A stretch of DNA of 41,559 bases from Actinomycetota bacterium (GCA_035759705.1 DASTUJ010000083.1:1-41559); one strand, 5' to 3'; shown: positions 1 through 41,559, counted from the stretch's first letter. The notes: generated by a model not told the origin, from the sequence alone. Numbers and translations are program-made.

Positions 1-567
1 ACCGCGATCGCGATTAGTTTGAGCGTCAGCGTGCTTGTCCTCGGGGCGTCGGCTTTGGCAGTTGGGCTTAGCGGAAAGCCTTTGGGCGTTCAGCAGCTTG
101 AAGCAAACGGAATCTTGCCGGAATTCCAGAAGAAGATCCTCCACGATCAGAATGTATCTAGAAACGAATACACAAAGGCTGTAGGGAGGGTGAAATCCTG
201 TCTGACTAGGCAGGGTATCGAGGTAACGGAATCAAGCGAACTCACGAACGGGCAACTCACGTTCTCGTACGGTGAATCATCCGATCCGGCCGTTGTCCAG
301 AGCGCGTTCTCGAAGTATCAGGAATGCAATCGGAAGTACCTAAGCCAGGTAGCTGCGAGATACGCGGAGCAAATGAGCCCTTCGCCGGCAGACATGGAGA
401 AGGCAAGGCAGCGGAGCGTCGCGTGCATTAGGCGTTTTGGTGTAGAGGTCGGCGACGACGCAGATCTCACCACGGTGATGGAGGCTTCGCGAGCGCTTGA
501 TCCGGCGGCCCAGGAAACCTGTACTCCCGACGCAGTCAAAATCAAGCTCGTACGCAAACAGAATTAG
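1..567 (+). CDS. Hypothetical secreted/anchored protein, 5' partial
   Basis: The frame is open to the first base of the window, so the true start probably lies upstream; a TTG at 19 is the only internal start near the edge. The first ~26 residues are a hydrophobic signal or anchor segment (Ala/Leu/Val rich). The rest is polar and carries four cysteines. I see an internal duplication: a Lys/Ala-Cys-x4-Gly-Ile/Val-Glu-Val motif followed by an acidic stretch occurs at about residues 57-72 and 136-151, each followed by a second Cys about 45 residues on, which suggests two similar disulfide-stabilised halves outside the membrane. No family is recognised. Base composition is less GC-rich than the genes from 2 kb onward. 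Confidence 0.6.
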   Translation, partial: TAIAISLSVSVLVLGASALAVGLSGKPLGVQQLEANGILPEFQKKILHDQNVSRNEYTKAVGRVKSCLTRQGIEVTESSELTNGQLTFSYGESSDPAVVQSAFSKYQECNRKYLSQVAARYAEQMSPSPADMEKARQRSVACIRRFGVEVGDDADLTTVMEASRALDPAAQETCTPDAVKIKLVRKQN

Positions 568-641
568 CGACCGAGGGGCTTGGAGTGAAGCTTTGTTAGC
601 CCTGGGTGACTGGCTTGGGCGTCGGCTAAACTCACCGCCTG

Positions 642-1016
642 ATGATTGAGACCGACAGTCAACCCGAGACCGCCAGTAGGCCGGATAAGAAGCGATGGCC
701 GGTTGTCGCTGCGGTCGCCCTATTGATCTATGTGGGGACGGTGGTGTGGACAGCGATTAGGCCCTACACCGATTCCGTACCGATGGTAGTCCCCGGCGGC
801 GTCGAGGCAAAATCGGCGCCTGTCATCTGTTCGCCGGTGTTGCCGCGGAGCGATGGGGCGCCGACGAAAGGTTCTGTTAGTAGTGAGTATCCCCTAAGCC
901 GAGATCCCTGCATTAGAGAGACGGAACGCAGGGTCTTTGTTTGGATTGATCTAGTTGTCGTCGGCGCCCTGTTATTGGCTCTTGGCCGTCTTCGAGATAG
1001 GGATCTGCAAGACTAA
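642..1016 (+). CDS. Small two-helix membrane protein, unknown
   Basis: 124 residues. A charged N-terminus (residues 1-19) precedes a membrane helix at about 20-40; a ~60-residue polar, probably extracytoplasmic loop with two cysteines (near residues 64 and 90) follows; a second helix at about 100-116 ends in a charged tail. The two-helix layout with both ends cytoplasmic is typical of small actinobacterial membrane proteins, but I recognise no family. No clear Shine-Dalgarno precedes the ATG, so leaderless translation or a different start is possible. It may be co-transcribed with the secreted protein 75 bp upstream. Confidence 0.5.
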   Translation: MIETDSQPETASRPDKKRWPVVAAVALLIYVGTVVWTAIRPYTDSVPMVVPGGVEAKSAPVICSPVLPRSDGAPTKGSVSSEYPLSRDPCIRETERRVFVWIDLVVVGALLLALGRLRDRDLQD

Positions 1017-1694
1017 ATCGCCAGGTCCACTCGCTAAGCGCGCAAACGCCATTCTGCGAAGAGGTTGTCCAAGGGGATGGGGTCGTTATGTCTCAAAATC
1101 GCGTCGCCCGAGATCGGGCGCGTGAAATCTCCATCGTTCCGGCAACTGATCAATTCTCCTCCGACACGCCCGTCTGAACGACGAACGCCCACTGGGCCCT
1201 TCTTCACCCTTTGAGCTCGGTCCGCACATCTAGGTCGTCGACCGCCGGATGCAAGCATGCCGGGTCCTTGAACGGCCTCCCCGCTTGGCCGGCGGGTCCC
1301 TCCTTACCGCCGGCTTTGGTTAGCCCAGGCCGTCCATCCTCCCTTCCTGGCGCTCAACCAGCACCTCTAGTTGATCCGCATCCGGATGGGTTATACAACG
1401 AATGTTGGCGCCGGACAGCTGGCGGTTCGCAATCGGCCTAAACCATCTCGTGCAACTTTCGCCAGAATTGGTAATCCATACGTAATTGTTTTGGCTGATC
1501 GACTCTCCGACACCGCGCCTGACCTTCATGCCGTATCGCTGAAGGCGGTAAACCGTCCTTAGTCGCCTCGTACAGACGGCTGGTGTCTTGAGACATACGC
1601 TTCGCTTCGAACCTCGACACCGTCTCTACAAAATCCCAGAACCACCGGGATAGCCTGCTTCCAGCGACCAACGCAATCCGACTCTGGAGGACCC
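1017..1694. other. 678 bp without a convincing gene
   Basis: Several short frames on both strands cross this stretch, none with a good ribosome-binding site, GC-ending codon use or a recognisable domain. Two minus-strand frames (1034-1258, and 1320-1529 / 1438-1758 in different phases) have locally protein-like composition and could be decayed remnants, but I cannot name a parent family. No tRNA, repeat array or strong hairpin is seen. Together with the lower GC this looks like a decayed or recently acquired edge. Confidence 0.4.
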
Positions 1695-1904
1695 ATGGGC
1701 AACGACAGCACCGGCCGGGATGCCGGTCGAAAAGTAAGGGTGCACACCATTCTGTCAACGATCACAATTGTGCTCGGCGCAATCCTTCTGACCTACATGG
1801 TCACCGTCGAAGAAGAGCCCGGAGCGCTCCCTCTGCTTCTGCTGGTGGTTGGCGGCGTTTGGCTGTTCGCAACGAGAGCCAAAATTCGGTCGCAACACAA
1901 GTAG
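1695..1904 (+). CDS. Small two-helix membrane protein, unknown
   Basis: 69 residues starting at ATG 1695 with a good GGAGG six to ten bases upstream, the best ribosome-binding site in the first 2 kb. A basic N-terminus is followed by a helix at about 18-36, a short acidic turn (Glu-Glu-Glu near 39-41) and a second helix at about 45-60, with a basic C-terminus. The charge pattern predicts both ends in the cytoplasm. It lies 52 bp upstream of steA in the same direction. No known family recognised. Confidence 0.55.
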   Translation: MGNDSTGRDAGRKVRVHTILSTITIVLGAILLTYMVTVEEEPGALPLLLLVVGGVWLFATRAKIRSQHK

Positions 1905-1956
1905 TAGCCCCAACCATCTGGCAGGGCCGCCCGGCAGGGCGGTTACAATCGCCAGG

Positions 1957-3138
1957 ATGAAGTTCGCGACCCGGAGAAAAACCACCCAACACACCTCCGG
2001 GGAGCTAGAAGGGGTCGTCCGCCTGGGCAAGCGCACCAAGGCGTTGACCGGCCGCATCCAACCGGGCGAGATTGTGATCATCGACCACGCCGACCTGGAC
2101 CGGGTTGCCGCCGAGGGCCTGGTCGAAAAACAGGTCCTGGCCGTCATCAACGCCTCCAAGTTCTCCACCGGCAAGTACCCGAACCTCGGCGCTCTGGTCC
2201 TGTGCGGCGCCGGCATATCGCTGATCGAGGGGGTGGGCCCGAGCATCTTCGAACGGGTCCGGGAGGGCGACGTTTTGAGGCTCGAGGACGGGACCATCCT
2301 CCGGGACGGCAACGTCGTCGCCGAGGGCGAGGTGGTCGACATGGAGGCCGCCCAGGCCAGCCTCGACTCCAGCAAGAAGAACATCTCGGCCGCCCTGGAA
2401 AGCTTTGCCGAGAACACCCTGCAGTACATGATCAACGAGCGTGACTTCATCCTCGAAGCCATCCGCCTGCCGGAGATCAAGACCGAGTTTGCCGGCCGGC
2501 ACGTCCTAATGGTGGTCCGCGGCTACGGCTACAAGGAGGACCTGGCCTCGCTTCGTGGTTACATCCACGACTTCCGGCCGATCCTTATCGGCGTCGACGG
2601 CGGGGCCGACGCACTGCTGGAACAGAAGCTGACACCGCATGTGATCATCGGGGACTTCGACTCGGTCAGCACCAAGGCCCTGAGCTGCGGCGCCGAACTG
2701 GTGGTCCACGCCTTCTCGGACGGGGTGGCACCCGGCGCCGAGCGCCTGGACGCCCTCCACCTGCCCTACGCCACGTTCGAAGCCCCGGGCACCAGCGAGG
2801 ACGTCGCCATGCTGCTGGCCCACGAGAAGGGGGCGGAGCTGATCGTCGCGGTGGGCGCCCGGGCGAGCATGGTGGAGTTCATGGACAAAGGCCGCAAGGG
2901 GATGGCCTCTACCTTCCTGGTCCGCCTGAGGGTCGGGCCGAAGCTGGTCGACGCCAAGGGCGTGAGCGAGCTGCACCGCACCGAGCCCCGCAGCTGGGAG
3001 CTGTTCGGGCTGGTCGGCGCGGCCCTGGTGACAATGCTCGTGATCATCGGCATCTCCCAGCCCATGCGGCTGGTGCTGCAGGCCGCCGGCGACTGGATGA
3101 GCGACATATTTTTCGTAATCGGCCAAACCTTCAGATAG
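1957..3138 (+). CDS. steA: SteA-like cytokinetic ring protein
   Basis: 393 residues. The central part (about 170-310) is a thiamin-pyrophosphokinase-like fold with a GVDGGAD stretch and a GDFDSVS motif, as in the SteA family; a single membrane helix sits near the C-terminus (about 345-365) with a short tail. The family is annotated as putative cytokinetic ring protein SteA, which in Corynebacterium acts with SteB in daughter-cell separation. ATG 1957 is chosen because the open frame upstream (from 1849) reads through the previous small gene and gives no family-like sequence. The next gene, steB-like, begins 6 bp after the stop, matching the conserved steA-steB pair. Confidence 0.88.
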   Translation: MKFATRRKTTQHTSGELEGVVRLGKRTKALTGRIQPGEIVIIDHADLDRVAAEGLVEKQVLAVINASKFSTGKYPNLGALVLCGAGISLIEGVGPSIFERVREGDVLRLEDGTILRDGNVVAEGEVVDMEAAQASLDSSKKNISAALESFAENTLQYMINERDFILEAIRLPEIKTEFAGRHVLMVVRGYGYKEDLASLRGYIHDFRPILIGVDGGADALLEQKLTPHVIIGDFDSVSTKALSCGAELVVHAFSDGVAPGAERLDALHLPYATFEAPGTSEDVAMLLAHEKGAELIVAVGARASMVEFMDKGRKGMASTFLVRLRVGPKLVDAKGVSELHRTEPRSWELFGLVGAALVTMLVIIGISQPMRLVLQAAGDWMSDIFFVIGQTFR

Positions 3139-3144
3139 GCAAAG

Positions 3145-4026
3145 ATGATCACCTTCCGCTACCACGTAGTTACGCTTGTCGCCGTCTTCATGGCCATCGG
3201 CCTCGGCGTCCTGTTCGGCGCCACCTTCATCGACCAGAACATCGTCGACAGCCTCCGGGCGACCCAGGCCCGCCTCGGCGACCGCAACGAAGAGCTGAGG
3301 GGCCGGATCGTCGACCTGGAGGATGAGAACGAGGCGCTGCAGACCTTCACCGGGTCGACCCGCGACATCGTTGTCCGGGGGACCCTTCAGGACGTGCCCG
3401 TGGTCCTGGTCAGCTTCGAGGACACCCCGGGCGAAGCACTGGATGCGGTGCGGGAGACCCTGACCCTGGCCGGCGCACGAACCGACGGGCAGCTCACCCT
3501 CTCCGACCGGCTCGACCTCAAGTCCCAGGAGAACCGGGAGGCCCTGGCGGCGGCGCTGGGAAGCTCGTCGACCGACGCGGTCAAGCTCTCCGAGGAGCTG
3601 GTGGCCCAGCTGGGCCCGGCGCTCGAGGGAAGGAGCCCGGAATTCCTGACGAAGCTTTTGGAAGCCGAGCTGGCCTCGGCCCCGGTTGCTCTTCCCGCGG
3701 CCCCTTCCGAGGCGGCCCCCGCCATCATCCTGGTGGGCGGCGAGATCCCGAATGAGGTGAGTGAGCGGATCGCCCTTCCGCTGGCAAGACTGCTGGGCGG
3801 CGGCCAGACGGTTGCCGCTGCGGTGGAGGACGGCATCGAGCTGCGCCTGCTGGAGCCGATCCGGGACGATTCCGACATCCGGGTCATGACCGTTGACTCG
3901 ATCGAAACCCCGCTTGGCCAGTCCGCGCTGGCGGTCGGCCTGCAGGGCGCCCTTACGGGACAGTACGGGCACTACGGTCGGGGCGAAGGCGCAACCACCG
4001 CGTTACCGGAGTTCGACGGAGGTTAG
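3145..4026 (+). CDS. steB: SteB/MctB-family membrane-anchored protein
   Basis: 293 residues: one N-terminal membrane helix (about 8-28), a coiled coil (about 35-75) and an extracytoplasmic alpha/beta domain ending in a Gly-rich tail. This is the family annotated 'copper transporter' after mycobacterial MctB (Rv1698), but in corynebacteria the homologue SteB works with SteA in cell separation. The immediate steA neighbour makes the SteB role the better reading; I see no cysteine- or methionine-rich copper site. The helix-plus-coiled-coil resembles proteins that activate cell-wall hydrolases. The stop overlaps by 4 nt the end of the convergent gene. Confidence 0.82.
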   Translation: MITFRYHVVTLVAVFMAIGLGVLFGATFIDQNIVDSLRATQARLGDRNEELRGRIVDLEDENEALQTFTGSTRDIVVRGTLQDVPVVLVSFEDTPGEALDAVRETLTLAGARTDGQLTLSDRLDLKSQENREALAAALGSSSTDAVKLSEELVAQLGPALEGRSPEFLTKLLEAELASAPVALPAAPSEAAPAIILVGGEIPNEVSERIALPLARLLGGGQTVAAAVEDGIELRLLEPIRDDSDIRVMTVDSIETPLGQSALAVGLQGALTGQYGHYGRGEGATTALPEFDGG

Positions 4027-4556
4027 TCGACCATACGTTCGGAGGACTTGCGGCGGTAGCGGTTCAGCGACACCAGGCCCTTCAGCGGGGCAAAACCCCA
4101 CGAGGTGCGGCGCCGGATGTCCGTCTCCATCTCCGAGATCGGCTTGTAGGGGTCGGACGAAGGCCGGTTCGGCGCCAAAGGCGGCTCCCAACGGTCGACG
4201 GGGTCCCCCTCCCGGCGGGGCTTATCGAGCCGCATGCCCCGAACGCCGCCCTCGTGCTGCAGTTCGGGGGCCCAGATGCCGATGACGTCATCGTGCTCGG
4301 CCCAGGCCTCGGCCGGGACGTCGATGTCCGGGCCGCCGGTGTCGAACTCGGCGCAGAACTCGAGCAGGTAGTTCTCCAGCAGCAGGCCGCGGGGGACCCG
4401 CACAACGGGCCCGCGGTCTGTCTCCACCACTTCGAAGTTGAAGAAGTTGGTAAGAGTCATGTCTCGGCCGCCGCGCACCGGCATGCCGTCCGGCCCGTAG
4501 AGCCAGACGCCGTCGTTGCCGCGAAAGAACCGTCCGTTGTCGCAGGTGAGAGTGAT
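4023..4556 (-). CDS. Unknown protein, apparent ATC start
   Basis: The frame is open from 4586 (a stop lies at 4587-4589) but holds no ATG, GTG or TTG before the ATG at 4484. Residues encoded from 4556 to 4485 look like genuine protein (TLTCDNGRFFRGND then WLYGPDG), and an ATC at 4556 is preceded by GGAGG with 8 nt spacing, so I place the start there (177 aa). With ATG 4484 it would be 153 aa, and a further ATG lies at 4460. The product is soluble, acidic in the middle and basic at the C-terminus. No family recognised. The end overlaps steB by 4 nt, tail to tail. The ATC start is inference. Confidence 0.5.
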   Translation of the reverse strand: MTLTCDNGRFFRGNDGVWLYGPDGMPVRGGRDMTLTNFFNFEVVETDRGPVVRVPRGLLLENYLLEFCAEFDTGGPDIDVPAEAWAEHDDVIGIWAPELQHEGGVRGMRLDKPRREGDPVDRWEPPLAPNRPSSDPYKPISEMETDIRRRTSWGFAPLKGLVSLNRYRRKSSERMVD

Positions 4557-4626
4557 GGTTCGTACCTCCGGAAGTTTTAGTAAAAAACTACCCGATGCGC
4601 CGAAATAAGTGGGAACGACCTATCGG

Positions 4627-4640
4627 TTACCGGCCGGTAA
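4627..4640. promoter_or_regulatory. 14-bp perfect palindrome TTACCGGCCGGTAA
   Basis: TTACCGGCCGGTAA is a perfect palindrome in the gap between the phosphatase fragment (ending at 4654) and the unknown protein starting at 4556, about 70 bp before that start on the minus strand. It could be an operator or the stem of a terminator; no T-tract follows. Role unknown. Confidence 0.35.
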
Positions 4641-4653
4641 GGCAATCAACTGC

Positions 4654-5289
4654 TTAGTTGGCCACCTTGATCAGGACCATCGCCCGGTCGTCATGGGCCT
4701 CGGTTTCGGGCTGGGTCTCGTCCTCGATGTAGGAAAGGATTTCCTCCGCTCCCTTTTGAGGGCACCTGCTGAAAGCGTTGCGCAGGTTGTGCTCGCCGTG
4801 GGCTGCGTTGCGGTTCTGCTCGATGACGCCATCGGTGTACGCGAGCAGGGAATCGCCCGCCTCCAGCCGGATCCGGGAGTCCCTCAGGTACGGGTCGTGG
4901 AAGGCGCCGAGGATCGTCCCCTCGGTGCAGGCCGTCTCCAGGCTCCCGTCCGCCCGGCGCACTATGGGCAGGGGATGCCCTGCGCAACAGACAGTCAGGT
5001 CCAGGAACCCATCCCCGGGCTGGAGCAGCATGTAGCAAACCGTGCAGAGCTCTTCCGGGGGCTCCTCTTTAACCAGGCTCTCGTTGAGGTCGTGAAGAAG
5101 CTGGCTCGGCAGCCGGTCGACCTCCGCCAGTGCCTTGATCTGGCGGATCACCGCACCCATCACGACTGCGGCGTCGGTACCGTGACCGCAGACATCCCCC
5201 AGAACCAGTGCCCAGGTTCCGCTGCCGAGGTCATGGCGTCGTAGAAGTCCCCGCCGACCAACAGCCCGGGGACCCCGGGACGGTACCAC
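4654..5289 (-). pseudogene. SpoIIE-type PP2C phosphatase domain, out of frame with its GAF part
   Basis: The fragment holds the PPM/SpoIIE serine phosphatase core: GDVCGHGTDAA with the metal-binding Asp, a CAGHP motif, a YTDGVIE motif and a final HDDRAMVLI segment. Its first ~20 residues, before about 5232, are not family-like. Between 5233 and 5370 a different minus-strand frame encodes the missing conserved part, including VGGDFYDA. One extra base near 5232 and one near 5369-5376 would join it to the GAF domain (5339-5983) into a single GAF-SpoIIE phosphatase. Such enzymes reverse anti-sigma-antagonist phosphorylation in partner-switching stress pathways. Two single-base losses make this either a pseudogene or a sequencing or assembly artefact. 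Confidence 0.75.
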
Positions 5290-5338
5290 CCGGCCAGGTC
5301 CAGCCCGGCGGTGGCGGGCAGCGCCGGCGGCAGGGCGC

Positions 5339-5983
5339 TTAGTTGGAATGCCTCCCCGAGCTGTGCCAGCTCTTTTGTATCGCCAGCAGCCTGCGAGCCG
5401 AAAGCCGGAGTTCCAGTGCGTCCACCACTATCGCCGCCAGATCCTGCAGGGTCTCCATCTGCGCCTGGGTGATCTCCCGGGGGTTCCTGTCCATCACGTT
5501 CACCGTCCCCAGGCGGTATCCGTCGTGGGTCACGATCGGGGCGGCGGCATAGAACCTCATCCCGAACTCCTCGGCAACCAGCCGGTTGGTGAGAAACCTG
5601 GGGTCAAGCGACGCGTCGAGCACGACGTAGGGGTCGGCCTGGAAGATCGCCGAGGTACAAAAGCCCGAAGCCCGCTCCAGCTCTTCGACCTCGAGCCCGA
5701 AGCGGGCCTTGCACCAGATGCGGTCGTGGTCGACGATCGTGACCATGCCGATCGGGGCGTCCAGACACCTCGCGGCAAGCGCTGCGATGCGATCGAAGCT
5801 GCCTTCGGCTGGGGTGTCGAGGATGTCGTAACGCCGAACCGCGCTCAGCCGTGCCGGCTCGTCGTGGGGAGTGGCAGGGACCGGTGCCTTGTGGGAGATG
5901 GCAATATCGGTGACTGTGATGGCGCTTCCCTCTAATCGACCGTAGGTGTGGTCGCCGGGGCAGGGGCAGCCGTACAAGTACAA
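5339..5983 (-). CDS. GAF domain, 5' part of a broken GAF-SpoIIE phosphatase gene
   Basis: A full GAF sensor domain of the type that follows an ARLSAVRRYDILDTP leader: it begins at about residue 44 and ends near 190 with a helix leading into a coiled linker. The last ~12 residues and the stop at 5339 come from a wrong frame; shifting by one base near 5369-5376 continues the linker (AQLGEAFQ, then LPPALP) into the phosphatase. The nominal start is TTG 5983, but the first 21 residues look non-native. An ATC at 5920, preceded by GAGGGAA at 8 nt spacing, sits just before the family-like sequence. The GAF ligand is unknown. Confidence 0.7.
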   Translation of the reverse strand: MYLYGCPCPGDHTYGRLEGSAITVTDIAISHKAPVPATPHDEPARLSAVRRYDILDTPAEGSFDRIAALAARCLDAPIGMVTIVDHDRIWCKARFGLEVEELERASGFCTSAIFQADPYVVLDASLDPRFLTNRLVAEEFGMRFYAAAPIVTHDGYRLGTVNVMDRNPREITQAQMETLQDLAAIVVDALELRLSARRLLAIQKSWHSSGRHSN

Positions 5984-5993
5984 ACAAGTGTAC
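5972..5993. promoter_or_regulatory. Inverted repeat GTACA-N12-TGTAC
   Basis: GTACA at 5972-5976 and TGTAC at 5989-5993 form an inverted repeat with further ACAAGT half-copies inside. It lies between the divergent GAF/phosphatase gene and the SulP gene, and would be upstream of the GAF gene if translation starts at 5920. It could be an operator; this is pattern only. Confidence 0.3.
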
Positions 5994-6111
5994 GCCTCTG
6001 AGGGGGCGGCTTGGGGGGCTCAGGGGCCTTTTCGTGCCATTGCCGGCAGGCAGCCTTCTCGAAGAATGCTTGGATAGGCACCGACAATGCCGGTGCACCG
6101 CCGGGTAGCCG

Positions 6112-7836
6112 ATGCGGGGATCTGAGAAGTTGGCCAAACGAACTTTGCGCAAGGTCCCCGGGCTGCGAAGGTGGTTTCCGGGCCTGGGCATGTTCTCGGA
6201 TTACCGGCCGCGCTGGCTGGCCAAAGACCTGGGTGCGGGGGCGGTCCTTGCGGCCCTGTTGGTCCCGGCCGGGATGGCCTACGCTGAGGCTTCCGGGTTG
6301 CCGGCAATCAACGGGCTCTACGCCACAATCGCCGCTCTGGTGGTCTACTCCATCTTCGGGCCTTCTCGGATCCTCATCCTGGGGCCGGATTCGTCGCTGG
6401 TTCCAATCGTCGCCGCGACGGTGATCCCACTGGCCGGCGGGGTCGACTCCCGGGCGGTGGCCCTTGCTGCGGCGCTGGCCGGCCTGGCGGGCCTTTTCTG
6501 CCTGATCGCCGGGGTGGCGCACCTGGGCTTTCTCACCGACCTGCTCTCCATGCCCATCCGGGTCGGCTACCTGAACGGGATCGCTCTGACGCTGTTCGTG
6601 GGCCAGTTGCCGAAGCTGTTCGGGTTCTCCGCGCCCGGCGAGAACCTGCCGGGCCAGCTGGCCGGATTTTTCGAAGGCGTGGGCGCCGGAGAGGTGAACA
6701 CCACAGCGCTGCTCCTGGGGCTTGCAGCTCTGGTCACGATACTGGCACCTCTGCGGCTGGCCCCCCGGTTCCCGGGAATCCTGGTGGCGGTTGCCGGAAC
6801 CACCGCCGCCGTGATCGTCTTCGACCTGGCCGAGACCGGCTTGTCCGTAGTCGGCAGGCTGCCGAGCGGGCTGCCGGCGCTGTCGTTTCCGTCGATCGGC
6901 ACCGGGGACCTGCCCACCCTGCTCGGCGCAGCCCTGGCGGTGGCGCTGATAACGATGGCCGACGCGAGCGTCCTCTCCAGGTCCCTGGCCGCCAGGGAGG
7001 GCCGGCACGTGGACGCCGACCAGGAGTTGGTCGCTGTCGGCTCGGCGAATCTTTTCAGCGGCCTGTTTGCCGGGATGCCGGTGAGCGCCAGCAACACCCG
7101 AACCCCGGTAGCCGAGGCGGCTGGAGCGAAGAGCCCCCTGGCCGGCCTGGCCGGTGCCCTGCTCGTGGCGGCAATGCTGCTTTTTGTTCCCAACGCACTA
7201 GGCAGCCTGCCGTCGGTGGCTCTGGCTGCGGTGGTTATCTCGGCCTCTTTCAGGCTGGTCGACATCAAGACCGTTGCAACCCTGGCGAGGACCCGGCGAA
7301 GCGAGCTGGCAATCTGCCTGGTGACCACCGTCGGGGTGGCGGTGCTGGGGGCGATCTCAGGAATTGGCCTCGCTCTGGCACTGGCCGTTCTCAGCTTTCT
7401 ATGGAGAGGCTGGCGCCCTCACAGCGCGGAACTGGTCCACGTCGGCGGGCTGGAGGGTTACCACGATTACGACCGGCACCCCGAAGGGCAGCGAATCCCG
7501 GGGCTGGTCCTTTTCCGGTTCGACGCACCGCTGTTCTTCGCGAACGCCGACCTGTTCCGCAGGCAGGTGCTCGATCTGGTCGACGAGGTCGCTGCAGCGG
7601 ATTGGGTGGTGGTGACGGCGGAGCCCATCACAGACGTCGACTCGACGGCGGCGGTCATGCTGGAGGAGCTCTTCCTGGAGCTTCAGGACCGGGGCGCCTC
7701 GCTGCGATTCGCCGAGCTCAAGGGGACGGTCAGGGACGGTCTCGACCGGTTCGGGCTGGTCGAGAAGATCGGACCGGACCGGTTCTACCGCACAATCGAA
7801 CAGGCGGTCGAAGCCTTCCAGAACGAAGCTACCTGA
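6112..7836 (+). CDS. SulP-family anion transporter with STAS domain
   Basis: 574 residues in the SLC26/SulP layout. About 11-14 membrane segments span residues 38-430, starting with the family segment that contains VPAGMAYAEASGLPAINGLY (about 48-67); a C-terminal cytoplasmic STAS domain covers about 460-565. The substrate (sulfate, bicarbonate or another anion) cannot be read from sequence. The length is normal. The ATG at 6112 has no strong Shine-Dalgarno. It is transcribed away from the GAF/phosphatase gene and ends with an 8-nt tail-to-tail overlap with the EEP-family gene. No carbonic anhydrase or sulfur-assimilation gene sits next to it. Confidence 0.9.
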   Translation: MRGSEKLAKRTLRKVPGLRRWFPGLGMFSDYRPRWLAKDLGAGAVLAALLVPAGMAYAEASGLPAINGLYATIAALVVYSIFGPSRILILGPDSSLVPIVAATVIPLAGGVDSRAVALAAALAGLAGLFCLIAGVAHLGFLTDLLSMPIRVGYLNGIALTLFVGQLPKLFGFSAPGENLPGQLAGFFEGVGAGEVNTTALLLGLAALVTILAPLRLAPRFPGILVAVAGTTAAVIVFDLAETGLSVVGRLPSGLPALSFPSIGTGDLPTLLGAALAVALITMADASVLSRSLAAREGRHVDADQELVAVGSANLFSGLFAGMPVSASNTRTPVAEAAGAKSPLAGLAGALLVAAMLLFVPNALGSLPSVALAAVVISASFRLVDIKTVATLARTRRSELAICLVTTVGVAVLGAISGIGLALALAVLSFLWRGWRPHSAELVHVGGLEGYHDYDRHPEGQRIPGLVLFRFDAPLFFANADLFRRQVLDLVDEVAAADWVVVTAEPITDVDSTAAVMLEELFLELQDRGASLRFAELKGTVRDGLDRFGLVEKIGPDRFYRTIEQAVEAFQNEAT

Positions 7837-8791
7837 TGTGGAACTCGGCCCAGAGCGGGTAGTGGTCGGAAATCCTCCAGCTCAGCGCCGCCCTGGTCAG
7901 GTTCGTCATGACGTACTTGGCGAAGTCGAAGTAGCCGGCGTTCTTGCGGTAGCTGAGCGACAGAGCCGGGGCGCCCGATTCGCCGGTGAACCAGGCAATC
8001 TGGTCGTAGAAGTTCTTCTGGGAGTTCCCGAAGATCGTCCGGGGGACCAGGTTCAGCTCGCTCGGCGTCCGAAGTCCCGTGGAGGTGAAGGCCTGGTAGA
8101 GCGGGTCGCCGTTGCGGTCGATGTTGAAGTCGCCCAGGACGATCAGGTTCTGGTGCCAGGAGTTAAGGTCTTTCGCCCACTTCGCCATGTACTCGGCGAT
8201 CCCGGTCAGCTCCGGCACCCGTTCGGTGGCGTGCTTGCCGAACAAGACGTGGAGGGTGACGAGGATGAAGGTCTGATTGCCCGACAGGAAGCTCACGGCG
8301 TAGGGCGTCCGGGCGAACTGGTCCTCGAGCGCGTCCTTGGACTGCCGGTCGAGCCATTCCCGGGGCACCACCAGCTCGGCGGCCAGGCCCGAGGGCTTGG
8401 CCCGCCGGGTGTCGAAGACGAACGCCAGGCGCTCGTCGTTGCCCCTGGCGCCCTCGGTCACGTCGGTGAGGATGAGGCCCCAGTCCGGACCAAGGATGTC
8501 GAGCATGTGCCGGAGCGACCTGAGGTTGCCTTTGGTCTCCTGTATCGCGACCACGTCGAATCGCCGCACGATGGCGGCAATGCAGTTGAGGGAGAACAGG
8601 TCCCGTTTGGGGCTGTCGCTCTCCTCCGATCGCCACTTGTCGACCAGTCCGCCGAAAGCCCGGATGTTCCAGGTGCAGATCAGCAGGTTCTCGTCCAGGC
8701 GCTTGGGCGGAACGTCCCGGTCCAGAGCCTGAATCAGGACGTCGAGCTCGGGCTGGAACTCGGCGGGCAGCGGGTCGGTGGCGCTCGGCAT
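7829..8791 (-). CDS. Endonuclease/exonuclease/phosphatase-family hydrolase
   Basis: 320 residues from ATG 8791; the longer frame from 8869 adds 26 residues that are not family-like. DNase I-like EEP motifs are in order: a CTWNIRAFG strand near residue 40, VVAIQETKGN (metal-binding Glu) near 80, GDFNIDRNGDP (Asp/Asn pair) near 220 and a C-terminal SDHYPLW with the catalytic His. All key residues are present, so it should be an active metal-dependent phosphodiesterase. No signal peptide is seen, so it is probably cytoplasmic. The substrate (DNA, RNA, lipid or nucleotide) is not determinable. It is divergent from the metalloprotease gene at 8887. Confidence 0.85.
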   Translation of the reverse strand: MPSATDPLPAEFQPELDVLIQALDRDVPPKRLDENLLICTWNIRAFGGLVDKWRSEESDSPKRDLFSLNCIAAIVRRFDVVAIQETKGNLRSLRHMLDILGPDWGLILTDVTEGARGNDERLAFVFDTRRAKPSGLAAELVVPREWLDRQSKDALEDQFARTPYAVSFLSGNQTFILVTLHVLFGKHATERVPELTGIAEYMAKWAKDLNSWHQNLIVLGDFNIDRNGDPLYQAFTSTGLRTPSELNLVPRTIFGNSQKNFYDQIAWFTGESGAPALSLSYRKNAGYFDFAKYVMTNLTRAALSWRISDHYPLWAEFHIR

Positions 8792-8886
8792 CGCCTCAAA
8801 GTCTAGAAGTCTTTCGTTAAGCCGGCACCACTTGTTGCCGATGTAAAGAATTGACAACCAGATTTCCAACGAGCGGGGAAAAGTCC

Positions 8887-10032
8887 ATGAACGGAAACGT
8901 CAAGGGCGCGCTCATTGCCGCCGGCGTGACGGTCGCGGCACTGGCGACCCTCTTTGCGCTCGGCGCGCTCCTCGGCCCGGAGGGCGGTCGCCGTGAGCCC
9001 GAACCGGTTCCTGCCGTATGGGCGCCCGTCGTCGACGAGCTGGTGAAGTTCGTGGAGAACGAGAGGGGCCTGAAGTTCAAGGATGAGGTTTCGATGGTCT
9101 TCCAGACCGAAGAGGAGTTCCTCGAGGAGATCGAGGGGGACTCCGAGGACTATTACCAGCCGGACGCGGCCGACTCGTACATCGCCCTGAAGGCGCTGAA
9201 CCTCGTCGACGGCGAGCTGGACCTCGAGACCATGGAGGACCCGCTACAGGGCGGCGGCCTGGCGGGCTTCTACGACTCGATCACCGAAGAGCTGGTCGTG
9301 CAGGGCACCGACCCGACGCCGTTCGTGCGGATGGTCCTGGTCCACGAGCTCACCCACGCCCTTCAGGACCAGCACTTCGACCTGGACCAGGTGCCGGCGG
9401 ACACCGAGGAGTCCTACACCGCTTACGCCTCGCTGGTGGAGGGCGACGCCACCCGCATCGAAAACGCCTACTACGAGTCGTTGAGCCCGGAGGACCAGGC
9501 GCTGGTCGAATCCGAGAACCAGAGCCCCTTTGCCGGGACCGAGGACCCGTCGATCCAGACTCTCGCCATGCTTTCCGGCTTCCCGTACGAGGTTGGCTCG
9601 CTGTTCGTCGACGAAATCCTGAGCTCAGGCGGGCAGGCCCGGGTGGACCAGGCCTTCAAGTCGCCCCCGACCACCACCGAGCAGGTGCTGCACACCGACA
9701 GGTTCTTGAGAAGAGAGGACCCGGCGAAGGTCGATTCGCCCAAGGCGGAGGCCGAGGTCATCGAAGAGGGCATATGGGGCGAGAGAGGCCTGTTGACCAT
9801 GCTCCTGCAGACAATCGACCGGGACCAGGCTCTGCAGGCCGCCGAGGGGTGGAACGGCGACTACTACGTTGCCTGGAAGAGGGGAGGGACGGACTGCATC
9901 CGGATGAGCATCGCTACCGACACCGCCAAGGACAAGGCGGAGTTGTTCGAAGCCCTGACCGCATGGTCGTTCACCCAGCCGACCGCCTCCGTGACGAACG
10001 GCAAGACGATCCTGATCCGGGCCTGCGCCTGA
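8887..10032 (+). CDS. Membrane-anchored HExxH metalloprotease-like protein
   Basis: 381 residues from ATG 8887 (a purine-rich GCGGGGAAAAG precedes it). An N-terminal helix at about 8-28 anchors the protein; the remainder is acidic and extracytoplasmic. HELTH within a VLVHELTHALQDQHFD stretch (about residue 154) is a zinc-binding site, and a downstream EGDA segment about 35 residues on offers a third Glu ligand, as in gluzincins. This matches a family of actinobacterial hypothetical proteins with a peptidase-like core. No propeptide is obvious. The substrate is unknown. It stands alone, ending 2 bp before the end of the convergent crcB gene. Confidence 0.75.
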   Translation: MNGNVKGALIAAGVTVAALATLFALGALLGPEGGRREPEPVPAVWAPVVDELVKFVENERGLKFKDEVSMVFQTEEEFLEEIEGDSEDYYQPDAADSYIALKALNLVDGELDLETMEDPLQGGGLAGFYDSITEELVVQGTDPTPFVRMVLVHELTHALQDQHFDLDQVPADTEESYTAYASLVEGDATRIENAYYESLSPEDQALVESENQSPFAGTEDPSIQTLAMLSGFPYEVGSLFVDEILSSGGQARVDQAFKSPPTTTEQVLHTDRFLRREDPAKVDSPKAEAEVIEEGIWGERGLLTMLLQTIDRDQALQAAEGWNGDYYVAWKRGGTDCIRMSIATDTAKDKAELFEALTAWSFTQPTASVTNGKTILIRACA

Positions 10033-10033
10033 G

Positions 10034-10408
10034 CTAGAGGCTTCCCAGCCAAAAGCCGGCTGCTGCAGCCATCAGGCCGGCCAGCAACGTTCCCAGGGCG
10101 TTCAGCGCTGCCTGCAGGGCAAGGCCGTCCTCGGCGAGCTCTACGGTCTGGACGGCCAGCGTGCTGAAGGTGGTGTAAGCCCCGCAGAAGCCGGTCCCGG
10201 CGATGGCCATAGGCACGCCGCCCAGGTGTGAAGTCTCGTTTAGCCCGGCGAGGATGCCCAGCAGAAAGCTCCCGGACACATTCACCACCCAGATTCCCCA
10301 GGGGAACGTCTGAGCGAAGCGAGCCTGAGCCCAGCCGTCGACCAGGTAGCGAACGACGGCCCCCAGGGAGCACGCTGCCACAAACGCGACCCAGGCAGAG
10401 CCGCTCAC
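10034..10408 (-). CDS. crcB: CrcB/Fluc fluoride channel subunit (second)
   Basis: 124 residues with four membrane helices. Family signatures are NVSGSFLLGI (about 42-51) and GAYTTFST (about 76-83), the Fluc pore motifs. Fluc channels export fluoride as antiparallel dimers; genomes with two adjacent genes usually make a heterodimer. The GTG at 10408 is chosen because GTGA overlaps the TGA of the upstream crcB by 4 nt, giving translational coupling; the longer frame to 10750 is a shadow of that gene. No fluoride riboswitch is recognised upstream of the pair. Confidence 0.9.
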   Translation of the reverse strand: MSGSAWVAFVAACSLGAVVRYLVDGWAQARFAQTFPWGIWVVNVSGSFLLGILAGLNETSHLGGVPMAIAGTGFCGAYTTFSTLAVQTVELAEDGLALQAALNALGTLLAGLMAAAAGFWLGSL

Positions 10409-10845
10409 GGTAGACGGCTCGCCGGCCACAACCTCCGGCCGAGCACGAGGCCGGCCCAGGCCGCACCCAAACCGGTAACCAGGCTGGCCGCCGCATACAG
10501 GATTGCGGTAGATCCGTACCCGTGGCCGGTCAGGAGGTCGATTTCGACCACGAGGGTAGAGAACGTGGTGTAGGCGCCGAGCACGCCCGTGGCGAGGAAG
10601 GGGCGCACCCACCGGTTCTCGGGGAAACGCCGGACCGTCAGGACAACGACCAGCCCCAGCAGCAGGCTCCCCGAGACGTTCGTCCAGAACGTCGCCCAGG
10701 GAAAGCCGTTCGCCGCCGGGGGGAGGACCCGCGCGAAGACGTAACGGCACAGGCCCCCCAGCGCCCCGCCGGCCGCTATCGCCGCGAGGAGCGCCGGGCT
10801 GCGGTCGGGGGCGGGGTGAAAGTAGGTCATGCGGTCAAGCCGCAT
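10405..10845 (-). CDS. crcB: CrcB/Fluc fluoride channel subunit (first)
   Basis: 146 residues, four helices, with NVSGSLLLGL and GAYTTFST motifs. It is the first gene of the crcB pair and overlaps the second by 4 nt, so the two subunits are probably made in equal amounts and pair as a heterodimeric fluoride channel in the cytoplasmic membrane. ATG 10845 gives a short basic leader; ATG 10830 is an equally good start and neither has a strong Shine-Dalgarno. Compared with the partner it carries a longer cytosolic N-terminus, which is common in the first member of such pairs. Confidence 0.9.
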   Translation of the reverse strand: MRLDRMTYFHPAPDRSPALLAAIAAGGALGGLCRYVFARVLPPAANGFPWATFWTNVSGSLLLGLVVVLTVRRFPENRWVRPFLATGVLGAYTTFSTLVVEIDLLTGHGYGSTAILYAAASLVTGLGAAWAGLVLGRRLWPASRLP

Positions 10846-10911
10846 TATCGACCCTGTAGCGATCCCACAACCCGTTGCGCCGCCGCGGTCGACAGTCCGA
10901 GGTCCCTTGAG

Positions 10912-11370
10912 TCAGGCGACCTGCTGCTGGCGCTGCGCCGCCCGCTGCAGCACCTTGAGGGCCAGGCAGGGCACGGTATCGAGCAGGTCCAGGAACTCCC
11001 GCGCACCGATGACGGCAACCTCGCTGCTTCCCGTTGCGACCAGCGACTCGGGGTAGGGGAGCCGGCGCAGAGCCTGCATCTCTCCGAACATCTCGCCCTT
11101 GCCGGCGTAACCGGTTTCGGCGCCGTCCCGCTCGATCCGCAGCCTTCCTTTGCTGACAATGACCACCTGGTCGGCGTAGGCGCCCTGCCGGATGACCTCG
11201 GTCCCCGCCTCGACCTGGACGAAATCCACGAGACGGGCGATGGTCGCCAGCATCTTGCGGGAGCAGCCGTCGAAAATCGCGAGGGCGGCCATGCGCTCGA
11301 TCTTCTCGTCGGTCCGGTGACGGAGGGTTAGTAGTCCTTCGTTCCACTCTCTGCTGATTGTCCAGTCCAT
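10912..11370 (-). CDS. Lone cyclic-nucleotide-binding-domain protein
   Basis: 152 residues from ATG 11370. One cNMP-binding beta-roll (about 30-140) of the CRP/EPAC type is present, with a GEMFGEM phosphate-binding-cassette-like segment near residue 92. There is no helix-turn-helix, channel or enzyme domain, so it is a free-standing sensor rather than a CRP transcription factor. The cassette lacks the usual Arg that follows GE, so cyclic nucleotide binding is uncertain. The longer frame from 11490 covers the intergenic region and is not family-like. It is divergent from the MocR-like gene and 66 bp upstream of the crcB pair. Confidence 0.75.
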   Translation of the reverse strand: MDWTISREWNEGLLTLRHRTDEKIERMAALAIFDGCSRKMLATIARLVDFVQVEAGTEVIRQGAYADQVVIVSKGRLRIERDGAETGYAGKGEMFGEMQALRRLPYPESLVATGSSEVAVIGAREFLDLLDTVPCLALKVLQRAAQRQQQVA

Positions 11371-11476
11371 TTTGCATACCAATCTGGTTCGGGGCAGGCA
11401 CATTGGCCTCTTGACAGACCACTCTAGGAAAGATTGGACTTGACTTACATAGCCAATTGGAGGAAAGTGGCCTGAA
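11371..11476. promoter_or_regulatory. Divergent control region with repeated ATTGG/CCAAT motifs
   Basis: Between the divergent cNMP-binding gene and the MocR-like regulator, the pentamer ATTGG or its complement appears at 11379-11383, 11402-11406, 11433-11437 and as CCAATTGG at 11453-11460. A TTGACA lies at 11411-11416, with no good -10 at normal spacing. MocR-type regulators often bind direct repeats next to their own gene, so this is a candidate autoregulatory operator (inference). Confidence 0.4.
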
Positions 11477-12946
11477 ATGATTACCGCCACCGACCGCCGG
11501 CTGCTGCAGATACTCGGCGACTGGATGCAAAACGATGGGCCGCTCTACTCGCGCCTCACACGGGCGTTCGTTTCGGCCATCGAGCAGTCCGACCTGCCCC
11601 CGGGCACCAAGTTGCCGGCAGAACGATCCCTCGCCGACCTGTTGAGTGTCAGCAGGGCCACGGTAACCCAGGCGTACGAGTCGCTCCGGGACGCCGGCTG
11701 GGTGCAGAGCAGGCAGGGGAGCGGAACCTGGGTCGGCTCCCCGTCGCAGGCCGGGCGCCCGACCCCCGCCGGCCCGCGGCCGCTGTCGGCCGGCACGTTT
11801 TTCAACCGAATGATGGACACCAGCTCGCAGCCGCCCATCAACATGTCTATGGCCGCACTCTCCGGCGCCGACGAGATCTTCGCCGAGGGCAACTCCATCC
11901 AGCTATCGGACCTTCTCGGTGTCCCGAGCCACGGTTACGCCCCTCTCGGCTTCCAGCCGCTGCGCCGGGGGATCGCCGCGCTCTACACCAACGCCGGGGT
12001 TCCCACGCTGCCCGAGGAGATACTGGTAACGACCGGCGCCCAGCAGGCCATCTCCCTTCTTGCATGCCATTACATCCAGCGTGGAGACGCGGTGATCGTC
12101 GAATCGCCGACCTACTCCGGTGCCATCGACGCCTTCTCCCGGGCCGGCGGCCGCCTGATCCCGGTGCCGGTGGGCGTCGACGGTGTACGCCTGGACCTGC
12201 TGGCCGAGGCGCTGGCGACGGCCCGGCCCCGGCTGGTCTACCTGATGCCGACCTTCCAGAACCCGACCGGCGCAGTCATGCCAGAGGATGCCCGCAAGGA
12301 GGTCGCCCGCCTGGCCGACCAGTACCAGGTCCCCTTCGCCGAGGACAACACGCTGTCCGATCTCACGTTCGGCACCAAGCCCCCGCCGCCTCTGGCGCAC
12401 TACGCTAGGGGCGGCACGATTGTCAGCGTCGGCTCGATGAGCAAGCTCTACTGGGCGGGGATCCGCATCGGCTGGGTGAGGGGGCCGGAGTCGCTCATCA
12501 CCCGGCTGGGCCAGCACAAGGTGGCGGCGGACCTGGGTTCGTCGATGGTCTCCCAGGTGGTTGCCTGCCGGCTGCTGCCGAACCACGAGGCGGTCAAGGC
12601 ACGCAGGGCGGAGATGTTGCGGTCACGGCTCGACCTTCTGACCAAGCTCCTGCACGAACGAATTCCCGAGTGGCGGTGGCAGCGTCCGGAGGGCGGGCTG
12701 TCGCTGTGGGTGCGAATTACCAGCGGCGACGCCAATGCCTTCGCCGAGCAGGCTTTGCGGCACGGAGTCGCCATCACCCCGGGGAGCGACCTTGCCCCCG
12801 ACGACGCATTCCAGGACCACATGCGCCTCAACTACGTTGTTGAGGAGGCCTTGATAGAGGCGGCGGTCGATCGTCTGGCCGCCGCCTGGAAGGCCCACCG
12901 GGCCTCCGGCGGCCCCCAGCGGGAAGCGGTTGAAGTAAAAGTTTGA
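11477..12946 (+). CDS. MocR/PdxR-like GntR-aminotransferase regulator
   Basis: 489 residues. The N-terminal GntR winged helix-turn-helix is at about 15-85 (LPAERSLADLLSVSRATV within it); after a linker, a class-I aminotransferase-like domain runs to the end, with NPTG (about 260) and the PLP-lysine segment SMSKLYWAGIRIGW (about 320). This is the MocR architecture: a PLP-sensing transcription factor, often controlling vitamin B6, amino acid or transporter genes. The target is not evident, since the neighbours are a cNMP-binding protein (divergent) and a DUF4258/DUF2283 pair. A GGAGG lies 13 nt before the ATG, longer than usual. Confidence 0.9.
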   Translation: MITATDRRLLQILGDWMQNDGPLYSRLTRAFVSAIEQSDLPPGTKLPAERSLADLLSVSRATVTQAYESLRDAGWVQSRQGSGTWVGSPSQAGRPTPAGPRPLSAGTFFNRMMDTSSQPPINMSMAALSGADEIFAEGNSIQLSDLLGVPSHGYAPLGFQPLRRGIAALYTNAGVPTLPEEILVTTGAQQAISLLACHYIQRGDAVIVESPTYSGAIDAFSRAGGRLIPVPVGVDGVRLDLLAEALATARPRLVYLMPTFQNPTGAVMPEDARKEVARLADQYQVPFAEDNTLSDLTFGTKPPPPLAHYARGGTIVSVGSMSKLYWAGIRIGWVRGPESLITRLGQHKVAADLGSSMVSQVVACRLLPNHEAVKARRAEMLRSRLDLLTKLLHERIPEWRWQRPEGGLSLWVRITSGDANAFAEQALRHGVAITPGSDLAPDDAFQDHMRLNYVVEEALIEAAVDRLAAAWKAHRASGGPQREAVEVKV

Positions 12947-12972
12947 ACACCTGATGTAAGCTGCAAAACGTC

Positions 12973-13194
12973 TTGAAACTCTCCCACCACGCAATCCTGA
13001 GGATGGCGCAGCGCGAGATCTCCCCCCAGGAGGTCGAGCAGGCGCTGGCCAACGTCGTGTCCAGCGATCCGGGCGACCGGCCCAGCCGGGTGGTAAAGGT
13101 CGGGACCACGGAGGAGGGCAAGCGCCTGCGGATCACCCAGAACAACTTCGGGCAGGAGCACGTCATCACCGTGATCCGGGTGGAGAAGAGCTAG
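12973..13194 (+). CDS. DUF4258-like small protein
   Basis: 73 residues from TTG 12973. It begins with a SHHAILRMAQREIS-type segment, the His-x3-Arg-Met-x2-Arg signature of DUF4258 (RelE/BrnT-like fold), followed by beta strands ending in ITVIRVEK. Such proteins often sit beside a DUF2283 or antitoxin-like partner, and the next gene overlaps by one base and is DUF2283-like. A toxin-antitoxin role is possible but unproven. It is the first gene of the run leading into murJ; no Shine-Dalgarno is clear. Confidence 0.75.
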   Translation: MKLSHHAILRMAQREISPQEVEQALANVVSSDPGDRPSRVVKVGTTEEGKRLRITQNNFGQEHVITVIRVEKS

Positions 13195-13472
13195 TGCGGG
13201 TTCTGTACGACGGCGCCGTCGATGCTCTCTACCTGCCGTTCCGGCGGGGGGCCCGGGTCGACCGGTCGGTCGTGGTCGACATCAAGCGGATCGTCGACCT
13301 GGACGAGCGGGGAAACCCGGTCGGCATCGAGATCATGGGTGCTTCGCACGGCGTCCAGCTCTCCGACCTGGTGGAGGAGTACGGCCTGCAGGGCTGGGCC
13401 CCCGACTTCCCCGCCATCGAATCGTTTCAATTCACTGCTGAGGAGGGCGCCGAGGCGGCTGTAGACCCGTGA
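13194..13472 (+). CDS. DUF2283-domain protein
   Basis: 92 residues from GTG 13194, which overlaps the previous stop (TAGTG). The DUF2283 pattern is clear: LYDGAVDALYLPF at the start, a VVVDI strand, and DERGNPVGIEIMGAS around residues 41-55. The C-terminal tail is acidic. The pair with DUF4258 recurs in many bacteria, and the tail may bind the basic partner. Its stop overlaps the start of murJ (TGATG), so the pair is translationally joined to a cell-wall operon, which is unusual. Confidence 0.75.
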   Translation: MRVLYDGAVDALYLPFRRGARVDRSVVVDIKRIVDLDERGNPVGIEIMGASHGVQLSDLVEEYGLQGWAPDFPAIESFQFTAEEGAEAAVDP

Positions 13473-15055
13473 TGCCGGCGGCCCGCACCACGCGGGCGGC
13501 CACCGGCATGGCGGGAATCGTTGCGATCTCCCGGGCGGCCGGGTTCGTCCGGGTGCTGGTCGTCGCAGCGGTTCTGGGAACCAGCTATCTGGGCAACGCC
13601 TTTCAAGCAGCAAACTCTTTCTCCAACGTCCTCTTCGAGCTCATCGCAGCGGGCGCACTCTCCTCGGTTCTCGTCCCGACCTTCGTCCGGCTGCTCGACG
13701 CGGGCGACCAGAAGGGCGCGGAGGAGGTTGCGGGCGGGGTCCTCGGCTTCGCGGTCCTGGTCCTGGGCGCGGTCTCTCTGGCGGGGGTTCTGGCCGCTCC
13801 GCTTCTTGCCCGCCTCCTGACGGTGGGCGTCCCCGCCTCGGTCGTGGCCGACCAGCGGGAGCTGATCACCCATCTGCTCCGGTTCTTCGTCCCGCAGGTG
13901 GTGCTCTACTCCGCAGGGACCATTGCCATTGCGGTGCTGCAGGCCCGGCGGCGGTTTGCCGTGACGGTTGCGGCGCCCATCGGCAACACCCTGGTGATGG
14001 TCGCCTGCCTGCTCGCCTTCGGCGCCTCGGTCTCCGGCACGCCGACCTTCGACCTCACCGGCTCGCAGCGCTGGCTCCTGGTCGTTGCCGGTACCGGAGG
14101 GGTGCTGGCGTTCGTACTCCCGCTGCTGATCGCCACCCGGGCGTCCGGTTTTCGCCTGTACCCGCGGTTCGCCTTTTCCGACTCCCGGGTCCGGGAGCTA
14201 CTGAGGCACTCGGGCTGGGGCGTCGTTCTCCACAGCGCCGCCGGGCTGCTGCTGGGGGCGGCGATAGTCGCAGGCTCGGGCGTCGAGGGAGCCGTCGTCG
14301 CCTACCAGGTGGGGTGGGTGTTCTTCCTGGCGCCCTTCGCAATCTTCGCCCAGCCGGTCCAGACCGCGGTCCTTCCGGAGCTGGTGGCCGAAGTCGAAGG
14401 AGGCGACCTGGCACGGTTTCGGACGACCATGCGGTGGTCCCTCGAGCGGACGGCGCTGTTCGTCCTGCCGGTTTCCGCGGCGATGATGGCTCTGGCCCTG
14501 CCCGGGATGCGTGCGGTTTCCTTCGGCGAGGCCGGGGGGAACGGCCCCGGGCTGCTCGCCGCGGCGGTCGCCTCCCTGGCGGTTGGCCTTTATCCCTACG
14601 GCGCTTTTCTTCTCCTGGCCCGGGCCTACTACGCCCTGGGCGACAGCAGGACGCCCGGCTTTGCCGCCTTGTGGGTTTCGGCCGCCGGCGTGGTCGTGAT
14701 GCTGGCAGGGGGGCTGCTGACCGACGGGCCCGCCCGGGTCGCGGTTCTGGGGGCCGGCCACTCCTTCGCATATCTGCTGGGCTGCTTCCTCCTGCTCCGG
14801 GGGCTGGGCCGGCGCGCCGGTGGGTCGGTTGTGCCAACACGGGTCGGGACGATGGTGCTGGTGTCGGCGGCGGTGGGGGTCGTTGTGTGGCTGGGGAGCG
14901 GGATTGCGCTCGAAGGTCCGGGAGGCCGCCTGCGGGATATCGCCGTCCTGACGGTGGCCGGGGTGGTCGGGGGAGCGCTGGTATTCGCCGGGTACCGGGT
15001 CGCCGGGTTGCCGGGGGCCCTCACCCAGCGCACGCCTGTGGGCGACACGCCGTGA
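13472..15055 (+). CDS. murJ: Lipid II flippase MurJ (MviN family)
   Basis: 527 residues, about 14 membrane segments. The N-terminus shows the family pattern: a SRAAGFVRVLVVAAVLG helix near 20, then GNAFQAANSFSNVLFEL and GALSSVLVPTF with the conserved pore residues. MurJ moves undecaprenyl-linked peptidoglycan precursor, or related glycolipids in paralogues, to the outer face. ATG 13472 overlaps the preceding stop by one base; GTG 13469 is an alternative giving a 4-nt overlap. It lacks the long cytoplasmic pseudokinase tail of mycobacterial MurJ. The next gene starts at GTGA over its stop. Confidence 0.92.
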   Translation: MPAARTTRAATGMAGIVAISRAAGFVRVLVVAAVLGTSYLGNAFQAANSFSNVLFELIAAGALSSVLVPTFVRLLDAGDQKGAEEVAGGVLGFAVLVLGAVSLAGVLAAPLLARLLTVGVPASVVADQRELITHLLRFFVPQVVLYSAGTIAIAVLQARRRFAVTVAAPIGNTLVMVACLLAFGASVSGTPTFDLTGSQRWLLVVAGTGGVLAFVLPLLIATRASGFRLYPRFAFSDSRVRELLRHSGWGVVLHSAAGLLLGAAIVAGSGVEGAVVAYQVGWVFFLAPFAIFAQPVQTAVLPELVAEVEGGDLARFRTTMRWSLERTALFVLPVSAAMMALALPGMRAVSFGEAGGNGPGLLAAAVASLAVGLYPYGAFLLLARAYYALGDSRTPGFAALWVSAAGVVVMLAGGLLTDGPARVAVLGAGHSFAYLLGCFLLLRGLGRRAGGSVVPTRVGTMVLVSAAVGVVVWLGSGIALEGPGGRLRDIAVLTVAGVVGGALVFAGYRVAGLPGALTQRTPVGDTP

Positions 15056-17289
15056 AGTTCCTTCCACTCCGCAGGCTGCTGGCCCTGGCTGCCGCCGCAG
15101 GCCTGCTGGCCGGCTGCGGCGCCCAGGAGGAGCCCCCTGCCGAACCCGTCGAGCGGGTGCTGATCGTCTCCCTGCCGGGAGTTCGCTGGGCCGACGTGCT
15201 GGAGCACGACCTTCCCAACCTCGAGGCGTTCGTCGAAACAGCCGCCATCGGCGACCTGTCGACCCGCATCGGCCGGCGACCCGCCTCCACCACCGACGCC
15301 TACCTGTCGATCGGCGCCGGCACCCGGGCCCTGGCCCCCGACGTGGACATCGCGGTCGCGGTCGACCCGGACGAGCTCTACGGAGGGGTCCGGACCGACG
15401 ACATCCTCCAGCGGAGGCTGGGCCGGGTCCCTAGGGGGGTCGCCTACCTGGCGGTTGGGGCGGCGATAGAGCGCAACGAGGAGTCCCTGTTCGGCGCCAA
15501 ACCCGGGCGGCTGGGCGACCTGCTGAGCGACGCCGGCATCCACCGGGCGGTGATCGCCAACGCCGACGCAGCCGAGGGCTTCGTGAGCGACGAACCCCCG
15601 CCCGACGGCGCCTACGCCCGCGGCGCCGCTACCGCTTTGATGGGTTCGGACGGGATTGTCCCCGGCGGAACGGTGGGCCGGGGGTTGCTGCAGGAGGACC
15701 CGATGGCGCCTTTCGGCCGGAAGCTGGACCAGGAGGCGGTGCTGAAGGCTTTCGATGCCGAGTGGCAGGGCAACCGTCCCGCAGTGGTGCTGGTGGAGGC
15801 GTCGGACCTCAGCCGGGCCGCTGCCTACGGCGGGCGGGCGACCCCGGAACAGCAACAGGCCCTGAGGGAGCGAGCCCTGGCCGACTCGGACGACCTCCTG
15901 GCCGAGCTGGTCGGCCGGACCGACCCGGAGCGGGATGCCGTGCTGGTGGTGTCGCCCGTGGCCGCCACCTCCACGCCCGAGCTGGCAATCGCCGCCATGC
16001 GCGCCCCCGGCCGGGAGAAGGGACTGCTGCGTTCATCCACCACCAGGCGGGACGGCTACGTGCAGCTTGCCGACGTGGGCCCCACGGTGCTGGACCTCGT
16101 GGGGCTGGAGCAGCCGGAGGAGATCGAGGGCAGGGCATTCGATGTCGGCAGCGCGGACCGCTCGGGCCGGGTGGAGCGGCTGGTCAGGGCCGCCGAGGAC
16201 GCCGCCTTCCGGGATGCCCTGATGTACAAGGTGGTCCCGGCGTACTTCGGGGTGCAGATCCTGTTGCTCGTGGGCCTGGCCTTCGCCCGCCGCTTTCCCG
16301 AGCGGGTAGGGCGCTTGCTGAAGCCGGCGGCGCTTGCCTCTCTTTCGGTCATTCCCGGCACCTATCTCGTAAGCCGGTTGGGCATTGTCAGGCTCAACAC
16401 CTGGGGGTACTTCGCGGCGGTGATCACGGTGGCCGCAGTGCTTGGTGCTGTCGGCGTGGCGATCGACCGGCGCCACCCGGGCCTCGGCGCCATTGCGGTC
16501 CTACTGGCCATCGCCGGTATGTTCACATTCGACGTGATCTTCGGCGCGCCGCTCCAGCTCAACTCGGTCTTCGGCTACTCGGTCACTGTGGCCGGGCGCT
16601 TCTCCGGGCTGGGGAACCTCGCTTTTGCCCTGTTCGGGGCAATAGCGGTCCTGCTGGCCGCGCTTCTGGTGGAGCGATACGGGCCCGCCGGACTCAGGCC
16701 GGCGATGATCCTTCTTTTGATCGTGGTCCTGGTTGAGGGCCTTCCGATGCTGGGCGCCGACGTCGGCGGCGTGCTGTCGATGGTCCCCGCCTTCGGAGTA
16801 ACCGTGCTGCTCCTCGCCGGGCGGCGCCCACGCTGGACCCACTACGCCGCTCTGGGGGCCGCCGCCGTTGGATCCGTCCTGCTGTTTGCCTTTCTCGATG
16901 CCGCCCGGCCCGAGGGGTCGCGCACCCACCTGGCCCGGGTGGCCCAGCACGTGCTCGACGGCCGCTGGGGGCTGTTCTTCGACAGCCTCGGCCGGCGGCT
17001 TCAGGCCAGCTTCGGAAGCGCCCGGGTCGCCGCGTGGGCGGTTCTGGCGATCCTGGCCGTGGGCGCCGGGGTGTACGCCATCCTGGTCGTCCGCGGGGTT
17101 GCAGGGCCCGGCGCGACCCGCAGGGACCGGGACTCCTGGCAGGTGGCGGCGGTGACCGGCGTGGCGGTCCTGGCGGTCATAGGCCTGGTGGCGAACGACT
17201 CGTCGGTGGCCGTGCCCGCAGCGATGGTCCCGGTCCTGGTGCCGATCTTCGTCCTCAGGCGGGCGCAGGCGCTCCCGGAGCCTTTGTGA
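15052..17289 (+). CDS. Lipoprotein with degenerate alkaline-phosphatase-superfamily ectodomain and polytopic membrane domain
   Basis: 745 residues from GTG 15052 (GTGA overlap with murJ). Lipobox LLAGC puts the lipidated Cys at residue 22. Residues 35-370 follow an alkaline-phosphatase/phosphodiesterase fold: RVLIVSLPG where active members have a metal-binding Asp, a Thr/Ser-rich STTDAYLSIGAG near 79-90 at the nucleophile site, VVLVEASD near 245, DAVLVVSPVAA near 295 where active enzymes have a metal-binding Asp-His, and LADVGPTVLDLVGL near 340. From about 395 there are 10-11 membrane helices with a conserved FGYS/GRFSGLGN loop and GADVGGVLS. Loss of metal ligands suggests a non-catalytic binding domain. 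It is a paralogue of the gene at 18134. Confidence 0.75.
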   Translation: MKFLPLRRLLALAAAAGLLAGCGAQEEPPAEPVERVLIVSLPGVRWADVLEHDLPNLEAFVETAAIGDLSTRIGRRPASTTDAYLSIGAGTRALAPDVDIAVAVDPDELYGGVRTDDILQRRLGRVPRGVAYLAVGAAIERNEESLFGAKPGRLGDLLSDAGIHRAVIANADAAEGFVSDEPPPDGAYARGAATALMGSDGIVPGGTVGRGLLQEDPMAPFGRKLDQEAVLKAFDAEWQGNRPAVVLVEASDLSRAAAYGGRATPEQQQALRERALADSDDLLAELVGRTDPERDAVLVVSPVAATSTPELAIAAMRAPGREKGLLRSSTTRRDGYVQLADVGPTVLDLVGLEQPEEIEGRAFDVGSADRSGRVERLVRAAEDAAFRDALMYKVVPAYFGVQILLLVGLAFARRFPERVGRLLKPAALASLSVIPGTYLVSRLGIVRLNTWGYFAAVITVAAVLGAVGVAIDRRHPGLGAIAVLLAIAGMFTFDVIFGAPLQLNSVFGYSVTVAGRFSGLGNLAFALFGAIAVLLAALLVERYGPAGLRPAMILLLIVVLVEGLPMLGADVGGVLSMVPAFGVTVLLLAGRRPRWTHYAALGAAAVGSVLLFAFLDAARPEGSRTHLARVAQHVLDGRWGLFFDSLGRRLQASFGSARVAAWAVLAILAVGAGVYAILVVRGVAGPGATRRDRDSWQVAAVTGVAVLAVIGLVANDSSVAVPAAMVPVLVPIFVLRRAQALPEPL

Positions 17290-18137
17290 GCTTCGCCCTG
17301 GCTCTGGTAGGCGGCGCTCTGGCGGCGTGGGCCCTGCTGGCCGCATCCGGCGCGCTGATCGCCCACCCGGTACTGCAGCGCAGGAACTACCGGGATTTCG
17401 AGCTCCCGACTGCGATTGGGCTGCTGCTGGTCGCGGCGGTGCTGGCGGTCGAGGGCGTGCGCACCATGGCCGGGCTGGCCGGGCTGGAGAGTGGCCGGAT
17501 AGCGCCCGAGCGCCTGGCGGTGGCGGCCGCCGTGGTGGTGTTCGGCTTTCTCGGCCTTTTGGACGACCTTTTGGGCGACGGAGCCGACCGGGGCCTGCGG
17601 GGCCACATCAAAGCTGCGCTGCACGGGAGGGTCACGACAGGCTTCATCAAGCTCGGCGGGGGAGCGGCGGCGGCTCTGGTGATCGCCGCAGCGGTCGACG
17701 GCGACCGGCCGGTCCGGGTGATTGTCGACGCGGCACTCATCGCCCTGGCGGCGAACATCGGCAACCTGCTCGACCGGGCTCCCGGAAGGACGCTGAAGTG
17801 GGGGCTTTTGGCCTACGTGCCCCTGGCGCTGGCCGCCGGATTCTCGGAACCCGGCCCGGCGCTGGCCGTTGTCGCGGGCGCCTCGGCAGTCCTGCTGGCG
17901 GGCGACCTGCGGGAACGGTTCATGCTGGGTGACACCGGGGCGAACGCCCTCGGCGCGGCGCTCGGGGTCGGGCTCGTCCTGGTCGTGGGATTTCAGGGCC
18001 GGGTGATCGCGGCGGCGGTCCTTCTTGCCCTCACACTGCTTTCGGAGGTGGTCTCGTTCAGCCGGATCATCGAAGGGTTCCCGCCCCTGCGGGCTCTCGA
18101 CCGCCTCGGCCGCCTGCCCAGGGACCGGGCAGCTTGA
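17286..18137 (+). CDS. MraY/WecA-superfamily polyprenyl-phosphate sugar-phosphate transferase, divergent
   Basis: 283 residues from GTG 17286 (GTGA overlap), with about 9-10 membrane segments. FLGLLDDLLGD (about 92-102) supplies the DDxxG acidic pair, NIGNLLDRAPGRT (about 158-170) stands in for the NxxNxxDGxxGL loop, and MLGDTGANALG (about 215-225) is the GDTGS-type loop. These are landmarks of enzymes that move a sugar-1-phosphate from a nucleotide sugar to polyprenyl phosphate. It is shorter than MraY or WecA, and the usual His-rich final loop is missing. The donor sugar is unknown. It lies between two paralogous phosphatase-like membrane proteins. The longer open frame from 17034 is a shadow. 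Confidence 0.8.
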   Translation: MSFALALVGGALAAWALLAASGALIAHPVLQRRNYRDFELPTAIGLLLVAAVLAVEGVRTMAGLAGLESGRIAPERLAVAAAVVVFGFLGLLDDLLGDGADRGLRGHIKAALHGRVTTGFIKLGGGAAAALVIAAAVDGDRPVRVIVDAALIALAANIGNLLDRAPGRTLKWGLLAYVPLALAAGFSEPGPALAVVAGASAVLLAGDLRERFMLGDTGANALGAALGVGLVLVVGFQGRVIAAAVLLALTLLSEVVSFSRIIEGFPPLRALDRLGRLPRDRAA

Positions 18138-20389
18138 GAGCCCGCGCGACCGCCCTGATCGCCGCTCTGACGATCCTTCTCGCTGCGGCCCCCGCAGTCG
18201 CACAAAGTGACACCCGTGTGCCGGGCCGAATGCTGATCGTCTCGGTGCCCGGCCTTACCTGGGCCGACGTCGCAGCCCACGACCTCCCGGAGCTCGAGAG
18301 GTTCTTCGACCAGGCGGCCCTGGCCGACCTGGCCCCCAGGGGAGTGTCGCCCCGCTCCGGCCCCGGCGACGCCTACCTGACGATCTCGGCCGGCGCCCGG
18401 GCAACCACCCGGCCGGCGGTCGACGGCCAGGTGCTGGCGCTCAACGAGCAGAGCTCGGGCTCGATGGCGGGTGAGATCTTCGCCCGGCGGACCGGCTCGA
18501 TCGCCGCCGGCGACTTCGTGGCCCTGGGCTGGCCGGCGCTGCTCCGGGCGAACGAAGCCGAACCGTACGACGCAGTTCCCGGCCTGCTGGCGGAGACCCT
18601 GCGGGACGAAGGGATCGGGGTGAGCGTAATCGGCAACGCCGACGGAACCGACTCGGTCGGCTCCTCCTACGAACGACAGGTCGGCCTGGCGCTCACCGGC
18701 ACCGACGGCGTGGTCCAGGGGGGCGCGCTCCGCCGCGAGCTGCTCGCCGACGACCCGGCTGCGGTCTTCGGGGTCCGGCTGGACGAGGCGATGGTTCTCC
18801 AGAGGTTCGACGAGGCGTGGGGGACCGACCGGTCGCAGGACTCCGTGGTGATGGTCGAGGCGTCGGACCTCGCCCGCACCCTCCGCTACTGGCCGATGGT
18901 GGGAAGCGACCGCTTTTCGACGCTGTGGGCGGACTCCCTCGCCGGGGCCGACAAGCTGTTCGGGCAGCTCATGGACCGGGTCGACCCGGACTTCGACACG
19001 GTGCTCGTCGTAGCCCCCTACAACCGGTTCGAATCCCGCGACCTCACAGCGGTGGCTATGCGATCGCCGGGGTCGGAGAGCGGGTACCTGGAGTCGGCTT
19101 CCACCCAGCGCGAGGGCTTCCTGACGCTGGTCGACATCGCACCGACGGTGCTCAGCACCTTCGACATCGACCGTCCCGTTGCCATGGAGGGCCGCCCGGC
19201 GGAGGTTGCGGAGTCCTCAACCTCGCTCTCCGGCCGGATCCACCGGCTGGTCTCCCTGAACGACGCCTCCCGGTTCCGGGAGCGGCTCCTGGTGCCCACC
19301 ACGGTGGTGATCGTGTTGATCCTCGCCTTCGTGCTGGCCGGGACCGTGGTCGCCATCTCCGGCCAAAAGGATGCCCGCTGGCGGCGGGCCCTGCGGTTCA
19401 TGGCGTTGGTCGACCTCGCCGTGTTCCCGATGTCCTACGCCGCCCGGGCCTTCGACCTGGAGGATCTGGGGGCGGGCTTCTACTGGGGGTTCGTCACGGT
19501 CACCGCCCTGGCGCTGGCCTCTGCGGCAACTGCCCTTGCCCGCCGATCGGGCACCCTGCGGACCGGGCTGGTCGTCATCCTCTGCCTGGTGGCCGGTGTG
19601 CTGGTCTTCGACGTCGTCACCGGCTCCCGCCTCAGCCTCAGCGCCGCATTCGGGTACTCGCCGACCGGCAACTCCCGGCTCTACGGCATCAGCAACTACT
19701 CCTACGGCCAGCTGGCGACCGCAGTCTGCCTCCTGGCGGCGTTCCTGGCGGCCCGGGGGAACGGTCTGCGGGGCCGCGGCGCGGCGATCATCCTGCTCGT
19801 GGCGACGCTGGTGGTGCTCGGAGTCCCCATCTGGGGATCGGACGTCGGAGGAATCCTGGCGTTCACGCCGACGATCCTGCTCTTCGTGGCACTCGTGTTC
19901 ACCCGGAGGATCCGGCTGCGCACGGTGGTCGCAGGCGGCCTGGCGACCGTCGCGGCGGTCACCGCGTTCGGCCTTCTCGACCTGGCTCGGCCCCCGGAGC
20001 GCAGGGCGCACCTCGGACGGCTGTTCGAAAGGGTGGGGGACGAGGGCCTCGGCCCGCTCTTCTCGATCATGGAGCGCAAGCTCCTGGCGAACCTGCAGGT
20101 ATCGGTCTCCTCGTTCTGGGTGGCGGTGATCCCGATGGCGGTAGCGTTTTGGATCTTCATCGTCCGTTACCCCACACGGCCGCTGGACCGGGTAAGGGCG
20201 ACTCTGCCGACCCTGGGGGCCGGCGTAGCGGCGGCATTCGTCGCAGCGGTGCTGGGCAGCCTGGTCAACGACTCCGGAGCGATTGTGGGCGGCGTAGCGG
20301 CGGCGGTGCTGACTGCCTCCCTCGCTTACCTCGTCCTGGCGGAGCCGGCGCCCGTTGAAACGCCGGATCCCGAGGTGGCCGCGGCGTGA
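18134..20389 (+). CDS. Second degenerate phosphatase-like/polytopic membrane protein
   Basis: 751 residues from TTG 18134 (TTGA overlap). A cleavable signal peptide (about 1-23, ending APAVAQS) replaces the lipobox of its paralogue at 15052. The ectodomain keeps the same landmarks: MLIVSVPGLTW at 33-43, GDAYLTISAGARA at 78-90, VMVEASDL near 238, DTVLVVAPYNRF near 289 and TLVDIAPTVLS near 332; the metal-binding Asp and Asp-His of active alkaline-phosphatase-superfamily enzymes are absent. About 10 helices follow from residue 384, with FGYSPTGNSRLYGISNYSYG and GSDVGGILAFTPT matching the paralogue's loops. A heteromeric complex of the two is plausible. Function unknown. Confidence 0.75.
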   Translation: MRARATALIAALTILLAAAPAVAQSDTRVPGRMLIVSVPGLTWADVAAHDLPELERFFDQAALADLAPRGVSPRSGPGDAYLTISAGARATTRPAVDGQVLALNEQSSGSMAGEIFARRTGSIAAGDFVALGWPALLRANEAEPYDAVPGLLAETLRDEGIGVSVIGNADGTDSVGSSYERQVGLALTGTDGVVQGGALRRELLADDPAAVFGVRLDEAMVLQRFDEAWGTDRSQDSVVMVEASDLARTLRYWPMVGSDRFSTLWADSLAGADKLFGQLMDRVDPDFDTVLVVAPYNRFESRDLTAVAMRSPGSESGYLESASTQREGFLTLVDIAPTVLSTFDIDRPVAMEGRPAEVAESSTSLSGRIHRLVSLNDASRFRERLLVPTTVVIVLILAFVLAGTVVAISGQKDARWRRALRFMALVDLAVFPMSYAARAFDLEDLGAGFYWGFVTVTALALASAATALARRSGTLRTGLVVILCLVAGVLVFDVVTGSRLSLSAAFGYSPTGNSRLYGISNYSYGQLATAVCLLAAFLAARGNGLRGRGAAIILLVATLVVLGVPIWGSDVGGILAFTPTILLFVALVFTRRIRLRTVVAGGLATVAAVTAFGLLDLARPPERRAHLGRLFERVGDEGLGPLFSIMERKLLANLQVSVSSFWVAVIPMAVAFWIFIVRYPTRPLDRVRATLPTLGAGVAAAFVAAVLGSLVNDSGAIVGGVAAAVLTASLAYLVLAEPAPVETPDPEVAAA

Positions 20390-20856
20390 GCCCCAACCCC
20401 GCCGCCACGACCCCGCCCGGTCGAATCGTGCCGGGGAGTGCGCAGCGGAGGCTGGTGATGAGCGCACTGTTTCTGCTGCTGGTCCCCGGGATCATCGGGA
20501 TCGACTTTTGGCCGCTGACCGCCTGGCGCCTTTTCAGCCAGGCCCGTACAGACCTCCAGACGAACTGGGAGATCGACGCAGTGGACGCTCGAGGCCGGAC
20601 GGCCACCCTCGACCTCGACCGGCTCCCGTTCGGTTACCAGCTTGCCGAGTGGACGCTGGCGGAGCTGGAAACCAGCACCAACCCCAGAAGGAACGAGGTC
20701 TGCGCCGCCCTTCTCGAGGCGGCGGCAAAGGAGCGACCCGGCACCGTTTTGCTGAACATCGTGCGCAACGACCGGTGGTTGGTGCGACGGGACGGAAAGT
20801 GGGTATTCGAGTCCGACCGCCTGCTGTTCCACTCCTGCGGGAGCCCTAACAGATGA
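20386..20856 (+). CDS. Small membrane-anchored protein paired with the HTTM-like gene
   Basis: 156 residues from GTG 20386 (GTGA overlap). A Pro/Ala-rich cytoplasmic start is followed by one helix at about 25-45 and then a DFWPLTAWRLFSQART stretch (about 46-61) that begins the extracytoplasmic part. The rest is a compact alpha/beta-like domain ending in RLLFHSC. A similar 'WP-x3-WR-x-FS' start is common in small proteins encoded beside HTTM/DCC genes. The next gene begins at ATGA over its stop, so it is probably an accessory subunit. No enzyme motif seen. Confidence 0.65.
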   Translation: MSPNPAATTPPGRIVPGSAQRRLVMSALFLLLVPGIIGIDFWPLTAWRLFSQARTDLQTNWEIDAVDARGRTATLDLDRLPFGYQLAEWTLAELETSTNPRRNEVCAALLEAAAKERPGTVLLNIVRNDRWLVRRDGKWVFESDRLLFHSCGSPNR

Positions 20857-21728
20857 AGCAACGTTTCTGGCACTGGCTTGACCGCGCCCTGTGGGGGCCC
20901 GAGACCGCCGCCAGGCTGCTGTTCGTCCACACCGGGCTGGCGCTGCTGATAGGGACGCGGGTCGCCCTCGGCCCCTACCCCGAGCTGGCCGGCACCCCCG
21001 AAGCCCTGTTCGTCCCCGTGCCGATCCTCGCCTTTCTGCCCGGAATGCCGCCGCTGTGGCTCATCGTCGCCCTGCAGGTAGCCGGCGCGACCGCGGCCCT
21101 GGTTGCCGCGCTGCGCCGGTACCCCCGGGCCGCCTTCGGGCTGGCGTGGGGCTGCTACCTGGTGCTCGCCGGCCTGTTTGGAAGCAGGGGCAAAGTAATG
21201 CACAACGACCTGTTGCTGCTGTGGACCGCGGTGCCGTTCCTGCTGGCGCCGGTGGGCGTGCCCGGAGACGACCCGGAACCCCGCCGGGAGTACGGGTGGC
21301 CCGTCCGCTCCGCCGCCTTCATCGCTGCGGTTGTCTACGGGCTGGCGGGCTACCACAAAGTTCTGCGCTCCGGCCCCGCCTGGGCGTTCGGCGACAACCT
21401 GAGATACGTCCTGCTTTGGGGACCGGTTTACTGCCGGGTCCGCTGTGAGGAGGCGGCCCGCTGGGTGGCGGACCGGTGGTGGGCCTACAAGGGAGCCAGC
21501 GTCTTCAGCCTGCTGTTCGAGTTGACCTTCCCTCTCGTCCTGGTGTGGCGGAGGCTCCAGCCCTGGTACGCCGTGATCGCAGTGGGCCTGCACCTGTTGA
21601 CCTGGGTGTTTCTCGGGCTGGACTACTGGGCCTGGTCGGCAACCGCCATGCTGGTGTTCGTCGACTGGCCCGCGGTCCTTTCCAGGCTCCAAGGAGGCAG
21701 GAGGCTTCCTGCGGGGCAAAACGTATGA
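20853..21728 (+). CDS. HTTM-like polytopic membrane protein
   Basis: 291 residues with about 7-8 membrane segments. It resembles the HTTM domain (shared with vitamin-K-dependent gamma-carboxylase): a buried VMHNDLLLLW segment near 112, GLAGYHKVLRSGPAW near 165, an ELTFPLVLVW helix near 225 and a GLHLLTWVFLG helix near 248 with the conserved His. Bacterial HTTM proteins are mostly uncharacterised. It is the last gene of the murJ-centred run; a hairpin lies 9 bp after its stop. Its place suggests a modification step on the product of the operon (inference). Confidence 0.7.
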   Translation: MKQRFWHWLDRALWGPETAARLLFVHTGLALLIGTRVALGPYPELAGTPEALFVPVPILAFLPGMPPLWLIVALQVAGATAALVAALRRYPRAAFGLAWGCYLVLAGLFGSRGKVMHNDLLLLWTAVPFLLAPVGVPGDDPEPRREYGWPVRSAAFIAAVVYGLAGYHKVLRSGPAWAFGDNLRYVLLWGPVYCRVRCEEAARWVADRWWAYKGASVFSLLFELTFPLVLVWRRLQPWYAVIAVGLHLLTWVFLGLDYWAWSATAMLVFVDWPAVLSRLQGGRRLPAGQNV

Positions 21729-21736
21729 TCTCCAAC

Positions 21737-21754
21737 ACCCTTCTTGGAAAGGGT
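21737..21754 (+). terminator. Hairpin after the murJ-centred operon
   Basis: ACCCTT (21737-21742) pairs with AAGGGT (21749-21754) across a 6-nt loop, 9 bp after the last stop. No T-tract follows, so it is a weak terminator candidate. The rest of the gap to pyrG (to 21999) holds no gene; GCGTTAAGCCG occurs twice in it (21779 and 21967). Confidence 0.35.
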
Positions 21755-21972
21755 CAACGATACAAAGGTAGAGGCAGGGCGTTAAGCCGGAAGAAGCTTC
21801 AGTTCTGGGCTTCGATGCCGTGCTGCTGCACGGCAGACGGACTGACGAACCTGGCGGCGGCCCAAGACCTCATCCATCCCGACATGACGGGGACGCTGAC
21901 GGTCACCCAGGCGTAGCCCGTCCCAGGGCGCGAACAAATCTCGTTAACTTCCCATGAAACCGGGGGCGTTAA

Positions 21973-23718
<1,746 letters not shown>

Positions 23719-23745
23719 CCGTTCAGTCGTAGCTACAATCGAAGA

Positions 23746-24303
23746 GTGACCGGCCACCGCGAAACCCTTAGCTCCGAGACCGTCTACGACGCCGGCTTCT
23801 TCCAGGTGGTCAAGGAGGAGGTGAAGCTCCCCAACGGCGACAGTCACGATTACCACTGGTGCAAACACCCCGGCGCGGTGGCCGTGGTCCCGGTCGACGA
23901 GGACGGACGCATCCTGATGGTCCGCCAGTTCCGCCAGGCGTGCGACGACATGCTGCTGGAGATCCCCGCCGGCAAGATCGACCCCGGCGAGGACCCCTGG
24001 GTCTGCGGCCGCCGTGAGCTCAAGGAGGAGACCGGCTACGAGTGCGGCGACCTCGACCTCCTGAGCAGCTTCTACCCGAGCCCCGGCATGACGGACGAGA
24101 AGACCCATGTCTTTGTCGGCCGGGAGCTGAAGATCGTCGCCCCGGCGCCCACGCACGACGGGGGAGAGCCGATCTCCATGGAGTGGATGGGCAGCGAGGA
24201 GGCGTTCCAGGCCATAGAGGACGGCCGGATCGTCGACGGTAAGAGCATCATCGGCATCACGCTGTACCAGATGATGCTGGCCAAGCACGAGCTTCACGAA
24301 TGA
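23746..24303 (+). CDS. Nudix hydrolase, ADP-ribose pyrophosphatase type
   Basis: 185 residues from GTG 23746. The Nudix box (GX5EX7REUXEEXGU) reads from GKIDPGEDP to RRELKEETGY at about residues 78-100, and LEIPAGKID in front of it is typical of ADP-ribose/NDP-sugar pyrophosphatases. The product would hydrolyse ADP-ribose to AMP and ribose-5-phosphate; the exact substrate is inferred. It sits in the conserved pyrG-nudix position and overlaps the ald start by 4 nt (ATGA). Confidence 0.9.
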   Translation: MTGHRETLSSETVYDAGFFQVVKEEVKLPNGDSHDYHWCKHPGAVAVVPVDEDGRILMVRQFRQACDDMLLEIPAGKIDPGEDPWVCGRRELKEETGYECGDLDLLSSFYPSPGMTDEKTHVFVGRELKIVAPAPTHDGGEPISMEWMGSEEAFQAIEDGRIVDGKSIIGITLYQMMLAKHELHE

Positions 24304-25409
24304 TTGTAGGGGTCCCCACCGAGCTCAAGAACCACGAGTACCGGGTGGCGCTCACCCCCGCAGGCGCCAGGGAGCTGACCTCGGCCGGTCACCAGGTGCT
24401 GGTAGAGACCGGCGCCGGGGCCGGGTCCCGCCTTCCCGACGAGGTCTACGTGGCCGCGGGAGCCACCATGACCGATGTCGACGACGTCTGGGCCCGCTCC
24501 GACATGATCCTCAAGGTCAAGGAGCCGGTTGCCGCCGAGTTTCACCGAATGCGGGCCGGCCAGATCCTGTTCACCTATCTGCATCTTGCAGCCAGCCTGG
24601 AGGTGACCCAGGCGATGCTCGACTCCGGTATCGCCGGGGTGGCCTACGAAACCGTCCAGGACTCCCAGGGCCGCTTGCCGCTGCTGGCGCCGATGAGCGA
24701 GGTCGCCGGACGGATGGCGCCCCAGGTCGGGGCGACCCTGCTGGAGAAGGAGCACGGCGGGCGGGGGATCCTGCTCGGCGGCGTCTCCGGCGTGCACCCG
24801 GCGAAGGTCATCGTGCTCGGTGCCGGAATGGCCGGAGCGAACGCCGCCTGGCTCGCCCAGGGCATGGAGGCCGAGGTGATCGTGCTCGATCGCAGCATCG
24901 ACCGCCTGCGCTACATCGACTCCATCCACAAAGGCCGCATTCTCACCCTGATGTCGAACCAGACGACCATCGAGGAGTCGGTGCTCTCCGCCGACCTGGT
25001 GATCGGCGCGGTGCTGATCCCAGGAGCCCTGGCGCCGCACCTGGTGAGCAAGGAGCAGATCCTGGCGATGAAGCCGGGGGCGGTGGTGATCGACATATCC
25101 GTCGACCAGGGCGGCTGCTTCGAGACCTCCCGGATGACCACCCACTCCGACCCGACCTACGTGGTGGGCGAGGTGGTGCATTACTGCGTCGGGAACATGC
25201 CGGGGGCGGTGCCGCACACCTCGACCTACGCCCTGACCAACGCCACGCTGCACTACGCGTTGGACCTGGCGAACAAGGGCCTGGTTCGGGCATGCACGGA
25301 GGATCCGGCGCTGGCGAAGGGGTTGAACACGCTGAACGGCGTGCTGGTGAACGAGCCGGTGGCCGAGGCCCACGGCATGGACTACCGGCCGGCCTCGGAG
25401 GTTTTCTAG
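24300..25409 (+). CDS. ald: Alanine dehydrogenase
   Basis: 369 residues, the normal length. It interconverts L-alanine and pyruvate with NAD. Conserved parts: an N-terminal GVPTELKNHEYRVALTP with Arg/Lys substrate contacts, KVKEPV near 74, the NAD fold GAGMAGANAAWLAQGM near 180, the VIDISVDQGGC strand near 265 and HTSTYALTNATL near 305. It starts at ATGA overlapping the Nudix gene, so the two are co-translated. In other actinobacteria ald is often induced by alanine or low oxygen; no regulator lies beside it here. Confidence 0.95.
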   Translation: MIVGVPTELKNHEYRVALTPAGARELTSAGHQVLVETGAGAGSRLPDEVYVAAGATMTDVDDVWARSDMILKVKEPVAAEFHRMRAGQILFTYLHLAASLEVTQAMLDSGIAGVAYETVQDSQGRLPLLAPMSEVAGRMAPQVGATLLEKEHGGRGILLGGVSGVHPAKVIVLGAGMAGANAAWLAQGMEAEVIVLDRSIDRLRYIDSIHKGRILTLMSNQTTIEESVLSADLVIGAVLIPGALAPHLVSKEQILAMKPGAVVIDISVDQGGCFETSRMTTHSDPTYVVGEVVHYCVGNMPGAVPHTSTYALTNATLHYALDLANKGLVRACTEDPALAKGLNTLNGVLVNEPVAEAHGMDYRPASEVF

Positions 25410-25480
25410 CGCGCCGTGCCCGTTGCGGTTCGGGAGGACGGGCTGAGCGTGTGGTCGTTCACCAACCCCGCCTTGGCGGT

Positions 25481-25672
25481 GTGACGATCCGCCGCTTGTC
25501 TGGCAAGGAACGAATTCCATGGATCGAGGTCGGGCGGGTTGAGGCCTGCTGGGCGGTTCTTTGGGAAGGCCGCCCGCTCGTCGTGGTTCATACCGAACGG
25601 TGGAGCCGAAATCAGGGTCGTCGGCGATTGTCCTATGAGAGTGACCACGATCCCGAATTGAAAAGGGCCTAA
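25481..25672 (+). CDS. Possible small protein, unknown
   Basis: 63 residues from GTG 25481 in the 281-bp gap between ald and the AlkD-like gene. The peptide is basic, Trp-rich (IPWIEV, ACWAVLWEG) and has protein-like composition with a strand pattern, ending in HDPELKRA. No good Shine-Dalgarno and no family. The frame upstream of 25481 is a shadow of ald. It could be the remnant of a longer gene. Confidence 0.3.
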   Translation: MTIRRLSGKERIPWIEVGRVEACWAVLWEGRPLVVVHTERWSRNQGRRRLSYESDHDPELKRA

Positions 25673-25690
25673 CCCCATAGACTCGCAACC

Positions 25691-26356
25691 ATGACGCTCG
25701 ATGAAGCTCTCGAACAGCTCAAAGCTCTCAGCAACGAGAGGACTCGGGCCTACAACGCCAAACACGGTGCCGGCGACAATCAATTCGGCGTCAAGGCCGG
25801 CGACATTCGGGTGCTGGCGAAGACAATCAAGACCGACCATGAGCTGGCCATGGCCCTCTGGGGGACCGGGAACCTCGACGCCCAGCTACTGGCGATCCTT
25901 CTGATCAAGCCAAAGAATCTGTCGGCCGAAGATTTGGATCGGATGGTTCGGACCGTCACTTTCGAGCACGTGGCGGACTGGTTCATCTCGTATGTGGTCA
26001 AGAAGCACGCCGCGAAGGAGGCCCTTCGCCGGCAATGGATGGCCGCAGACGACCGCTGGGCCGCCCGCGCCGGATGGAGCCTCACCGCCGAGCGGGTGGC
26101 CAGGAGCCCGGAAGGGCTCGACCTGACCGGGTTGCTGGATCGCATCGAGTCCGAGATGGGGGGCGCCGATCCCGTGGTGCAGTGGACGATGAACACCACC
26201 CTCGCGGAGATCGGCATCCACTTCTCCAAACTCCGTGAGCGGGCCATCGCCACCGGAGAGAGGTTGGGGATCTACCGGGACTACCCCGTTTCTAAGGGTT
26301 GCACCTCACCGTTTGCCCCGATCTGGATCAGGGAAATGGTCGGCCGGCAGAATTGA
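25691..26356 (+). CDS. AlkD-like DNA alkylation repair protein
   Basis: 221 residues, all-helical HEAT-repeat-like. It matches the DNA alkylation repair (AlkC/AlkD) family: NQFGVKAGDIRVLAK near 33-47, a WGTGNLDAQLLAILL helix near 57-71 with the family Glu/Asp region, DWFISYVVKK near 97 and WSLTAERV near 122. Family members are glycosylases that remove alkylated bases by an unusual non-base-flipping mechanism; some relatives are not enzymes. The ATG at 25691 is preceded by weak purines. Its last 51 bp overlap the convergent SRPBCC gene. Confidence 0.82.
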   Translation: MTLDEALEQLKALSNERTRAYNAKHGAGDNQFGVKAGDIRVLAKTIKTDHELAMALWGTGNLDAQLLAILLIKPKNLSAEDLDRMVRTVTFEHVADWFISYVVKKHAAKEALRRQWMAADDRWAARAGWSLTAERVARSPEGLDLTGLLDRIESEMGGADPVVQWTMNTTLAEIGIHFSKLRERAIATGERLGIYRDYPVSKGCTSPFAPIWIREMVGRQN

Positions 26357-26869
26357 GGGACACGCTCGTCGCCTGCCGGTTCGGTCCGACCGCTCTGCCA
26401 CATACCTGGCAAGGTTCTCAAGCGACGATCGAAGACCTTCGTCGTGGTCGGCCTGGGTGACACCTGGAGGGACGTTCTCGGCAGTGACAGTGACTCTTGT
26501 TCCCGACTGGACCGCCTCGAATGACCAGGTCATGACCATCTCGCCGGCGATCGAGGCATCGTTCGACTCGAATTCGACGGTCTGAACTATGCGCTTGGAG
26601 GGCTCAAGCGACACGAAGCGACCCGTGCTGATATCCGTGCTGCTCGTGGTTTTGCCTGAATTGGATCCGGCGTTTTCAACGTAGGTGAGTTCGATCCGGT
26701 AGCGACCTCCCTCGCGAAAGTCGTATTCGAGCGCCCGGCCGGTCATGTCACCGGGCGGGAGCCACGCCATGAACGAGCCGGCGTCGGAAAACGTTCGATA
26801 CACCGAGGCGGTCTCGGCTTCGACGACAAGGGATGCACGGTCTGTTCGACCCCTGGAGGCTCCCGGCAT
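26306..26869 (-). CDS. SRPBCC/AHSA1-like domain protein
   Basis: 187 residues from ATG 26869. The core from about residue 15 to 155 follows the AHSA1-type START/SRPBCC fold: VVEAETASVYRTFSDAGSF, a GGRYRIELTYV strand pair and a C-terminal helix at RSSLENLARYV. These proteins bind hydrophobic ligands in a deep cavity. The ~25-residue basic tail beyond the helix (after residue 160) lies in the overlap with the AlkD-like gene and may be a read-on. Upstream starts at 26974 or 27139 are less likely because that DNA carries the divergent DUF3048 gene start. Confidence 0.75.
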   Translation of the reverse strand: MPGASRGRTDRASLVVEAETASVYRTFSDAGSFMAWLPPGDMTGRALEYDFREGGRYRIELTYVENAGSNSGKTTSSTDISTGRFVSLEPSKRIVQTVEFESNDASIAGEMVMTWSFEAVQSGTRVTVTAENVPPGVTQADHDEGLRSSLENLARYVAERSDRTGRRRACPSILPADHFPDPDRGKR

Positions 26870-26972
26870 TGCGGAACAGTACCACCGGAAACCGCCCGGC
26901 GACCATGCGGGTCGAGCATCCTCGGTTCGGTTAGGAGTATAAAGAAGCCCGCCAAAGTCACCGTGAGGAGCC

Positions 26973-27983
26973 ATGAATAACGCCGTCAGCGACCTCGTAG
27001 CGATGATCCTGGTCCTCGCCGGGCTGACGAGCGGGGTGACTCCGGGTGTGACCCCCGGGGCGCCGGCGTCCCCACCGGCCATTATGTCTTCGGCGGCCGC
27101 TCCGACGTGCCCGCTTACCGGCGTCGATGCCGGCGCCACCGACCTCTCCAGGCCGGTTCATGCAGTGAAGATCGACAACGCCCCCAAAGCGAGGCCCCAG
27201 GTGGGCATGCCGCAGGCCGACGTCGTGTACGAGGAGCTTGTCGAGGGAGGACTGACCCGCTTCCTGGTCGTGCTCCACTGCCAGAGCGCTCCGCGCCTCG
27301 GGCCGATCCGCAGCGCCCGGCTCGTCGACCCAGATCTGTTGATCCCATACGCTCCGGTCCTCTTCGGGTACTCGGGCGCCGCCCCTCCGGTGCTGGCCAA
27401 AGTCCGGTCGACCCCCGGGGTCATCAACCTCGTGCACGGGGGCAACGGGCCGGCGTATCAGCGGTCGGGCGCAAGGCCGGCGCCCCACAACCTGTACACC
27501 TCGACCGACGCTTTGCTCGCCCGTCCGGCAGCGCAGGGGGTCAAGGGTCCTCCGACTACCGGCTACACCTTCGATCCCGGGTTGCTCGCCGCCTCCCCGA
27601 CGGCCGGGGGTAGCGGCGTCGACCTGTCGTACTCGAGGGCCAGCTCGGCGGGATACACCTACGACGCCGCATCCCAGAAGTACCTTCGTTCGCAGGGTGG
27701 CAGGCCCCACACCGACGAATCCGGCGCCCAGCTGAGCGCCACGAACGTCCTGGTATTCAAGGTTCCGGTCCAGATCGTCGGGGGCTCGCCCCACATCGGG
27801 GTCACGGGGGAGGGCGAGGCCACGGTTCTCAGGGGCGGCCAGGCGGTCCAGGGAAAGTGGCGGCGTGCGAGCGTCAACGACCACTTCACCCTCGTCGACA
27901 ATGCGGGCCAGCCGGTCAACCTTGCGCCGGGCAACATCTGGATCAACCTGGTGCCCTCGGACAGGTCGGTCGCCCTCAGGTAG
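26973..27983 (+). CDS. DUF3048 (YerB-like) secreted protein
   Basis: 336 residues from ATG 26973 with GTGAGGAG just upstream. The N-terminus has a hydrophobic signal segment (about 5-21) followed by a Val-Thr-Pro-Gly repeat. The DUF3048 pattern is clear: HAVKIDNAPKARPQVGMPQADVVYEELVEGG from about 63, then LGPIRSARLVDPDLL near 110 and a C-terminal NDHFTLVDNAGQPVNLAPGNIWI. B. subtilis YerB is a lipoprotein of this family of unknown role; here no lipobox Cys is seen, so it is secreted or helix-anchored. The cell-wall protein gene starts 62 bp downstream. Confidence 0.85.
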   Translation: MNNAVSDLVAMILVLAGLTSGVTPGVTPGAPASPPAIMSSAAAPTCPLTGVDAGATDLSRPVHAVKIDNAPKARPQVGMPQADVVYEELVEGGLTRFLVVLHCQSAPRLGPIRSARLVDPDLLIPYAPVLFGYSGAAPPVLAKVRSTPGVINLVHGGNGPAYQRSGARPAPHNLYTSTDALLARPAAQGVKGPPTTGYTFDPGLLAASPTAGGSGVDLSYSRASSAGYTYDAASQKYLRSQGGRPHTDESGAQLSATNVLVFKVPVQIVGGSPHIGVTGEGEATVLRGGQAVQGKWRRASVNDHFTLVDNAGQPVNLAPGNIWINLVPSDRSVALR

Positions 27984-28045
27984 TTGTCCGCATCGGGGGG
28001 CTGCGATTCTTGCGTCGCCCATGCTCCGCTGATAGCGTCGGACGC

Positions 28046-29140
28046 GTGATATCCGGGCTGGGGCCCTCGCTCTCGTCGCTGCGACGCTGCTCGCTGACAA
28101 TTATCCTTCTGGCGGTTTTCGTGCTGGTGCTGCCGGGCCCGGCTGCGCGCGCCGACGACCTCGACGCCATCCGCAAACAGCTGGCCGACGCCAACGCCCA
28201 GACCGCCCGGGTGCTCAACGAGATCAAGTCTCTGGACAGCAAGACCTTCGCCGTGAACCGGTCGATCGCCAAAGACGAGAAGGAGGTCGGCCAGACCGAG
28301 TCCCGCATCCGGAGCGCCGAGGCGCACGTGAGGGAGCTCGAAGGCCAGATCCAGCTGATCCGCAAGTCGGCCAACGTCCGGGCGGTGCGGATGTACAAGA
28401 ACGGCCCGGGGAGCATTCTCGCCCCGCTGTTCACGTCGACCACCATGACCGACCTGTCCAAGCTCGGGATGTTCTGGGAGAGCCTGGCGGAGAAGGACGG
28501 AAAGTCGCTCGACGAGGCGACCAGGCTTCGGGGCCAGCGGGACGAGGAGAAAGCGGCCCTGGCGAAGACGGTCGCCAACCTCGAGGCGCGGGTGAAGAGC
28601 CTCGACGCCCAGCGCGCAAGCCTCAAAACCGCCCGGGAGAAGAGGGCCGGGTCACTCCAGGAACTCAAGGTTGCCATCCAGAACGCCATGGACGCCGAGA
28701 AGAAGGTTCTGGCTGCCCGGGCCGCAGCCATCAAGAAGCCGACGCCGGGTCCGTGCACACCGGGCCTCCCGGCGCGGGACCAACGGCTGGCCGCGCTACT
28801 GAGCTGGATCGCGCCGGACAAGGTGGGACCCACCGGGGTCGTCACATCGGGCGACGCCTCCTGGTACGGTCCCGGCTTCGACGGCTGCCGGAGCGCCAGC
28901 GGCGCCACCTTCAAAGCCGCGCAGCTGACGGCGGCCAGCATCTCCCTGCCGCTCGGCACGATCCTCAAGGTGACCCGGGGAGGTAGGGCGACCACGGTCG
29001 TCATAACCGACCGCGGCCCCTACGCCCACGGGCGTGTGCTCGACCTGTCGCAGGCGGCGGCCCAGGCCATTGGACTGGGGGCCGGAACGGTCGACATGGA
29101 GATCCTTCTGCCTACGGAACCGGCCCCACCGTTCCCCTGA
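28046..29140 (+). CDS. Coiled-coil plus RlpA-type double-psi beta-barrel cell-wall protein
   Basis: 364 residues from GTG 28046. A signal segment (about 14-38, ending PAARAD) precedes a long coiled coil (about 40-230) of the kind found in EnvC, PcsB and RipC, then a Pro/Gly linker and a C-terminal RlpA-like DPBB domain (about 270-355) with ASWYGPGFDGCRSASG, ITDRGPYAHGRVLDLS and the catalytic-type Asp. RlpA proteins are septal lytic transglycosylases; the coiled coil suggests control by an FtsEX- or SteAB-like partner. RipC has NlpC/P60 in this place, so the pairing with RlpA is notable. The longer frame from 27857 overlaps DUF3048 and is a shadow. Confidence 0.85.
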   Translation: MISGLGPSLSSLRRCSLTIILLAVFVLVLPGPAARADDLDAIRKQLADANAQTARVLNEIKSLDSKTFAVNRSIAKDEKEVGQTESRIRSAEAHVRELEGQIQLIRKSANVRAVRMYKNGPGSILAPLFTSTTMTDLSKLGMFWESLAEKDGKSLDEATRLRGQRDEEKAALAKTVANLEARVKSLDAQRASLKTAREKRAGSLQELKVAIQNAMDAEKKVLAARAAAIKKPTPGPCTPGLPARDQRLAALLSWIAPDKVGPTGVVTSGDASWYGPGFDGCRSASGATFKAAQLTAASISLPLGTILKVTRGGRATTVVITDRGPYAHGRVLDLSQAAAQAIGLGAGTVDMEILLPTEPAPPFP

Positions 29141-29279
29141 GCGCGTAATCCCGCACCAGTTTCACCAAAGGCATATGCTTCCATGAGGTGTTGAAGCGCT
29201 TTTACCAGCGCGATCGGAACGACCTAAGAAGCTGGTTGATTCGATCCCCACGCCCCGGCTCTACTGGAAGGACACGGCT

Positions 29280-29627
29280 TTGCTAGAAGAGGACCTGCTG
29301 GTAGCACAAAAGAACCTCCGTGAGGAAGAAGCCATCGTGCTGGCAGAGCTTGCCGACCTTGGTTTCACTGCCGACGGAAAAGTGGACATCCACCTCGACG
29401 AGGGTTTTGCCGACGCCGCCCAGACCACCTCGGAGCGGGCTCGGGTCCTCAGCCTGGCCGAAGGACTCCAGCAGAGGCTGGAGGACGTCCAGGGCGCCCT
29501 GACCCGGATCGAGAAGGGGACCTACGGCAAGTGCGAGGGCTGCGGCAACAACATACCGCCCGAGCGCCTCGAGGCTATCCCTGCCGCCAAGCTGTGCATG
29601 ACCTGCAAGAGCAAGATCAAGCGGTAG
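29280..29627 (+). CDS. TraR/DksA-type C4 zinc-finger protein
   Basis: 115 residues from TTG 29280, with GGAAGGA 7 nt upstream. A coiled-coil N-terminal half (about 1-75) leads to a C-terminal zinc finger CEGCG-x19-CMTC (about 86-110), the DksA/TraR layout. Family members enter the RNA polymerase secondary channel or act as general stress factors; the acidic coiled-coil tip of true DksA is not obvious here. A hairpin after the stop may end the transcript. An inverted repeat GCGCT-N6-AGCGC lies upstream at 29196-29211. Confidence 0.85.
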   Translation: MLEEDLLVAQKNLREEEAIVLAELADLGFTADGKVDIHLDEGFADAAQTTSERARVLSLAEGLQQRLEDVQGALTRIEKGTYGKCEGCGNNIPPERLEAIPAAKLCMTCKSKIKR

Positions 29628-29635
29628 GCCCTTAC

Positions 29636-29653
29636 TGCGGCTCCACGGCCGCA
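29636..29653 (+). terminator. Hairpin after the DksA/TraR gene
   Basis: TGCGGC (29636-29641) pairs with GCCGCA (29648-29653) around a 6-nt loop, 8 bp after the stop, followed by TCTGTTTT with a partial T-run 8 nt later. A plausible but weak intrinsic terminator. Confidence 0.4.
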
Positions 29654-29725
29654 ACCGCAATCTGTTTTCCGTAGGTCTTTGTATTGGGTTCTTTCGCGAC
29701 TTAGTATTTGCCGCCCCAGCGAAAA

Positions 29726-29735
29726 TTGTCGACAA
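29726..29735. promoter_or_regulatory. TTGTCGACAA palindrome in front of parA
   Basis: TTGTCGACAA at 29726-29735 ends 8 bp before the probable parA start and overlaps its Shine-Dalgarno-like AAGGCGG. It has the core of the 14-bp sites at 31231, 31269 and 31413, suggesting the same protein binds here and represses parA. Confidence 0.55.
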
Positions 29736-29743
29736 GGCGGTTT

Positions 29744-30823
29744 GTGGATATTTCAGAAGTGAACTCGAACCCGTTCTCCACGCCCAATCTTCTGGCGGAT
29801 CTGTTCCCGCCCGACGACGTTGCCGACGACGAGCCCCAGCTCCCCGTTCCGGCGGCTCCGGCGCCCGTCGCCGCTTCGGCCACACCCCCTGCCGCCCCGG
29901 GCAGGCCGGCGCCGGCGAAAATCTCCAGGGCCTCCGCGAAGCGGGCGGTCAAGGCCCCCGCCAAGAAGCCGGCGAAGAAGCAGGCGTTGGCCCAGGAACC
30001 GGCGGCTGCCGCCCCGACCCGGGCTCCCTGGGAGGAACGAGGGTCGTACCGTGCGCTCGGGCAGATCGTCGCAGTGGTAAATCAGAAGGGCGGGGTCGGC
30101 AAGACCACCAGCACCATCAACCTGGGCGCCGCACTGGCGGAGCAGGGCTCACGGGTTCTGCTGGTCGACTTCGACCCCCAGGGGGCGCTATCGGTAGGCC
30201 TGGGCCTCAACCCGAACGAGATTGAGGTCAGCGTGTACGACCTCCTCCTGGACCGGACGGTCGGCCTTTCCGACGTCGTAGCGGCCAGCAGGGTTCCGGG
30301 CTTGGACCTGGTCCCCTCCAACATCGACCTCTCCGCAGCCGAGGTGGTCCTCGTCACCGAGGTGGCCCGGGAGCAGCTGCTCAAGCGTTGCCTGGAGCCG
30401 GCGCAGCAGATCTACGACTACATCCTGATCGACTGCCCGCCGTCGCTCGGTTTGTTGACGGTCAACGCCCTCACCGCAGCCAACTCGGTGATCATCCCGC
30501 TCGAGTGCGAGTACTTCGCGCTCCGGGGCATGGCGCTGCTGATGGACACGGTCGCCAAGGTTCAGGAGCGGCTGAACCCGCAACTCGAGGTGCTGGGCAT
30601 CGTAGCCACAATGCTGGAGGCCCGAACCATCCACGGCAGGGAGGTTCTCAGCCGGGTGGGGGAGGCGTTCGGCGACAAGCTCTTCAAGACCGTCATCCAC
30701 AAGACCATCAAGTTTTCGGAGGGGTCCGTGGCCGGTGTGCCGATCCTGGCTTACGCTCCCTCGTCCAACGGCGCCCAGGAGTACCGTGACCTCGGCAGGG
30801 AAGTGATGTCGCGTGCCTCGTAG
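29744..30823 (+). CDS. parA: ParA-family ATPase with Ala/Pro/Lys-rich leader
   Basis: 359 residues from GTG 29744 (TTG 29708 is an alternative, 371 aa). An N-terminal disordered leader of about 100 residues, rich in Ala, Pro and Lys, precedes the ParA/Soj domain: deviant Walker A KGGVGKTTSTINLGAALA near 113, LLVDFDPQGALS near 140, Walker B YILIDCPPSLGLLTV near 225 and a VVxA-like IIPLECEYFALRGM near 250. These ATPases use nucleoid-bound gradients to move DNA or cargo. Proximity to scpAB matches the extra ParA gene (Rv1708) of other actinobacteria. No parB lies nearby; the partner is the small protein encoded across its stop. Confidence 0.9.
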   Translation: MDISEVNSNPFSTPNLLADLFPPDDVADDEPQLPVPAAPAPVAASATPPAAPGRPAPAKISRASAKRAVKAPAKKPAKKQALAQEPAAAAPTRAPWEERGSYRALGQIVAVVNQKGGVGKTTSTINLGAALAEQGSRVLLVDFDPQGALSVGLGLNPNEIEVSVYDLLLDRTVGLSDVVAASRVPGLDLVPSNIDLSAAEVVLVTEVAREQLLKRCLEPAQQIYDYILIDCPPSLGLLTVNALTAANSVIIPLECEYFALRGMALLMDTVAKVQERLNPQLEVLGIVATMLEARTIHGREVLSRVGEAFGDKLFKTVIHKTIKFSEGSVAGVPILAYAPSSNGAQEYRDLGREVMSRAS

Positions 30824-31214
30824 AGCGAGCCTCCCCGGCGCAGACCTGCTCTTCGGTGAGCCCAGGGCTGCCCGTACCGAGGAGCCCGCCAAACCCGCAG
30901 CGGTGAAGTCCGCTGTGGAGGCCCAGGTCGCCGCGGAATCGGTCGAGCCTTCGGTCCAGCCCCCGGCGCAAGCCCCGAAAGCGTCGCCGGCTAAGGTCTC
31001 CGCCCCGCGTCCCCGGCACGAGGAGAAGGTCACCTTCTACTGCACCGACTCGGACCTCACCCGCCTGGAGGCCGCGAGGCTGGACCTTCGGGCCAACCAC
31101 CGTCTGGCCTCCGACCGGGGCCGCATCGTCAGGGCGGCCATCGCCGAGATCCTCGACGACTTTGACGCCAGGGGAGCGAACTCGCTCCTGGTGAAGCGCC
31201 TCTCCTCCGAGTAG
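30813..31214 (+). CDS. Small ribbon-helix-helix-like partner of ParA
   Basis: 133 residues from GTG 30813, overlapping the ParA stop by 11 nt. The first ~70 residues are Ala/Pro/Lys-rich and disordered, like the ParA leader. The C-terminal ~60 residues start with a beta strand EEKVTFYCTDSDL and continue with two helices, LTRLEAARLDL and RGRIVRAAIAEILDDF, the strand-helix-helix order of ribbon-helix-helix DNA-binding proteins such as ParG. Plasmid type Ib partition systems pair ParA with such small proteins, which also repress their own operon. Inverted repeats just downstream and before parA are candidate sites. The RHH assignment is inference from pattern. Confidence 0.6.
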   Translation: MPRRASLPGADLLFGEPRAARTEEPAKPAAVKSAVEAQVAAESVEPSVQPPAQAPKASPAKVSAPRPRHEEKVTFYCTDSDLTRLEAARLDLRANHRLASDRGRIVRAAIAEILDDFDARGANSLLVKRLSSE

Positions 31215-31230
31215 CAGCAAGCTCGAATCC

Positions 31231-31244
31231 ACTTGTCTACAAGT
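31231..31244. repeat. Inverted repeat ACTTGT-CT-ACAAGT
   Basis: Perfect 6-bp arms separated by 2 bp, 17 bp after the RHH-like gene. It has the same arms as the site at 31269, which lies 38 bp further on. Confidence 0.65.
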
Positions 31245-31268
31245 CCCTCTCTGAGCGCGCCCAAATTG

Positions 31269-31282
31269 ACTTGTCGACAAGT
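31269..31282. repeat. Perfect palindrome ACTTGTCGACAAGT
   Basis: A 14-bp perfect palindrome, the best copy of the ACTTGT-N2-ACAAGT motif. Copies on both sides make chance unlikely. Confidence 0.7.
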
Positions 31283-31412
31283 CGTCAAATGGCCCGGCTG
31301 GGCACAATATTCCGAACCTGAGACTAAGGGTCAAGTGGAACGTGAGGTTTTATAACCTTAAAGGATTGGTAAAGGTATGGAAAAATCCACTCGGCAACGA
31401 GTCGGGAAGGGA

Positions 31413-31426
31413 ACTTGTCCACAAGG
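31413..31426. repeat. ACTTGTCCACAAGG, near-copy of the 14-bp site
   Basis: It differs from the consensus arms by one base in the right half. It lies 131 bp beyond the palindrome at 31269 and 123 bp before padR. Confidence 0.55.
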
Positions 31427-31506
31427 CGCCTTATCTCCAAGTCCCCTGCGATTTGTGCCTGGAAGCGAACCCATTTGCCCGTCTTGACACACCTGGTTCT
31501 ACCGGG

Positions 31507-31525
31507 TACCTTACGAGACAAGGTA
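31507..31525. promoter_or_regulatory. Inverted repeat TACCTT-N7-AAGGTA before padR
   Basis: Six-base arms around a 7-nt spacer, 23 bp before the padR start. PadR proteins typically bind dyad sites at their own promoters, so this is the best autoregulatory operator candidate; AAGGTA recurs at 31372-31377. Confidence 0.5.
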
Positions 31526-31548
31526 TGGGGTGAGGCAGGAGTAAGCCG

Positions 31549-31902
31549 ATGGGATCGGAAGACGAAGGAATCCAACGGGAGCTTTCCAGGGGAACCATGG
31601 AACTGGCGGTGCTTGCGTTGATCGAAGCTCGAAAGCGCTACGGGTACGACCTGCTGACGTCGCTCGGGAGCGCCTCGGATGGATCTATCGCCATCAAGGA
31701 AGGGACTCTCTACCCGGCGCTGCACCGGATGGAGGACGCCGGGTACATCTCGGCGTCGTGGGAGGCGGAGGGCCGTGCGGCTCCCCGCAAGTACTACTCG
31801 ATAACAACCCAGGGCAAAGCCCGGCTGGAGGCACTGCGCACCGAGTGGCTGCGCCTGGCGTCGGGTATGGAGAGGCTGCTCAACGGAGGGGCAAGGTCAT
31901 GA
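31549..31902 (+). CDS. PadR-family transcriptional regulator
   Basis: 117 residues from ATG 31549 with GGAG upstream. Typical PadR winged helix: ELAVLALIEARKRYGYDL near 17-34, the IKEGTLYPALHRMEDAGYI recognition region near 47-65 and a YYSIT wing near 82. PadR proteins usually repress a membrane or export gene next to them and their own promoter. The next gene (HAAS/RDD membrane protein) overlaps by 4 nt (ATGA), so it is the likely target. Confidence 0.92.
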   Translation: MGSEDEGIQRELSRGTMELAVLALIEARKRYGYDLLTSLGSASDGSIAIKEGTLYPALHRMEDAGYISASWEAEGRAAPRKYYSITTQGKARLEALRTEWLRLASGMERLLNGGARS

Positions 31903-32606
31903 ACGAGAACTACCTGAACGAGTTCCAACGCTGGACGGCGGGGCCCAAGGAGCGCCGGGAGGCTCTGAGCGCCGAGTTCTCGGAGCACCTGCAGGCGGCG
32001 GACGCTGCAGGGGAGCTGGGCTCCACGCTGGAGCGCCTCGGTCCTCCTCGCGACGCGGCTAAGGCGTTCGCGGCCGGCCACAGCCTCAGGCCGGCGCCGC
32101 TCCCGCGCCGGGTTGTGGCGGCGCTGATAGATGTCGCCATTCCCATCGGAGCGGTGCTTGCCCTGGTTGCGATCGGAACCTTTCTCAGCTCTGAGAACGC
32201 CGGGCTCTTCGCCGAGTTCGGCCGTGACGTGGCGGCCGAGCGCGAGCCGACCTGGGGGCTGGCTCAGTCCCTGGGCGCCCTGGTGGCCGTACTGGCGATG
32301 ACGTGGTGGGTGGTCGGACTGACGGTGATGGAGTGGAAGTTCGGCCGCGGCCCCGGCAAAGCCGCTATGGGCCTGCGAGTGGTGACCGAGGAGGGCATCG
32401 CTCCGTCGTTCGGGCAGGTCGTGGTCCGCCGGCTGACCCTGGTCTTCTCGGGACCCCTTCAACTGATCGACTGGGCGTTCGCCCTGTTCGACCCCCGCCG
32501 CCAACGTGCGGTTGAGAAGCTGGCGCACACCATGGTCATCCAGGACGAGGGCGTTGAACCTCAGCCGGCGGGAGAAATGCGGCGGGTAGTGAGCAACGGA
32601 GCCTAA
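31899..32606 (+). CDS. DUF1700/HAAS-like plus RDD membrane protein
   Basis: 235 residues from ATG 31899 (ATGA overlap with padR). Residues 1-70 form a helical HAAS/DUF1700-like domain (ERREALSAEFSEHLQAA), often found in membrane proteins encoded beside PadR. Residues about 68-220 form an RDD domain: RRVVAALIDVAIPIGAVLA near 69 with the Arg/Asp pair, a second helix pair near 120-150 and GKAAMGLRVV near 158. RDD proteins are poorly understood, some act in ion homeostasis. Its stop overlaps the end of the convergent protease gene. Confidence 0.82.
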   Translation: MNENYLNEFQRWTAGPKERREALSAEFSEHLQAADAAGELGSTLERLGPPRDAAKAFAAGHSLRPAPLPRRVVAALIDVAIPIGAVLALVAIGTFLSSENAGLFAEFGRDVAAEREPTWGLAQSLGALVAVLAMTWWVVGLTVMEWKFGRGPGKAAMGLRVVTEEGIAPSFGQVVVRRLTLVFSGPLQLIDWAFALFDPRRQRAVEKLAHTMVIQDEGVEPQPAGEMRRVVSNGA

Positions 32607-33247
32607 GCCCCGACGAGGATCAGGATGGCCCGGGCGCAGGCGTTGACCACCGGCCCGGCGAATCTCGGGAACAGGATGAACCCGACCAGCAGCAGGATCA
32701 CGAAGCCCCACTTGTCGAGGAAGAACACGATGTGCTGCTTGCTCGGCGGCAGCAGGGCGCTCATGATCCGGGAACCGTCAAGGGGTGGGATAGGGAGAAG
32801 GTTGAACAGGGCAAGGGTGATGTTCAGGGTCAGGCTGATCTCCAAAAACCGCCCCCAGAGGCCTGCAGCGCCCGTAAATTCCGCCCCGCTGCGGACGAAG
32901 AGCACCAGCAGGAACGCGCTGACGATCGCCAGGATGACGTTGACCACCGGCCCGGCGATTCCGACGATCGCCGCACCGAAGCGGGCGCTCCGTAGCTTGT
33001 TGGGCGCAAAGGGGACCGGCTTGCCCCAGCCGAACCCGACCATGACCAGCATGAAGGTGCCGACGGGGTCCAGGTGGGACTTAGGATTGAGGGTCAGCCG
33101 GCCGGCCAGCTTGGCCGTGGGGTCGCCCTGAAGGGTGGCCGCCAGAGCATGCCCGTACTCGTGCAGAGACAGGGCGATGATGAAGACCAGCGAAAGTAGG
33201 ATGAACCCGGCGATGTCGGGCGGGTTACTGAAGAGGTATCGAAGCAC
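32603..33247 (-). CDS. Site-2 protease (M50) family membrane protein
   Basis: 214 residues from GTG 33247, with 5-6 membrane helices. The zinc motif HEYGH is at about residues 29-33 in the first long helix, and NLLPIPPLDGSR near 150 gives the third ligand Asp, so the protein should be an active intramembrane metalloprotease. It lacks a PDZ domain, like the short M50 group widely annotated 'site-2 protease family protein', found beside trpS and scpAB in many Gram-positives. It is divergent from trpS with only 44 bp between, so the two probably share a control region. Confidence 0.92.
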   Translation of the reverse strand: MLRYLFSNPPDIAGFILLSLVFIIALSLHEYGHALAATLQGDPTAKLAGRLTLNPKSHLDPVGTFMLVMVGFGWGKPVPFAPNKLRSARFGAAIVGIAGPVVNVILAIVSAFLLVLFVRSGAEFTGAAGLWGRFLEISLTLNITLALFNLLPIPPLDGSRIMSALLPPSKQHIVFFLDKWGFVILLLVGFILFPRFAGPVVNACARAILILVGA

Positions 33248-33291
33248 TTAACCTTAAGCATAAGGGCAGCTACCAAACAGAAGGTTTCAAG

Positions 33292-34284
33292 ATGGCCAGA
33301 GTCTTTTCCGGAGTGCAGCCGACCGCCGATGCGCCGCATCTCGGCAACTACATCGGCGCTTTCCGCCAGTGGGTGGCGCTCCAGGAGCAGCACGAGTGCA
33401 TCTTCTGCGTCGTCGACCTCCACAGCCTGACGATGCCCTGGGACCCCAAGCTGCTCGGCAAGCGCTCCCGATCCGCGGCAGCCAGCCTCATCGCTTCCGG
33501 CATCGACCCCGAGCGATCCGTCCTCTTTCTGCAGAGCGAGGTCCAGGAGCACACCGAGCTGGCTTGGCTCCTCACCTGCGTCTCCCGGATGGGGGAGTTG
33601 AGCCGGATGACCCAGTTCAAAGACAAGAGCCGCAACACCGAAAACGAGTCGATAGGCACCGGCCTGTACATGTATCCGGTGCTGATGGCGGCCGACGTAC
33701 TGGTCTACCGGGGCGAGCTGGTGCCGGTGGGCGACGACCAGCGCCAGCACCTGGAGCTGATGCGGGACATCGCCGAGCGTTTCAACCGGACCTTCGGAGA
33801 GACCTTCCCGGTCCCCGACCCCTACATCCCGGCCGACGGCGCCCGGATCATGGGCCTGGACGACCCGTCCTACAAGATGACCAAAAGCACCGACCGGCCG
33901 AACAACCTGATCTGGATGAACGACCCCCCCGAGGTGGTGCGCAAGAAGATCATGCGGGCGGTCACCGACTCCGGCAAGGAGGTCGTCGCCTCCCCGGACA
34001 AGCCGGCGATCACCAACCTGCTGACCATCTACTCGGCCGTCACCGAGCGGCCGGTCTCCGAGATCGAGCAGGAGTACGCCGGCAAGGGGTACGGCGACTT
34101 CAAGAAGGGGCTGGCCCAGGCGGTGGTCGACTTCCTCGGGCCGTTCCGCGCCCGGTACCTGGAGATCCTCGATGACCCCGGCCAGCTCGACAAGATCCTC
34201 GACGCCGGCGCCGCCCAGGCCCGGGAGATGGCGCAGGAGACCATGCACGTGGTCCGGGACCGGGTCGGGCTGAGGCGCTCCTAA
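33292..34284 (+). CDS. trpS: Tryptophan-tRNA ligase
   Basis: 330 residues, a class-I synthetase of normal length. It charges tRNA-Trp. The HIGH-type motif is PHLGNY near residue 16-21; GDDQRQHLEL near 146 binds tryptophan/ATP; the KMSKS loop is KMTKS near 198, a conservative change. SRMTQFKDK near 105 is also typical. ATG 33292 is preceded by AGAAGG. No T-box or Trp-rich leader is seen in the 44-bp gap. Confidence 0.96.
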   Translation: MARVFSGVQPTADAPHLGNYIGAFRQWVALQEQHECIFCVVDLHSLTMPWDPKLLGKRSRSAAASLIASGIDPERSVLFLQSEVQEHTELAWLLTCVSRMGELSRMTQFKDKSRNTENESIGTGLYMYPVLMAADVLVYRGELVPVGDDQRQHLELMRDIAERFNRTFGETFPVPDPYIPADGARIMGLDDPSYKMTKSTDRPNNLIWMNDPPEVVRKKIMRAVTDSGKEVVASPDKPAITNLLTIYSAVTERPVSEIEQEYAGKGYGDFKKGLAQAVVDFLGPFRARYLEILDDPGQLDKILDAGAAQAREMAQETMHVVRDRVGLRRS

Positions 34285-34324
34285 ATACCGGCGGCCCTTC
34301 CCTTCGCTGGCTATTGTTGAACCC

Positions 34325-35068
34325 GTGACCTACGCCGTAAAGCTGGACGTGTTCGAGGGGCCGCTGGACCTTCTCCTCCACCTGATCTCCAAGGAGCGGG
34401 TGAACGTCGCCGACATCTGCATCGCCGACGTCACCGAGGAGTACCTGCGGGCGACGGCCGCCCTGGGCGAGGTGGACCTGGAGACCGCTTCGAGCTTTTT
34501 GATCCTGGCCGCCACCCTCCTCGAGCTCAAGTCGCTGAAGCTGCTGCCCAACCGTTCCACCGTCGACCCGGAGCTCCGGCTGCTCCTGGAGGAGCGGGAC
34601 CGTCTGCTCCACAAGCTGGTGGTCTACGCCACCTTCAAGAAGGTCGCCGTGCGGCTCGAAGCCCGGATGTCGGCCAACACGGGCTTCCACTCCCGGACCG
34701 CCGAGCTGCCCGAAGAACTGGTCCCGGCGGCCCCGGACATCTTCCGGGGGCTGACCGCCGAGAAGCTGGCCCGCGCTGCGGTCCGGGCGTTAACCCCGCC
34801 CGAAAGGCCGTCGGTCGACACGTCGCACATCACCCGGATCACCGTCAGCCTCGAGGAGATGGTCGAACAGCTGCGGGCCCGAATGGAGCGGGAGAGGTCG
34901 GGCTCGTTCCGGGAGATCTGCCGCACGGCTCAGAGCCGGATCGACGTAGTGATCGCCCTGCTGGCGGTTCTGGAGCTGTTCAAGAGCCAGACTGTCGACC
35001 TCGAGCAGGATGACCCGTTCGGCGAGATTGCGATCACCTACCGGCCCGAAGCGTCCGGGGCGGCGTGA
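34325..35068 (+). CDS. scpA: Segregation and condensation protein A
   Basis: 247 residues from GTG 34325. The kleisin subunit of the SMC condensin complex. The N-terminus carries the ScpA signature FEGPLDLLLHLISKERV (about 10-26); the C-terminal winged helix (about 190-240) binds the SMC head. The next gene is scpB with a 1-nt overlap. ParA/RHH upstream adds a segregation theme to this stretch. Confidence 0.96.
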   Translation: MTYAVKLDVFEGPLDLLLHLISKERVNVADICIADVTEEYLRATAALGEVDLETASSFLILAATLLELKSLKLLPNRSTVDPELRLLLEERDRLLHKLVVYATFKKVAVRLEARMSANTGFHSRTAELPEELVPAAPDIFRGLTAEKLARAAVRALTPPERPSVDTSHITRITVSLEEMVEQLRARMERERSGSFREICRTAQSRIDVVIALLAVLELFKSQTVDLEQDDPFGEIAITYRPEASGAA

Positions 35069-35628
35069 TGGAAGACCTTTTGAGGCACCTGGAGGCGGTG
35101 CTCTTCATCGCCGACGAGCCGGTCCCCACCGCCGACCTGGCGGTCCTGTTCGAGCTCCCGTCCCATCGGATCGAGGAGCTGCTGACCGCCCTGGCGACCG
35201 GCTACGAGGAGTCCCGGCGCGGGATTGTCCTCCGGTCGGTCGGCGGGGGGTGGCGGCTGGCGACCCACCCCGAGTCGGCGCCGTACCTGGAGCGGTTTGT
35301 CGGGGAGCAGCGCCACGGGCGGCTCAGCCAGGCGGCCCTCGAGACGCTGGCAATCGTGGCCTACCGGCAGCCGATCTCGCGCGGCCAGCTGGCCGAAATC
35401 CGAGGCGTCTCAAGCGACGGCGTGCTGCGGACCCTGATCGCCCGGGGGGTGGTCGAGGAGGTCGGGCGTGACCCCGGGCCCGGCCAGGCGATCCTCTACG
35501 GCACCTCCCGGCTGTTCCTGGAGCGGTTGGGGCTAAACGACCTCTCGGACCTCCCGGCACTGGCGGAATTCATGCCCGACACCAAAGCTGTGGAGCGAAT
35601 GGAGTCTGGACTCGGTCCCGGTCTGTAG
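35068..35628 (+). CDS. scpB: Segregation and condensation protein B
   Basis: 186 residues from ATG 35068, overlapping the scpA stop by one base (TGATG); GTG 35065 is an alternative. Two winged-helix domains: residues 1-80 (LEAVLFIADEPVPTADLA) and about 85-165 with LSQAALETLAIVAYRQPISRGQLAEIRG. ScpB dimers bind the ScpA middle and regulate SMC ATPase. The tail after residue 165 is short and acidic/Gly-rich. Confidence 0.96.
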   Translation: MEDLLRHLEAVLFIADEPVPTADLAVLFELPSHRIEELLTALATGYEESRRGIVLRSVGGGWRLATHPESAPYLERFVGEQRHGRLSQAALETLAIVAYRQPISRGQLAEIRGVSSDGVLRTLIARGVVEEVGRDPGPGQAILYGTSRLFLERLGLNDLSDLPALAEFMPDTKAVERMESGLGPGL

Positions 35629-35637
35629 TCTGGGGGG

Positions 35638-37233
35638 GTGAACAATCCACGCCCGCCCGCCAGGGGCGGCAAACCTCCCTTCGCCAAACGCCCACCGAAC
35701 AAGGGTGGCCGCCCGTCGTACGACGATTCACCCAGACCCGCCGGTTCCGGCCGCAGCCGGACCTCCTCGGACGCCAAGCCGGGTTACGGCCAGCGGGGCG
35801 CCTCGGACTCCCGCCCCAGGTCCGAAGGCTCATCGGACTTCCGGCCCGGCCCCTCCCGGCCGCGGTCCTCCGACCGCAGCGGACCGTCCGATTTCAGGGA
35901 CGGCCCCTCCCGGTCCCGAACTTCGGACCGCGGCGACCGGCCTGACTCCAGAGGGGGACCGCCCCGGTCGCGGCCCCCCGAAGGCGGCTCATCGGACTTT
36001 CGGTCCGGCCCGCCCCGGCCTCGCTCCTCGGATCGCCCGGGTAGCTCCGACCGCAGGCCCTCCGGGCCGGGGCCCCGCGACCAGCGGAGCAGGCCCTCTG
36101 ACCGCAGCGCGGGATACCCCAAACGGGACGATCGCGCTTCCGGCTACGGCCGTCCGGAATCGGGAGGCACCAAACCTTCGCACTCCCGGCCCCGCCCGGC
36201 CCCCCGGGACGATTTCGCCCCCGAGCCCCGTAGCGGGCCGGCTCCCACCGCCTACGCCGGCTCGTCCCAAACCATCCAGAGCTCGACGACCGAAGGCGCC
36301 TCTCGCCCGGCAGCCAACCGCAAACCGGCCGGGAGTGGCGCCGGGCCGCGCCCCAAGCCGGCCCAGAAGCGGCAGCCCGCCGGCCGGGCGCCCCGCAAGG
36401 ATCCCGTACGCCCTTCCGCCCCCCGCAAGCCCGCCGCCCGATCGTCGTCCGAGGTTCCGCCCCGAAAGCGGGCGACTGCTGCTTCTGACGCCCCCCTGGA
36501 AGGGACCCGCATCCAAAAGGTCCTGTCGGAGGCCGGTATCGCCTCCCGCCGGGTGGCCGAGGACATGATCCGCCAGGGCCGGGTCATCGTGAACGGGGAC
36601 TTCGCGGACCTGGGCCAGAGGATCGACCCTGCGGTCGACCGGGTCGAGGTCGACCATCTGCGGGTGCAGCTCGACCCGACCAAGCAGTACTTCCTGTTGA
36701 ACAAGCCCGAAGGCGTTATAACCACCACCAGCGACCCCGAAGGGCGTACGACGGTTCTGGACGTCATCGGCATCCACGAGAGGGTCTTCCCGGTCGGCCG
36801 CCTGGACATCGCCACCGAGGGGCTGCTGCTGCTCACGAACGACGGCGAGCTGACGCACCGGCTGACCCACCCCTCCTTCGAGGTGACCAAAACCTACGTC
36901 GCCGAGGTCGCCGGCACCATCGGAAAGGGCGTCATGCGCAAGCTCACCCAGACCGGGGTCGACCTGGGCGAGAAGGAGCTGTTTAAGGCCGACGCGGTCC
37001 GGATCCTCGGCTCCCGCAAGGGCCCCGGCGGCAACCGCAGCGTGGTCGAGCTGGAGGTCCACGAGGGTCCCAAGCACCTGGTCCGCCGGGTGATGGAGGC
37101 GGTCGACCGCCCGGTCCTGCGCCTGGTCCGGACGGGAATGGGGCCGGTGAAGCTCGGCCGGATGACCACCGGCTCCTACCGTCACCTCACTCAAGCCGAG
37201 GTGGACGCGCTGTATCGTGAAGTGGGCCTGTAA
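35638..37233 (+). CDS. rluB: 23S rRNA pseudouridine synthase (RluB/RsuA type) with a long disordered N-terminus
   Basis: 531 residues from GTG 35638, about twice the usual length. Residues 1-285 are Arg/Ser/Pro/Gly/Asp-rich and disordered, with repeated SDFR-x-GPxRPRSSDR units around 62-135. From about 290 come an S4 RNA-binding domain (IQKVLSEAGIASRRVAEDMI, VNG) and the synthase fold with VGRLDIATEGLLLLTNDG (catalytic Asp near 388) and HLVRRVMEAVDRPV. It would modify a uridine in 23S rRNA. The basic extension may bind rRNA or drive condensation. It follows scpB after 9 bp, the usual scpA-scpB-rluB order. Confidence 0.92.
   Translation: MNNPRPPARGGKPPFAKRPPNKGGRPSYDDSPRPAGSGRSRTSSDAKPGYGQRGASDSRPRSEGSSDFRPGPSRPRSSDRSGPSDFRDGPSRSRTSDRGDRPDSRGGPPRSRPPEGGSSDFRSGPPRPRSSDRPGSSDRRPSGPGPRDQRSRPSDRSAGYPKRDDRASGYGRPESGGTKPSHSRPRPAPRDDFAPEPRSGPAPTAYAGSSQTIQSSTTEGASRPAANRKPAGSGAGPRPKPAQKRQPAGRAPRKDPVRPSAPRKPAARSSSEVPPRKRATAASDAPLEGTRIQKVLSEAGIASRRVAEDMIRQGRVIVNGDFADLGQRIDPAVDRVEVDHLRVQLDPTKQYFLLNKPEGVITTTSDPEGRTTVLDVIGIHERVFPVGRLDIATEGLLLLTNDGELTHRLTHPSFEVTKTYVAEVAGTIGKGVMRKLTQTGVDLGEKELFKADAVRILGSRKGPGGNRSVVELEVHEGPKHLVRRVMEAVDRPVLRLVRTGMGPVKLGRMTTGSYRHLTQAEVDALYREVGL
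35829..36048. repeat. Four imperfect in-frame repeats in rluB
   Basis: Four units of about 47-60 bp encode SDFR/SR-x-GPxRxRxxDR-like peptides starting near 35829, 35886, 35941 and 35988. They are in frame, degenerate and without spacers, so they are coding tandem repeats rather than CRISPR. Confidence 0.6.
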
Positions 37234-37269
37234 ACCTTCAGGCTCACCCGAAGAGAGGGCTGAATTTCA

Positions 37270-37635
37270 ATGTCACGAGTGAGGGGCCTGCGCGGCGCGA
37301 CCACGGTTGCCGAGGACACCAAGCAGGAGGTCATGGACTCCACCGCCGAGCTGCTCCAGGCAATGATGGAGCGCAACGGTGTCGAACGGGACGACCTGGT
37401 GACGATCATCTTCACCGCCACCCCGGACATCACATCGGAGTTCCCCGCGGCGGCGGCCCGGTCCATCGGCATCTCCGACGTGCCGCTGTTGTGCGCCTGC
37501 GAGATCGACGTCAAGGGCTCAAAACCCCGGGTGATAAGGATCTTGATGCATATTTATACGGAAAAGAGTCTTGCCGAACTCCGGCACGTCTACCTCAAGG
37601 ACACGCAGTCGCTCCGTACCGATCTACCTCAGTAG
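37270..37635 (+). CDS. aroH: Chorismate mutase, AroH type
   Basis: 121 residues from ATG 37270 with GAGAGGG upstream. It converts chorismate to prephenate. The trimeric AroH fold pattern is clear: RGLRGATTV (active-site Arg) at 5-13, the DDLVTIIFTATPDI strand near 41, PLLCACEIDVKGS near 75 and an IRILMHIYT strand with the second catalytic Arg near 90. It sits directly before tyrA and aroA, so it feeds the prephenate branch; no pheA is seen. Confidence 0.93.
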   Translation: MSRVRGLRGATTVAEDTKQEVMDSTAELLQAMMERNGVERDDLVTIIFTATPDITSEFPAAAARSIGISDVPLLCACEIDVKGSKPRVIRILMHIYTEKSLAELRHVYLKDTQSLRTDLPQ

Positions 37636-37642
37636 GACTTTC

Positions 37643-38758
37643 ATGATCGAACGCAACCCCAAGGTCAACACCCTGGCCATAGTCGGCCTGGGTCTCATGG
37701 GCGGCTCACTAGGGCTCGCCTCACTCGAGCGCGGGCTCGCGGAGCGGGTGGTCGGCTTCGACCTCGACCCGGAGTCGGTCAGGCGGGCCCTGGATCGCAA
37801 GGCCATCACCCACGCCGCCCGCTCCCTCGCCGAGGCGGTGTCCGAGGCCGACCTGGTGGTGCTGGCCACCCCTGTGGGGTCGATCGGAGAGGTCTTCGCC
37901 GAGGCCGCGGCCTGGATGCCCGAAGGCTGTGTGGTCACCGACGTCGGCAGCACCAAAGCCGGCGTGGTGGAGGCGGTCACCCTCAGTGCCCCCGGGTCCG
38001 TGCACTTCATCGGGGGCCACCCCATGGCCGGGTCGGAGAAGGACGGCATCGAGGCGGCCACCCCCGACCTTTACGACGGATGTATCTGGATCCTCACGCC
38101 GACCGGGGCAACCTCGACCGAGGCTTACGGCAAGCTGATGCGTTTCCTGGCCGCGCTGGGCGCCCGGGTGCTGTCGCTGGATCCCGCCCGCCACGACGAC
38201 GCGCTTGCCCTGACCAGCCACCTGCCCCAGCTACTGAGCAGCACCCTGATGGGGTTCGCCGCCGACGTGGCGAAGACCGGCGAGGGGCTGCCGCTGCTCA
38301 CCGCCGGGGGCTTCCGGGACATGACCCGCATCGCCGGCAGCTCGCCCGACCTGTGGGTCGGCATCGTCCAGGAGAACCAGCCTGCCCTCTCATCGCTACT
38401 CAGGCGGTTCCTGGAGACGCTCGGCGAAGCCGCCGACGCGCTGGAGAACCACGACTGGTACCGCCTGCGGGCGATGCTCGCCGAAGCCCAGAGGGCGCGC
38501 CACGACCTTCCGGGCAAGCCCGGCCTGGAGCCCTCCGAGCTGGCCGAGATCCTGATCCCGGTGCCCGACCGCCCCGGCGTCCTGGCCGAGGTGACCACGA
38601 CGGTGGGGGAGGCCGGCGTCAACATCGAGGACCTCAACATCCTCCACTCGGCGGAGGGGGGCCGCGGCGTGATCCACCTGGCGGTCAGCGGGGCCGCCAA
38701 CGCCCGCACCGCCGCCGAGGCCCTGCAGAAAAAGGGCTACGAAACCGAGATCGAGTAG
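37643..38758 (+). CDS. tyrA: Prephenate dehydrogenase with C-terminal ACT domain
   Basis: 371 residues from ATG 37643 (AGGA upstream), 7 bp after aroH. The N-terminal NAD(P) fold has GLGLMGGSLG near 15, VVLATPVG near 72 and GGHPMAGSEKDGIEAA near 117-132 with the catalytic His region; a helical dimer domain follows. The last ~75 residues form an ACT domain (LIPVPDRPGVLAEVT), probably for tyrosine feedback. It oxidises prephenate to 4-hydroxyphenylpyruvate. The ORF upstream of 37643 overlaps aroH and is a shadow. Confidence 0.94.
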   Translation: MIERNPKVNTLAIVGLGLMGGSLGLASLERGLAERVVGFDLDPESVRRALDRKAITHAARSLAEAVSEADLVVLATPVGSIGEVFAEAAAWMPEGCVVTDVGSTKAGVVEAVTLSAPGSVHFIGGHPMAGSEKDGIEAATPDLYDGCIWILTPTGATSTEAYGKLMRFLAALGARVLSLDPARHDDALALTSHLPQLLSSTLMGFAADVAKTGEGLPLLTAGGFRDMTRIAGSSPDLWVGIVQENQPALSSLLRRFLETLGEAADALENHDWYRLRAMLAEAQRARHDLPGKPGLEPSELAEILIPVPDRPGVLAEVTTTVGEAGVNIEDLNILHSAEGGRGVIHLAVSGAANARTAAEALQKKGYETEIE

Positions 38759-38761
38759 CCG

Positions 38762-40045
38762 GTGGACCAGACTTTTTCCCCGGTCTCCCGGCTCGACGGC
38801 CGGCTGACGATGCCGGCCGACAAGTCGATCGCCCACCGGGCGCTGATGTTCGCCGGCATGGCCGCGGGCACCAGCCGGATCACCGGGCAGATCTCAGGCG
38901 AGGACGTCAACTCCACCCGGCGATGCATGGAGGCGCTGGGTGTGGAGTTCACCGACGAGGCACCGGGAACGCTGATCGTGAAAGGGACCGGCTGGGAGGT
39001 ACCGGAACCGGCGGCGCTCGACTGCGGCAACTCGGGGACCACGATGCGGCTTTTGTCGGGGGCCCTCGCCGGGCGCAAAGGCACTTTTACGCTTTCGGGC
39101 GACGATTCCTTGTCCCGCCGGCCGATGGACCGGGTCGCCGAACCGCTCCGTCTTATGGGGGCCAACGTGCGGACATCCGAGGGCGGCCGGCCGCCGCTGA
39201 CGATCCGGGGCGGTTCCCTGAAGCCGGTCGTCTACCGGACCCCGGTACCCAGCGCCCAGGTGAAGTCGGCGATCCTGCTGGCCGGTCTGCAGGCAGATGG
39301 CCTGACCACGGTCCAGGAGGACTCGCCGTCCCGGGACCACACCGAACGCATCCTCGCCTGGCTCGGCTGCCGCATCCTCCGGACGGAAGGACAGGTGAGT
39401 GTGCAAGGCGGCGACCAGCTTTTCGGACACGGCGGTTTTGAGATGGAACTTCCCGGAGACCTCTCGTCGGCCGCCTTCTGGCTGGTGGCCGCCCTCCTTT
39501 CCCCGGCCGGGATGGTCGTTATCGAAGGGGTCGGCCTCAACCCCGGGCGCACCGGCATCATCGAAATCCTCGCCCTCATGGGGGCCGACCTCGGGCTCAA
39601 TGCGAACCTGCCGGGCCCGGAGCCGGCCGGCACGCTTTTCGGACGCGCCTGCAAGCTGCGGTCAACCGAGGTTTCCGGCGACCGAATCCCGGCCGCGGTC
39701 GACGAGCTTCCACTGGTCGCCCTGGCCGCCACGCAGGCCGAAGGAACGACGGTCATCCGTGACGCTGCAGAGCTAAGAGTCAAAGAAACCGACCGCATAG
39801 CAGTCCTCGCCGAGGGCCTGCGGACATTAGGCGCTAAAGTGGAGGAGCGGCCGGACGGCTTGATCATCGAAGGGCCGACCCCGTTGACCGGCGGTGTGGT
39901 GCAGGCCGCGGGCGACCATCGCATGGCGCTGACCTTCGCCGTTGCGGGCCTGATTGCCCGGGAGCCGGTAACGGTCCAGGGCTGGGATGCCGCCTCCGTC
40001 TCCTACCCCGGATTCCTGGACGACCTCAAGAAAGTGGCCGGATGA
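38762..40045 (+). CDS. aroA: 3-phosphoshikimate 1-carboxyvinyltransferase (EPSP synthase)
   Basis: 427 residues from GTG 38762, 3 bp after tyrA. It makes EPSP from shikimate-3-phosphate and PEP. Motifs: MPADKSIAHRALMFA near 17-31 (Lys, Ser, Arg contacts), DCGNSGTTMRLLSG near 88-101, RDHTERIL near 191, DELPLVALAA near 315 and LRVKETDRI near 338 with the catalytic Asp/Glu and Lys, and GDHRMALTFAV near 384. The order aroH-tyrA-aroA-cmk is a compact aromatic operon. Its stop overlaps cmk by 4 nt (ATGA). Confidence 0.96.
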   Translation: MDQTFSPVSRLDGRLTMPADKSIAHRALMFAGMAAGTSRITGQISGEDVNSTRRCMEALGVEFTDEAPGTLIVKGTGWEVPEPAALDCGNSGTTMRLLSGALAGRKGTFTLSGDDSLSRRPMDRVAEPLRLMGANVRTSEGGRPPLTIRGGSLKPVVYRTPVPSAQVKSAILLAGLQADGLTTVQEDSPSRDHTERILAWLGCRILRTEGQVSVQGGDQLFGHGGFEMELPGDLSSAAFWLVAALLSPAGMVVIEGVGLNPGRTGIIEILALMGADLGLNANLPGPEPAGTLFGRACKLRSTEVSGDRIPAAVDELPLVALAATQAEGTTVIRDAAELRVKETDRIAVLAEGLRTLGAKVEERPDGLIIEGPTPLTGGVVQAAGDHRMALTFAVAGLIAREPVTVQGWDAASVSYPGFLDDLKKVAG

Positions 40046-40686
40046 TCATTGCAGTCGACGGTCCCGCCGGGTCGGGCAAGAGCACGATCGCGGCGGCGGT
40101 GGCCAGGCGTTTGGAGATCAGCCACATCGACACGGGCGCCATGTACCGGGCGCTGGCCCTGAAGGTTCTACGCAGCGCGTTGGCTCCGGATAACGCGACG
40201 GCGGTGGCCCGGGTGCTTCCCGAGACGGAGATATCGGTCGGCAACGGCAGTGTCCTCCTGGACGGGGAACCGGTGGAGAAGTTGATTCGAACGCCCGAGG
40301 TGACTGCGGTCTCCTCGGTGGTGGCGCAGCACCAGCCGGTGCGGGTCTGGATGGTCGACCGGCAACGGCAGGTGGTCCACGGCACCCCCGGGGGAGCGGT
40401 GGTGGAGGGCCGGGACATAGGGACGGTCGTCCTGCCCGACGCCGACCTGAAGGTTTACCTGACCGCATCTCAGGAGCAGCGAGCTCGCCGGAGGGCGACC
40501 GAACGTGGGGCTTCCGAGGCCGAAGCCCTTTTGGAGGTCTCCAGCCGGGACGCCCGGGACATCTCACGGGAGCACTCGCCGCTCAGGGCCGCGGGTGACG
40601 CAGTGGTAATCGATACAACCGACCTCTCAATTGACCAGGTCGTCGACAGCGTTTTGCAAGCTATGAGAGAAAGGCAACACCCATGA
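40042..40686 (+). CDS. cmk: Cytidylate kinase
   Basis: 214 residues from ATG 40042. It phosphorylates CMP and dCMP. The P-loop DGPAGSGKSTIA is at 6-17, the HIDTGAMYRALAL substrate region near 31-43 and VVEGRDIGTVVLPDADLKVYLTA near 120; a LID Arg-rich segment EQRARRRATERG follows. Cmk and der are neighbours in most actinobacteria. The overlap with der is 4 nt. Confidence 0.96.
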   Translation: MIIAVDGPAGSGKSTIAAAVARRLEISHIDTGAMYRALALKVLRSALAPDNATAVARVLPETEISVGNGSVLLDGEPVEKLIRTPEVTAVSSVVAQHQPVRVWMVDRQRQVVHGTPGGAVVEGRDIGTVVLPDADLKVYLTASQEQRARRRATERGASEAEALLEVSSRDARDISREHSPLRAAGDAVVIDTTDLSIDQVVDSVLQAMRERQHP

Positions 40687-41559
40687 CCGAGCCAAACCTG
40701 CCCCGAGTGGCGGTGGTCGGCCGGCCCAACGTCGGCAAATCGACCCTGGTCAACCGGCTGGCGCAGCGGATGGACTCCATCGTCGGGCCGATGTCGGGGC
40801 TAACCCGTGACCGCTTGAGCGTCGAGGCCGAGTGGCGCGGCCGCAGCTTCATGCTGAACGACACCGGCGGCCTCATTGAGGAGGCTCTCGGCGCCGACGC
40901 CACGAAGACGATCACCGGCAAGGTCGCCTCGGCGGCTTTGGGCGCGATGGACTCCGCCGACGTGATCCTGTTCGTGGTCGACGGCCAGGCCGGCGTCACC
41001 GCCGACGAGCTGGCGCTGGTCAAGCGCCTGCGCCGGGTCAAGGCGCCGCTGATCGTCGTAGCCAACAAGATCGAGAACCGCGGCCAGGAGCAGCAGATCG
41101 CCGACCTGTGGAGCCTGGGCCTCGGCGAGCCGATGCCGGTTTCCGCCCTCCACGGCCGGGGGACCGGCGACCTTCTGGACAAGGTCTACGAGCTGCTCCC
41201 GCCTCCGGGCGAGGTGGAGGAGCGGGAGGAGATAGCCTGCATCGCCATCGTCGGACGGCCGAACGTCGGCAAGTCGGCACTGTTCAACCGGCTGATCGGC
41301 GAGGAGCGCAGCATCGTCCACGACGAGCCGGGCACGACCCGCGACTCGGTCGACTCCCTGCTGGAGGTCAACGGCAAGATGTACCGGTTCGTCGACACCG
41401 CAGGCATCCGCCGCCGGGCCAAGACCCACGAGGTCGAGATCTACAGCGCCAGCCGCACCCGGCAGGCGATTGCCCGGGCCGATCTCGCGATCCTGGTGGT
41501 CGACGCCGACGAGGGCGCTGCGGCGCAGGACCAGCGGATCGCCCGCCAGGTGGCCGACG
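40683..41559 (+). CDS. der: Ribosome-associated GTPase Der (EngA), 3' partial
   Basis: 292 codons from ATG 40683, open to the window end. It acts in 50S ribosomal subunit maturation. Two tandem GTPase domains are visible: GRPNVGKSTL near 13-22, DTGG near 60, NKIE near 127, then the second domain's GRPNVGKSAL near 192-201 and DTAGIRRRAK near 239. The second domain's later motifs and the KH-like tail lie beyond the window. Confidence 0.96.
   Translation, partial: MTEPNLPRVAVVGRPNVGKSTLVNRLAQRMDSIVGPMSGLTRDRLSVEAEWRGRSFMLNDTGGLIEEALGADATKTITGKVASAALGAMDSADVILFVVDGQAGVTADELALVKRLRRVKAPLIVVANKIENRGQEQQIADLWSLGLGEPMPVSALHGRGTGDLLDKVYELLPPPGEVEEREEIACIAIVGRPNVGKSALFNRLIGEERSIVHDEPGTTRDSVDSLLEVNGKMYRFVDTAGIRRRAKTHEVEIYSASRTRQAIARADLAILVVDADEGAAAQDQRIARQVAD

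Follow-up and report, generated by a model that had tools for sequence, protein, structure and literature searches.

The question raised by this locus is why a MurJ-type flippase gene and a polyprenyl-phosphate transferase-like gene should stand between steB and pyrG in an actinobacterium. In Corynebacterium and Mycobacterium, SteAB governs the separation of daughter cells via the septal hydrolase RipA. The DNA analyzed here (the window, 41,559 nt) comes from a draft actinobacterial genome of 2.99 Mb, in which it is contig C83. The initial annotation had described eight codirectional genes with 1- or 4-nt overlaps, and all eight ORFs (12973-21728) were confirmed, with junction overlaps along the run of 1, 4, 4, 4, 4, 4, and 4 nt. 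The steA and steB genes lie upstream of the run, and pyrG-nudix-ald follows downstream (Table 1). The start of murJ2 is a GTG at 13469, with an alternative ATG at 13472. A comparison with the congener G002 indicated purifying selection, with dN/dS values of 0.10 for MurJ2, 0.14 for PP1, 0.13 for MraYL, 0.16 for PP2, and 0.20 for the HTTM-like protein; the small protein showed the highest value (0.39). Homologs of the small and HTTM genes were found in the window and G002 only, and both were therefore rejected as core members. The HTTM-like protein reached 16.3 bits against PF05090, short of the cut-off of 27.7. A consensus scan yielded no promoter and a terminator count not above that of shuffled sequences, and an Rfam scan of the window gave no match.

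Table 1. Features of the steAB-pyrG region in the window
Feature	Coordinates	Strand	Basis
SteA (TPK_catalytic + SteA-like_C), cell-separation regulator	1849..3138	+	Pfam
SteB/MctB family, SteA partner	3145..4026	+	PF11382 1e-45
DUF4258 gene	12973-13194	+	Pfam DUF4258 5e-8
DUF2283 gene	13194-13472	+	Pfam DUF2283 5e-10; overlaps murJ
MurJ2, MOP-family flippase, steAB-locus MurJ paralog	13469..15055	+	PF03023 4e-56; tree
PP1, predicted pseudo-AlkP ectodomain (~residues 33-360) and ~11 TM helices (373-740)	15052..17289	+	AF2, profile
MraYL, polyprenyl-phosphate sugar-1-P transferase-like, N..NLLDRAPGR subfamily	17286..18137	+	PF00953 in family; hhalign
PP2, second PP paralog	18134..20389	+	~37% identical to PP1; this lineage only
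Small protein, single N-terminal hydrophobic segment, fast-evolving, lineage-specific	20386..20856	+	dN/dS; homolog search
HTTM-like membrane protein, lineage-specific	20853..21728	+	PF05090 0.008, under cut-off
pyrG, cassette right flank	22000..23718	+	Pfam CTP_synth_N 4e-126
Block swapped whole in congeners	13455..21924		blastn; G003 both edges, G001 left edge

Relatives of PP1 were present in 43 of 61 related genomes. Reading 20 of those neighborhoods gave the common order of the class, steA-steB-MurJ2-GT4-PP-MraYL-pyrG-(nudix)-ald, in which MurJ2 and PP are separated by a 1.3-kb gene for a GT4 glycosyltransferase. Other lineages (L048 and L050) displayed the order steA-steB-GT2-GT4-PP-MraYL-pyrG, and in G006 and G007 the locus was partly inverted. 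A murJ-like gene, PP, and MraYL thus usually occupy the steB-pyrG interval in this class, and the cassette is therefore normal content of this interval; the proposal of the initial annotation that it interrupts the steB-pyrG order had to be rejected. Conserved neighborhood was borne out for three of the six membrane genes that it had grouped: the murJ-like gene, PP, and MraYL stay together across the class and beyond, whereas the second PP, the small gene, and the HTTM gene are lineage specific. The two PP paralogs around which it had built its model are likewise not general, as nearly all relatives have one PP, often with a GT4. Unusual in the window are the 9 kb inserted between steB and murJ, the lack of a GT4 at the locus, the second PP, and the extra small and HTTM genes. 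Relocation of the GT4 was rejected because a search of the same genome for an ortholog elsewhere found no clear one and only generic GT4s. The window holds a rearranged version of a steAB-linked lipid-sugar cassette.

Nucleotide homology to G003, a genome of the same genus, ran through the DUF2283 gene to 13455 and resumed at 21924 (blastn), which places one edge of the block 14 nt ahead of murJ and the other 76 nt ahead of pyrG. Homology to G001 stopped at 13453, and G002 was continuous across the cassette (blastn). Because the alignments with two congeners break off at 13453-13455, 14 to 16 nt before murJ, the evolutionary unit, as delimited in this way, starts at murJ, with DUF4258-DUF2283 forming the left flank outside the exchanged block. 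The exchanged genes are exactly the six membrane genes from murJ to HTTM, replaced by a version that is 30-43% identical between flanks of 73-82%. The MurJ2, PP, and MraYL proteins of G003 are 33, 30, and 43% identical to those of the window, compared to 88% for SteA, 80% for SteB, and 94% for PyrG. Window-like copies of MurJ2 (72%) and PP1 (65%) were detected in G005, which belongs to another genus, and the MurJ2 and PP of G003 grouped in trees with those of G006 and G007 from the same order. The cassette diverged together with its flanks (63-90%) in the five other genus pairs compared. No such swap was seen there; the block replacement is therefore an event of this lineage, and cassette exchange as a general habit was discarded. 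A surface-glycan locus would be in keeping with lateral exchange of alternative versions but is not proved by it. Neither the steAB linkage nor the genus-level block replacement had been remarked on in the initial annotation.

MurJ2 is a full-length homolog of MOP flippases; it exceeds the PF03023 cut-off, matches MurJ structures in the PDB, and shares the full-length MOP fold with the canonical lipid II flippase MurJ. It differs from canonical MurJ in scoring below the curated cut-off of the MurJ equivalog TIGR01695 (185 bits versus 235.55), in its separate branch, and in having a canonical copy elsewhere in the same genome (C169, 273.6 bits versus 191 for the locus copy). Another, better-scoring MurJ was present elsewhere in nearly all examined cluster-bearing genomes. 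In a tree of 89 MurJ sequences, the locus copies stood apart from the 31 canonical copies. The one exception was L117, a gene that lies outside the cluster on the opposite strand. Basal support was moderate (84), and the locus copies of class f3 fell near the root beside canonical ones. A second murJ elsewhere, which the initial annotation had held would make this gene an unrelated paralog, thus exists, yet on the tree the locus copy appears as an ancient, locus-linked paralog and not as a stray. Of the essential Arg residues of E. coli MurJ, the two N-terminal ones are kept in MurJ2 and the R52- and R270-type positions are not; the canonical copy of the same genome also lacks both of the latter.

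Glycos_transf_4 (PF00953) matched 6 of 11 members of the MraYL family (best, 3e-8) and gave a value under the cut-off for the window protein (4e-4). Alignment of MraYL to WecA by hhalign (6e-7) was better than that to MraY, and a direct PDB sequence search with MraYL gave no match. The PNPT residues D98, D99, N164, N167, D170, and D222 (alignment A1 numbering) are invariant, and the DD, N..NL.D, and LGD motifs are kept as in WecA and MraY, to both of which the family was aligned. The signature of MraY proper was not found: the HHH motif is replaced at the C terminus by SFS..I...P.LR..DR.GR, the DGLDG loop and the MraY K motif are absent, and TIGR00445 gave 9.3 bits, below its cut-off. MraYL probably attaches a sugar to a membrane lipid; catalysis is not assured, since HHH and DGLDG are absent and the window protein falls below the Pfam cut-off. 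The MurJ and MraY homology and the tie to a cell-separation regulator could also point to a second peptidoglycan route, in which MurJ2 would serve as an extra flippase for lipid II and MraYL would act at the septum as a variant lipid I synthase. We consider such a route improbable, because canonical MurJ and MraY are encoded elsewhere in the genome, MraYL lacks the K and HHH motifs of MraY and is closer to WecA in alignment, and the locus MurJs occupy their own branch.

PP1 and PP2, like the small protein, belong to no Pfam family. In an AlphaFold2 model of PP1 (pLDDT, 87.8; pTM, 0.89), the N-terminal domain adopts an AlkP fold, in agreement with a profile match to iPGM (5e-5) and Foldseek matches to LtaP (1e-6), LtaS, and YejM. 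The DHG-type motif and the metal His are absent across 27 PP members from all lineages sampled; the AlkP metal site is lost, and the label of pseudo-phosphatase given initially is supported by both profile and fold. With the metal site gone, an active phosphatase or LtaS-type transferase was rejected. The 11-TM domain, modeled alone (pLDDT, 87.4; pTM, 0.88), had no match among solved structures in the PDB (best E, 0.29) and no viral match, and a motif likeness to Wzy/WaaL, SEDS, or GT-C proteins found no support from Pfam or Foldseek. Residues R516, G519, P565, G568, D616, and R648 of this domain are invariant, and the most conserved residues of PP are charged ones within it (R516, D570, D616, and R648).

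PP resembles YejM/PbgA and LtaS/LtaP in carrying an AlkP-fold extracytoplasmic domain on a membrane anchor. Unlike in those proteins, its AlkP domain is N-terminal and without metal ligands, and it is joined to 11 TM helices that carry invariant charged residues and lack a counterpart in the PDB. YejM has also been described as a pseudo-hydrolase, although it is a metalloenzyme according to the title of one paper (PMC7576196). PP could accordingly be a dead AlkP-fold lipid sensor that regulates a pathway and does not handle a glycan; the likeness in fold to the periplasmic domain of YejM and to LtaS/LtaP and the loss of metal ligands in all 27 members are consistent with this role. It is rather unlikely in our view, as the top-conserved charged residues of PP lie in the 11-TM domain, without a match among solved structures, and no partner protease was found. 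In the PP tree, which has long branches, PP2 was placed next to G038, and PP1 grouped with the copy of G005; the two are not sisters, and a fresh tandem duplication is not supported. PP was also found off-locus, in one lineage directly after gidB-parA-parB, and may therefore serve something else.

The constant partner of MraYL proved to be SteB. We searched 119 genomes of the phylum for MraYL (counted if better than 1e-20) and PF11382 (over the cut-off) and found MraYL in 51 and SteB in 54. Both were present in 49 genomes, MraYL only in 2, SteB only in 5, and neither in 63 (Fisher p, 5e-25, for genomes that are not phylogenetically independent). The five SteB-only genomes, three of which belong to family f27 with the strongest MctB scores, show that SteAB does not require MraYL. 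Where MraYL and SteB shared a contig, they were on the same strand in 46 of 46 cases and within 10 kb in 45 of 46, the sole exception being the window (13.3 kb). Screening 84,980 species genomes with an alignment of 11 MraYL sequences extended this to a second phylum: among the best 80 loci, SteB was found at 50 of 56 in Actinomycetota and at 22 of 22 in Bacillota, and those without SteB were mostly on short contigs. All 22 Bacillota loci among these 80 contained a GT2, and the Bacillota/Clostridia arrangement was steA-steB-GT2-MraYL, without MurJ and pyrG. The orders varied by group (MurJ-GT4-PP-MraYL, MraYL-MurJ-GT4-PP, GT2-MraYL, or inverted in L037 and L038), and the linkage persisted. MraYL is tightly tied to steB across two phyla, in a near-obligate linkage that by itself is no proof of a single pathway. 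Conserved neighbors, as pyrG, nudix, and ald are, would also result if the genes had unrelated housekeeping roles and were kept together solely by a conserved chromosomal region near pyrG, but we judge this quite unlikely: the Bacillota loci keep steA-steB-GT2-MraYL without pyrG, order and orientation change within Actinomycetota while the linkage holds, and MraYL and SteB almost always occur together.

Since the murJ-like gene, PP, and MraYL are conserved neighbors across the class and beyond, the best reading is a shared pathway, a SteAB-coupled module for the synthesis, flipping, and handling of a lipid-linked sugar, to which we give about an even chance. We infer an order in which MraYL would transfer a sugar-1-phosphate from a nucleotide sugar to polyprenyl phosphate at the inner face, with a GT4 in actinobacteria or a GT2 in clostridia probably extending the lipid-linked sugar in most relatives. 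The locus-specific MurJ paralog would flip it, and PP, with its dead AlkP-like ectodomain and the invariant Arg and Asp residues of its 11-TM domain, may bind, polymerize, transfer, or sense the exported product. SteAB would link this supply to cleavage of the septal wall. Because SteAB controls the septal hydrolase RipA and is the constant partner of MraYL, a component of the septal wall is probably what the pathway delivers or reports. Weighing against the module are the motifs lost from MraYL, the missing GT4 of the window cassette, the off-locus PP genes, and the SteB-only genomes. The dedicated lipid-sugar pathway of the initial annotation is thereby kept with its conserved murJ-like, PP, and MraYL neighbors and without handling by two paralogs as a general feature.

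Wzx/Wzy-type and teichoic-acid loci likewise combine a PNPT-like transferase, a glycosyltransferase, an MOP-superfamily flippase, and a large multi-TM protein. The cassette departs from them in its flippase, a MurJ-family paralog, in the unmatched fold of its multi-TM protein, and in its tie to steAB; Wzy, ligase, and LCP proteins were not found in the window cassette. It shares with the SteAB-RipA system of Corynebacterium and Mycobacterium the adjacent steA-steB pair. In the accessible parts of the work on SteAB of Mycobacteriales (PMC12977500 and PMC12338722), no discussion of lipid-sugar genes was found, whereas outside Mycobacteriales MraYL nearly always accompanies SteAB. No mention of a transferase or MurJ with SteAB was found in the accessible part of PMC12977500 or in the open literature searched, an absence that is no proof of novelty.

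According to that paper (PMC12977500, January 2026), SteA of C. glutamicum binds UDP or GDP and is stabilized by either; carbohydrate binding is predicted for its pocket, with the ligand left open, and the protein is proposed to sense wall status. SteAB is reported there in Actinobacteria and, after spo0A, in Clostridia. A doubtful but conceivable extension of the SteAB-coupled module is that SteA would act as a (sugar-)nucleotide sensor of the MraYL substrate (UDP-sugar) or by-product (UMP), with the lipid-linked sugar licensing SteB-RipA hydrolysis; PP would then be a new glycan-handling enzyme family with catalytic residues in its unmatched 11-TM fold, and the locus would be exchangeable as a unit.

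Two uncharacterized families are defined by this analysis, the N..NLLDRAPGR transferases and the PP proteins with a TM domain matching no solved fold. The SteAB-MraYL linkage, seen in two phyla, provides SteA with a candidate pathway and class of ligand, and is directly testable because SteA binds UDP or GDP and its ligand was left open in the published work (PMC12977500). The linkage also hints at what SteA and SteB may sense.

The interval between steB and the cassette was found, by comparison with two congeneric genomes (G002 and G003), to hold a lineage-specific insert of several kilobases, which is common to the congeners in part only. A DUF3048 gene with both DUF3048 domains lies downstream of ald. 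The alternative, strongly diverged cassette of G003 (locus L034) contains a GT4-like glycosyltransferase gene that is apparently transcribed divergently from murJ.

Features of the window and of the G003 alternative cassette
Feature	Position	Remark
steB-cassette insert	window 4027-11476	
SulP sulfate permease with STAS	window 6112-7836	within insert
DUF6782-like putative metallopeptidase	window 8851-10032	within insert
GntR-aminotransferase regulator	window 11477-12946	adjoins insert
DUF3048 gene	window 26973-27983	
GT4-like gene, L034	about 6182-7381 (PP-oriented frame)	strand apparently opposite murJ

Loci combining steAB with the MraY/WecA-like transferase gene were also observed on three contigs labelled Bifidobacterium breve (L056, L058, and L077), which are probably mislabelled metagenome bins; the SteAB study (PMC12977500) lists Bifidobacterium among the taxa without SteAB.

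In one small-genome lineage (L052, L177, L178, L179, L180, and L183), gidB-parA-parB was followed in the same direction by a gene for PP, the protein with a dead AlkP-like ectodomain, and at several of these loci PP in turn precedes genes for YtxH and for a D-Ala-D-Ala ligase. Tandem PP pairs were present in two further genomes of the class (L045 in G021 and L027 in G022), where the duplication apparently arose independently of PP1 and PP2.
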